This document shows, piece by piece, positions 1-64,000 of a DNA stretch of 64,000 nucleotides. The notes under the pieces were generated by a model. It was not told the DNA's origin, ran no database searches, and saw only the letters and a program-made list of their open reading frames with translations. How positions within the stretch are numbered: position 1 is the stretch's first letter; the number at the start of each line of letters is the position of its first letter. A program made the position numbers and the translations under genes. This stretch comes from Henricia sp. BOLD:AAB3569 (taxonomy: Eukaryota; Echinodermata; Asteroidea; Spinulosida; Echinasteridae): contig JBBELK010000504.1 of assembly GCA_037783545.1 (NCBI GenBank), positions 558,001 to 622,000 on the forward strand, written 5' to 3'.

Positions 1-1110
1 AAGAGAATGACGTATTATTCTTCAGAGATAAATAATTTATGTTTTGATCAAAACAAACGGATGTGGAGCCTAGAGGTTATATTTAAATCTTTACAAATAA
101 TAGTAATTACAGATGTTACTACGGGCAGGAGGCTCAACTATGGATGACGATTCTGCATCATCAAGGGACTCGTACTACCCTTTTTCATCTTCAGGCTCAC
201 TGGTGGTATGTCACAGGACGAGGACCACAGAAAAGCTGCAAAAATAATTGACAAAGAATAATATTACTCAACAAATTATTTGCCTTCATTTGTTAAGTAA
301 CAACTAAATATCTTTAATTGGTGTATCTGATATCACGTATTGTCTTTGAATGTTAATAAATTCAATATCAGTTACAAAATTGGCACACAATTTTGCACAG
401 ATTGACGTAAAACGCAGGTTTTCTAACGCTGCATCATTGCTTGTTTCACGGGAATTACGAGATCATCGCGTATGCAGTGGGCACACCACCGCCGTACGTC
501 CCGGCCCTACACACGGCGTGGAACTCGGTCGTACGTCGGTGTGGACATTGCACGCGAGCGAAGTCTCGGATTCCTGCTCAACATGCCCTCCTAAAAGTAC
601 ATTTTTGCGACAAATGGTAGGCCTTACGGACTTTTTGTCAGTATGGTAGGATTGTTTAATGTCTACTTTTGTATACATACCTTGTCGCTTGGTGATTCAC
701 GTTGATTATGGATCGCTTTATGGACGAGAAAAAATGTTTTTAATCGCAAATGTTGCAACCCGCGGTCGATTTTGTACGCGAATGGACCCCAGGCTAGCTG
801 GAAACATACTCTTTTCCGATGATGACGTTTCTAAGCCAACCGGCCAATCAGAACGCGCAAATCTTTACCCGAAGTGTTCCGATCTTATTTAGCCCGATTC
901 GTTTTAGCGTTGAAGTGTGTACCACTGACACGAACTCGCCGGAAGTTGTGTGTGCCCATAGGAATGTGCAGTAACCACGGGCGCTGTGTGTGGAGTATAT
1001 GGGGCTCTCTGTTTACGATAACAGAAGTAGTCCGTCTGTGGAACAGTATTACGGTTCTTGAGATATGAATTTTGAAAATAATAACCTTTGAATTTTTGTA
1101 ATTTGACACC
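1..1110. other. No gene recognised
   Basis: Only short unsupported reading frames occur here. There is no recognisable protein motif, RNA gene or clear repeat before the TGACGTCA family begins. Confidence 0.5.
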
Positions 1111-4100
1111 TGATGACGTCATGATACTATACATGCTGGTGAAAGTCTGCCGTAGGGCCTATGTCTGTATCTAATTTACTAACGATTCAGCTTGGTTTGA
1201 TGGGCATTGTTACTGGTAAGTGTAAAAACTGAGATTTCCGTTTTCGTTGAACTTTGACCTCCAATTGACCCCAGAAGGAAGGGTCAGATGAAAATGCCCA
1301 CACAAAGAAAGTTGTAGCACAGAGTGTCATCTATAAACCTGCCAAATACGAAGATCCTGGGTCACGTGGTTTTCGAGACGGAAGCATTTTAAAATATGCA
1401 TATTTTGGTTTTTTGGGAGGTGTAATTTGATACTTGATGACGTCACGATGACGTCACGCTTGATGCCATCATAATATTAAACACGCTGGTGAAAGTCTGC
1501 TATAGGACCTATGCCTGTACTTAGTTTCTTAAAGATTCAGCTTGGTTTGATGGGCATTGTTGCTCAATAAGTGCAAAAATTGAGATTTTCGTTTTCGTTG
1601 AACTTTGACCTCAGATTGACCCCAGAAGGAAGGGTCAGATGAAAATGCCCACACGAAGAAAATTGTAGGCCATGATCTGATATATAAGCCTGTCAAATAC
1701 GAAGATCATGGGTCACGTGGTTTTCCAGACGGAAGCATTTTAAAACATGCATATTTTGGTCATTTTTGGTTTGTAATTTGATACCTAATGACGTCACAAT
1801 GACGTCACACTTGTATGCACATCTTCACATTGGGGTTGATGTTCCTACCAAGTTTTAAGTTGATAGCTTGAACCGTTTTGAAGAAAACCTCTGGAAACGT
1901 TTGAGTGGAAAAAGAAAAAAAAAAAAAAAAAAAAAAAAAACTAGAGGTATGACGTTTGTTGTTACAAACGCCAGGTGATCGGGCTAAATGAACATTTTGT
2001 GATGAATTTCAGACGTTGTTATCACCTGTGGAATGGCAAAAATGGAAGTTCATCAGCCGATTTCACGAAACTTTACGCAATTGCGCAAGTCCACTTACGC
2101 CATTACTTGCGCAATAGCTTATGGCGTAAGTGGACTTGCGCAATTGCGTAAAGTTTCGTGAAATCGGCTGCTGTATACACTAATCCGGTAACTAATATCT
2201 CCTCCCTGCATATCCGCCATAGCTGGGGGTTGATAGCTTGCACCGTTTTGAGATATGAATTGTTGAAATAATAACCTTTGAAATCTTGTAATGTGACACC
2301 TGTGACGACATCATGACGTCACAATTTTGTGCACAAATTGTTGAACAATATGTTGAACATCAAGTTCTTAAATGTGGCGAAGGAATCATACCAATATCTG
2401 TTGTAGTTTTCAAGATACAGCATTTTAAAACATCTCAGCTCCAAATTTGCGTAATTTGACGTACATTACGTAACCACCGTCCATGTAATGACGTCACCAA
2501 TGGTATAGTCAAAAGGTCCACATGTGTGAAAACATTTCGTTCCGTAGAACTATGGTCAAATTCCCTACCACTTTGGCTCTATTTGCATTCAAAGTGCTAA
2601 ACAAGTGTACATTTTCGAACCTCTTCCGGTTTGGACCGGAAGTAGGCGTCACACAGGGGTGATGACATCGTATGATTTGTTCAGTTCATTTAGACTTATC
2701 ATGTTGTGAAAGAATTGTTCAAGTATCTATTACGGTTCTTGAGATATGAATTTTAAAAATAATAACCTTTGAATTTGTGTAATTTGACACCTGTGACGAT
2801 ATCATGACGTCACAATGTTGTGCACAAATTGTTCAACAATTTGATAAACATCAAGTTCTTAAATGTGGCGAAAGAATCATGCAAATATCTGCTGTAGTTC
2901 TCAAGATACAGCATTTTAAAACAATTCAGCTCCAAATTTGCGTATTTTGACGCCACATTACGTAACCACCGTCCATGTGATGACGTCACAAATGGTATAG
3001 TCAAAAAGTCTACATGTGTGGAAACATTTCGTTCCGTAGAAATATGGTCAAATTCACTACCACTTTGAATCTATTTGCATTCAAAACGCTTACAAAATGC
3101 ACATTTTCGAACAACTTCCGGTTTGGACCGGAAGTAGGCGTCACACAGGGGTCATGACATCGTATGATTTGTTCAGTTCATTTAGACTTATCATGTTGTG
3201 AAAGAATTGTTCAAGTATCTATTACGGTTCTTGAGATATGAATTTTGGAAATAATAACCTTTGAATTTTTGTAATTTGACACCTGTATGATGACGTCATG
3301 ATTACGTCACACTTGATGCCATCGTGATACTATACATTCTGGTGAAAGTCTGCCGTAGGGCCTATGTCTGTATCTAATTTACTAACGATTCAGCTTGGTT
3401 TGATAGGCATTGTTGCTGGTAAGTGTAAAAACTGAGATTCTCAGTTTCGTTGAACTTTGACCTCCAATTGACCCCAGAAGGAAGGGTCAAATGAAAATGC
3501 CCACACAAAGAAAGTTGTAGCACAGAATGTCATCTGTAAACCTGCCAAATACGAAGATCCTGGGTCACGTGGTTTTCCAGACGGAAGCATTTTAAAATAT
3601 GCATATTTTGTTTTTTTGGGGGGTGTAATTTGATACTTGATGACGTCACGATGACGTCACGCTTGATGCCATCATAATATTATACACGCTGGTGAAAGTC
3701 TGCCATAGGACCTATGCCTGTACTTAGTTACTTAAAGATTCAGCTTGGTTTGATGGGCATTGTTGCTCAATAAGTGCAAAAATTGCGATTTTCGTTTTCG
3801 TTGAACTTTGACCTCAGATTGACCCCAGAAGGAAGGGTCAGATGAAAATGCCCACACGAAGAAAATCGTAGGCCATGATCTTATCTATAAGCCTGTCAAA
3901 TACGAAAATCATGGGTCACGTGGTTTTCCAGACGGAAGCATTTTAAACATGCATATTTTGGTCATTTTTGGGTTGTAATTTGATACCTAATGACGTCACA
4001 ATGACGTCACCCTTGTATGCACATCTTCACATTGGGGTTGATGTTCCTACAAAGTTTCAAGTTGATAGCTTGAACCGTTTTGAAGAAAAGCTCTGGAAAC

Positions 4101-4130
4101 GTTTGAGTGGAAAAAGAAAAAAAAAAAAAA
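1111..4130. repeat. TGACGTCA-rich repeat family, first block
   Basis: The block has two kinds of sub-repeat. One, of about 360 bp, carries 'GTCTGCC..AGG.CCTATG' and 'TTGACC...GACCCCAGAAGGAAGGG' (near 1150, 1500, 3350 and 3700). The other, of about 480 bp, carries 'CATTACGTAACCACCGTCCATG' and 'TTCCGGTTTGGACCGGAAGT' (near 2470 and 2950). Almost every unit contains the perfect palindrome TGACGTCA, often as two copies 12 bp apart (1437/1449, 1788/1800, 3643/3652, 3990/4002). Each block ends in a long A-run (about 1915-1940 and 4110-4131) followed by CTAGAG and a hairpin. No protein is apparent. Confidence 0.8.
2054..2170. mobile_element. Palindromic MITE (CAGCCGATTTCACG type)
   Basis: Two arms of about 50 bp are exact reverse complements. 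They begin CAGCCGATTTCACGAAAC, end in the complementary sequence, and are separated by about 17 bp. The outermost motif, CAGCC[AG]ATTTCAC, recurs at 31990-32155 and, as single ends, near 20028. This suggests a hAT-like MITE family. No clear target duplication was seen. Confidence 0.65.
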
Positions 4131-5582
4131 ACTAGAGCTTCGCGTTTGTGTTTTTTACAAACGCAAGGTGATCGGGTGACATAAACATTGAAATGATGAT
4201 GACGACACAGTTTTGAGATTGTTTGAAAACTTGAGTTGTTTGTTGTTGAAAAAAGTTTTGTGAATTCTCAAGACATGACTCTGACTATTCAACGCTAAAA
4301 TTGTACTACTAGGTTTTCAGGCCAAAATTTATTCCTTGCCCCAAACACCCAAACTATATATCAAATGAAAGTTCTTGATGACAGAAATATAATGCTCTTT
4401 AAATGAAGAAAATCGGACAAGTACTTTTTGAGATATCCTGTTATATGTATTAAAATATCTATCATTCGATGAAGCCCGACCATACATTCACTGCGTATAC
4501 CCCACAATGGCCCCAAAACGACATAATTTGAATAATTTTAGTAACATAAATCAGTATAACCTCTGCTATAGTTGAAGTATTCTCTTAAAACTTTCTGCAT
4601 AAGGGTAATGTGGTATGGTCTTTCAGAAAAAGTATAAATTATTTTAATAAAATTAATGTTGCCATGGAAACAAGCATTTTATTTTAATAAAATTAATGGT
4701 TGCCATGGAAACAAGCACATTTTCTCCAAAGAAAACAATATAATTTGACGTCTCCACAAACTTCAGATGAAATAACAGTTACTGGCAATGATATAGCTGA
4801 ACAAGTGATAAATAAAGGCCAGTAACATTATTTGAGGTATTGTATTAGTCATCTTCAAGGTCAAAAGTCAATTTAAAGAAGTGGAGGATGCGGATGCTAG
4901 TGTGATACTCCGAGGTGGAGGGTTTTCCTGGTTTTCTTCTGGCTCGGCCATAGTCTTTAATATACTGGAAGTAGAGACAACAGGATAGTTTATTAAGTAG
5001 AGACAACAGGATATTTTATTATACCATGCCCTCACTTAAGATTTAGTTAACTTTCTCCTTTTTTTTTCCTTTTCTTTTTTTAATGACCTGACTGAAACAA
5101 TTAGGGCGGCTATGAGTATGACTTTTAAAAACTTGTAAGTTGTAGTCCTATTCTCTTTAATACTTCAAGTTTGGTTTGTATTTATTGTTTTAATTGTATT
5201 TACAGCTGATATAGTGAACAAAATCAAACATATCAATTCGACAACCAAAACAAAAAATTCAATTTGAATTTTGATTACTTAGATCTGCCCCTCCAGGAAT
5301 GCGGAAAAACATACCTCTAGTAATAATGGTATCGCCCAAAAAAAGGCATTGTGCATCCTATGTACGAACTACGATTGTACCATTTATTTTAAATATGGGG
5401 AGGGTTATACCTTCCTTTCAAAATTTAACGGACACGAGGCCTAAAAAATTTGGCTGATTGTAATTCTGACGTCCCAAGAAATATATCCGGCATATGTGTG
5501 AGATGTGTATTTTGTTATAAAATTACCAAAACAGCATGATTTTAAGACTTAGTGGTTGACACAACCAGATTCCAACGACCGG

Positions 5583-5591
5583 GGTCACGCC
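5583..5591. repeat. Target site duplication, left copy (GGTCACGCC)
   Basis: The 9-bp sequence GGTCACGCC is repeated at 9152-9160 and is single at the uninterrupted site in the downstream duplication copy. Confidence 0.9.
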
Positions 5592-5923
5592 TAGTCCAGA
5601 TTCTGGACTATATTATTGCGATATTGGATCGTAGCGCGGCCGACTATAGAGGGCGGAATATCGATATTATTTGGACAGCGCATAATATAGTCCAGAACTT
5701 AACCTCCAGTTCCCTGAGAAATCTCAGGGAACTATAGCTCCGCCCACCTAGTCTGATTGGACGCAGCGCTTATCAATCATGTGTGTGAGGCGCGCCGAAT
5801 AATCGACGGTCGGGAATCGATTCTCGAAAATTGTCCGCGCAATACATCGCATAGTCATTATAATATTATAATGTATACATATCGGCCTCCTATGCCGGCT
5901 ATGCGCTGTGCATTGTGAAACGA

Positions 5924-5991
5924 ACAAACATACAGTATACACCTGCATGCGTGGCTATAGCCACGCATGCAGGTGTATACTGTATGTTTGT
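5924..5991. repeat. 68-bp perfect palindrome
   Basis: The 34-bp arms are exact reverse complements with no spacer, centred on GGCTATAGCC between 5957 and 5958. It lies inside the 3.56-kb transposon and could extrude as a cruciform. Confidence 0.9.
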
Positions 5992-6224
5992 ATAGTTGGA
6001 AAGAGTTGAGAAGTTGATCAGATTTTGTCTTCAAAATTACTCATCAAGCATATCTGTACGTGCAGATTTGATGAAAAATATATATATATAGGATTGAGAA
6101 AAAAAAGAAGATTTTGTGCGGAAACACTTCTTCATCCTGCCGTGCTCAAATTTTCTCACTTATAATTTCAGGTTTTTCCCATGCCGAAATCAGTGCACTT
6201 CATTTTAAAGAAACAAATCTTATC

Positions 6225-6290
6225 TACTAAATTCTGACCTCTTGACCTTAAAAATAGCTAATTTTAAGGTCAAGAGGTCAGAATTTAGTA
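6225..6290. repeat. Inverted repeat (66 bp)
   Basis: TACTAAATTCTGACCTCTTG and its continuation pair with the reverse complement ending at 6290, leaving a short loop around ATAGCTAA. It lies inside the 3.56-kb transposon. Confidence 0.8.
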
Positions 6291-7084
6291 AAATAAAGAC
6301 ACAGTACGCGTGCTTTGTGTATTTTATTGCATGGTATTTAACTGAGAAAAATTTACATGGTAAAATAAAGCCAGTTATTAGTTCCAACAAAAGCAGGTGT
6401 ACTAAATTTGTTGACTAATATATGGCCACTTTAGTACAAAATCCTCTAGTACATGTGGGCCAGGAAATTTAGGCTCTATACACATAGGCAAAAAAAGGCC
6501 CATATATACTGCAGTTTCTATTGCAGTTACCCATAAGAAAAACCCAAGTGTAGATAACAATAACAAACTTTTAAACATCACATAGTTTTTCCCGTGTAAT
6601 TGTACATTTGTGGAAAAAATTGCCAACTAAAGTATTTCAACACAATTAAGTATTCAACACAAAAACCATACATGTATTTTTTTAGGTTTTTCTGCCCTGA
6701 TTTGAAAAATCACTGACTAGTATATATAGTGTTATGTTTTTGAAGATGGTTCATTGTCTGTGCACTTTATCTCACCCTGAAAATATGTTACATTTGAACA
6801 TAAAATGCGGCATATACCTTTCTGATTTGATCTGCAGCTTTTTGGAGAAATTCCTGTGCAAAAAAGGGGCAATTTTTACAACTTCCTGATCTGTGCAAAG
6901 CTGCATTAATTCTACACTGATATATTTTGTTGTCTACAAAGTAATTTTGCTCCAAATTTAATTACGGCAGATGCAGAAATTGTTCATATTTCATTAACAG
7001 ACAGTAATCCTCTGCAGCAGCACGTATATAAACATTCTGTGCATGGCTGCAGGTTACATTGAAAAATTAGTGTGAAAGGCAAAT

Positions 7085-8410
7085 TGAACACTGTAATAAA
7101 CTCATGTGTGTAGCTCATTTATTGCAGTTGTGCCTCAGAATGCATGTTTTTGAATCTTGTACTCCTACTGAATTCAGGAATTCAGTTTTGTTAAAAATTG
7201 CAACTGAAAGATTAATAATTTCTTGTTTTGCAGATTAACATTCCATTCTTTTGAAAGTACACTGTTAATGAAAATCCTCATTGCAATTCAAGAATACTCA
7301 TAATTGATTAGTTTTGTGTTTCACATGTTGAGACACTGAAAAATATGAGACTTCTAAATTTGAAGTGCTCACTTGCAGTTTTGTTTCACACCCCATGCCA
7401 TTTTTAAATGAATGTTCAGGTCATATAGGCCTACCTAGGCAATTATACTGGCTGAGGATTGTTGTATCAACTATATTAGGCCTAATTTGAAATGTTTGAA
7501 CTTGAATAAATGTCTGGGAACTTATTTTGTTGAGTTTGTATTGAGGTGGCATAGTCATGAAGTCCCCCGGCCTGGAATTTTTTTCTACAGGAGGGAAACA
7601 TTTCCTGTAAATTGTGTGCCTGCTTATTTGCACATTGCAAAAAAATGTATGTTATCTGAAAGGTCCCTTCAAAAATACTGGATCATGCAAATGGAATTGA
7701 AGGATTTAACACAAATAAACTCAAGTGTGTAACTCAGTCTTAATTCAGAATGCATTTTTAAAATCTTGATGTATGTCACACTGAATTCAGTTTTATTAAA
7801 AATTGCAACTGAAAGATGAATAATTTCTATTTTTTTGTAGATTAACATTCCCATCTGTTAAAAGTAGGGATGGGCATTTACGGTTAATTCAGAAACCGGT
7901 TTGCAATTCTTTCCAGTGTCGGTTAACCGGTTAACCGTTCAGCCGACACCAAAGTTGTTGGTGTTGTTTTACTTTATAGGTGCATTTGCAATGCACACAA
8001 TACCCCAGGCCCCCAAAATATCATTGAATCTTTATCGGGTGAAAATTTTACTACGACTCCATATACATTTATTTCAATTTCATGAAGTAAATACAAAGAA
8101 CCTTTGAAAACTATTGTAAATTCTTTAAAATTGGGTTTCGTTTAAACGTTCGGCAAAATGGTTTTTAATTTTTTCCCCGGTTAACCGGTTAAATGTCCAA
8201 TCCCTGGTTGAAAGAGTGCATTATGTTAATGAAAACCCTCAAATCAAGCATCCTCATGATAATTTGATTAGTTTTGTGCTTCACAAGTTAATCAGACAGA
8301 TACATGAGACTTCCAAATTTGAAGGAATGGATTCAATGGACTGCTCACTTAATTGCAGTTTTGTTTCACACCCCATGTCCTTGTTAAATGAATGTTCAGG
8401 TCATAATCCC
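7085..8410. repeat. Internal direct duplication inside the 3.56-kb transposon
   Basis: 7085-7440 and about 7708-8405 share long diverged stretches, for example AAAAATTGCAACTGAAAGAT, GATTAACATTCC and GCAGTTTTGTTTCACACCCC. The second copy is longer because a hAT-like MITE inserted into it. Confidence 0.75.
7865..8206. mobile_element. hAT-like MITE (342 bp)
   Basis: The ends are TAGGGATGGGCATTTA and, in reverse complement, CAGGGATTGGACATTTA. Flanking 8-bp duplications GTTAAAAG (7857-7864) and GTTGAAAG (8207-8214) differ at one base. The interior carries several GGTTAACCGGTTAA motifs. The paralogous stretch near 7230-7260 lacks the insert, which supports these boundaries. TIR start and TSD length fit hAT. 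Confidence 0.75.
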
Positions 8411-11400
8411 ATTACTAGGTGACTCTTGTGTCAAATATTAATTTAAATAAGACTATACCGAGAACTTATTTTGCTGAGTTGTGTACCTGCTTAATTATTT
8501 TGTGCATTGCAAAACATGTCTTTATCTGAAGCTCCCACCCGGCGGGCCACAAAAATATTAGATCTGCTACTACATTGTACATGTACATGTTGAACTTCAA
8601 GAAAAGGATAAACAAGAACAGTTGGTTTTTATATTATTTTCGTTTTTTTGCACTTTTAGCATGAAACTGAAATAAATGGCACAACAAGGAATAAGCTATC
8701 CAAATGTTGTTTTCCCATGTAGGACCCCACCCAATCACTCGCACCCCCCTCACAGTAAACCTCCCATGTACACCAGTCCCCCTACGCCCCACCCCCAAAG
8801 TGAGGGAGCCATTAAAACGTTCGTGCTAGCTGTATCTCTATTCTCGCTGCATGAGCTGAGTCACATACACACTGCATGCAATACGCGCAATGTGTACATG
8901 CAGTACAGTACTCGTATGCAGTTTGCGCACACGTACATGCATGCTGCGCTGCAGATATCGATATCGCGGTATCGAACACCGCGACGTGAATGAATATTTA
9001 TGAGCTCGATTGACCTTTGACCCCAGCGGGGAATTGGAGGTTAAGTTCTGGACTATATTATGCGCTGTCCAAATAATATCGATATTCCGCCCTCTATAGT
9101 CGGCCGCGCTACGATCCAATATCGCAATAATATAGTCCAGAATCTGGACTAGGTCACGCCATGCATCACGCCGTCCTTTTACGGGCGAGTGCCCCATTCA
9201 ATAGGCCAACACACACACGTACAGCGTGGCGTTCGTGTTTATCAAAAGAGCTTTTGAAAGGGTATAGAAAATACGCTCTCCATAAAAAAATAAACACATT
9301 TAACATTCCAAACTCGCACAAATAATTGTTAAGACATGTAAAATTCATTCAGTGAAACCTCCTACCTTTCAAAATGAAGATTTCACCTCAAAAAATCAAG
9401 TTTACTTTTCCCTTTTTCGTAACTTCGGTTGTAAACCACCTACCAATAACAAGGACGCAATGACGTGTACAGTACCCCTTCAGCTATTCAGGGAAACCCT
9501 TTTCATGTACGTCACAAGTATTCGGATCCGCGGAAAGCACCCGAAGTGCATGCGCGCCCAGCCGAGCGGCAATTTTTATGGGCCGAATACTCGCGATCGC
9601 AACGCTTTGGGAAAAGCTGGTCGGGGCGAGAGTAGTTCATTCATAAAAGCCTGGGCTGTCGGTCATACCTCCGACGGCTGTTTTATGTACGTTAGTGAAT
9701 GACTGAAACTCTAAGCTTTGTAATCAACTGTTGCTCGTTAGATTTGGACAGGTAAAAGTGGATCAATTTTTGAGATGAAAAATAGTAAGATTTTGGTGCG
9801 GGCTGTGCGCTGTGTGTGCAGAGGGCTTCAGTCTCGTACAATCGAACTGAAAAACTGATGACGTCATAATTGTCAATCTCATCATAACGTTACTATTGTG
9901 TGCACAGATTGTTAAAGTATCTACTGAAGAACAAGTTTTGACATGTAGGCCTAGGCCTATATGTGGTGAAAGAATCTTTACAATATCTATTACAGTTCTA
10001 AAGATTTTGTCATTTGAGATCATATTACTGTAGTATATCGCCGTGTGGGGAGTTGGGGTTCAATTGCATCTAGAATAAACTGACGCTCCAGTCAACTTGA
10101 GTTGCGGTCCACCATGTCCATTTTATTTCCAACACAGCAACGATTTCCAGCATGTCACATTCACAGTTTTCGGGGAGAAGACATATTTACTCTGGTCTGC
10201 CGACTAAGGCTAGCCGTACATAATTACACCCAAGATACAACAGCTAAGTCACCAAAAGTAAATGCCCTTGTGCTATCTAGTGTTTATTCAACTTTCATGG
10301 CGATGATGCCACGGCAACGAGCAGTTTTACATCTTCAAAAGTCAAATTTTCTGGGTTGTAAATCAAGCCCTGCTTATTATGTCTCGTCTGTCTGACTTAT
10401 TCACTACTAAAAGATACATTATGACCTCTGACCCGAGACAGGCGCCTAGATACAAGTTCTATTATTAGAAGTCGAGCACTATATATGGGCGCAAATCGTC
10501 AGATTAGTGGAGGCTTGGCATAGCGCCCTCAAACGACTGAGTTAGCTTAATTATCAAGGGACCCAACAAATAATTTCTCCACATTACGTAACCACCGTGC
10601 ACGTGATGACGTCATCAGTAGTATATATGTAGTCATAAAGTCAACATGTGAGGGAACATTTCGTTCCGTAGAAAAATGGTCAAATTCCCTACCACTTTGG
10701 CTCTATTTGCATTCAAAGTGCTAAAAAAGTGTACATTTTCGAACCTCTTCCGGTTTGGACCGGAGGTTTGGGTCACACAGGGGTCATGCCATTGTATGAT
10801 TTGTTCAGTTCATTGCGACCTATCATGCTGTGAAAGAATTGTTCAAGTATCTATTACGATTCTTGAGATATGAATTTGTGAAATAATAACCATTTAATTT
10901 TTGTAATTTGACACCTGTGACGATATCATGACGTCACAATGTTGTGCACAAATTGTTCAACAATTTGATAAACATCAAGTTCTTAAATGTGGCGAAAGAA
11001 TCACGCAAATATCTGCTGTAGTTCTCAAGATACAGCATTTTTAAACAATTCAGCTCCAAATTTGCGTATTTTGACACCACATTACGTAACTACCGTCCAT
11101 GTGATGACGTCACCAATGGTATAGTCAAAAAGTCCACATGTGTGGAAACATTTCGTTCCGTAGAAATATGGTCAAATTCACTACCACTTTGAATCTATTT
11201 GCATTAAAAACGCTTTAAAAAATGCACATTTTCGAACAACTTCCGGTTTGGACCGGAAGTAGGCGTCACACAGGGGTCATGACATTGTATGATTTGTTCA
11301 GTTCATTTAGACTTATCATGTTGTGAAAGAATTGTTCAAGTATCTATTACGGTTCTTGAGATATGAATTTTGGAAATAATAACCTTTGAATTTTTGTAAT

Positions 11401-12255
11401 TTGACACCTGATGACGTCATGATTACGTCACACTTGATGCCATCATGATACTATACATTCTGGTGAAAGTCTGCCGTAGGGCCTATGTCTGTATCTAATT
11501 TACTAACGATTCAGCTTGGTTTGATGGGCATTGTTACTGGTAAGTGTAAAAACTGAGATTCTCAGTTTCGTTGAACTTTGACCTCCAATTGACCCCAGAA
11601 GGAAGGGTCAGATGACAATGCCCACACAAAGAAAATTGTAGAACAGAATGTCATCTATAAACCTGCCAAATACGAAGATCATGGGTCACGTGGTTTTCAA
11701 GACGGAAGCATTTTAAAATATGCATATTTTTATTTTTTGGGGGGTGTAATTTGATACTTGATGACGTCACGATGACGTCACGCTTGATGCCATCATAATA
11801 TTATACACGCTGGTGAAAGTCTGCCATAGGACATATGGCTGTACGTAGTTACTTAAAGATTCAGCTTGGTTTGATGGGCATTGTTGCTCAATAAGTGCAA
11901 AAATTGAGATTTTCGTTTTCGTTGAACTTTGACCTCAGATTGACCCCAGAAGGAAGGGTCAGATGAAAATGCCCACACGAAGAAAATTGTAGGCCATGAT
12001 CTGATATATAAGCCTGTCAAATACGAAGATCATGGGTCACGTGGTTTTCTAGACGGAAGCATTTTAAAACATGCATATTTTAGTCATATTTGGGTTGTAA
12101 TTTGATACCCGATGACGTCACAATGACGTCACACTTCAGTGCACACCTTCACATTGGGATTGATGTTCCTACCAAGTTTCAAGTTGATAGCTTGAACCGT
12201 TTTGAAGAAAAGCTCTGGAAACGTTTGAGTGGAAAAAGAAGAAAAAAAAAAAAAA

Positions 12256-15200
12256 ACTAGAGCTTCGCGTTTGTGTTTTTTACAAACGCAAGGTGATCGG
12301 GTGACATAAACATTGAAATGATGATGACGACACAGTTTTGAGATTGTTTGAAAACTTGAGTTGTTTGTTGTTGAAAAAAGTTTTGTGAATTCTCAAGACA
12401 TGACTCTGACTATTCAACGCTAAAATTGTACTACTAGGTTTTCAGGCCAAAATTTATTCCTTGCCCCAAACACCCAAACTATATATCAAATGAAAGTTCT
12501 TGATGACAGAAATATAATGCTCTTTAAATGAAGAAAATCGGACAAGTACTTTTTGAGATATCCTGTTATATGTATTAAAATATCTATCATTCGATGAAGC
12601 CCGACCATACATTCACTGCGTATACCCCACAATGGCCCCAAAACGACATAATTTGAATAATTTTAGTAACATAAATCAGTATAACCTCTGCTATAGTTGA
12701 AGTATTCTCTTAAAACTTTCTGCATAAGGGTAATGTGGTATGGTCTTTCAGAAAAAGTATAAATTATTTTAATAAAATTAATGTTGCCATGGAAACAAGC
12801 ATTTTATTTTAATAAAATTAATGGTTGCCATGGAAACAAGCACATTTTCTCCAAAGAAAACAATATAATTTGACGTCTCCACAAACTTCAGATGAAATAA
12901 CAGTTACTGGCAATGATATAGCTGAACAAGTGATAAATAAAGGCCAGTAACATTATTTGAGGTATTGTATTAGTCATCTTCAAGGTCAAAAGTCAATTTA
13001 AAGAAGTGGAGGATGCGGATGCTAGTGTGATACTCCGAGGTGGAGGGTTTTCCTGGTTTTCTTCTGGCTCGGCCATAGTCTTTAATATACTGGAAGTAGA
13101 GACAACAGGATAGTTTATTAAGTAGAGACAACAGGATATTTTATTATACCATGCCCTCACTTAAGATTTAGTTAACTTTCTCCTTTTTTTTTCCTTTTCT
13201 TTTTTTAATGACCTGACTGAAACAATTAGGGCGGCTATGAGTATGACTTTTAAAAACTTGTAAGTTGTAGTCCTATTCTCTTTAATACTTCAAGTTTGGT
13301 TTGTATTTATTGTTTTAATTGTATTTACAGCTGATATAGTGAACAAAATCAAACATATCAATTCGACAACCAAAACAAAAAATTCAATTTGAATTTTGAT
13401 TACTTAGATCTGCCCCTCCAGGAATGCGGAAAAACATACCTCTAGTAATAATGGTATCGCCCAAAAAAAGGCATTGTGCATCCTATGTACGAACTACGAT
13501 TGTACCATTTATTTTAAATATGGGGAGGGTTATACCTTCCTTTCAAAATTTAACGGACACGAGGCCTAAAAAATTTGGCTGATTGTAATTCTGACGTCCC
13601 AAGAAATATATCCGGCATATGTGTGAGATGTGTATTTTGTTATAAAATTACCAAAACAGCATGATTTTAAGACTTAGTGGTTGACACAACCAGATTCCAA
13701 CGACCGGGGTCACGCCATGCATCACGCCGTCCTTTTACGGGCGAGTGCCCCATTCAATAGGCCAACACACACACGTACAGCGTGGCGTTCGTGTTTATCA
13801 AAAGAGCTTTTGAAAGGGTATAGAAAATACGCTCTCCATAAAAAAATAAACACATTTAACATTCCAAACTCGCACAAATAATTGTTAAGACATGTAAAAT
13901 TCATTCAGTGAAACCTCCTACCTTTCAAAATGAAGATTTCACCTCAAAAAATCAAGTTTACTTTTCCCTTTTTCGTAACTTCGGTTGTAAACCACCTACC
14001 AATAACAAGGACGCAATGACGTGTACAGTACCCCTTCAGCTATTCAGGGAAACCCTTTTCATGTACGTCACAAGTATTCGGATCCGCGGAAAGCACCCGA
14101 AGTGCATGCGCGCCCAGCCGAGCGGCAATTTTTATGGGCCGAATACTCGCGATCGCAACGCTTTGGGAAAAGCTGGTCGGGGCGAGAGTAGTTCATTCAT
14201 AAAAGCCTGGGCTGTCGGTCATACCTCCGACGGCTGTTTTATGTACGTTAGTGAATGACTGAAACTCTAAGCTTTGTAATCAACTGTTGCTCGTTAGATT
14301 TGGACAGGTAAAAGTGGATCAATTTTTGAGATGAAAAATAGTAAGATTTTGGTGCGGGCTGTGCGCTGTGTGTGCAGAGGGCTTCAGTCTCGTACAATCG
14401 AACTGAAAAACTGATGACGTCATAATTGTCAATCTCATCATAACGTTACTATTGTGTGCACAGATTGTTAAAGTATCTACTGAAGAACAAGTTTTGACAT
14501 GTAGGCCTAGGCCTATATGTGGTGAAAGAATCTTTACAATATCTATTACAGTTCTAAAGATTTTGTCATTTGAGATCATATTACTGTAGTATATCGCCGT
14601 GTGGGGAGTTGGGGTTCAATTGCATCTAGAATAAACTGACGCTCCAGTCAACTTGAGTTGCGGTCCACCATGTCCATTTTATTTCCAACACAGCAACGAT
14701 TTCCAGCATGTCACATTCACAGTTTTCGGGGAGAAGACATATTTACTCTGGTCTGCCGACTAAGGCTAGCCGTACATAATTACACCCAAGATACAACAGC
14801 TAAGTCACCAAAAGTAAATGCCCTTGTGCTATCTAGTGTTTATTCAACTTTCATGGCGATGATGCCACGGCAACGAGCAGTTTTACATCTTCAAAAGTCA
14901 AATTTTCTGGGTTGTAAATCAAGCCCTGCTTATTATGTCTCGTCTGTCTGACTTATTCACTACTAAAAGATACATTATGACCTCTGACCCGAGACAGGCG
15001 CCTAGATACAAGTTCTATTATTAGAAGTCGAGCACTATATATGGGCGCAAATCGTCAGATTAGTGGAGGCTTGGCATAGCGCCCTCAAACGACTGAGTTA
15101 GCTTAATTATCAAGGGACCCAACAAATAATTTCTCCACATTACGTAACCACCGTGCACGTGATGACGTCATCAGTAGTATATATGTAGTCATAAAGTCAA

Positions 15201-16815
15201 CATGTGAGGGAACATTTCGTTCCGTAGAAAAATGGTCAAATTCCCTACCACTTTGGCTCTATTTGCATTCAAAGTGCTAAAAAAGTGTACATTTTCGAAC
15301 CTCTTCCGGTTTGGACCGGAGGTTTGGGTCACACAGGGGTCATGCCATTGTATGATTTGTTCAGTTCATTGCGACCTATCATGCTGTGAAAGAATTGTTC
15401 AAGTATCTATTACGATTCTTGAGATATGAATTTGTGAAATAATAACCATTTAATTTTTGTAATTTGACACCTGTGACGATATCATGACGTCACAATGTTG
15501 TGCACAAATTGTTCAACAATTTGATAAACATCAAGTTCTTAAATGTGGCGAAAGAATCACGCAAATATCTGCTGTAGTTCTCAAGATACAGCATTTTTAA
15601 ACAATTCAGCTCCAAATTTGCGTATTTTGACACCACATTACGTAACTACCGTCCATGTGATGACGTCACCAATGGTATAGTCAAAAAGTCCACATGTGTG
15701 GAAACATTTCGTTCCGTAGAAATATGGTCAAATTCACTACCACTTTGAATCTATTTGCATTAAAAACGCTTTAAAAAATGCACATTTTCGAACAACTTCC
15801 GGTTTGGACCGGAAGTAGGCGTCACACAGGGGTCATGACATTGTATGATTTGTTCAGTTCATTTAGACTTATCATGTTGTGAAAGAATTGTTCAAGTATC
15901 TATTACGGTTCTTGAGATATGAATTTTGGAAATAATAACCTTTGAATTTTTGTAATTTGACACCTGATGACGTCATGATTACGTCACACTTGATGCCATC
16001 ATGATACTATACATTCTGGTGAAAGTCTGCCGTAGGGCCTATGTCTGTATCTAATTTACTAACGATTCAGCTTGGTTTGATGGGCATTGTTACTGGTAAG
16101 TGTAAAAACTGAGATTCTCAGTTTCGTTGAACTTTGACCTCCAATTGACCCCAGAAGGAAGGGTCAGATGACAATGCCCACACAAAGAAAATTGTAGAAC
16201 AGAATGTCATCTATAAACCTGCCAAATACGAAGATCATGGGTCACGTGGTTTTCAAGACGGAAGCATTTTAAAATATGCATATTTTTATTTTTTGGGGGG
16301 TGTAATTTGATACTTGATGACGTCACGATGACGTCACGCTTGATGCCATCATAATATTATACACGCTGGTGAAAGTCTGCCATAGGACATATGGCTGTAC
16401 GTAGTTACTTAAAGATTCAGCTTGGTTTGATGGGCATTGTTGCTCAATAAGTGCAAAAATTGAGATTTTCGTTTTCGTTGAACTTTGACCTCAGATTGAC
16501 CCCAGAAGGAAGGGTCAGATGAAAATGCCCACACGAAGAAAATTGTAGGCCATGATCTGATATATAAGCCTGTCAAATACGAAGATCATGGGTCACGTGG
16601 TTTTCTAGACGGAAGCATTTTAAAACATGCATATTTTAGTCATATTTGGGTTGTAATTTGATACCCGATGACGTCACAATGACGTCACACTTCAGTGCAC
16701 ACCTTCACATTGGGATTGATGTTCCTACCAAGTTTCAAGTTGATAGCTTGAACCGTTTTGAAGAAAAGCTCTGGAAACGTTTGAGTGGAAAAAGAAGAAA
16801 AAAAAAAAAAAAAAA
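12256..16815. repeat. Tandem duplication, copy 2 (no transposon insert)
   Basis: It repeats copy 1 without the 3.56-kb insert. Contents in order: a non-coding stretch, the empty target site near 13710, then a TGACGTCA-rich block like that at 2.2-4.1 kb. Short reading frames occur identically in both copies (for example 13908-14258 and 9352-9702), but I see no protein motif in them. It ends in an A-run at 16799-16815. Confidence 0.9.
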
Positions 16816-17015
16816 TCGTACAATAGTAATAGGTGATCGGAATGAGTTCCGATCACCTAAAAATCGTACAATAGTAATAGGTGATCGGAATGAGTTCCGA
16901 TCACCTAAAAAGAAATCGTACGAGAGTAATAGGTGATCGGGCTGTTGGCCCGATCACCTAATAAAGAAATCGTACGAGAGCAATAGGTGATCGGGCTGTT
17001 GGCCCGATCACCTAA
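16813..17015. repeat. Four-unit array of 47-51 bp hairpins (AGGTGATCGG)
   Basis: Units start near 16813, 16861, 16912 and 16965. Each contains ATCGTAC[AG]A, an A/G-rich spacer, then an 11-12 bp arm AGGTGATCGG, a 6-8 base loop and the exact complementary arm CCGATCACCT. Units 1-2 have arms ending GGAA/TTCC; units 3-4 have GGGC/GCCC. The arm change is compensated on both sides, as expected if pairing matters or if units were exchanged. The arm motif also follows the A-runs at about 1974, 4167 and 12293, so it is part of the TGACGTCA family terminus. Confidence 0.85.
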
Positions 17016-17584
17016 TTAAAGCTGATACAGAACCAAGTTATAGACAGTTACAACACAAATCTAACTCTGCAAAATGTAGGAAAAATAAATAAATATGACA
17101 AATAAGTTAAATGAAAGACATCCACAAAAATATTGCACTAAATATAGGTGTAGGAAACAAAACGAAACCAAAACCCCAAAAAACAAAACGGGGACACATG
17201 AAAGATAATAAACGCAACAGATGGCCTAGTCTTGGCTATAGTACAACACTACTAAAGTCTGACTGCGGAGTGGCCATGCATGCAACCACTGTGATAAGAC
17301 ATTCACCATGCAACCAATTTAGTCCAGTATGGTCTGATCCAGGTATCGATATGGTGTACCATTGCTAAAACTCTAACAAGAGAGTTAGGGGCATATCCTC
17401 AACGCAACACATAGCCAAACTTTGGTCACATGTTTTTTCTCTGCGTTTAAAATTCTGTTCTCGAGTTCGGGCCACACACGAACTGGATTTTGAATACACC
17501 CCGTCTGTGCAGAGTAAACAACACACCCCCCAAATTGTACACAAAGCCCAATCCAATAGATGGTACGCTTATTTGAACTGATCG
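17016..17584. other. No gene recognised; 3' flank of the Ly6-type gene
   Basis: Short frames only. The stretch below 17585 may contain the 3' UTR of the minus-strand gene. I could not place a convincing poly(A) signal. Confidence 0.4.
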
Positions 17585-18685
17585 TCATCTCCGAAGCATT
17601 GCAACAGAACAAAACGCTCCAACAACCACTGCCGAAGTCGCCCTCGGTCGAGCGACCTCGTTCACATTGCATCTGTCTGTGTCGCAGCACTCCGCACATC
17701 CCCATCCTGCCCGTGACTTGTCGCAGAAATAACGCTTACTGAGCTGTTTGGTGGCAGCATCACAGCCATCTCGTGAAGTGCAGGACTTGTCAATTCTTAG
17801 TTTTCCCCTCTCCGCTGAAACAGAAATTACACATTCATTATTTGTAAATTGTATACTATTGTACAGAAGGTCTGAACTTGAAGCCATGATCAACTACTAA
17901 ATTCTTTCCAGATTATTTTATCAGCCCGAAACAAACATGTGAGATCATAGGCACAACCATCAACACCTGACAGTCACTTGAGCTTGAAACAAGGACTTGG
18001 ACTTGAACTCGGATTCTAACTGCTAGCGACTCGGATACTGTACGCTGGACTCGGACACTAAGGTCTTAGACTCGGAAAATGTGGGCTCGACTAAAGCCCT
18101 GCTAGTTTGCTGTTAATGTATTCATTTATTTATTTATTTATTTCACCACATCTAATAGCGGAAGGACCGCCAATTACAGGAATGGGATCAATTAACATAG
18201 ATATTCGAATAATTATCAACTTCTAAGTTGAATTAGAAACGGCCAGAGACACCGGGGAATCCCTCCCCTGCTCTTCACGAAAGAATGCTCTGGGATCTTT
18301 AAAGTGCATTACCGAAACCTAACACACTGGACCAACGGCTTTACATCCCTTCCGAAGGACGGAACAAGTGTGATTAAGTGCCTTGCTCAAGAGCACAAGT
18401 GCCACAACCCGTCGAACCTACATTCTAGTACTGGCACAGGAACTTGAGTTTGACGCACTAGACCGCTCGGCCATAACACCCCATGTAAATCTGGCCTCAC
18501 AATGCAAACCAACAAGTACACCTGTCCTACATGTGGTTGGGGCACAACAGACTTACATGAATAAATGACCTGTGTCAGACACCGGTCTTCGCTTGCTGAA
18601 CACGTCTGAAGCACTGGAGGTTCATTGACGTTGCAGTTATCATTTGTATCTTCACCAGCACAAGTGTAGCACTGCAGACCGCATG
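17585..18685 (-). CDS. Ly6/uPAR (LU, three-finger) domain protein, two exons seen, 5' exon missing
   Basis: Exon 18557-18685 begins after an acceptor TTTCAG and ends at a GTAAGT donor. It encodes the LU start LQCYTC and the cysteines NC, TC and RC. Exon 17585-17814 begins after TTCTGTTTCAG and encodes SC, GC, FC, GC, the hallmark CCDTDRCN, then a C-terminal tail with a short hydrophobic run (SAVVVGAFCSVAML) and the stop. Both junctions are phase 1 and rejoin in frame across a 742-bp intron that contains a SINE. The LU domain normally has 10 cysteines; this one has 12, an extra pair lying just before the CC motif. Such proteins are secreted or GPI-anchored surface modulators or receptors; the ligand cannot be told from sequence. 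The upstream signal-peptide exon, which should end in phase 1, was not found. The family call is firm, the orthology unknown. Confidence 0.85.
18119..18485 (-). mobile_element. tRNA-derived SINE
   Basis: On the minus strand it starts near 18485 with a box A-like TGGCCGAGCGG, then a box B-like GGTTCGACGG. The body contains the conserved stretch around 'CTTCGGAAGG...GTAAAGCCGTTGGTCCAGTGTGTT', and the tail is an (AAAT)n run at 18119-18145. The same body occurs at 28370-28600 and 62155-62518. It sits in the intron of the Ly6-type gene. Confidence 0.8.
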
Positions 18686-20153
18686 CTGAAATCATAATAA
18701 TAGTAATTACATGAACATTTATGCAGGGCACATTTCCTATGAATATTCACATGCCCTGCACATTACAGTGGGTTTATAAAACTTCATTTCACAGCCTGTG
18801 GGCTTAATTGCATGAAGCTTATAAGTGTCTTCCACCTAAACATCAAAACACATAGATTTGCACTAATTGATGCTTAATAAGTTATTCTAAGGAAAAAGTA
18901 CTAAAGTCTTACAGCAATGTGTACACTTAGTGCAGGGATCGCGAACTTCAACAATAAATTCGGTCTTGAATCAAGACTACATGCTTTAGGGCTGACCAAG
19001 TTGTGTTTTATCAAAATTGCATGTTTCGTTGGATCTCATGATTCGTTGCAAGAGATTTACAATGAGACTTTTCGGCATGCAAATTTGAAGCTCAACGCTT
19101 TGAGAAAAGTGGTGTTAAGGGAATTTTGAGTAAAATGACGCACTGAAAATAATCAACATATTTTCAGTGTTTCATTTGACTCCAAATTCCCTCCACAATG
19201 CTTTTGAAATATGAACAAACCACTTTGGACACTGATTGCCGACAATGCTATAAAACACCACAGTGTGATGGCTGCTGTTGCACAATGACATTCTCCTGTA
19301 ACTCCCATCATGATGTATTACTTGAAACTGTAATACTCAATTGATGAAATTCAGAATCCCTGGGTTAGAACCTTGTCTTGTAGCCAATGACACACCTAGT
19401 GACAAAGAATAAAGAAAACTGATGAAATTAAAGATATTACATGACTAAAACTACATGTATTACCAACGACATTATCTCCAAATGTGATTGAGGATTTGTA
19501 TGGGAAACTGTCCCACATGTATTACTAGCCCTACATGTAGGTAGGATGATCCTGCCAGTGTCGCTTTACTTATAGCGACAGGACATCTCCCAATAGAAAT
19601 CGGTGAATGCCCATTTTTTTCTTAAAATGCATGGCACTCATACTCTATATTTTATCGTCCTGCTAGATTCCTTATATTAGTCGTCTGTCGTATCTCTAGT
19701 ACGCGTAGTCAATAATGAAGAAGGAACCAAGTGCAAATGATGTTGTGGCAAAAAATAAAGCTCTCGAGGCCTACCGCGGCCAAAGGATTTTGTCTTACGA
19801 TCTGAATGTGTGCCTGCTGGGCATGACTGCACCATCGATCACAAGTCTACGGAGGGTTAGCCCATTTTCAGATGGGCTTGGGACCGATTTCACAAAACGC
19901 TAAGATTTGTTTTCCGGTAATTAGTGTGTTTTCCGTTGTTTTCTGGGATCCCCCACAGGTCATCTCGTTTTTGACCAATAGAGGGACGCAACTTTCCGGA
20001 AGTTCCGGTTCTGTGACTAGCAGCCGATTTCACGAATCCTTAACTTTTTATTACGTAAGTTGCACAGCCAATGAGGTATCAGAGAAGCCCCAAGTTACCG
20101 GAGTTGAATTTTCTATTTTCATGATTTTGGAAAGATCAGCGATTGGGTTTACA
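18686..20153. other. No confident gene
   Basis: This should be the 5' intron of the Ly6-type gene. It has no convincing exon. A 62-codon plus-strand frame at 19715-19903 starts with ATG but has no recognisable family. CAGCCGATTTCAC-type MITE ends occur near 19888 and 20028. Confidence 0.4.
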
Positions 20154-20808
20154 GTCAACTCGACCATTTGCCAACTCGACTCGAACCAACTCGACCGTCG
20201 TACCAGCTCGACCGTTGAACCAACTCGTCCGTTGACTTAAAAGTCTAGTCAACTCGACCGTTTGCAAACTCGACTGTTTCGCGTACCGTTTTTTTTTCTG
20301 ATCTTGTAAGTTGTAACCATGGTAACGCGCGATTTTGTGTCAAGTGAAAAATCACGCTGTTTTATCGGTCAGGAAAGAAAGAAGAAAAAACCACTTATTG
20401 CACCGCGGCGAAAGCTTTTTCTTCACGCGAACCTCCGGCGTGAAAAATTACGTGAAAGCGAAATTTTTGCAGTTCTTTCTCCATGATGGTTTAACGAGTT
20501 TCAGCTTGCAAAATTATTCACAAGGAAATTTTAGACGTTAGGCCTATCACAATATCAGTTTCACCACGTACTTTGCAAAAAATGTTACTTGAGCAAAACG
20601 AGTTTGACTTTTCCTGTTTAAGAACGCACGACGGTTGAGTTGGACAACAGTCGAGTTTGACAACGGTCGAGTTGACTTCTCCGGTTGAGCGCACGAAGGT
20701 CGAGCTGGTACAACGGTCGAGCTGGTACAAAGGTCGAGTTGGTACAACGGTCGAGTTGGTACAACGGTCGAGTTGGTCCGAGTCGAGTTGGCAAACGGTC
20801 GAGTTGAC
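20154..20808. mobile_element. Foldback element with minisatellite arms (GTCAACTCGACCG)
   Basis: The left arm (20154-20280) repeats ACTCGACCGTT-like units. The right arm (about 20630-20808) is its reverse complement (GGTCGAGTTGGTACAAC units). The outer 60 bp or so of each arm are near-identical inverted repeats. The unique middle (20285-20630) has no recognised gene. Short frames in the arms are products of the repeat. Confidence 0.7.
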
Positions 20809-20810
20809 CT

Positions 20811-21056
20811 GGGGCCAATTTCATGGCGCTGCTAAGCACAAAAATTTGCTTAGCACAGGATTTATTTGCCTTATAAAATGGATTACCAGTACAAGCCAAA
20901 TATATTCGCCAACTTGTGTTCTTCGCAAGAGTAGGAGAATACCTTTCAATACACATCACTTACGATTTTGACTGGCAATCCATTTTTGCAAAATAAAGCA
21001 AACAAATCCTGTGCTAAGCAAATTTGTATGCTTAGCAGCGCCATGAAATTGGCCCC
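20811..21056. mobile_element. MITE, GGGGCCAATTTCATGGCG type (246 bp)
   Basis: The ends GGGGCCAATTTCATGGCG and CGCCATGAAATTGGCCCC are inverted repeats continuing for about 50 bp through TGCTAAGCA...TTGCTTAGCACAGG. It directly abuts the preceding foldback element. hAT-like by its ends; no clear target duplication. Confidence 0.75.
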
Positions 21057-21062
21057 TGCACT

Positions 21063-22033
21063 GGGGCCAATTTCATAAAGCTATTTAGCAGAAATGTTTG
21101 CTTTATAATCAAAAATTTGTTTGCTTTATAAAAATGGGTTAGGCCTGCCCTACCCCTAGAACTATGGGGGATATAGTATAGGATACTGTATCCCCCATAG
21201 TTCTAGGGGTAGGCTAGCCCAGGTTGGACGTCGTCTTCATTGTATTACGGAGTCCAACCTGGGCTAGGGGTAGGCCTGCCCTATAGTTACCCCTAGAACT
21301 ATGGGGGACTGTATCCCCCATAGGTTATGTTGTTTTTTTCCAATATGGCGGCGCCTGAACTTTAAGATCGGACCGATACGGTTTAAGCTAGCGCAAAAAT
21401 TCGCTCCCCAATCGCCACCAAACTCCGTCTGATAGTTCTTGAGACACTCACCTTGCGTGTGTCTACGGAATTTCGGTACCATTTGTCCATTAGATTCTCC
21501 GAAAATAATGTTCGAAAATGAACGGGAACATGTGCGATGCATCCACATGCATCGCACCGAATGCCTCGATCATGCATCCACATGCATCGCACATGTTCCC
21601 GTTCATTTTCCAACATTATTTTCAGAGAATTTAATGGACAAATGGTACCGAAATTCCGTAGACACACGCAAGGTGAGTGTCTCAAGAACTATCAGACGGA
21701 GTTTGGTGGCGATTGGGGAGCGGATTATTGCGCTAGCTTAAACCGTATCGGTCCGATCTTAAAGTTCAGGCGCCGCCATATTGGAAAAAAACAACATAAC
21801 CTATGGGGGATACAGTCCCCCATAGTTCTAGGGGTACCCTATAGTCAGTAAGTCTCCCCATGGAGTTTCCTTCCTCCATGGTCTCCCTAGAGTCAAAATT
21901 TGATGTCAACTTGTGTTCTTGGCAAGAATAGCAGATATTCTTGTGAAAAACACAAATTGACTCATTTTTATAAAGCAAACAAATTTTTGATTAAGCAGAA
22001 ATTTCTGCTAAACAGCTTTATGAAATTGGCCCC
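21063..22033. mobile_element. Related MITE split by nested foldback insertions
   Basis: The ends GGGGCCAATTTCATAAAGC (21063) and GCTTTATGAAATTGGCCCC (to 22033) form TIRs of about 75 bp, including AAAAATTTGTTTGCTTTATAAAAATG. About 810 bp between the TIRs is other material, chiefly the long foldback at 21288-21836 and a smaller one at about 21152-21287. Confidence 0.7.
21288..21836. mobile_element. 549-bp long inverted repeat (foldback) carrying an exon-like segment
   Basis: The arms of about 260 bp are nearly identical inverted copies bounded by TACCCCTAGAACTATGGGGG, with the centre near 21562. Each arm contains a segment with an ATG (the right arm reads TTTAATGGACAAATGG), about 13 codons (MDKWYRNSVDTRK), then CACGCAAG|GTGAGTG, a strong splice-donor match. 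A diverged third copy lies at 22085-22215. No downstream exon was found, so coding is unproven. Confidence 0.65.
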
Positions 22034-22035
22034 TG

Positions 22036-22225
22036 GGGCGGGCGATTGGTTACCATGGTTACGCCGCGCAGCGCGGAAAGGTGATTTTTTTCCGCGCTAT
22101 AATCCGCTGCCCAATCGCCACCAAACTCCGTTTGACAGTTCTTGAGACTGTCACTCACCTTGCGTGTATCTACGGAATTTTGTACCATTTGTCCAAAAAT
22201 CATGTTGAAAATCAACGGGTAAAAT
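22036..22225 (-). repeat. Diverged single copy of the foldback arm
   Basis: On the minus strand it shares GACAAATGGTAC, AAATTCCGTAGA and ACACGCAAGGTGAGTG with the foldback arms, followed by TTTGGTGGCGATTGGG. The outer flanks differ (CCGCGCAGCGCGG hairpin near 22062). Confidence 0.6.
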
Positions 22226-22388
22226 GTGCGATGGGCCGGATCGAGCGAACACGGCGCTGCGCTAGCTGCGCGCCCGATGCGACGCTAGAGGGCGCTCTAT
22301 CACACGCTCGCGCTCACGACTACTTCCACAGACATAGAGAACTATAGACTACCAGCCCCTATCCAAATAACGTTGCCGCGACTGTAAT

Positions 22389-22649
22389 GACCTTTATCAC
22401 GGTGCAGCCATGTTCTTTATTATCCTATTAAACTGAACGTAACCAAAGCGAGGCTTGCAAAAACAAAAAGTTTGGTCACGTTTTGAAATTGTTCATTGTG
22501 TGCATCACAATGGCACAGGCGTTGCGCGATCAAGAGAGCGTGCAGCGAGGACAGTGATTATCAACGGGAGTTACACGCGCACACGCACTGATCGTACCCG
22601 ACACGTACTAGGGGAACAAGATAAAAATTGACGCACCGTGATAAAGGTC
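22389..22649. mobile_element. MITE with GACCTTTATCACGGTGC TIRs (261 bp)
   Basis: GACCTTTATCACGGTGC at 22389-22405 is inverted at 22633-22649. The interior has no coding potential. A TA or TAAT-type target is possible, but the flanks do not settle it. Confidence 0.7.
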
Positions 22650-23225
22650 TATTAGGACGGCATTAACTATTTGGCAGATTGGGGACAAAGTTTTTTAAGC
22701 GTGTGCACAAACGTAACGGGGCGCCGAGAAAAAGTTTGATTTTTCTGACTAAACAAAATCCATACTTATTCATTTGCGAATTTTCACCATAATATTACTT
22801 GGTTATGCATACCTACTTTTGTTGAAGTAGTTTTGAATCATGAAAAAGGCTGGTAATTTGTTAAAAAGAGCCAAACTGCTTAACAACTGATCAAAAACTG
22901 CAAGTTGTGTTTAATAACGTGTGCAACGCGTCATGTTCGTCACGCGCGTCATACGCGTCTTGTGCGTTAGCTGCACGCAACGTTTCAAAAATGCCAAGTC
23001 ATGCCCCAATCTGATTTCAGTTTTACGCCGCCTGTTGTTTGTCTATGGGTTCTTTATGTCTGTGACTGCTTCGCTTCGCGCGCGCGCCACCGGCACCGCG
23101 CCATTTTACATTCGATATTTCGGTGAACGCGTTCGACTTGTGTCCGTTTATGCTTTCAAAAAATACAGTAATTTTTTTTTAATGATATGGGGGAATGAGA
23201 TTTTGCCGCACGGACTGTAAACATC
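22650..23225 (+). promoter_or_regulatory. CpG-rich 5' flank and probable promoter/5' UTR of AVEN
   Basis: 22920-23130 is strongly enriched in CG dinucleotides (for example TCGCGCGCGCGCCACCGGCACCGCGCC) compared with the AT-rich surroundings. It lies directly upstream of the AVEN start codon. A TATA box is not evident. The assignment is by position and composition only. Confidence 0.4.
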
Positions 23226-26200
23226 ATGAAGCCAGACCAACACAAAAAGAAGCGCAGTGCACAGTACAAACGGAAGCATGGAACAGTCCCGAACAAAGAA
23301 GCGACGTCAGCGAAGCCGGTGTCTACTTCCAACATTTCTGGCTCTGCTTGTGCTTCCTCCGCTGTGGACAGCAAACTATCGTCATCATCAACTACTGCAG
23401 CGGTCAAATCTCAAGGTGCAGCCACCTCTAAAGTTTGTGTTTCTGCCCCGTCACAGCGATCACATGACGAGGGTTTCTCTCATGAGGAGGAATCCGAGGT
23501 GCGTCATGTACAAGACCCCATCACAACTAAAAGCTGGTTCGCCCCCATCGCCACTTTGCCCCATCGCCCCTTTGCCCCATCGGCATCGCCCCTTTGCCCC
23601 ATCGCCCCTTTGCCCCATCGCCCCTTCATGCCCTTTGCCCCATCGGCCCTTCATGCCCTTTGCCCCATCGGCATCGCCCCTTTGCCCCATCGCCACTTTT
23701 CCCTATCACCGTTACACCCTCTTCGTCGCTTCACCCCACCGCCACCTCACCCCCATCACCTCTTCTCCCCAGCTTTACAGCTGTACAGTCATTTTGCCCA
23801 AAAGCCACTTCGCCCTGGACCACTTCGGCTTGCCTTTGCCCTTAACCGCATCGCTCGAAAACCACTTCGCCCCAAAAAAACACTTCGCCCAAACATCATT
23901 TTGCCTAAAAACCACTTAGCTCAAGCGTTATTACGCGTACATGCACATGTACATGTACGCGACAGACAAACGGCTGATTATTTTAATTTTGCAAAGTGGA
24001 GTGCTATTTCATGAAATAATATTTAAAAGAATAATTAACTGGACTGTAGCGTGGCTTAATATCTTGCGCTAACATGCCTAAGCCTAAATGTATATTGTTT
24101 TGTCAACAAAGTTAAACGCTCTGTTGTTGCTGTTTATCTACGACATGCACATATGTACGCGTCACCGTGATGCTCCTTGCCGCTTGGCAAAGTGGGATTT
24201 GAGCGAGCTTGCATTTGGGCGAAGTGGCATTTGGGCGAAGTGGTTTTTGGGCGATATGGTTGAGGGCGAAGTAGCCCTTGAAAATTTTTCATTTCCTCAT
24301 TCAGGTGCTCTTTACTAAGAGAAAATTGCAGTGCCCTTTTGAAAATAAATGTTGAGGCCTTGCCGCTTTGCCCCTATTGCCTTATCTAACGTTGCTTCAC
24401 CTGCATCACCACTTGTAACCGCCATTACATTGGTTTCATGTGTTTTTGTTATGCACAGGTCTATTATTACGGTCAGAATGTACAAGTCGGATATCGCTAT
24501 TTTTTCCTTAAAATTACTTGCCAGCCATCAGTAAGTGCAGATTATCCTGTCACTTTTGTGACCCGGTGTCATAGGCCCTAGGACAGACATAGCAACGCGA
24601 CTGGAGTGAAAACAAATTCGTTCATGTTTATATATGTGTAGGCCTATGTGTTGCACGGACAATGGCTTTGGTCACATTTTCACGTGGCACCGACCGACAG
24701 AACAGAAAAACAAAGATTTTACTTCAAACAATTTTTCAGCCACTTTCATATAATTTATACATATTAAAGGTCTGAGGTGATGTCCGACTTTTAAATTCTT
24801 TTCAATATTACAAAAAACACAATGGTGAATTTGGCCACAAACAAGCTGTTAATAAAACTAAAAGGGGCACTGCGGCCAGTTTGTGGATACGCTGAAGGTT
24901 TATTCCAATCCACTCTTGGTAATTTTACCTGTCTTTTGTTGGTTCTTTTACTGATTTCAGGAAGTGAGATTTTTTTCCAGGAGGAAACTTGAAAGCAACT
25001 GGAGTCGTTACGAACCTCTTGAAGATTTTGATGATGATTATAGTTACGATGGTCTCAAGGGGGCTGATTATAAGACATTGCTGAATCAAACAGGTAAATG
25101 TAAATACAAATATCACATGGTCTGGGGGTGGATAGTCGATATTAGCTCTTCTCGGTATTGAAAGTTCATAAACTAGTTCCCGAGGCGAAAGTCTAGGGAA
25201 CTAGTTTGTCAACTTCCAATACCTAGGGAGGCTAATATCGACTATCGACGAAATAAGCCATGTTCTACAGCGTTTGCCCTTAACTTTTTTCCCAACTGGC
25301 CAACAGGACCAGTTGGCTTAAGTCTTCACTGGCCCGTCGGCGCTTCTAAGTGGCCCGGTTAAAATTTCTAGTTGTTCTTTTTACACAAAGTTGACCTTTA
25401 ATGTTTGCAATTTAACCACATTTGAGTGAATAAATTAGGAAAAATTGGTAGTCATAAAGTTCTCCCCAGTACAAGTTTTATTTCAACTGGACAGCCGGAC
25501 CATTTGGGGAGGCTTTCTAGCTGGCCCGAGATGATTTCAACTGTCATTTGGCCAACGGACCAGTGCTAATTTGAACGCTGTTCTATTTGTTTTACCATAC
25601 CTCATACATCACTGAGTGAAATTTTGCTTGTGCAGCCATCTTTCCATTCAGCTCATGTGCGCGTTGTATCCGAGCAGTGTCGCATATTATGTATGCTGTA
25701 TGCGCTACACCCGACTTCTTTGGAAAGCGCGTGCGTAGTAAACTATTCCCGGGTATCCAAGAAAGAGTTACTTCGTAATGCGCGTGTGTAGTAAACTGTT
25801 TCATGGATACCTGAAAGATAGATTATTACGCTTGCGTGTTTGCGATGCGAGTAGATCCGAGCGTTCGTGTGCTGGTAAACAGCAAAAATAACCACTGGTT
25901 CATCATGATTGTGAACGGGCCAGTGAGAACAGGACTTTCGTTTATAAATATGTACACGTATGAGGTATGGTAAAACAAGATAATGTTGACATTAAACAAA
26001 GTGCTAGGAAATAGGACTGAAATGGAAGTGCATACATGTAAGCATGTTTTCTTCACACTTTTACGATATAGCTGAAATTTTGCTAATTTTTGCTCTATTT
26101 CTTGGGTCTCGAATTACACAATGCTTAATATTAGTTGAGAATCCACAAATATGTTCTTGGGTTATGTATTTGTTGAAAATATAATTTGTTATTCAAGACC

Positions 26201-29200
26201 CAAGGAATATGCGAGTGAAATTTCAGCTATCTCAGTCGGGCGTAGTGATAGTAACAATGCAATGAAGGTGTTGTACCAACCTAAGGTACAAGTCTAGGAC
26301 TACTAAAAAACCTAAATTAAAGGTTGTGTGCAGAAATTTGTGTTTAATTGGCCACTTATGATAGTTGGCCAAAACTCCTGCTTTCTAATATACTCTTTTT
26401 TTCTATCTCTTATAAACAATGAATGTAGGAGATGCCTCAAGTCAGTTCCGATTCAAGGATGAGCAACTGTGGGAAGAAGACGAGAGAGACACTGACAAGG
26501 AAGGGGTGAGGAAAAGCCTCCTATGTCTAGTCTTGTTGTTTTATATTGAAATGGGATCAGAGTATTGAGATTGAGAAACACATTGAGAAAGTGCTGGGTA
26601 GTGCAGTCTTTAGGGCTATGGTAGTTTTAACAAAAGGGTCTTTCTATAAATTAGGGGTCCAAAAGTGACATTTTAGTGTCCCCCCGTTACACCTGATGAC
26701 GTGTTATTTTTCATACAAGAATCATTAAAATGGCTTTCAAACCATTTTGTTATGAAATGTACGTTATGTACTCACTTTTTGAGATGGAAAGTATTTTTTA
26801 AATGTGTCCTGAATTTACAAAAACAAGATGTCAGATGTAACAGGGGACACCAACAATTTACCCCAAATTTATAGAAAGACACAAAAGTCTAGAGTTTGAA
26901 TCCTAGTTCTTTCAGAATTGTCTCGCTCATTGCATATGCAACATTGAGAGTAGTGTTGTCCTTAGGGAAATGCCGCTGTGCCTCATAGCTAGAGCATTGG
27001 AGAAATCGCTACAATTGACAAAAATTTGGTTAATCATCGTTAGTTAATAGAGCGTACATACATTGTACACATCTCACTTAACGAAGATCCAGTGATCAAA
27101 CAAGATAGGTACACTTCACATTCGCTTCACCGTCTTCAGATCATCGATCGATGTTGCCTAGATTCTTTTTAATATTATCCACATTTGTACAAGGTAAATA
27201 TTTAAAACAAAACTGGTTCTTGTGATACCTGGTTAAAATACTTTTGACATTGCAATTTGCACGAAGGTGGTGTTTAAAACGATCCCAAAAGTTGAAGCCT
27301 TCGTGGTCTCTACGTCTTTCCCCCGCCCCTCCTCCAAGGAAACCACGCCCCTTCAGATATTTTTTTCTTCCGGAATCTTTGTTTTCCTCCAATCTCACCA
27401 CTGACATTTAGCTCAAACATGAAGTAAACAATGAAAAAGGACCGGTTTGTTTGCTGCCACCATACGTTTCAAAAATCTTCCATTGCTCCACTCACATATG
27501 GGCATTGCATACAAAAATGCTTGCCAGATGTTAGACAATTGACGCACTGAACCAAACGCGAACTTGCCGTCTTTGTTACAGCACTAATTGGGGTTCCCTG
27601 TCGCACAATATCAGAAATTTGCGGAATCCTAAAAAGCTTCCTTTTATATACAATATCAAAAATAGTGATAATGTTTTCTCCCAAGTGTTCACCAAATCTG
27701 TTGTTTGCGTTGAACTTTGACAGATTGTACAAGGCTTCCCTGCAATAGACTGTCATGATCTGGCAGACCGGCTGAAAGCAATCCCTCTGAATGTCAGACT
27801 GAACATTGAAAGCTGCTTCTTTGAGGTAAGGTAGGGTGGATTCACACCGAGCCTTTAAGCACGTAAATAAGACCCGCATCGCTTTGAGAAAAAAAAGCGA
27901 AAATCACAGAATCCCTAAAACACTTTCCGTCCAAGTTGAGTTGATTTTACTCCAAAGCGGCACGCGTCAGTTTTTGTGCATAAAGGGTGTGTGAATCGAC
28001 CCTTAGTTCAGAAAGTATCCTATGTCTGCTAAATACTCTTTTGGTAGCTTTAGAGGTGCAATACTTAAGAAGCCTGTGATTGCTGCTAAATATTATTGCT
28101 GCTAAATAATTGCTGCTAGCAAAATTTCATTACAAGGAAATCTGTATTATTTTTTAAAATTCAGATGAATTATGTTCAACCTGGAAACATTGTTGTCACA
28201 GTTCATCATGTACCTACAGCAAAGACCATTGATAGCCTGCCTCCGAGCAGGCTAAATATCTTAAGAATTATTTCAAGAGTTACTATTTAAATGATTGAAA
28301 TCGTCTTAACGAAAGACTGCAAGCACTAAGACGTGCTAAGACCGCAAATTTGAAATTGCACTTTTTTAAATTCTTGGTTAGGGCCATCAACTCGCAATCA
28401 TGGGTGAAAACTTGGAGTTGCGGGTTCGAGTCCGGCTGCGGTACCTGTGCCCTTGGGCAAGGCACTCAACCACACTTGCTCCATCCTTCGGAAGGATGTA
28501 AAGCCGTTGGTCCAGTGTGTTCGGTAATGATAACGCACTCTAAAGATCCCAGTATGGTCCACTCATGAAAAAGACTGTGCTCAGTTAGGCTTGGCATTTC
28601 ACTAGGCAAGTTATACCAGACCCTTTGGACCGTAACACCACCATTAATGTAATTTCACCAAACTTTCTCAACAGCCATCTGTACTGAAGAACCTAAACGA
28701 GGCTGCCACAAGACACAAGGAAAAATTAGACCGAAAACCTGCAAAGGAAGCTTGGACGTCACTAAGACCGGACAGTGAACCAGCGGGACTCGAAAATGGC
28801 AAAATGTTTCTGACAAATTCTGACATCAGCACAGCAGAAGAACAGGATGATATTCTCTTGGATTCTGAAGACGAGGACACTGCAGTTGAATCTACTTTGC
28901 CTACGGAAGGAGATTTTGAAAACCATGAGGATTATTTCCAAGTCACAGATGTCCATGAAAGCAGAACTAATGAAGAAGACACTTATGTGGAGCATATAGA
29001 AAGTGCAATGGCAGAACTTGTGACTGACAGCGAAGTTGGGAGTGCTAATATTAAGTTGGAATGCTCAAAAGTTGAGAAGGAGACCGTTAAACCAAAAATG
29101 ACAGATTTGGAATTTCATGATGTTCAAGAAGAGTCACAAATAACCCAAAAACCAAAAACTGAAAATTTGACAGACTTTACACCAAGTCAGCCAAATGCAT

Positions 29201-31791
29201 GTAGTCCAACAACAGCTACGAGACTCACCGGTACACAACAGGACGAAACGGACATTTCTAAATCGCTTTATAATCGGCCAGTTATGAAACCAAAAGAACC
29301 TTTGCATTCGAAGCTACACGTAAAAGCTGCTGAAACCGAAGAGGACGACCTTGATTTTTTGCTGTCGTTGGAGAACCCAGTACAGATGGGTAAACCTGTT
29401 ATCAATGGAGGGCTGAAGGAGGGAGATGAGGGGGTCAGTTCACTTGGAATGGAGAGAAGCTCGACCAGTAAACCTCAGGGTGGACCTGTGAAATCAGCAG
29501 CAGTAAAAACCACAAGTGAGTAGGAACTCGTTTTCACATTTTTCTTCTGTAACTTTTTTAATAATTTCAAAAATGCACAGAAAATTTTACCAAACACTAC
29601 GAGGCAGTCAAGCCCCAAAAATAAGTATTTTCTTGTTACATGTCATATCTCAAAAAACTACAGTAAAAGTACTTGCATTTATATGGTGTACTGAACTACC
29701 CAGTCAAAACAAGAGTCTCGTAATTGATTAGAGATTGCCCAAAAAAAACACATGACGGCGGGGGACTGTATCGAATGCAACAAAAATTTAAATTTTTTTT
29801 TTTGGGGGGTGGTTTTTCGATACAAATGTGGACAAATGTCCATATGAGTTTGGGAAATCTGGATGCAGTGAAAAGCAACTTGGCTCCACCGGGATTTAAA
29901 CAGCGGACCTTCTGCTTAACGTTATGCCCTACCAATTAAGCTACAGTATGAAGCCAACTGGTGGTCTCGAATCACGGTGTTGCAGTTGTTCCTCACTGAT
30001 TGGGATTGGCTATCACGTGAACTTAGCAAGCCCTACAGAGAGATAACCACCCCTCCCAGAGATCAATTAAGATATGCCCCAAACCCCTGCCCGGCTTGCC
30101 CCAATCATTAAGTATGAATAAGTGATTATTTTTTAGGGATTATGACCCAGGGACCGCTGGGGTGAATTAATTTGATACAAATGTGGACAAATGTCCATAT
30201 GAGTTTGGGAAATCTGGATGCAGTGAAAAGCAACTTGGCTCCACCAGGATTCAGTAATGAACACAACTTGTTCTGATGCTACATGGACACCGCTATATTT
30301 TGTGCCCCAACTTGGAGTGACCCATATATCTTTGTTCAAGTCAGGCCACCTGTTGTAATGTAGTATGGAAATAACTGCACGCAATGCCCGCAAAGACTTG
30401 CACAACTTCAACCACGTTTATTCCCATGCATTTACTTATATACCCTCTTGACAACGTGAACTCATTGAACTATAAAATAAACAACCAATCACAGAGCTAG
30501 AACCCAACTCGGGCCATCACGATAAAATACAATGTTTCTCATACGGATACAACACCACCATGAAAAAAATATGAGTAAACCTGGGACCACACATGTGCTT
30601 CATAGTTCACAAAACTGCTCTTACAATAACCCACTCAACCTAAGAAGGTACAAATTCAAAAATGTTCGTCACTCTGCATTGTAAATATCCTGCATCAATC
30701 CATGTTATGCACATACACTGAAGATATTAAATATAAGCAAAGATACTTAAAGAGGAAGAATCCCCCTTGACGAAAATCCAGCATTTAGGCTTTTTTTGAT
30801 AGTCCAAACATCCCTCTTGCCGACGTGGATTTTTATTATTTTTTAATTGTCGGTTTTCAGTGGATAAATTAGAAGCAAAAGTGCGCTTTTCGAAAATGAG
30901 ATTTTCGCGATTTCTGAAACGCTCATTAGGTATTCATGACATGCGCGTGACCCTGTGACGCAATCCTGATAAAGAGAAGTCAACACGATTGTTAGCTCCA
31001 TACGTTTACACGCAAAAAACTTGGAAAACCGTCTCTGTTAGATGGTGCTTTTTGAAGAATTTTGTTGGTCCAAAAAGCCAGATATATGCCCAGTAGCTGC
31101 GTGGTTGTATGTTTTACCAGACACTATGGAAAAAAAAAGAGCGGAAAGATTTTCTTTTCTATTACCAAGAGAGAGAAAAATGAGTCGCTCATTCTAACTT
31201 GTACCGGCCGATGTAACACGTGGGAACTATACGGCCCGCAGGGAACCGTTCAATGCTGCAGACAGACCGCTGTGAATGCCGTTCGTTCCGTGACAAAACC
31301 ACCCGTCGCAATGCACCAGTATTTACTTCAAAAGAGCTTCATTGTGAGCCACAATTTCACCGTTTTTTCACAAAACAGGTAATAGTAGATTGTTGTCATA
31401 TTACATGAAGTGTTTTTCACGTTTGTATTTTGAATTACAAGGACAAAACAGGCATGATAAACATTCACTTCGTGTATTTTCCATTCAATACTGCACAGGC
31501 CGTTTTGTATGTTTCTCAGGATGACGTCAAAACCCTGTTGATAAACAGACCAAGTGACCTCGAGCGTTTCAGAATTTTGGGTGAAGAGGGTCGGAACTGC
31601 TTTACGTTTTAAGCAAAATCCTGTCGATTTTTTGTGAAAAACAAGTTGTGATGGTGTTGTAGACACATACACCTCCATGATAAACAGAAAAACTCAAAAA
31701 ATGTGGAAGGGGGATTCTAGCTGTTTAAATCTGTGTTCATTTTAAATGTTTAGCATCTTTAGATTGGTTGGACAGTCTACTTGACGACTAG
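23226..31791 (+). CDS. AVEN: AVEN, apoptosis and caspase activation inhibitor; six exons
   Basis: Exons are 23226-23498, 24961-25093, 26429-26505, 27724-27825, 28675-29515 and 31754-31791. Together they make 487 codons plus stop, all with GT-AG borders and matching phases (0, 1, 0, 0, 1). Conserved AVEN blocks appear in order: RRKLESNWSRY (exon 2), SQFRFKDEQLW (exon 3), the DLADRLKAIPLNVRLNI block (exon 4), DLDFLLSLENPV (late exon 5) and LDWLDSLLDD at the C terminus (exon 6). In vertebrates AVEN binds Bcl-xL and Apaf-1, restrains caspase-9 activation and supports ATM signalling. The start is the first ATG (CATCATGA) after a CpG-rich flank. The vertebrate N terminus is RG/RGG-rich; here exon 1 is instead Lys/Ser/Thr/Ala-rich, so that RNA-binding region is not visible. 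Exon 5 is long and acidic. The exon 5 donor (CAAGTGAGT) overlaps an in-frame TAG, so a retained intron would end the protein at 29523 without the conserved C terminus. Confidence 0.93.
23545..24275. repeat. Degenerate minisatellite and foldback in AVEN intron 1
   Basis: 23545-23700 repeats CCCCATCGCCCCTTTG. This grades into CACTTCGCCC units to about 23930. Inverse units (GGGCGAAGTGG) follow at 24195-24275. The loop includes ACATGTACATGTACGCG. The long frames here in both directions come from the repeat, not a gene. Confidence 0.75.
25131..25246. repeat. Hairpin MITE-like repeat in AVEN intron 2
   Basis: GATAGTCGATATTAGC (25131-25146) is inverted at 25231-25246. Inner arms AACTAGTTCCC and GGGAACTAGTT also pair. 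Confidence 0.7.
26064..26233. mobile_element. Short inverted-repeat element in AVEN intron 2
   Basis: GATATAGCTGAAATTT pairs imperfectly with GAAATTTCAGCTATCTC. Inner arms TTCTTGGGTCT and AGACCCAAGGAA pair as well. About 170 bp, non-coding. Confidence 0.6.
26635..26882. mobile_element. MITE, GGGTCTTTCTATAAATT family, in AVEN intron 3
   Basis: The ends AGGGTCTTTCTATAAATT and AATTTATAGAAAGAC are inverted repeats extending over about 50 bp (GGTGTCCCC...GGGGACACC). The same family is at 50121-50363. Confidence 0.8.
27832..28004. mobile_element. MITE abutting the AVEN exon 4 splice donor
   Basis: The ends TAGGGTGGATTCACACC and GTGTGTGAATCGACCCTTA are imperfect inverted repeats of about 30 bp. 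The element begins only 6 bases after the exon 4 border (GAG|GTAAGG), so its first bases lie next to the U1-binding site. Confidence 0.7.
28370..28600 (+). mobile_element. tRNA-derived SINE in AVEN intron 4
   Basis: It has a box B-like GGGTTCGAGTCC at 28429-28440, then the shared body (GGGCAAGGCACTCAA..., CTTCGGAAGGATGTAAAGCC, GTTGGTCCAGTGTGTT). The head's box A is eroded. Same family as 62155-62518 (minus). Confidence 0.75.
29735..29945 (-). mobile_element. tRNA-like SINE in AVEN intron 5
   Basis: On the minus strand the head reads TAGCTTAATTGGTAGGGCAT...GGTCCGCTGTTTAAATCCCGG, a recognisable box A/box B pair with a degraded anticodon arm. It is therefore a SINE head rather than a working tRNA. 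Part of its body (29819-29900) is repeated directly at 30174-30252. Confidence 0.65.
30174..30252. repeat. Direct repeat of 29819-29900
   Basis: About 79 bp starting GATACAAATGTGGACAAATG repeats the neighbouring SINE body nearly exactly. It suggests a second SINE fragment or a local duplication. Confidence 0.8.
30745..31730. mobile_element. Possible TIR element in AVEN intron 5
   Basis: TTAAAGAGGAAGAATCCCCCTT near 30748 is inverted, with mismatches, as AAGGGGGATTCTAGCTGTTTAA near 31708-31730. The interior of nearly 1 kb has no recognised gene. The TIR match is short and imperfect. Confidence 0.4.
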
Positions 31792-31955
31792 AAGATATGG
31801 TCATTCTGAAGCAAGCAAGTCTTCCAAGTAGGACACAAGACACAACCAAGTTTGTAAGCTTGTAATGTATTCATGAAGATGTAATGTAGGTTGGACAAAT
31901 TTCATCAAAATTACAAACAGAGTAATCATGAGCAGAGTATATGTAGCTCAAGAGG

Positions 31956-32330
31956 GACTCCTTACCGCATACTGCATAGCGGATGGAGTCCAGCAGCCAA
32001 TTCATGAAAAAGTGCGTAGCTTGCGCAACTTTTGAAAACGGCATAAATTTCATAGATTGCGTGTAATTATCACAGGAATATTGTGCAACTTGAGCCAAAA
32101 AAAGTTGCGCAAGTGGTTATACACAGCATGTGTAAGGTTTTGTGAAATTGGCTGCGGAATATGAAGTTCCTAAAACGGGGGAAAAAAGTTAAATACTTCA
32201 TCTTTATGTACTAACAGTATTTAATGTCCTAATCACTAAGATTGCCAGGTTTAGAAATAAAATACAAAGCACAAAACTGCATAATCCAGCGGAAAATGGT
32301 GAAAAGTCACGAAAAGTGCACACAATTCGC
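31956..32330. repeat. Dispersed repeat, copy A, split by a MITE (31990-32155)
   Basis: It shares TACCGCATACT, GGAGTCCAG, ATGAAGTTC and an AAAGTCACG-containing end with 35244-35480. Copy A has an insert whose ends GCAGCCAATT(T)CA and TGAAATTGGCTGC are inverted. This is the same MITE type as 2054-2170. Confidence 0.6.
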
Positions 32331-33064
32331 AATACATACAGACTGCTTGTACATGTACATGTGCAATGCATCTTTAATTCTCACCAACTCCCCGCATAAC
32401 GCATGCATGATTTGCCCTGCTGTATTTATTTTTTTTACTTTCAAAAAGAAGGCGCTTTTCCCATTCTTGGTCACCACTCTTCCCATTCGTTTGTTTTACG
32501 TTATTGCACTATTCAAAGGTCAACTGTGAAAACTACCATGTGCGCGTGTATGCGTAAAAACTTCAAACTCGCTTCTGTATCAGGGCCGATTCTTACCTTA
32601 TGAAAAATAGCTGCCATCTTGTAAAGCAGTTTCTTTGTTTCGTGAGGACATGCATGGTTGCACATTTTGTGCTTACATTATTGACCAGTCAAAAGTTGCC
32701 CGACAAGATGGCAGCTATTCGATACGGAATATTGCTCGATGTCGCATTTAAAAGTTTATAATTTTTCACTTTTTCTTTAAGTTTAAAGCGAAAATGACCC
32801 CAGGCAGTGATAGCATTCTTGATAACATTTTTTTGCTGGGTATGCTTTGATAGGGGCAATCAAGATGCTCACACTGTGTACATGTAACACCAACTTACAC
32901 CGGAGCGTTCTTTTAGCCATCATGCGATACACAAGTCTGCCCTGTTGGCAACCACCACTGCCCGAGCTCGCGGCAGGGTCTCTGGTGTAAGACTCGGTGT
33001 AATAATGTCACCTAGTAACCGCGAGTAGTAAAATATGGCGGACAGTTTGGAATCGCGACTTGAG
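32331..33064. other. No gene recognised
   Basis: Non-coding as far as I can see. The motif pair ACACCGGAG / CTGGTGTAAGACTCGGTGTAA near 32895-33005 may be a decayed TIR element. Confidence 0.35.
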
Positions 33065-33067
33065 TAA

Positions 33068-34064
33068 GACCGTGTTTACACTTGATCCCGAGCTCGGGAT
33101 CGAACACCGAGCTCGGGATCAGCCCCGGATCACAAATAGGTGTAAACGCTCTCGGAACCAAACTGGCCCCGGATCAGACCCCGAGATTTTGGTCTCGCGA
33201 TGGCGGAGGGTTCGATCCTGAGCTCGGGATCAGTTTGCGGTTAGCTGGGCAATAAATCTTCCTCACACAGCCCCACATCCTGTTGCGGGCTAAAGCGCGC
33301 GAAAATTCCAGGAGAGCCCGCGCTCTTATTATGTACACGTGTACACGTAGTACATGTATACACGCACACAGGTACCACTTGTTCCATGCATAGTGTGCAG
33401 GCATATATGCCATGACAAAATGCATGATACCCCGCCCGACGCGATCGACTCATGTGATGCAACACTGAGAATCTCGCTGGCGTCCGTTACGAAAACACAA
33501 CGTACTACAAACGTAATTGGTATCCTGCATTCAGCAATCTCTTTTGCGTGTCCGATACAAACTTCACACGTTGAGAAAAAGTGTTTCTGTATTTCCTCTA
33601 CTTTCTGCATTTTCTCTGCAACTATCTAGCGACACTTTGTCATTATCATACAGCTTAGTTTTTAGTTGTTATATCAAGGACTTCGGAGTGTTATTCAACG
33701 ATTTCCGACATAGCATAAGTTGACATTATTTCGTCGTGAAGAGAAGTTGACGAAGACGAAGTAGCCGAGTCGAGTTGTCTTCGTGTGAAAAGATGGCAAA
33801 CGAAGTTCGCGGGCGCTCGTGGAGCAACGACGAACTGGCGAAGTTTTTGGACATTTGGGCCAGCGCAGAAATAATGGCTAAACTGGACGGAACATCTCGG
33901 AATTCTGCTGCATTAGCTTGACCTTTGACTGCAACTTCTGGCCCCGCGCTCGGGATCAACAACAGATATAAACGCGGCACTCGAGGCCATTGCGGTTAAC
34001 CTCAACACATTCTTATCAGGGGGTCAATCTTGATCCCGAGCTCGGGACCAGTGTAAACACGGCC
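33068..34064 (+). mobile_element. PIF/Harbinger-like non-autonomous element (997 bp)
   Basis: The ends GACCGTGTTTACACTTGATC and, in reverse complement, GGCCGTGTTTACACTGGTCC are TIRs that continue into CCCGAGCTCGGGAT. TAA flanks both sides (33065-33067 and 34065-34067), the 3-bp TWA target typical of PIF/Harbinger. CCGAGCTCGG palindromes repeat subterminally. Autonomous members encode a transposase and a Myb/SANT-like protein; only a remnant of the latter remains. Confidence 0.75.
33793..33921 (+). pseudogene. Myb/SANT-like domain fragment of a Harbinger-type second protein
   Basis: A 42-codon ATG frame contains WSNDELAKFLDIWASAEI and LDGTSRN. This is the first-helix pattern of Myb/SANT-like (trihelix) domains: W, acidic pair, L..IW, L.G..RN. 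It stops abruptly after that motif, so the rest of the domain is deleted. Its position inside a TAA-flanked element fits the accessory DNA-binding protein of PIF/Harbinger. It could also be a captured host exon. Confidence 0.65.
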
Positions 34065-34067
34065 TAA

Positions 34068-36560
34068 GAAGAAAAACACAGATTTAAGATTAAAAAAATA
34101 GACGGAATAGGGCTGTAAATACATTTTGCTTATTTCATTAGATGTCTGTGGGCATTGACAAAGTTTATTGCAGTACCTATAGGGCAACTAATTTTGCGTG
34201 GCGCCAGGTTTATTTTTCATCGCGAGTCAAATGATAACAGCATTTATAAAGCCCCGCCCGGCAACAATCTTTGACCTGTGTTCCCAGAATTCAATGCGAA
34301 ACCCAGTGTCGTTCGTTTTTGCATCTTCTAGGGGCTTCCCCGGTGTAAACCCCCTGTTTCACATCTCTGTAAGCATCTCGAACGCCCCTGATAAATACCT
34401 CTGTATTACCATCATTATTCTGTATCCTATTCAGGTTTCAAATCAAATGTATTCTGAGGTCATAACACACAATTTATGGCCCAGTATGTTTAAAACATGT
34501 TCACTGATTTCTACATGATGACATGTTCTTTGATCTACATGTATATATACATGTAGTGACTAGAAAGCACCTACATGTACATGTACATCCGCTTGCATAC
34601 CAGCAGAAAAATTGGTGTGACCTAAACTGAAAGGACACAGTTGTGGTAACGTCGTTTAGTTGTGCTTTTTTTCTGCCAACAAGAAGAATCCTCATTTGCA
34701 TGTTACATAATACATGTAGAAATGACATCTATGGTACTTAAAAAAATTAAAAAAATTCCCAATATTTTTTATAAGCAATTATCATGGGCACACAAGCAAA
34801 TCTCATTGGCCCCTAGTTTTAAGCATAATACTCGGCATAACACAAGACATCCAACAACTACACAACTTTCAGCTGTTGTCGAAATAGCCTAGTAAGCAGC
34901 AGGGAGGGGCCGGTCTTCTGTAGTAGTGACAATCGTCCCAAAATGCATGCATTACAGATGATAGTATTTAAAAATATTGACACATACATAAGTAGAGCAG
35001 GCGATAAATGTGCTCAAACAAGACGGATGACAACGTTGCACGTGCAATCACTTTGCATGCTTAGAACACCAAGTTCTACGAAATATGCTCGTGCTTGAGA
35101 CATTTTTTTTATTTTTTACTATGCCTATTCCAAAACATCCACTTCAATGTAATTGACTCCTGGCCCAAAACACCTACGTACATGTAGCACACATGGCTTA
35201 AATGTTATTGTAAGTTGTTCAAACCACATGACTTACTAGCCCAGGTAAGACTCTGTACCGCATACTACATATGGGACGGAGTCCAGGGTATGAAGTTCTA
35301 AAAACGGGGTGAAACATTTTTTAACAAAAAAATTCAATATTTCTACCTTGTGCTGGAAGCCGGTAATGTGCTAACAAAGTCCCACGTGTCCTAATCTTTG
35401 GGTTCGCCGGGTTTTAAAATACTCTACACAGCACCAAACTCCATAATCCTGAGGAAATTGGCGAAAGTCACGCTAATTTGCTATATATTTGTGCAAAAAA
35501 AAAATCACCACAAATGCAGACAGCCAGGTTCGCATACATTCAGCGTGTTGTTTTCTCGTGCGTTCGCTAGGAAGTCGTAACACGCATGGCTTAAAGATTA
35601 CTGTAAGTTGTTCAGACCACATATCTTACTACATCATGTAAATCAATTTGACGTTCATTAAAAGGTAAAATAGCATGCGACATCCAACCTGAGCTAATGA
35701 CTTACATGTAGTTCTGAAAAATGTCTAAAACAAGGTTTCTTTAGAAATCTCTTGCCATCCACCAGTGAAAACTTGCCCAGATCAAATACAGTAACAGCTT
35801 TCTTTGTAACGATTCTTTGTGTGTACATGTACATGTAGATAACTACTACAATTTGCTGGCAGAGTGTGACGTCAGCTTCTGCCCAGGTTACGTGCACTTC
35901 CTTGACACTGGTTTTTGTGCACTTCTCTAACAACCAGTTTGATCACACAAAACATGGAGCATGAAAATACAAATTTTTAATCAAGATAGTGGCAAACCTA
36001 CATGTACATGTACGTACATAAAAAATAATGATAACAGATGGCGAACTGGTTTGCAGCAGGTTGTAGTCATACAAGTAAAAGTCGTACATAAAATGCAGTT
36101 TTCTTGTCAAAACGACAAGAAAATGTAATTCACATAGTGACCTACAGTATGCAAAATTTAGACATAAATACATGAATGCGCTGCACACACACACACACGA
36201 TGGACTCACCTCAATTGAGTAAGTTTCCTTTCTTTGAGTATATTTTATTACGTACAAGAACTGGATAATACAAATTTCTTTGAACATAATTTGATATCAT
36301 TGCACTTTTTCCCCTTCAAACTGCTTTTGGGTAGTCTTAAAAATTTAACATTACTCCATACATTGTCACCACCATGGGTCAACACTAGCACTGTTTCTAT
36401 GTGTATGTGTATATATGTAGCGCGTGCGGGGCACGTGAAAAAGCTTACAATATGCATTGTTTTTCCAGGTAAGTCTAGTTTCCAACCGTCACTTTATCTG
36501 ATGTTGTGTCCACCCTTCCTTGTTGGCTTTTGTCCAGTATTGTCAGACATTGCATCTTGA
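34068..36560. other. No gene recognised; ACATGT-rich
   Basis: Short frames only. There are several ACATGTACATGT runs (34571, 35824, 35999). One dispersed repeat lies at 35244-35480. Confidence 0.4.
35244..35480. repeat. Dispersed repeat, copy B (uninterrupted)
   Basis: It is homologous to 31956-32330 but lacks the MITE between GGAGTCCAG and TATGAAGTTC. Confidence 0.6.
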
Positions 36561-36774
36561 CAATTAACCAAATACGTACCTTGTCTTGTCCACATGTTGG
36601 GTTGTTATTGTGACCCCCTGCCCGCCACATACATGTACATGTACAACGTCTTGTAACATCCACGTGGGTCGCATACTTTCTTCACAAACCATCAATACCT
36701 TTTTCAAGGCTACAATAACTACTGTAGTAGTTGTGTGCCCTTCAATGCCCTTCAGTTGGTTTTGTTTTTTAAGT

Positions 36775-37229
36775 TCAGTCATAACTGTGTACCACAGTTG
36801 AACTAATTTCATAACGTCTTGGCTTCACGTTGTCCTTAATTCGTTGTGTAAGATTTTGACGCTTCTTAAACTTATCTAGCCAGTCCCAACCAGGCAGGTT
36901 TTCACAGAAGATTGTGGTTCTACCTTGTCGATTTAGATAATCTTGTACAAGGTAACGAATATCGCAAGACGATAACGGAAATTTGATGACTTTTACGACT
37001 ATTGTCTCTTCAGTAGCAGATAACACTGGTTGTCCACCTGGTTTTCCTGCATGTTGCACTGATGTGTCTTGTTCCATATCGTTCCATATGGTATCTTGAA
37101 CTGCTTCGATGCAGCATGCATGGTCAATTGTCCACTTTTCACCTGCCGTATAGCATTTTGTAGATCTTCTTGGGAATAAGCGGTTTGATACCCCCTCGAC
37201 CCAGCCTTCCGTTTATAGACCCGTGGCAT
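36775..37229 (-). pseudogene. Pogo/Tigger-like transposase N terminus, frameshifted
   Basis: The first segment (37229 down to about 37050) starts MPRVYKRKAGSRGY and contains a psq-type helix-turn-helix ending AASKQFKIPYGTIWN. The second, in another frame (to 36775), has GKPGGQPVLSATEE, DIRYLVQDYLNRQGR and GWDWLDKFKKRQ. These match the second HTH (CENP-B/Tc5-like) of pogo, Tigger and Jerky proteins. A frameshift near 37050-37080 separates them, and no DDE domain follows, so it is a truncated relic. Confidence 0.75.
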
Positions 37230-37407
37230 GATTGTTACGGTATATCAAAGCTCAATCAATATCTGCAAAGACAACAGAAAAGACAAATATACTATCATAA
37301 AAACACAATTACACAGAGTTTTGGACACTTCGTTGTTCAATTTTGACATTCGGGGTGACTTTGATAACCGTTATTATTATTATTATTATAAGTATTCATG
37401 GATTAAT

Positions 37408-37671
37408 AGGGCGACACATAATGCGTAAAAAAACTATATTAGGGCGACACACAACTGTCGCCCTATTATTATTTTTTTCAAAAACCATCTTTATGAGGTC
37501 AAAAACCATTTTTATTAGGTTCTTAACCATTCTTTTTAGGTCGCGAACCATTTTCGTTTAGGTCGAAAACCATCTTTTGTAAGCTTTATTTAGAGAAAAT
37601 TAGTGTTCCTAGAGAGGTTTCTACCGAAAATTCGGTGGTCGAATACGAAATGGTTTCCGGAGTGTCGCCCT
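37408..37671. mobile_element. MITE-like element with AGGGCGACAC ends and internal 22-bp repeats
   Basis: AGGGCGACAC occurs at 37408 and 37441, and is inverted at 37455-37464 and 37662-37671. Between them, 37477-37583 has five diverged units of about 22 bp around AAACCAT...TAGGTC. ATT microsatellites flank both sides. Confidence 0.5.
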
Positions 37672-37709
37672 TTTGCGGCATCGAGGAATATTATTATTAT
37701 TATTATCAA

Positions 37710-38948
37710 AGTCACACTGAGTATCAAAGCAACCCCGGATGACGGTATGACTCACCGTAATCAATATAAACATCTAGTGTGGCACACTGGTTATGTTTTT
37801 AGCTTCTCCAACAGTAGGACACTCACAAGTAACATGGAACGAAGTGGCCAATCTCGACAAAAGGTAGCGGCTGAAACTAATACTAGGCCTGGGCCTTAAT
37901 TACCCGTTTGACCAATCTTCTCGTCAAATTCTGCAACTGCACTCTCTCTCTTGTCTCTGTTTTTGAATTCCACGGACCTGACGTCATAAGGACATTGGTA
38001 ATCTGGCCATAAATCTACCAATTGATCTTCCAAAATCAACATAGCCCGCTTCAAAATCCATATTTTAATCGTTTTTTTGCATAAAAAATGTACTATTAAT
38101 CAACGCTTAAATAACCATAAAAGCAACTTGCTGCCTTCAAAATTATACTATTAAGTGATTGTTTCCCGAGAAAGGAATATGTACATAAAACAAAAGCAGA
38201 ACCCCCCCCCAAAAATATTAGTACACATACATTATAGATGTACCTAATCTTGAAATGATTAAAGGAACTGAGAAACGGCTTAATCCCATCTTGGATGATA
38301 TTGCAGAGCTGCCAACCCTCCCGGATTTTGCAACAGATTCTAAGGAAAATGACTAATTTTGTGAGTCCTGACATGGATAAAAATCCTCCTGGATTGTCAA
38401 TTAACAACCTCAGGGATTTTTAGATGTGTTTGGAGTCGTGGAATGAACCCGTTTCCCCAGATGTCCCCAGAGGGTTGGCAGCTCTGATATTGCCTCTTTT
38501 TCTTTGATCGTATTCAGATTGAACTTTGTTTCTGCATTCGGGAGAGGAAGACCAGAAGAACTAGTACTGCGTTGTTGGCATTTTTATTGGTCTGCAGCTC
38601 TTTCTGGAGTTCTCATGAGCCGGACAAAAACATATCAACAAATCTGTGCTGGATTGCTCTTTTGCTTTTTCATGTTTTGCATGACCTGTTTGTCTGTGTT
38701 CATTATGAAATTAAGACCAGTTGTGGCAGTGGCTCTCTACAAAAGATCTGCTCATTGAATGAAGAGTGGCTATTGTACTGTATGTATTTGGATTTATATT
38801 TAATTACACATTGTGGAAGACATCTTTTAGTTGAGTCTCGGATGCTCCATCCTCAACCAACTTGACCACAATGTTTGTATGAAATTGCAGATTCTGCTTT
38901 CTTCTTCTTAGTGCACCACTGGGTACCTTGCAAGATGTATGCCTCTTC
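37710..38948. other. No gene recognised
   Basis: No supported exon or element found. It may contain 3' sequence of whatever transcript includes the adjacent 54-bp repeat. Confidence 0.35.
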
Positions 38949-41420
38949 CTACCAAAATGGAGCACTGTGGTTAAGAGCTGGTTCTGCCGGTCCCTCTTCC
39001 TGCACCAGTTCTACAACCTCACTGGCCATTACATGTTCCTCTTCTGAACTGGAGTACCAATCCCAACTGGAAAGGGCACTCAGTCGAGTCTTGGATGCTC
39101 CATCCTTGGATGCAGTTTGTGCGTGAAATTGGCGATATTGCTCCTTCTCCTGCTCATTGATTGAGGCAGTTTGTGCGTGAAATTGGCGATATTGCTCCTT
39201 CTCCTGCTCATTGATGGAGGCAGTTTGTGCGTGAAATTGGCGATATTGCTCCTTCTCCTGCTCATTGATGGATGCAGTTTGTGCGTGAAATTGGCGATAT
39301 TGCTCCTTCTCCTGCTCATTGATGGATGCAGTTTGTGCGTGAAATTGGCGATATTGCTCCTTCTCCTGCTCATTGATGGATGCAGTTTGTGCGTGAAATT
39401 GGCGATATTGCTCCTTCTCCTGCTCATTGATGGATGCAGTTTGTGCGTGAAATTGGCGATATTGCTCCTTCTCCTGCTCATTGATGGATGCAGTTTGTGC
39501 GTGAAATTGGCGATATTGCTCCTTCTCCTGCTCATTGATGGATGCAGTTTGTGCGTGAAATTGGCGATATTGCTCCTTCTCTTGCTCATTGATGGATGCA
39601 GTTTGTGCATGAAATTGGCGATATTGCTCCTTCTCCTGCTCATTGATGGATGCAGTTTGTGCGTGAAATTGGCGATATTGCTCCTTTTCCTGCTCATTGA
39701 TGGATGCAGTTTGTGCGTGAAATTGGCGATATTGCTCCTTCTCCTGCTCATTGATGAATGCAGTTTGTGCGTGAAATTGGCGATATTGCTCCTTCTCTTG
39801 CTCATTGATGGATGCAGTTTGTGCGTGAAATTGGCGATATTGCTCCTTCTCCTGCTCATTGATGGATGCAGTTTGTGCGTGAAATTGACGATATTGCTCC
39901 TTCTCCTGCTCATTGGTGGATGCAGTTTGTGCGTGAAATTGGCGATATTGCTCCTTCTCTTGCTCATTGATGGATGCAGTTTGTGCCTGAAATTGGCGAT
40001 ATTGCTCCTTCTCCTGCTCATTGATGGATGCAGTTTGTGCGTGAAATTGGCGATATTGCTCCTTCTCCTGCTCATTGATGAATGCAGTTTGTGCGTGAAA
40101 TTGGCGATATTGCTCCTTCTCCTGCTCATTGGTGGATGCAGTTTGTGCGTGAAATTGGCGATATTGCTCCTTCTCTTGCTCATTGATGGATGCAGTTTGT
40201 GCGTGAAATTGGCGATATTGCTCCTTCTCCTGCTCATTGATGGATGCAGTTTGTGCGTGAAATTGGCGATATTGCTCCTTCTCCTGCTCATTGGTGGATG
40301 CAGTTTGTGCGTGAAATTGGCGATATTGCTCCTTCTCTTGCTCATTGATGGATGCAGTTTGTGCGTGAAATTGGCGATATTGCTCCTTCTCCTGCTCATT
40401 GGTGGATGCAGTTTGTGCGTGAAATTTGCGATATTGCTCCTTCTCCTGCTCATTGATGAATGCAGTTTGTGCGTGAAATTGGCGATATTGCTCCTTCTCC
40501 TGCTCATTGGTGGATGCAGTTTGTGCGTGAAATTGGCGATATTGCTCCTTCTCTTGCTCATTGATGGATGCAGTTTGTGCGTGAAATTGGCGATATTGCT
40601 CCTTCTCCTGCTCATTGGTGGATGCAGTTTGTGCGTGAAATTGGCGATATTGCTCCTTCTCCTGCTCATTGGTGGATGCAGTTTGTGCGTGAAATTGGCG
40701 ATATTGCTCCTTCTCCTGCTCATTGGTGGATGCAGTTTGTGCGTGAAATTGGCGATATTGCTCCTTCTCTTGCTCATTGACGGATGCAGTTTGTGCCTGA
40801 AATTGGCGATATTGCTCCTTCTCCTGCTCATTGATTGATGCAGTTTGTGCGTGAAATTGGCGATATTGCTCCTTCTCTTGCTCATTGATGGATGCAGTTT
40901 GTGCGTGAAATTGGCAATATTGCTCCTTCTCCTGCTCATTGATTGATGCAGTTTGTGCGTGAAATTGGCGATATTGCTCCTTCTCCTGCTCATTGATGGA
41001 TGCAGTTTGTGCGTGAAATTGGCGATATTGCTCCTCCTGCTCATTGATGGATGCAGTTTGTGCATGAAATTGGCGATATTGCTTCTTCTCCTGTTCATTG
41101 ATGGATGCAGTTTGTGTGAAATTGGCGATTTTGCTCCTTCTCCTGCTCACATGATTGATGGATGCAGTTTGTGCATGAAATTGGCGATATTGCTTCTTCT
41201 CCTGTTCATTGATGGATGCAGTTTGTGTGAAATTGGCGATTTTGCTCCTTCTCCTGCTCACATGATTGATGGATGCAGTTTGTGCATGAAATTGGCGATA
41301 TTGCTCCTTCTCCTGTTCATTGATGGATGCAGTTTGTGCCAAGCAAGTGTTTGCATTGTCTCTGATTTTAATGTTGCCTCTACTATTTGCCAAATGTTCC
41401 AAAGTCAAAAGTCGCGCCAA
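38949..41420 (-). CDS. Hypothetical repeat protein or exon over a 54-bp minisatellite
   Basis: A minus-strand frame stays open for 823 codons. It has about 41 repeats of an 18-residue unit of the type QTASINEQEKEQYRQFHA, then a non-repetitive acidic tail (SSWDWYSSSEEE) and a stop at 38949. The upstream end has no ATG, so if translated it would be an internal or last exon; TAAAATCAG near 41375 could be an acceptor. Other frames are open too, because one stop-free 54-bp unit is reiterated, so length alone is not evidence. The commonest unit variant (CCT/CTT in the plus strand) is synonymous in this frame, but several others are not. No known family. Confidence 0.3.
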   Translation of the reverse strand: MARLLTLEHLANSRGNIKIRDNANTCLAQTASINEQEKEQYRQFHAQTASINHVSRRRSKIANFTQTASINEQEKKQYRQFHAQTASINHVSRRRSKIANFTQTASINEQEKKQYRQFHAQTASINEQEEQYRQFHAQTASINEQEKEQYRQFHAQTASINEQEKEQYCQFHAQTASINEQEKEQYRQFHAQTASINEQEKEQYRQFQAQTASVNEQEKEQYRQFHAQTASTNEQEKEQYRQFHAQTASTNEQEKEQYRQFHAQTASTNEQEKEQYRQFHAQTASINEQEKEQYRQFHAQTASTNEQEKEQYRQFHAQTAFINEQEKEQYRKFHAQTASTNEQEKEQYRQFHAQTASINEQEKEQYRQFHAQTASTNEQEKEQYRQFHAQTASINEQEKEQYRQFHAQTASINEQEKEQYRQFHAQTASTNEQEKEQYRQFHAQTAFINEQEKEQYRQFHAQTASINEQEKEQYRQFQAQTASINEQEKEQYRQFHAQTASTNEQEKEQYRQFHAQTASINEQEKEQYRQFHAQTASINEQEKEQYRQFHAQTAFINEQEKEQYRQFHAQTASINEQEKEQYRQFHAQTASINEQEKEQYRQFHAQTASINEQEKEQYRQFHAQTASINEQEKEQYRQFHAQTASINEQEKEQYRQFHAQTASINEQEKEQYRQFHAQTASINEQEKEQYRQFHAQTASINEQEKEQYRQFHAQTASINEQEKEQYRQFHAQTASINEQEKEQYRQFHAQTASINEQEKEQYRQFHAQTASKDGASKTRLSALSSWDWYSSSEEEHVMASEVVELVQEEGPAEPALNHSAPFW
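39110..41345. repeat. 54-bp minisatellite, about 41 units
   Basis: The unit reads (plus) GATGCAGTTTGTGCGTGAAA TTGGCGATATTGCTCCTTCT CCTGCTCATT GATG. Variants are ordered: an ATTGGTGG unit is repeatedly followed by a CTTGCTC unit (around 39910, 40130, 40290, 40510 and 40720), implying higher-order repeat units. The 3' end (41030-41330) has shortened and lengthened units, including two copies with a CACATGATTG insert. Confidence 0.95.
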
Positions 41421-41429
41421 CGTATTAAA

Positions 41430-43440
41430 TGTTCTACTATATCTAGCTTTTTGTACATGTAGATAAAGTGAATCGTAGCATTTTTTTGTTGAATCTTGTA
41501 AATTGATACATGTACAGGTCTGTTAACTAGAAGACCAAAGCATGGAGACCTTTCAGGATTGCACACTCTTCTTTCAGGAGAAGCTGCAAGTCAAGAAGCA
41601 TGTGGACTGATGATAATCCCACATGGATAGAGATTGATCTTGGTCTCCGCTGTGCTTCAGTTCGGTGGAACAGGTTCTCCCAGAAGGCTCTTGGAACATT
41701 CTCTGGGTATCTTGGGTTGGGGCCTCCCCGGGTGGAAGTAATCACCCGAGCGAGGGTTGTCTGGCAACGTCAGGGTCTACAAAGTAATGTTCGTACTGCT
41801 GGCCGTCGTACGTGTGGAGTATATTACCTACCGGGCACTTCGTAGACGTGGGTCAATGTCCTTGTGCGTCCGTTCCCACCCCCGTATGTTGCAGCTGCCA
41901 CTCGTCCCTGAGGTGCTCACATAATGGCTCGTCCATCCAAGTGGCGGCTTCGTTGGTGGTCCTGTTCGCCTGAATATTGCTGTTCTCGGTGATCTTCTAG
42001 CGAGACCCGTCCGGGAAGGTCACAAGGGACCCCACGGCTCTGCATCAAACACACATCAAGGACAAAGCCTTGTCCCCCTAGTTTACTACACTGGCCAAAT
42101 TTTGTCGGGCCTTCGCAGAGTTATACAGAGGGAGGGGGCGGGGAGAGGGGCTGGTGAATGGATTACCAGCAGCACCATAATAGCGTTGCCTTTATGATTC
42201 TTAATTGTTTTGCCGACAGCACCATGAATTTGCCGACTGTACATGTACCATGATTTTGCTGAATAAAATAATTATTGGGGGAAGGGTGTCACACCCCACC
42301 CCCATACTTAACCCCCCACACCCTCTATCTACACCGCTGATGTTAACCTAGCAGTATGAACATACCCATGATTTACAAATGATATCTTTCTTTTTTCACT
42401 GTCTTGTCTACAGAAATACTCCTGCAGATTCACTGAATGAACTCTGCGTTTAGGATTCACTCGTGTCTTTGCATCAGACAAACTGTACAATCCTTTTCAT
42501 GGATTCCTGAGATTGGGCCTGTCCATCTGTGTTCCAGCTTTCCCCCTTTCCTAGTTTCTTTCCGGCTGTTCCTCAGCAACACTTGGATTCCAATTCCAAA
42601 GATCTGTGCAAATACATGTAGTTCAATTAAACAAACAAAACACACACACTCAAAAACCCAACAAACGAACGGGGCGAGCAAAGTAGCTACGACGCCTTTG
42701 GCAACCCTGCTCAACGCAACATGCACACTCGGCCATACATTTTTCTACCTGAGCGGCACAAAGAAAAATTCTGGGTTGTTAAAGCCGTCTCAGCTGCGCT
42801 GCTCACCTAGTCCATGTCGCATGGTGGCGCTCTCGTTCTGGTGCGAGACACTACCAGCTGTGAGGCATTGAACAAAGGCTACTGAGAGCATCGTATCAGG
42901 TTGACAGAGTGTTACTTTCCTCGCCTTCCACCTCTGTGGCCCTGGTTCGAATCCTGAAGACGAACAGGGCACACTGTCGAACTTACCGGTTCCACACATA
43001 TACAAAAGAGATTTACATGGTGCTACCGCAAATTATTATTATTAAAACGTCAGTGCTGCATCACACCTGTAAGGCCTGTATTCACATACCTTGTTGGATT
43101 GGCGACGCTTGTCATAGTTATTTTTTTGCCTCCGTTGCGCCTTCTTCACATTTTGCTTCGCAAGAGATGTTGCAGTTGTTCTTACTTCATTCATTCGCTC
43201 CACAAGATCAGAAATGTCATCATCACGAGTGTCTACAAATCTATAGCCGTTATGTTGTCAATAGGAAGAACTGGATCCCTGTTTTGATTTATAATTTGAA
43301 AGATTATTTATTTTCACACACAACAGATTACTTAAAATAAAGTGATTATTGCGTCGGCCCATATGTAAATGGATGTTATTCAGCCATTACGACATGGTAT
43401 ATTAAGTATATAAGTGCTTGTCCCGAGAACACGCTACAAA
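41430..43440. other. No gene recognised
   Basis: Frames up to 144 codons exist (42437-42871) but have no family signature and no splice-consistent neighbours. ACATGT motifs occur near 42240 and 42615. Confidence 0.35.
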
Positions 43441-43449
43441 CTCATAGCG

Positions 43450-43507
43450 TGCTCAGGTGAGACTCAAACCCAAGATCTTCTGCGTATGGCAGATGTCCTA
43501 ACCACCC
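43450..43507 (-). mobile_element. tRNA-like SINE fragment
   Basis: On the minus strand, GGTTAGGACATCTGCC (box A-like) is followed by TTGGGTTTGAGTCTCACC (box B-like). It lacks a full cloverleaf, so it is a SINE remnant rather than a tRNA gene. Confidence 0.5.
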
Positions 43508-43949
43508 TTACTTTATGGAAAGATGTTTCACCGTATAAGTTTACCTGACCTCAAAACATTCCTTTGCTAGGACTGTAGCTAATTGATAAAACTGCACGTC
43601 ATGAACCTGTACAACTCCTTTAACTTCCCATTTAAACAAAGTTAGACTAGAAGTTGCATAATGTTTTAAGTCAAAGAAATCAATGCCAAGCAAGGGAAAT
43701 AAATCTACATAGTTTTGTACAGTAATAGAAACATAACGTTTTCACAGTGCATTACTTATACATGGCATGTCTAATTGTTTTGTGGCATTCATGTACGATA
43801 AAGACTTAATAAGACAAATAACACATGTACATGCTTCATCTCCGAGAGGGAAAATTATTAAAACAGAAAACAATGCAAAGTGAATTTGGACACTCAACAC
43901 ACTGTCTACATGTATATACTGTCTACATGAATCAAATATCTAAAGATTT

Positions 43950-44713
43950 ATATGCGGATTATAATCTTAGGATCTAAGTGCAATGAATTAAGTTGATTGT
44001 GGAGTGAATGGAAAACACCTAGAAATAAAAGCGTCAAAACTGCCCAAAGTTTAGTACATGTAGGCCTACACAGATGAAACTGCAATTCTTGCCTTCCATA
44101 CATGATAAAAAATGAAGAGAAATTTGTGGAGGAATGCACGGCGGTCCGGTATCAAAACAAAATTGGATTGATGTGCTGGTCCCAGTCATCCTGGTTTTCA
44201 TTGCACACTTTTATGAGGGCACGTTGTAACGTTTGGTTAAATCGCTCATCCAAACCGTTCGTCTGAGGATGATAGGCTGAGCCTATCTGGTGCTCAGTAC
44301 CAGTCAGCCTAAACAATTCTCCGTTTATCCCATTGACAAACTCTCTTCCTTGATCAGTTATGATCACCTTAAAGGGCCCCTGAAATGCTCAATAACTTTA
44401 TGCACAGTTTTTGCTGCATATGAAGGATTACTTGTGTAGAAGGACAATACTGATGTTCATTTTGATGCCCCATGAATAAAAACACCAGACGCAGACCGTT
44501 TTCTTTGTGAATGCCCAACACCCCGGAATAATACTGAGCTCCTTCTACGAGGGTGTAAGACTTTGCGCGTTTTCTTATGGTCCTTTTCTCGTTTTCAGAG
44601 GACTGTTTGGGGTAATTTCCACCAGAGAGAAATGATATCAACTTTTCAACTGTCTGATCGTATGATTCGGTCGCCATGTCCATGATTGCGCATTGCATTG
44701 CAAACGTAAACAC
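43950..44713 (-). pseudogene. Ty3/gypsy-type integrase (GIN-like), internally deleted and broken
   Basis: The 5' frame (44713-44369) has the segment before the integrase zinc finger: VEKLISFLSGGNYPK, then NEKRTIRKRAKSYTL and a QYY motif. The zinc finger and first catalytic Asp are missing. The next frame (44367-44152) has the core with ITDQGREFVN (second Asp), HPQTNGLDERFNQT (catalytic Glu) and DDWDQHINPILF. An in-frame TGA follows, after which YRTAVHSSTNFSSFFIMYGR continues the family pattern. Deletion, frame change and stop make it inactive. Whether it came from a retrotransposon or a domesticated integrase gene cannot be told. Confidence 0.8.
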
Positions 44714-45400
44714 GTGCAGCTGGCTACTATGGGCTAGCAGCTAGTACACTACTAGTAGCGCAGCACGCATGTTGCAACATTAATACGCGTAACCAGTTTT
44801 GTGCCTGAGAAAAAAATAAACCTGGTGATGACTGCAGATTAGACCTACAAGCTATCTTTGTTTTAAAAATCGGCTCTTAATAACACCATTAAATAGTCTT
44901 TTTTTTTACTTTAGTAAAATAACATTGCAAAAGTTTTTTGTTTTACTTGTTAAAGGTCTTTATTCGACTAAAATAACCGGACCGAAAATACTGCACGCGG
45001 ACTCGATCACACCGTATCGCCTGAAATTTGCCAGTGCTATCCAATCCGGGCAGACCCAAATCAACCCGGACTAGATCTTTTGCGACACCGGAGCCAGAGT
45101 TAGGGAGCAGGCCGAGACAACTTCGGATCTTGGCAACGCTCAGGTTGAGCAGAGACCTGGTGGCTCCCTCGTAGCGGTAGTATCGAGCGACTACGGCCAC
45201 CCGCCAGGCATTATACTCGCTGACCGGTAAGGCCCGCCGAGGAATGCACGGACAAATCTTTTATCATTTGAAATTTGAACAAGTCGGTCTGCACAAGAAG
45301 TGCAAAATTAAACAATGGCCTACGGGTGGCTGTAGTTTTAAGGCTCAATAGATTGCACCCACTCGCTTTCGAAGAGAGCCAAGTCATTGACAAGAGAAAA
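44714..45400. other. No gene recognised
   Basis: A minus-strand frame at 44943-45200 has no recognisable family. Confidence 0.35.
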
Positions 45401-45618
45401 AACCTTGCTGCAGAGTCTGGGTTGCTACATAATACATATGCTGCTCACCTCGCCTATGACCCTCTTCCTTTTTGTTGCTTTACTTCCTTGTGGGGGATTG
45501 ATGCCAACAAACCTTGCTGCAGAGTCTGGGTTGCTACATAATACATATGCTGCTCACCTCGCCTATGACCCTCTTCCCTTTTGTTGCTTTACTTCCTTGT
45601 GGGGGATTGATGCCAACA
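45401..45618. repeat. Direct tandem duplication, 2 x 109 bp
   Basis: AACCTTGCTGCAGAGTCTGG at 45401 recurs at 45510, and the two units are almost identical through GGGGGATTGATGCCAACAAA. Confidence 0.9.
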
Positions 45619-46137
45619 AACATACTGCAAGAAAATTAAATTAAATTCACCCATGTCATCGCTTAGGCAGTACTGAATTCATCCATCGCTCACCAGTGCT
45701 ACGTCTTCTGCTCCATCATCTATCACCTCTACTGCTGCGTCTTCTGTTCCTATCTCCACCACTTCTGCTGCATCTTCTGTTCCTCTGTCTCCCATCTCTC
45801 TTGCATTCTCTAATTCTGTGTCTCCAACCACTGCTGCATCTACTACCTCCACTTCGTCAGCATTTGTGATGTCATCAGCCTGAGGAATGAGAAGTAGAAT
45901 GAGTTTCTTTTCCCTTAAAGAAATGTGTCCCGATAGAGTGTAGAGATACTTGAATTATCCATTGCAAACCAACATTTCTAGACCAACATTTCTATAAGTT
46001 GCAAGGATTTCAACAATTATCCACAAATCCAGAGTTTCTGTTTCACATATTAACACACATTTCAAAATAGTTGGATTGCTACTTCAACTTGCTATTTCAA
46101 GCAAAAAGCAATGTGATAGGATTTACTAAAACATTAC

Positions 46138-47189
46138 CTGATTTTTTAGGCCTTATGTACAGGCATGATCTGCCCATGCCCCGCCCCCCGGTCTTAATTG
46201 CCATTTGGCAATTTGCTTGAGCTGGTAGAACCTCCAAGGTCCTCTTGGACTTGGCTGATGTACAGCGCAGCAGTTCCATTTCTCCATTACCAATGCTAGG
46301 GAAGTTATTCCTTATGGTCTGCAGGAACTGCGATGCAGTAGATGCCAAATTAAATTTTCTTTTCTTCTTATGTTGATGTGTTTCTGCAAAGAAAAGTAGA
46401 TGAAATGTCACATTTAACCAGAGGTTATGATTAAAAATGAGATACAGAGGCACTACAGGAAATAAATAAATCAACAATGGATCATTAATTTGAAACTTCG
46501 GACTCATTTTAAATCACCTGAAACGTGTTCAGTAAAATGGCAATAATGGCAAAGTTGGTGAAAAATGTGTCCTCTTTCAATGAAACGACGTGGTATATTT
46601 TTCGAAAGAATTTAGAATTCTGAAATGGGGGAAATAAATAATTTACGACCCTTGAGGTTTAAAACCAGCCTGAAATATCCATGTAGGAATAATTTCATCC
46701 CGTTCCATCCATGCGCCTGGGAGTTTATCAATAACAAACGTAAAAGGGCTTAATCAAATAATTATGATACGATAAAGACAATTTGATATAGAAGCTACCT
46801 TTTTATTACTGTACTTTAAGGGTACAGCCATGCTTAAACATTTTGACTTCTATACATGTAGAAGTGTGGTTTATGAGAAAAATCAAATTTTCTTGAGACC
46901 CTAAGTTGTCCAACCTGGGATCTGAGTATTTGGGCTAAAGCAAAATGCTACATTCACAGATAGTTGCCTTTTATAGCATGATGTGACAGACAAAGATTTG
47001 ATGGAAAGAAGTGGCCCATCGGCCACTTGTGTTTCAAATGCCTTACCATTTTCTCTTCTGCGTTTGTTGGGATTGACAGTGGTAACCCCCACTTCCACAC
47101 ACTCTACTGTGTATGACTGTTCCCGTGTCCCCCTACCGGTATGTCGACGACGGATTGTAGCTGGTGCACTATTTCGAAAAACACTGAAC
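46138..47189 (-). CDS. Second (accessory) MULE reading frame, partial, function unknown
   Basis: Two exons downstream of the transposase are joined in phase 1. 47047-47189 (acceptor TTTCCTACAG, donor GTAAGG) encodes a basic segment with IRRRHTGRGTREQ and NPNKRRRENG. 46138-46383 (acceptor TTTCTTTGCAG, donor GTAATG) encodes KKKRKFNLASTASQFLQTIR, NGEMELLRC and a conserved C-terminal stretch. Both segments and most splice sites persist in copy 2 (57015-57257 and near 57910-58045). No known domain is recognisable. The basic clusters suggest a nuclear or DNA-binding role, which is inference. The start and end exons are not settled; the acidic frame at 45695-45879 does not join in phase. Confidence 0.5.
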
Positions 47190-47853
47190 CTGTAGGAAAT
47201 TACAAAGAAATACAGTATGTGAACGTATGCTACATGTTACTCTACTCATTGTGGAAATGAAACCTTTCTCTGTCGGTGTCTTGTCCTGTTTTGTCTTGTG
47301 TGCAAAGTTTGTCTCCTGCCACTCCTTCATGTGATCTCCCCTCAATTTCACTGTTCAGGTGTAATTCATTTGCCACAACTTGCTAGGACATGCTTTTAAA
47401 TATATGACATGTTTTCACAATATGAATTGATTTGGGTCTACATCATATTGAATTTGACTATAAATGCTTCAAAATATTAAATAGTTACTTGTAGGTAAGC
47501 ATTCCCCTACAAAACCTCATGTGAGTAAGTTAATATTATTAATAGCCATGGTCAACTTCTGCATTCTTTCCCAATTGATTGCTTTCGATGACTTGAACAT
47601 CCGGGAATGTGTGGTGGTTAACAATCACGCGCGCGCCAATAGACGCACGCACGCAATCCATTCCCTCGATCCATGACGCGCACTTGCGCATGTTTTTGTG
47701 GTGCGCCCAGCGTGTACGCACATCGATCTGGGCTCTGTGCTGCACAATAACAGAAACGCACGGTGTCCGCAAAAGCTTCATTTTATATAATAATTTAAAA
47801 TACCTCCCAAAAATACAATCCATGACAAGAACAAAATAATAAAATGCAAAATA

Positions 47854-48311
47854 TTAAAGGGACACACCGGCTTTGTTGGGCTATTTTGGGCTCGAAATGG
47901 ACCCATACAAGATTCTGAATGCCCTTCCGAAATGAACTAAACATATCATGAAAAGGAAACCACGGAGTTTTGCCTTTTTTTAGCAATTTTCAAAAAACAG
48001 AGGTCACGTGACTTTTCGGAACCAGATTATGGTTTCGAAAAGTCACATGGTCTTGCGAGTTAGTTTTGTGTCCAGCCGCATGAACGTTTCTTACTACAGA
48101 ACTGCACCAAATTCAACTCTGATTGACAAAGTAGTTGCAACGGCTGGTAAAGCGTATAACCCGTTTTTTGATCGTTTTTCTTAATTTTGCACTTCTTTAG
48201 TAAATTACAGGTTATTTTGATGATCTTTTTTCACAACGACCATTGAAAAAGTATTGTTACTGCTGCTACATCACTAAATCATGTAAACAGTAGGCCGGTG
48301 TGTACCTTTAA
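47854..48311. mobile_element. MITE, TTAAAGGGACACACCGG TIRs, inside MULE copy 1
   Basis: TTAAAGGGACACACCGGC at 47854 is inverted as GGCCGGTGTGTACCTTTAA ending 48311. It is present at the same place in MULE copy 2 (59674-60128), so it predates the MULE duplication. Confidence 0.8.
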
Positions 48312-48524
48312 GGTGAACATTTAAGAGTAGGTTAACGTAAATAGTCACATGACTCGAAATCGCACTGTTTCGCTTCCCTGCCAGAATTCGAAGTTTGCTT
48401 TTCCGGGGGAAAAGTATGGGAGAAAAAATGTAATCTGTACCATCTTGGGCAGAAATAAGCTCATGAAGTAAAATCCTGGGTCATTGCTAATGATATGATG
48501 GGCTTTTAAAACCATAGGGCTAGC

Positions 48525-51500
48525 CTAAACTATGGCCGGGGCATAGATGCGGCCACATGCCTTCAACAGTTGTGTTGCTGTTTTCCGGCCATCGTTGTAT
48601 TGGTCCCACAGTTGAAAGAGTCGGCCCTGAAGCTGTCTGTATTTCCTTCTTTGGTGGTGCTGCATTTTTGCTTCTCGCACGAGACGCACTTCGAGGGATG
48701 TCATTCTCGACTCTTGGTGTAGGAGATCAACCAAAAGGTAAAAACTCAGCTTACCCTTCTTGGCGTGGCCATTCAAACGGCGGTGCCACCCCTCAACGTC
48801 ATTATTGGTTCTAACTGACTGTCCAAAGACCGACCAAGACTCTGCATTCCACGTGTTGCGGATGTAAGTTGTCAATTCTTGGAGTCGTGGTCCATCAGCC
48901 TGCCCTTCAAGATGGAGGAAGACTGGCCCGATGTGGTCACGTGGAAAGAAGGGCAGGCTTAGGAGCATTCTACAATATCGATGAACTTCCTCGTCTCTTG
49001 AGTATGCAACTTGCAGGCCCAGCTGTTGAATTTTCCGCCACACTGCTTGGCCCCAGTGGAAAGAGCAGCCCTTTACTAGTACTCCAGGGAACACGGCCCG
49101 CAATGCCTTCCACACTGGCTTTTCAAAGTCGACCAGGACTTCCTCAACTTTCGGCTCGCTGGGAAGGCACGACCTAACCGCCCGAAAGACCTGGCGGTAG
49201 TCTTTCGTCTTCCGACCAGACATCAAAACAAATGCCAATGGAACTTGCTTGGTCTGCTCGTCCTGCTTCACGAAAGCATGAATAGAGAATAGTTGTGTAA
49301 ATGGCTGCCGCACAACTTTAAAGGTTCCATCTGCATACAATCTTTTGGCCTTGGATAGCAGATGCAACATGTCTGGAGTGGCCATGATGAGGAGTCTCCT
49401 ATCATCTACCCAGATGTCTCCCTGCACAAAATTGTCGGGTATGTGATTAACGTCCAAGTTGAAGTTAAGATCTTGAGGGTCCTTTGGTCTTGTGGCCTGC
49501 CTTGCACGGTTCGCTGCCCTTGCAAGATTTTCCTTTCTAGGGAGATTGGTTAGAGGTTCTTGTGGCATCCCATCAAGGAGAACATCCTGGACAATCTCTC
49601 CTGCTGGCTGAAAGTAATCGTCCTTAGCCCTAGACTTGATGGCGTGGGTGATTTTGGCTACGTTTGATGCACCTACTTGAATGGGATGAAGATGAGGCTG
49701 TGGGCCACAGTTGAAAGAATTCGGACCTCGCTGGACAATTGTAGCTTTGCAGTTGATGGTCTTATTTCTAATAGTGCACTGCCAATACGTGTTGACTGGT
49801 CCCCGGCCTTTGATATTGTAAGTGTACCCATCTGGATCAATGAGCTTTTCTTTGCCTCGAAGGGATCCGACAATTTCATACTCCCCTCTTTGCTGGTGTG
49901 CGACATCTCCATCCTGAATCCTCTCCTCGTCGAGGGATATCTCCACCACTGGTGTGGGCAACGCGAAGGATGGCAGCGAAACTTCATGGTCCATAGTCTA
50001 AAATGTAAACAAGAGTTGTGGTTATTTTACCCTTTCATTGCCCATTGTTGTTGACATTTAACGCACATGTAATTAGCCGGCTTGAAAGTCTGTACTGTAC
50101 CTTGAATACCTCGCACATAAGGGTCTTTCTATAAATTAGGGGTCCAAAAGTGTGACATTTGGTGTCCCCCGTTACACCTGATGTGTTATTTTTCGTACAA
50201 AAATCATTAAAATGCCTTTAAACCATTTGTGTATGAATTGTACTTTGTGTACTCGCTCTTTGAGATGAAAAGTATTTGAAGAATGTGTCCTGAATTTTAA
50301 AAAACAAGATGTAAAATGTAACGGGGGACACCAACATTGGACCCCTAATTTATAGAAAGACCCATTACTCTATGCATTTTGAAGCTGGACCATCTAAAGT
50401 TACATGTTGAAATAAAATTTCGTCAAAATAACGAGTTAGAACGTCTTGTTTGACTTGAAATTGACTTTGAAAGCTGGAGCTTGCCCAATCTGTGCATGAT
50501 AAATTCAAGAAAAGAGTAACGATTTCGGGTTATAAGACTGGTTTAAAGTTGTTGATTGAACGTCGAAGCTTTCAAAGTTAACGTCCATTTCAAGTTCTAA
50601 CTCGTTATTTTGACGAAATTTCATGGCGAGACGGAGTACATGTTTCAACATGCTCATTTCAACATGTATTTTCGGATGGTCCAGCTCCAAAATGCATCTA
50701 GAGTAATGTGCGAGGTATTCCAGGTACAGTACAGACTTTCGCGTCCGCTAACAATAACATACATGTTCCAGCGTGCACCCCCTTGCCACTTGGCAACCGT
50801 TGCCAACTGCCTGGTAGTCTGGTGCATGACTCTCTTATATGCGAGCGCCATAGCGCAGAGGCAGGACTCTGGGATTTATGCAAATCTATCACGCAACTGG
50901 CTTATCGAATGCAAATGTATGCCACGCCACTAGAGGGCATTTGCAATCAAAATGTGCACACAGTATGTACATGTAAACGTAGGAAAAGAAACTGAAGTTT
51001 TAACACAGCGGACAAATGACTTACCAAATCCAGGGTGGCCTCCTGTTCAATGCCCTGAACATCACCATCACTTCGGGATGCTGAATTTGGTGTACTTGCA
51101 GATGGTGGTGGTCCCACGTCCATTGATTCATGTAGCTCATCTTCGTCAGAAGTTGAATTGGCTGGTCCCTCTGCCATCTAAAATTCAACAAAATTCGCTG
51201 TTGTTTTAAGTGTTAATCTTTGGCCAAAGAACAGCTAGTGACCAAATATCATAGACAGCTTGTGCAACTCCAGCATTTGTTTTGTTGACTGTGATTTCGA
51301 AAAAGAATCATGATTCCACTTGGAATCGATTTTGCTTCATAGCGATTTTGCTTCACAACATATCGACTATAGACTCTACATGGATTCACATATTTTATTT
51401 GTACAATCAAAAATGAATTGTGGAAGGATTCGTGCTACGTATTGCACAAATGATTCACGCTATGATCTGAAAAAACAGTCCTTCCACAGGTTTCTCAAGG

Positions 51501-52285
51501 CAATGTACAGCATAAATCCTGGACTGTAAGAAATAGATGAAATGTTGGATGTAACATTTCTGGTAATGACAATTTAGGTGTTTAATTTTGATGTTCGTTG
51601 TGTCGTTTAGCACAATTACAGTCATCTTTCTTTTGTAATCATTTTTGTAAACAGTCAATTTCACTCTTAGCTGACAAAAGGTGTCTGGTGTCAAAAACCT
51701 GGTTTATTATCTCAAGGACTACATGTACCTTTATCGCCACACAATTTTATGTTTTACTTACTTTGTATTTCTGGGCCAGATTGTTGTATTTCTTTCGGGC
51801 CTGCTCTGCGGTGACACAATTGTCCAATTCCATTTCCTTCAGAAAAAAGCTGCAAAGAAAAAAAATCACATTTCCTCAAAAACAATGATCTTAACAGAAC
51901 TTTGCAATCCAGGGATCAGACAATGGATGGTGGGTGAGTCTTATCATACAGTTTGGGAACAATATTGCACAAGGACAACCTTTACGTACATAAGAAAAGA
52001 CAGATATTTGCTGTTGACTGACAGAAAGTGATATTACATAGAATTGATTTACCAAAGTATTATTTCAATAGCATCCCTTAACCTTTTAGAGGGTTGTCCA
52101 ACCCCTCGATCCCCACGCCAATCAAAAGGGTTTGATCTGTTCATTTTAATGTATTTTGATATTAAATAAATTCATAAGTGCTTAACTTACGTGAAAGCAT
52201 CTTTCATGGTTCCCCGCTTTCCTGTTTTAAACTTTCCATTATGTTTTTCTCTTAAAGGAAGAAAAATGTGTTTCCTCTTCAGACC
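48525..52285 (-). CDS. MULE transposase with Myb/SANT-like and FLYWCH domains (apparently intact; 5' exon not found)
   Basis: Four exons join in frame: 52191-52285, 51762-51849, 51025-51177 and 48525-49997, each with GT-AG borders. The first two encode a Myb/SANT-like segment (GTMKDAFT, TAEQARKKYNNLAQKYK). The third is an acidic Ser/Pro linker. The last exon, numbered from its internal ATG (489 codons), holds a FLYWCH finger (W71, C73, C82, H101, H103) and a MULE DDE domain: Asp222 in YADGTF, Asp289 in LVDFEKP, C310..H313 in CSFHWGQ, and Glu401 in NNDVEGWHRR. No stop or frameshift interrupts it. The protein should bind element ends and catalyse cut-and-paste transposition. Translation could also start at the last-exon ATG. 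The start exon above 52285 remains unknown. Confidence 0.9.
50121..50363. mobile_element. MITE, GGGTCTTTCTATAAATT family, inside MULE copy 1
   Basis: The ends GGGTCTTTCTATAAATTAGG and CCTAATTTATAGAAAGACCC are inverted repeats. MULE copy 2 lacks it (GCACATTACTC near 61955), giving an empty site. It sits upstream of the large transposase exon, within the intron between 49998 and 51024. Confidence 0.85.
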
Positions 52286-52588
52286 CTGAACAAAGAAAAA
52301 CAAAGAATAAAGTAATAATGAATACAAATCATTGGCAATTAAATTATAAGTTTAAATTCCACTCGCAGAAACTAGCCAACAGGTAGCTAGGCTGATTGTG
52401 CTTTTTGCAGTATCTTTACCAATACCAAATGTAGACTGCGTACAACTTTAAAAGGAGTATTAAAAACATGTAAAATGTGAAGGGTTGATATTTCTACTGT
52501 ATAATCAGACAATAGTTGAGATAAAAAAATAGCAAAATGTCTCACAGACATTGTCATTGTCATTGATGAAAACGCAGGCATTAATGTT

Positions 52589-52639
52589 GTTGCGAAAACC
52601 GTAACCCACAAGGCATCGTGGGGTTACGGTCTTCGCAAC
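52589..52639. repeat. Hairpin next to the MULE TIR
   Basis: GTTGCGAAAACCGTAACCC (52589-52607) pairs with GGGTTACGGTCTTCGCAAC (52621-52639) with one mismatch and a 13-base loop, 20 bp inside the TIR. Confidence 0.8.
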
Positions 52640-52815
52640 TAAACTAGGCCTCTTATTACTAAAGACTCCCCAAAAAGTAACTCAGCATGTCAAAATACCC
52701 CCATAAGTACCAAACCATTGGTCGTGTGCACGAAAACACAAATGATATCAAAAGTTTGTTCTTTTCTGTAAATTTTGATACCCTTCTGTCCAGTTTACGA
52801 AAATCTGTCACATTT

Positions 52816-53079
52816 CTGAAGGCATTATTACAAGGTTACGAACAATCCTGCATTAAGGAAAGTGAAACACTTCACACATCAATTCTTTCACATCCTGTTT
52901 TATTCATGACAAAGCAGCTTTCTTTCAACTTCTCTCTTTGTTTTAACTTCTCTTTCTCTGTTTTAACTTCTCTTTCTTTGATTTAATGTTCTTTATAACT
53001 TGTTCGAAACTTATCAGTCTTGTGGCGCGCGCGCGATGTGCGGTTGGTTTAGTCTCTAGCTCACAAATATATTTATTAA
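52816..53079. other. No gene; short pyrimidine-rich repeats
   Basis: AACTTCTCTTTCT-type units repeat around 52925-52985. Nothing else is recognised. Confidence 0.5.
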
Positions 53080-54480
53080 CCTCACACAGGGATGAGCGGT
53101 TATCCCTGCACAAGACGGGATAATCTATACTGAACAGTGGACCTAACCTAGGGGCTGTTCGTTTGGTGGAAATATACCACCACTTTGCGAAAGAGAGACG
53201 AATTATTCAGTTACTAAGCAACCATCAACCTCACGGAACCTACGGGGTCTAATAAGGCTCACAGGCAATGCAATAATCCTCACGGGGTCTAATAATCCTC
53301 GCAGGGCAATGCAATAATCCTCACGGGGTCTAATAAGGCTCACAGGGCAATGCAGTAATCCTCACAGGGTCAAATAATCCTCGCACAGTCAATAATTGCA
53401 GAGACAACAATCAATATGGTTTAATCCAGAATCACTGTTATAATCAATAAATGTACACAGGCTTGATTTAATAATAATGCAGAGTGATGCAGCGTGATAA
53501 ACCTCACGCATAAATCAAGTTGGTAAACCTCACAAGTGATAGGTGACTTCAATAAACCTCACACGTGAATCAACGTAAATGCAGTACAGGTAATCCTCAC
53601 GGGTGATAGGTGGCTCTAATAAGCCTCACTGGGGTACCGTAAACCTCAGTCCAGCTCAGCTCAAATACTGCCAAGCTTGGGTAAACCTCACGTGGTCAAC
53701 TGCACCACGTGTTTACGATAAGTAAACCTCGCTGACTATTAGCAGCGACAATAAGCCTCACACTGTTAAGGAAATTCCCCTGGCACTGATTTGTGTGGGG
53801 CCGATCAGCAGGGCGAGTACACTGCACCCGGTAAACCTCAACGGGAAAGGCTAGCTCCGAGGTTAGGGCTGCAATCGACCGTTCCCACGCTCATAGCGTA
53901 GGGAAACCGGCATGCAATCCCTCCAACCACTCTTTGCTACGCCGATATCCCGACCTTAGGTTCACCCAGTTTCCGCCAGCTATAACCGGGTCCCACCCTC
54001 ACCAATGCCAAGCTAGAATAACCTTACTCCGTGGTAAACCTCACAGTCGCCACGTATAGTCAACCTAGTTGCATGTACTTAATGTGCCAATATGCCTCAC
54101 GGGGCCTAGTAATCCTCACGGGGTAATGCAATCATCCTCACGGGGTAATGCAATCATCCTCACGGGGTAATGCAATCATCCTCACGGGGTAATGCAATAA
54201 TCTTCACGGGGTAATACAGTAATCTTCACACTACTAGAGAAATGAGCAGCCAACGATACAGTTCGGACAGTTAGCCCCGGGACAATAATTGACCCTCACG
54301 GGACCACAAAGAGAAAGGGCAAATCTACGAGAACGCTATAGGCAATGCGACACAGGTTCGCCTCGGCCGTCCTGACAGGCTGGCCCAAAGATAACCTCAA
54401 TATCGCCCGTAGCCTACACCCAACTTACGGATTACCTCCTTTCTCAATCTGAGTCCCCAAAACTAACAATCCCAAACACA
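53080..54480. repeat. Degenerate CCTCACGGGG repeat tract
   Basis: The motif CCTCACRGGG, often as AATAATCCTCACGGGGT or GTAAACCTCAC, recurs dozens of times at irregular spacing. 54114-54230 is a regular array of about five 21-22 bp units (AATCATCCTCACGGGGTAATGC). No reading frame explains it. Confidence 0.8.
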
Positions 54481-54853
54481 ACAATTGGCTACTCACTTGC
54501 TCCAGAACAACAAGTACAAAGTCACGAATGTTTCTAAGCTACACCCTTACTCGAAGTCTCCCAGTGTCGGTCTGCCCACACACGGCACAGCGTCTTCGCA
54601 AAGCACGGGATATACACTGCAAATGATCAAACTGTACGGCGCCACGTCACCAACTCTAAGTTCTAACTGCATAGGTCCTTACAGAACGACGCCATACTGC
54701 ATAAGTGCCAAAATCACATGGCCAGCGCCCAGACATAGAGCAATGCGCTCTCCTGATTGGCCGCCGCGCGCCATGCATTATTCATGACCTAGACGCGCTA
54801 CAAGTCTGCTGTGAACCTGTTTCGCTACAGTCTGCTATTACTCTCCTCTATGC
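54481..54853. other. No gene recognised
   Basis: A 100-codon plus frame (54485-54787) has no family signature. It lies between the repeat tract and the Tc1 relic. Confidence 0.4.
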
Positions 54854-56061
54854 TCAATACTTTGTGTGTCCACCTGCTGCATCAATTACAGCCAAGCACC
54901 TCCTTCTTATGCTGTTTATTAGGCGTCTGATGCGATGACGGTCAATGGCAGCCCACTCTCTCAGCAAAATGCGCCGGAGGCCATCTAAGGTAGTGGTGGG
55001 CCGGATGCGCCTGTCTAATTGAAATTTGAGATGTGCCCAAAGATGCTCTATGGGATTCAGATCCGGGCTTCTTGAAGGCCAAGGGAGAAGGCAGTGAAGG
55101 CCAAGGGAGAAGGCAGTTAACTCCTTCCTCATCAAGAAATCTCGACGTTACTCTGAGTGGCATTATCGTCCATTAGGATGAAGTTCTCACCAATCGCACC
55201 AGCATATGGGATCACTTGGGGCCTCAGTACGTCGTTGACATAGCGATTAGCATCCATGTTTCCGCGCATCACCACTGAGTCGGTCTTCCCGTTTCTGCTT
55301 ATCCCTGCCCATACTAGCAGACCTCCACCACCAAACGCCTCCACCTGTTAAACTCCGTCATCCCTAATGTCTTCGTTTCTCCTTCTCCAAACACGTCGAC
55401 GTCCGTTATATAACCCAACGAAGTGTAACATGTGACTCATCTGTAAACAGTACAGATTCCCATCGACGTCTGCTCCACCGGCGATGATGTCTGGCAAAGG
55501 CTAACCTGGCCTGTCGGTGGATTGGTAGCAGCTTTGGCTTCTTTCTCAGACGTCGAGCATGTAGTCCTTCAAAGCGGAGCCTATTCCTCACAGTCTGGAG
55601 GCAAATCTGTCCTGGCCGTTGTCCACGTCTTCGGTGAAGACGCGTCCTGATAGCTCGAGCTGCAAAAAGAAAAAAGGGGGAAAGGAAACATTTACTTTCA
55701 CGGTTGTCAATATTGTCAAATTGATAAATTAAAAACAAGAACAACGACAATTACCTGTAGAACTTCTGTTTCTCTCAGCATGGTTTATTATGGACGCATC
55801 TTGATTGGCGCTTGTTACTCTCGGCCTGCCACTTCTGGGAAGATCCTTAAGGTTTCCTCCTGCCTGTCGTCTGGTTCGACACCTCTGAACTGTATTCCGA
55901 TGCACGTTCATTTGCCTTGAAATCTCAGTTGTACTCATTCCGGCATCAATCATACCCATCATGCGCCAACGCTCATTCTCAGAGAGCTTTCCCATCTTGT
56001 TCAAGAATGATGTTTCCTTCGTCTGAGACACCCTGCCCATTGAAATCTTGTAAATGTACAA
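54854..56061 (-). pseudogene. Tc1/mariner-like transposase relic with a 95-bp intron
   Basis: The N terminus (56061-55755) has the paired-type HTH (GMSTTEISRQMNVHRNTVQR, then SGRPRVTS). A spliceosomal-looking intron (55660-55754, CAG|GTAATT ... TTTTGCAG|CT) rejoins in frame to RAIRTRLHRRRGQRPG and VLFTDESHV (first Asp). Later segments carry LVWAGISRNGK, LMDDNATQ (second Asp) and WPSRSPDLNPIEHLW (Glu). These lie in different frames: a frameshift and stop follow DESHV, another frameshift follows LMDDNA, and a 22-bp duplication (CTTCTCCCTTGGCC) precedes WPS. It is inactive. The catalytic triad positions are still readable. Confidence 0.85.
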
Positions 56062-57014
56062 GTGGAAAGCTACTCCTCTTTGATTGAATCAGAACAATTG
56101 GGTTGTACAACCATATTCCCCCATGCATGGTAAGATCCGCTTTAAAAATCCCGCGAAGAATGCAGTCTTTCAGTGAATGGCAATCAATATGGCATACATT
56201 TTACTGCAACTTTTAAAAAGAGTGAAATTTTCGTAAACTGGACACTGTGTTGGCAATACTGATCGCAATGGGGCAAGAAGGGTATCAAAATTTACAGAAA
56301 AGAACAAACTTTTGATATCATTTATGTTTTCATGCACACGACTAACGGTTTGTAACGTACATGTATGGGGGTATTTTGACATGCTGCGTTACTTTTTGGG
56401 GAGTCTTTATGTTCTCTTCACTGGTATCTCCATCCACTGCTCTTTCTTCCGTCTCTGTTGCTATTTCTGCTGCCAATACTCCTCCATCTCTCACAACTGC
56501 TGTGTTATCTGCTCCTCTGTCTACCACTTCTGCCACATCTTCTGTTCCTCCTTCATCTCCTATCTCTATTGTCACAATTTCTTCTGCTCCATCATCTATC
56601 ACCTCTACTGCTGCGTCTTCTGTTCCTATCTCCACCACTTCTGCTGCATCTTCTGTTCCTCCGTCTCCAATCTCTCTTGCATTCTCTAATTCTGTGTCTC
56701 CAACCACTGCTGCATCTACTACCTCCACTTCGTCAGCATTTGTGACATCATCAGCCTGAGGAATGAGAAGTAGAATGAGTTTTTTTTTCCTTTAAGAAAT
56801 GTGTCCCGATAGAGTGTAGAGATACTTGAATTCTCCATTGCAAACCAACATTTCTAGACCAACATTTCTATAAGTTGCAAGGATTTCAACAATCATCCAC
56901 AAATCCAGAGTTTCTGTTACATATATTAATACACATTTCAAAAGTAGTTGGATTGCTACTTCAACTTGCTATTTCAAGCAAAAAGCAATGTGATAGGATT
57001 TACTAAAACATTAC

Positions 57015-58045
57015 CTGATTTTTTAGGCCTTATGTACAGGCATGATCTGCCCATGCCCCCCCAGGTCTTAATTGCCATTTGGCAATTGGCTTGAGCTGGT
57101 AGAACCTCCAAGGTCCTCTTGGACTTGGCTGATATACAGCGCAGCAGTTCCATTTCTCCATTACCAATGCTAGGGAAGTTATTCCTTATGGTCTGCAGGA
57201 ACTGCGATGCAGTAGATGCCAAATTAAATTTTATTTTCTTCTTATGTTGATGTGTTTCTGCAAAGAAAAGTAGATGAAATATCACATTTAACCAGAGGTT
57301 ATGATTAAAAATAAGATACAGAGGCACTACAGGAAATAAATAAATCAACAATGGATCATTAATTTGAAACTTCAGACTCATTTTAAATCACCTGAAACGT
57401 GTTCAGTAAAATGGCAAGTTGGTGAAAAATGTGTCCTCGTTCCATGAAACGACGTGGTTTATTTTTCGAAAGAATTTAGTTTCAATTCTGAAACGGGGGA
57501 AATAAATAATTTAGGACCCTTGAGGTTTAAAACCAGCCTGAAATATCCACGTAGGAATAATTTCATCCCGTTCCATCCATGCGCCTGGGAGTTTATCAAT
57601 AACAAACATAAAAGGGCTTAATCAAATCATTATATGATACGATAAAGACAATTTGATATAGAAGCTACCTTTTATTACTGTACTTTAAGGGTACAGCCAT
57701 GCTTAAACATTTTGACTTATATACATGTAGAAGTGTGGTTTATGAGAAAAATCTAATTTTCTTGAGACCCTAAGTTGTCCAACCTGGGATCTGAGTATTT
57801 GGGCTAAAGCAAAATGCTACATTCACAGATAGTTGCCTTTTATAGCATGATGTGACAGACAAAGATTTGATGGAAAGAAGTGGCCCATCGGCCACTTGTG
57901 TTTCAAATGCCTTACCATTTTCTCTTCTGCGTTTGTTGGGATTGATAGTGGTAACTTCCACTATCACACACTCTACTGTGTATGACTGTTCCCGTGTCCC
58001 CCTATGTCGATGACGGACTGTAGCTGGTGCACTATTTCGAAAAGC
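57015..58045 (-). pseudogene. Accessory MULE frame, copy 2
   Basis: 57015-57257 matches the copy 1 exon at 46138-46383, with small in-frame changes and a 3-bp net loss. The second exon (about 57914-58045) is retained, but the sequence before its acceptor has lost about 18 bp, weakening the splice site. The low-coordinate region 56400-56757 reads in minus as an acidic repeat frame of 128 codons running into the TIR. Confidence 0.5.
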
Positions 58046-58404
58046 ACTGAACCTGTAGTATGTGAACGTATGCTACATGTTACTATACTCATTGTGGAAA
58101 TGAAACCTTTCTCTGTCGGTGTCTTGTGTGCAAAGTTTGTCTCCTGCCACTCCTTCATGTGATCTCCCCTCAATTTCACTGTTCAGGTGTAATTCATTTG
58201 CCACAACTTGCTAGGACATGCTTTTAAATATATGACATGTTTTCACAATATGAATTGATTTGGGTCTACATCATATTGAATTTGACTATAAATGCTTCAA
58301 AATATTTAATAGTTACTTGTAGGTAAGCATTCCCCTACAAAACCTCATGTGAGTAAATTAATATTATTAATAGCCATGGTCAACTTCTGCATTCTTTCCC
58401 AAAT

Positions 58405-58952
58405 GGGCTGCTTTCGAGCGCTCGTCCCTGGTGCACCTAGGCGTTGGGAACGTTACGTCACACACATGCGTACACACAATCGCGCTCGAAAGCGTTTTCG
58501 GGATCCCTGGTGCACCACGGTCATTAAAAATTACATCCCGCCTGTTAAAAGCTTGGTTTTCCACAAAATTAATCACAGGTATCTGATAAAAATAAATCAT
58601 GAAAATATTTACAACATTTGCATTCGATGTGGAAGCTTGAACATTCAAAATATCAACCCAAATTTCAAGAATCATTATACGACGCGCCAGTCATTTTTGC
58701 ATGAGTACGCGCATCTACGCATGTCTCCCAGTTGTGCCACCATCTGGTGCACCAACACGCTTTCGGGCGAGCACCATGGAGCACCAGGGATCCCTGGTGC
58801 CACGCTCGAAAGCAGCCTTGGCTGCTTTCGTGCGCGGCACCAGGTGCTCCATGGTGCTCCATGGTGCTCACCCGAAGGCGTGTGTAAGCATGTGTGTGAC
58901 GTAACGTTTCCACCACCTGGGAGCACCAGGGACGAGCGCTCGAAAGCAGCCC
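58405..58952. mobile_element. 548-bp TIR element inserted in MULE copy 2
   Basis: GGGCTGCTTTCGAGCGCTCG at 58405 is inverted at 58933-58952, with about 36 bp of TIR (continuing TCCCTGGTGCACC). Copy 1 has the empty site (CCCAATTGATTGC near 47573). The interior repeats the GCTTTCG and CACCAGG motifs in both directions. Superfamily unknown. Confidence 0.8.
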
Positions 58953-59022
58953 TTGATTGCTTTCGATGACGTAGAACATCTGGGAATGTGTGGTGGTTAA
59001 CAATCACGCGTGCGCCAATAGA

Positions 59023-59468
59023 CTCGTAAAAAATACTCACCAGCGTATTTTCATTTGAAGATGCCGCACGTGGGCGTTGTGATACGTTCAAATTATTACA
59101 ATACAGGAATATAATAAGTCCTGCTTTTCCTTTGTATTCCGAAATACGCAGCTCAATGCCTTTGCCGAGCCTGTGCCTTTAATTATGCCAGATCCTCCAC
59201 TGGTTGTATGTATGACATAAAAACCTTCTGGGAAGTGCCGGACCTCGATAATTATATAATATTGGATGGCTTTGAGGGTGATATGAGAATATACCGCAAG
59301 AGTCATGAAAATACCGAACGAGCCGAATTATTGTTATATAAAATGAAGCTTCTATTTTCTTTTTTTTGTAAGATTTCCGCAAGATTTTTGTCTGTTTTGT
59401 GTTGAAAACTTCAGTTTTTTCACGGTTTACAAATGCATGCGCTTTTGTTACTGTTGTACTCTGGCGCG
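59023..59468. other. About 445-bp insertion relative to MULE copy 1
   Basis: Copy 1 joins GCGCCAATAGAC directly to GCACGCACGCAATCC. Copy 2 has this extra block between the same flanks. No TIRs, gene or poly(A) tail are obvious. Confidence 0.55.
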
Positions 59469-59673
59469 CATTGCACACGCACGCAATCCATTCCCTCGAT
59501 CCATGACGCGCATGTGTTTGTGGTGCGCCCAGCGTGTACGCACATCGATCTGGGCTCTGTGCTGCACAATAACAGAAACGCACGGTGTCCGCAAAAGCTT
59601 CATTTTATATAATAATATAAAATACCTCCCAAAAATACAATCCATGACAAGAAAAAAATAAAGGGACACACTA

Positions 59674-60128
59674 TTAAAGGGACACACCGGCTTTGTTGGG
59701 CTATTTTGGGCTCAAAATGGACCCATACAAGATTCTGAATGCCCTTCCGAAATGAACTAAACATATCATGAAAAGAAACCACGGAGTTTTGCCCTTTTTT
59801 AGCAATTTTCAAAAAACGGGTCACGTGACTTTTCGGAACCAGATTATGGTTCCGAAAAGTCACATGGTCTTGCGAGTTAGTTTTGTGTCCAGCCGCATGA
59901 AACTTTCTTACTACAGAACTGCACCAAATTCAACTCTGATTGACAAAGTAGTTGCAACGGCTGGTAAAGCGTATAACCCGTTTTTTGATCGTTTTTCTTA
60001 ATTTTGCACTTCTTTAGTAAATTACAGGTTATTTTGATGATCTTTTTTCACAACGACCATTACAAAAGTATTGTTACTGCTGCTACATCACTAAATCATG
60101 TAAACAGTAGGCCGGTGTGTACCTTTAA
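59674..60128. mobile_element. MITE, TTAAAGGGACACACCGG TIRs, inside MULE copy 2
   Basis: Orthologous to 47854-48311, with the same TIRs. A partial extra AAAGGGACACACTA precedes it. Confidence 0.8.
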
Positions 60129-60346
60129 GGTGAAAATTTAAGAGTAGGTTAACGTAAATAGTCACATCACCCGAAATCGCACTGTTTCGCTTCTCTACCA
60201 GAATTCGAAATTGGACTAAAGTTTGCTTTTCCGGGGAAAAGTATGGGAGAAAAAATGTAATCTGTACCATCTTGGGCAGAAATAAGCTCATGAAGTAAAA
60301 TCCTGGGTCATTGCTAATGATATGATGGGCTTTTAAAACCATAGGG

Positions 60347-63300
60347 CTAGCCTAAACTATGGCCGGGGCATAGATGCGGCCACATGTCTTCAACAGTTGT
60401 TGCTGTTTTCCGGCCATCGTTGTATTGGTCCCACAGTTGAAAGAGTCGGCCCTGAAGCCGTCTGTATTTCCTTCTTTGGTGGCGCTGCAGTTTTGCTTCT
60501 CGCACGAGACGCACTTCGAGGGATGTCATTCTCGACTCTTGGTGTAGGAGATCAACCAAAAGGTAAAAACTCTGCTTACTCTTCTTGGCGTGGCCATTCA
60601 AACGGCGGTGCCACCCCTCAATTCATTATTGGTTCTAACTGACTGTCCAAAGACCGACCAAGACTCTGCATTCCAGGTAGATGACTCGATCCACGTGTTG
60701 CGGATGTAAGTTGTCAATTCTTGGAGTCGTGATACATCAGCTTGCCCTTCAAGATGGAGGAAGACTGGCCCGATGTGCTCATGTGGAAGGAAGGGCAGGC
60801 TTAGGAGCATTCTACAATATCAATGAACTTCCTCGTCTCTTGAGTATGCGACATGCAGGCCCAGCTGTTGAAGTTTACGCCACACTGCTTGGCCCCATTG
60901 GAAAGAGCAGCTCTTTACAAGTACTCGAGGGAACACGGCCCGCAATGCCTTCCACACTGGCTTTTCAAAGTCGACCAGGACTTCCTGAACTTTCGGCTCT
61001 CTGGGAAGGCACGACCTAACCGCCTGAAAGACCTGGCGGTAGTCTTTCGTCTTCCGACCAGACATCAAAACAAATGCCAATGGAACTTGCTTGGTCTGCT
61101 CGTCCTGCTTCACGAAAGCATGAATAGAGAATAGTTGTGTAAATGGCTGCCGCACAACTTTAAAGGTTCCATCTGCATACCATCTTTTGGCCTTGGATAG
61201 CAGATGCAACATGTCTGGAGTGGCCATGATGAGGTGTCTCCTATCATCCACCCAGATGTCTCCCTGCACAAAATTGTCGGGTATGTGATTAACGTCCAAG
61301 TTGAAGTTAAGATCTTGAGGGTCCTTTGGTCTTGTGGCCTGCCTTGCACGGTTCGCTGCCCTTGCAAGATTTTCCTTTTTAGGGAGATTGGTTAGAGGTT
61401 CTTGTGGCATCCCATCAAGGAGAATATCCTGGACAATCTCTCCTGCTGGCTGAAAGTAATCGTCCTTAGCCCTAGACTTGATGGCGTAGGTGATTTTGGC
61501 TACGTTTGATGCACCTATGGGATCAAGATGAGGCTGTGGGCCACAGTTGAAAGAATTCGGACCTCGCTGGACAATTGTAGTTTTGCAGTTGATGGTCTTA
61601 TTTCTAATAGTGCACTGCCAATACGTGTTGACTGGTCCCCGGCCTTTGATATTGTAAGTGTACCCATCTGGATCAATGAGCTTTTCTTTGCCTCGAAGGG
61701 ATCCGACAATTTCATACTCCCCTCTTTGCTGGTGTGCGACATCTCTATCCTGAATCCTCTCCTCATCGAGGGATATCTCCACCACTGGTGTTTGGCAACG
61801 CGAAGGATGGCAGCGAAACTTCATGGTCCATAGTCTGAAATGTAAACGAGACACAGAGTGGTGGTTATTTTACCCTTTCATTGCCCATTGTTGTTGACAT
61901 TTAACGCACATGTTAGCCGGCACGAAAGTCTGTACTGTACCTGGAATACCTCGCACATTACTCTATGCATTTGGAAGCTGGACCATCTAAAGTTACATGT
62001 TGAAATAAGCATGTTAAAATAAAATTTCGTCAAAATAACGAGTTAGAACGTCTTGTTTGACTTGAAATGGACATTGACTTTGAAAGCTGGATCTTGCCCA
62101 ATCTGTGCATGATAAATTCAAGAAAAGAGTAACGATTTCGGGTTATAAGACTGGTTTTTTATTATTATTATTTCTGTCTGGTATTTATACCAAGGATTCC
62201 TCAATAGTGCTCATTGCACTGTCACTCGCAAGCGTGAGGAAACCTATGAAGAATTAGAATTAGACCTGGCCAGAGACACCGGGGATGATTCCCCTTGCTC
62301 TTCACGAAAGAATGCTCTGGGATCTTTAGAGTGCGTTTCCATTACCTAACACACTGGACCAATGGCTTTACATCCCTTCCGAAGGATGGAGCAAGTATGG
62401 TTGAGTGCCTTGCCCAAAGGCACAGGTACCGTAGCCGTGGGGAGGTTCGAACCTGCAACCCCAAGTTTTCACCTATGATTGCGAGTCAATGACCTAAACC
62501 GCTCGGCCACGGTACCCCACAAAAAGTTGCTGATTGAACGTCGAAGCTTCCAAAGTTAACGTCCATTTCAAGTTCTAACTCGTTATTTTGACGAAATTTC
62601 ATGGCGAGTACATGTTTCAACATGCTCATTTCAACATGTATTTTCGGATGGTCCAGCTCCAAAATGCATCTAGAGTAATGTGCGAGGTATTCCAGGTACA
62701 GTACAGATTTTCGCGTCCGCTAACAATAACATACATGTTCCAGCGTGCACCCCCTTGCCACTTGGCAACCGTTGCCAACGGCCTGGTAGTCTGGTGCATG
62801 ACTCTCTTATATGCGAGCGCCATAGCGCAGAGGCAGGACTCTGGGATTTATGCAAATCTATCACGCAACTGGCTTATTGAATGCAAATGTATGCCACGCC
62901 ACTAGAGGGCATTTGCAATCAAAATGTGCACACAGTATGTAAACGTAGGAAAAGAAACTGAAGTTTTAACACAGCGGACAAATGACTTACCAAATCCAAG
63001 GTGGCCTCCTGTTCAATGCCCTGAACATCACCATCACTTCGGGATGCTGAATTTGGTGTACTTGCAGATGGTGGTGGACCCACGTCCATTGATTCATGTA
63101 GCTTATCTTCGTCAGAAGTTGAATTGGCTGGTCCCTCTGCCATCTAAAATTCAACAAAATTCGCTGTTGTTTTAAGTGTTAATCTTTGGCCAAAGAACAG
63201 CTACAGTAGTTACCAAATATCATAGACGGCTTGTGCAACTCCAGCATTTGTTTTGTTGACTGTGATTTCGAAAAAGAATCATGATTCCACTTGGAATCGA

Positions 63301-63806
63301 TTTTGCTTCACAACATATCGACTATAGACTCTACATGGATTCACATATTTTCATTGTACAATCAAAAATGAATTGTGGAAGGATTCGTGCTACGTGTTGC
63401 ACAAATGATTCACGCTATGATCTGAAAAAACAGTCCTTCCACAGGTTTCTCAAGGCAATGTACAGCATAAATCCTGGACTGTAAGAAATAGATGAGATGT
63501 TGGATGTAACATTTCTGGTAATGACAATTTAGGTGTTTAATTTTGATGTTCGTTGTGTCGTTTAGCACAATTACAGTCATCTTTCTTTTGTAATCATTTT
63601 TGTAAACAGTCAATTTCACTCTTAGCTGACAAAAGGTGTCTGGTGTCAAAAACCTGGTTTATTATCTCAAGGACTACATGTACCTTTATCGCCACAAAAT
63701 GTTATGTTTTACTTACTTTGTATTTCTGGGCCAGATTGTTGTATTTCTTTCGGGCCTGCTCTGCGGTGACACGATTGTCCAATTCCATTTCCTTCAGAAA
63801 AAAAGC
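60347..63806 (-). pseudogene. MULE transposase, copy 2 (inactivated)
   Basis: It matches the copy 1 transposase exon by exon (large exon 60347 to about 61837, linker exon about 62991-63143, Myb-like exon near 63718-63806). Lesions against copy 1: a base change or insertion near 61793 disturbs the N-terminal frame; CGA to TGA creates a stop in EVH(R)YCRM near 60819; an 18-bp in-frame insertion lies near 60677-60695; a small deletion in TNNDVEGWH near 60625 destroys the catalytic-Glu segment; a deletion shifts the C terminus; and an extra A in the Myb-like exon (63798-63804) shifts its frame. Confidence 0.85.
62155..62518 (-). mobile_element. tRNA-derived SINE inserted in MULE copy 2
   Basis: The minus-strand head GGGGTACCGTGGCCGAGCGG has a good box A, followed by box B GGTTCGAACCTCC. 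The body is shared with 18119-18485 and 28370-28600, and it ends in an A/AAT-rich tail. Copy 1 lacks it (GACTGGTTTAAAGTTG near 50540), so insertion followed the MULE duplication. Confidence 0.85.
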
Positions 63807-64000
63807 TGCAAAGAAAAAAAATCACATTTCCTCAAAAACAATGATCTTAACAGAACTTTGCAATCCAGGGATCAGACAATGGATGGTGGGTCAGTCTTAT
63901 CATACAGTTTGGGAACAATAATACACAAGGACAACCTTTACGTACATAAGAAAAGACAGATATTTGCTGTTGACTGACAGAAAGTGATATTACATAGAAT

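Follow-up and report, generated by a model that had tools for sequence, protein, structure and literature searches.

Does one locus in the genome of Henricia sp. BOLD:AAB3569 encode a single spliced transposase in which a Myb/SANT-like module stands ahead of a FLYWCH zinc finger and a MULE catalytic core, or do its exons belong to different transposons? The window, meaning the whole 64,000-nucleotide stretch that we analysed (C504:558001-622000, where C504 is contig JBBELK010000504.1), carries four exons bounded by GT-AG sites on its minus strand, the last of which ends in a stop codon; relatives were sought in 740.7 Mb of genome sequence. A preliminary description had read the four exons as one apparently intact transposase that may be recently or still active. 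Our analysis indicates that they are very probably two unrelated transposon remnants that adjoin on the same strand, a FLYWCH-type MULE gene and a broken PIF/Harbinger Myb fragment, and that a working Myb-FLYWCH-MULE protein is unlikely. The four exons are as follows.

52191..52285, minus strand: exon A, coding for the first half of the Myb/SANT-like domain; homologue of Harbinger Myb exon 2, frame displaced
51762..51849, minus strand: exon B, coding for the second half of the Myb/SANT-like domain; homologue of Harbinger Myb exon 3 (C411, C832, C1081)
51025..51177, minus strand: exon C, acidic, with an ATG directly after the acceptor AG
48525..49997, minus strand: exon D, open FLYWCH-DDE MULE transposase with D222, D289, CxxH and E401 (ATG = 1)

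The exon structure itself holds as first described. All splice sites are GT-AG, the junction phases are 2 (A/B), 0 (B/C) and 0 (C/D), and the joined A-B-C-D frame of the window copy is open up to its sole, terminal stop. The acidic linker of that description corresponds to exon C, whose genome matches (four of four) lie inside a tandem array described below and which perhaps belongs to the MULE gene. Further upstream, a candidate start exon, MPAFSSMTMTMS, with a phase-0 donor GTGAGA at 52545, could preserve the open joined frame. Agreement of phases is weak evidence for a single gene, because the A/B phase is inherited from the Harbinger gene and the C/D phase is uninformative on the Myb exons. 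The B/C phase is thus the only one that bears on a fusion, and it would agree by chance once in three times.

The FLYWCH-MULE exon, its tandem copies and its relatives

Exon D carries the domains of a MULE transposase, an N-terminal FLYWCH finger (PF04500, 27.1 bits against a cut-off of 23.6) followed by a DDE domain (PF10551, 45.4 bits against 27.6). A finger of this type is frequent among MULE transposases, though not all have one. The motifs ADGTF, LVDFEK, CSFHW and NNDVEGWH supply D222, D289, C310xxH313 and E401, numbered from the exon D ATG, which bears out both the domains and the residues named in the preliminary description. Three features within the exon are used below.

49686..49862, minus strand: FLYWCH zinc finger (PF04500), residues 46-104 of exon D
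49053..49337, minus strand: MULE domain (PF10551), residues 221-315 of exon D, including D222, D289 and CxxH and excluding E401
48852..48853, minus strand: site at which the window copy is 18 bases (6 codons) shorter than copies 2-4

The exon had been called free of lesions. It does contain no stop and no frameshift, but it has lost six codons and a conserved tryptophan. The codons are missing near the catalytic Glu, leaving 11 residues from NTW to WSVF where all 15 pattern-matched sites, at 14 other loci, have 16-18. The tryptophan, three residues N-terminal to the first catalytic Asp, is Leu in the window copy and Trp in 14 of 14 pattern-matched sites of other loci, with a pattern that admits only W, L, Y or F at this position. 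Activity of the window copy appears unlikely. Separately, the distant ORF at L028 has Ile at the conserved-Trp position. An AlphaFold model of exon D alone has a mean pLDDT of 36.3. A MULE would be expected to have TIRs and target duplications of 8-10 bp around its gene. Inverted repeats sought between 49998-52661 and 45704-48524 gave a best pair at E 0.93, the array copies all sharing their flanks, and the end repeat of a related family (L013, below) has one match in the window against 2.6 expected by chance. No close relatives of the transposase were confirmed in viral_contigs or genome_contigs.

The window copy is the first of four, with exon D at C504:606528, 618355, 631465 and 643287. The part of this array that falls in the window comprises the following features.

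45704..64000, no strand: tandem segmental duplication (part), in which 45704-52044 corresponds to 56580-64000, with insertions
52662..56407, minus strand: Tc1-like element abutting the Myb fragment, with TA on both sides and terminal arms of ~134 bp
60355..61834, minus strand: copy 2 exon D, in which frameshifts and stops break the frame
62991..63143, minus strand: exon C of array copy 2
63717..63803, minus strand: exon B of array copy 2, with one extra T; most of its exon A, past the end of the window, is lost

Of the four copies of exon D, that of the window copy is open and the other three are broken. Exon A is retained in copies 1 and 3; in copies 2 and 4 a Tc1-like arm (window 56248) is joined to 52211 and most of exon A is gone. 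The extra T in exon B is common to copies 2 and 3, and the exon B and C splice sites are kept in copies 2-4, except for the exon B donor of copy 3, which reads GTAGGT. Because unrelated flanks were copied along with the exons, the array reflects segmental duplication rather than transposition. Exon D of copies 2 and 3 shows only 1 to 3 differences, and given this near-identity an assembly or haplotype effect may be present in the array.

Divergence between copies 1 and 2 amounts to 2.5% in exon D, 2.0% in exon C and 1.1% in exon B, compared with 1.4-1.7% in the B-C and C-D introns and 2.7% in the 3′ flank. Thirteen exon D substitutions are unique to the window copy, nine of them nonsynonymous, where neutrality predicts a fraction of 0.72 (P = 0.52). 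The changes that separate copies 1 and 4 from copies 2 and 3 are nonsynonymous in 18 of 21 cases (P = 0.96), and those of the copy 4 class in 10 of 19 (P = 0.06). The changes unique to the window copy appear compatible with neutral drift, and nothing in them indicates maintenance; together with the six-codon loss and the Trp-to-Leu change, they speak against the recent or continuing activity proposed earlier.

A genome search with exon D returned at least 90 matches, eight of them in the C504 array; the 82 others among those listed lie on 44 contigs and are 23-68% identical to exon D. Compared with the relative at L014, exon D has identities of 0.74, 0.85 and 0.36 at codon positions 1, 2 and 3, and third positions so much less alike point to past purifying selection on the exon D family. 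Seventeen of the loci outside the array (L012-L028), spread over 16 of the 44 contigs, were examined, with ~6-9 kb of upstream DNA seen for most, less in L028, and several loci truncated at the 5′ end. No convincing Myb-like exon appeared in the DNA seen at any of the 17, which argues against a Myb module as a regular part of this transposase; for five of the loci, ORFs compared with Pfam gave no Myb domain either. One weak Myb-like tblastn match at L014 (E 0.09, 33%) was not counted.

Three of these loci, L012, L013 and L018, form one family, 98.4-99.6% alike over their overlaps, so that the genome also holds a FLYWCH-MULE family with near-identical copies. L012 has inverted arms of GGTCGTTTCGTACCC-type repeats ~2.4 kb apart, and similar GGTCGTTTCGTACCC-type repeats lie immediately upstream of the L013 ORF. 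The alignment of this ORF with exon D starts at residue 5, and by eye the two ATGs fall at nearly the same place (MEVAENPLPDAALP in L013, MDHEVSLPSFALP in exon D). At L013 the finger (17.4 bits, below cut-off) and core (42 bits) lie in two frames, and L012 has a core of 41.9 bits and no scoring finger; no single copy in the family combines finger and core in one unbroken frame.

Origin of the Myb-like exons

The Myb/SANT-like segment of the preliminary description stands as a likeness and falls short as a domain call. Against Myb_DNA-bind_4, whose cut-off is 27 bits, the A+B peptide alone scores 16.9 bits, aligned from profile position 12, and three A+B variants with flanking sequence score 18.9-19.7 bits. 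The HMM search of the whole joined protein, which had been proposed as a check, gives 14.8 bits. Joining the two exon A frames with an X did not raise the score (18.9 and 19.1 versus 19.7 bits).

Searching the genome with the A+B peptide listed 18 matches; six belong to the array (exon A in copies 1 and 3, exon B in all four) and the other 12 lie elsewhere. At one locus, C411 (L030), the related Myb gene has an exon 2, TEDECRTFINLRGKHNSKFKTGRRGAARDAF, in one frame, an exon 3, IVLNEMDLQDKVSPEQARKKWANLAQKYK, and a next exon, ELKHPPTGRGTEGDDESLISWPFF. The joined exons from C411 reach 45.5 bits against Myb_DNA-bind_4 (PF13837), and a convergent ORF at L030:8823-7990 is a DDE_Tnp_4 transposase (102.7 bits). 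By tblastn the C411 Myb exons match window exons A and B at E 3e-7 and 6e-7 with 67% identity. C832 and C1081 likewise pair a Myb exon with a convergent DDE_Tnp_4, the distance being ~6-7 kb at all three loci; the ELK exon was found at C1081 and not at C832. Exons A and B are thus homologous to a gene paired with DDE_Tnp_4, which identifies them as parts of a PIF/Harbinger Myb accessory gene. As a by-product, the analysis shows that the same genome has PIF/Harbinger loci whose Myb and transposase genes converge. A search of 9.9 kb at C411 for Harbinger TIRs found no convincing inverted repeats.

In the window this gene is damaged at its start. Candidate first exons were sought by a pattern of an in-frame ATG and a T|GT donor preceded by K or R; C411, C1081 and C808 (three of five loci) each have one, K-terminal with a phase-1 T|GTAAGT donor, and C832 and C10 have none by this pattern. 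With such an exon, the codon for the domain's conserved Trp would arise across the junction as T|GG. None of the C411/C1081/C808 kind lies between window exon A and the Tc1-like element. Within window exon A, the SEEETHF frame, the expected domain start after the Trp codon, runs into a stop, and LREKHNGKFKTGKRG (LREKHNGKF) is in a different frame. The counterparts of exon A at C411, C832 and C10 have one continuous frame, and the 95-base displaced form is found in copies 1 and 3 and in a fragment at C808. We considered whether an open joined frame could be equated with an intact gene and rejected this, since the frames at C411, C832 and C10 place the start of the Myb domain in another frame.

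The C808 fragment, at 287.5 kb, reproduces window 52661-52182 and 52185-52055 at 98%, with an insertion of ~850 bases between them. Its likeness to the window starts at the TA where the Tc1-like element abuts; beyond that TA, C808 has its candidate first exon, and the window has the Tc1-like element followed by a repeat ORF. Neither Harbinger exon 4 nor DDE_Tnp_4 was found by tblastn in the window or in L009-L011 (a match at 28430 with E 0.04 was not counted), and C504 has no Harbinger-type transposase match at E 0.001 among the genome matches listed. The locus therefore lacks a complete PIF/Harbinger element of Myb gene plus transposase. It also lacks a complete Myb domain in frame with the MULE transposase, the domain start being in another frame and the first exon not found. 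The proposal of an intact transposase fails on both sides, with a Myb part that is truncated and out of frame and an exon D that is broken in three of four array copies.

Genome-wide linkage separates the two parts as well. Match lists, which are lower bounds, contained at least 102 Myb_DNA-bind_4 and at least 139 Harbinger-type DDE matches. Among the Myb_DNA-bind_4 matches listed, 22 of 102 lie within 10 kb of a Harbinger-type match (0.4 expected), all 22 on the opposite strand to it, and none of the 102 has a MULE match closer than 20 kb (for 10 kb the expectation is 0.25); 80 are near neither type within 10 kb. The PF13837 search is blind to exons as weak as those of the window, which limits the power of this zero beside MULEs; peptide searches do detect them. 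Among the matches listed, 0 of 13 window-type Myb loci outside C504 fall within 20 kb of a MULE match, so that Myb exons are linked to MULEs at no second independent locus, and the closest is C808, at 29.5 kb. Six of the 13 lie within 10 kb of a listed Harbinger-type match, three strong and on the opposite strand and three weak (28-29% identity) and on the same strand. These counts indicate that in the Henricia genome such Myb modules accompany Harbinger elements and not MULEs, contrary to the assignment of the Myb module to the MULE transposase.

Competing readings and known systems

We propose that exon D, perhaps with exon C, derives from a FLYWCH-type MULE transposase, a putative Phantom/Muta-like cut-and-paste enzyme whose finger, judging from its families, would bind the element ends while an RNase-H-like D-D-E core cuts and joins DNA. 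Exons A and B would be exons 2 and 3 of a PIF/Harbinger Myb/SANT-like accessory gene, encoding a separate DNA-binding protein that, as in its family, would recruit the Harbinger transposase. In the array this Myb gene would survive with its start and end exons unrecognisable, with no transposase found nearby and with exon A out of frame. The block would then have become four copies by tandem segmental duplication and decayed, exon A being mostly lost twice and the MULE exon broken three times, with the window copy keeping an open MULE frame that bears an in-frame loss and Leu at the conserved Trp. As read from the sequence, the locus would most likely make no working Myb protein, and its MULE product would at best be a damaged transposase begun at the ATG of exon D or C.

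It is improbable, if the least so of the alternatives, that a true Myb-FLYWCH-MULE fusion gene once existed here, in which MULE exons replaced the last exon of the Harbinger Myb gene, and has since decayed. The compatible B/C phase, the kept GT-AG sites, the open joined frame and the shared strand would fit such a history; the arrangement is nevertheless a single locus, seen four times through segmental duplication. Moreover, the displaced frame is common to all three copies that retain exon A and thus predates the array, exon C has its own starting ATG, and exon D aligns with L013 from residue 5, beside its own ATG. There is a slimmer chance that the window copy splices a start exon near 52545 to exons A-D as one protein, with a new N-terminus, a remodelled Harbinger Myb segment and the FLYWCH-MULE part. 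Fainter again is the prospect that a host gene was built from both transposons and is still expressed from the window copy as a DNA-binding regulator. The open A-D frame and the possible start exon at 52545 would allow for this, but the substitutions of the window copy look neutral, exon D has diverged between copies 1 and 2 more than the introns and about as much as the 3′ flank, and the conserved Trp and six codons are gone.

The exons might also be two genes of one composite mobile element, a Myb-like accessory gene and a MULE transposase, on the model of two-gene PIF or MuDR. They are same-strand neighbours less than 4 kb apart and were copied together, and yet the copies form a tandem segmental duplication with unrelated flanks instead of dispersed insertions, the stretches compared contain no TIR pair that encloses the Myb exons together with exon D, and the Myb gene has no recognisable first and last exons. 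We hold this to be the least probable reading of all. Two adjoining remnants remain the best explanation of the locus.

Each remnant resembles a known system. FLYWCH-MULEs are already well known: in the available text of PMC5225508 and PMC6446971, Phantom/Muta MULEs, like exon D, have a FLYWCH finger ahead of the MULE DDE core, and the finger is predicted in 13 of 14 Muta families of Aedes aegypti (PMC5225508). Table 1 of PMC6446971 gives FLYWCH, and no Myb, for Phantom and MuDRx, and the word Myb is absent from its main text. Muta1 has its FLYWCH finger at 24-92 and catalytic residues D214, D283 and E419, compared with ~45-103, D222, D289 and E401 in exon D (PMC5225508, PMC6446971). The D-to-E spacing is accordingly 112 residues in exon D and 136 in Muta1, six of the difference being the loss in the window copy. 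As these two sources describe them, Muta elements have 8-9 bp TSDs and mostly long TIRs, whereas no TIR or TSD was found at the window locus and three of its four copies are broken; MULEs without TIRs are also on record (PMC6446971).

PIF elements carry two genes, for a transposase and a Myb-like (SANT/MADF) protein, according to the available text of PMC9710019, in which the Myb-like protein of a zebrafish PIF/Harbinger element binds DNA, interacts with the transposase and is required for nuclear entry of both proteins. Exons A and B resemble that accessory protein, encoded by a Myb-like gene facing DDE_Tnp_4 at C411, C832 and C1081, whereas in the window the gene is out of frame and without a recognisable first exon, last exon or transposase. 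A search of titles and abstract starts, with subscription journals mostly outside its coverage, returned no Myb-FLYWCH-MULE protein, as would be expected if none exists here.

In host-transposase fusion genes, DNA-binding and transposase domains can be joined by splicing. The window locus differs from these: each of its two parts comes from a transposon, the Myb part is broken and no trace of selection is evident. If true, a fusion would mean that one transposon superfamily had adopted the DNA-binding helper of another, and an A-D protein from the window would unite DNA transposons of two superfamilies in one chimera with two DNA-binding modules; the evidence argues against this. The locus illustrates instead that, in transposon-rich genomes, adjoining remnants with compatible splice phases can pass for novel fusions of domains and may well be annotated as such by gene predictors.

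Insertions within and beside the array copies

The intron between the acidic exon and the FLYWCH-MULE exon carries insertions and inverted repeats in the tandem array, of which copy 1 is the window copy, and a Tc1-like element lies beside the Myb-like exons.

50119-50362: MITE of 244 bp with perfect 27-bp inverted ends, window copy
50073-50751: Foldback-like inverted repeats surrounding the MITE
62158-62522: insertion in the intron of array copy 2
52662-56407, minus strand: Tc1-like element with TA at each side

The Foldback-like repeats are common to all four array copies. The MITE was not present in copies 2-4 when the copies were compared, and its relatives lie at 26630-26880 in the window and at two further loci of the genome (L015 and L025). 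Judged by eye, the copy 2 insertion resembles a tRNA-derived SINE, and partial relatives occur at 18230 and 28552. The terminal arms of the Tc1-like element, about 134 bp long, are 91% alike. Its transposase matches HTH_Tnp_Tc3_2 (48.1 bits), with a DDE_3 tail, in a different frame, scoring 26.9 bits, under the cut-off of 28.6.

Duplications and a tandem peptide repeat

An acidic repeat ORF lies at the tandem duplication junction (56580), and its repeats may have mediated the duplication.

56342-56791 and 45397-45855, minus strand: acidic repeat ORF

Elsewhere in the window, two 3105-base stretches, 9152-12256 and 13708-16812, are exactly identical, with starts 4556 bases apart; either the duplication happened very recently or the assembly is at fault here. 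A stop-free frame of 857 residues (38949-41522) encodes a near-perfect tandem peptide repeat with units QTASINEQEKEQYRQFHA; the same stretch is also open over long runs in two further frames.

Related transposon loci elsewhere in the genome

L030:1-9901 (C411): PIF/Harbinger-type locus
L012:7123-9495 (C216), L013 (C808) and L018 (C126): FLYWCH-MULE family loci

The PIF/Harbinger-type locus holds a four-exon Myb/SANT gene, its frame open throughout the exons read, convergent with a DDE_Tnp_4 ORF of 278 residues. Copies of the FLYWCH-MULE family are 98.4-99.6% alike, with inverted arms built of repeats, as seen at L012. Recent MULE activity is more plausible for this family than for the window locus.
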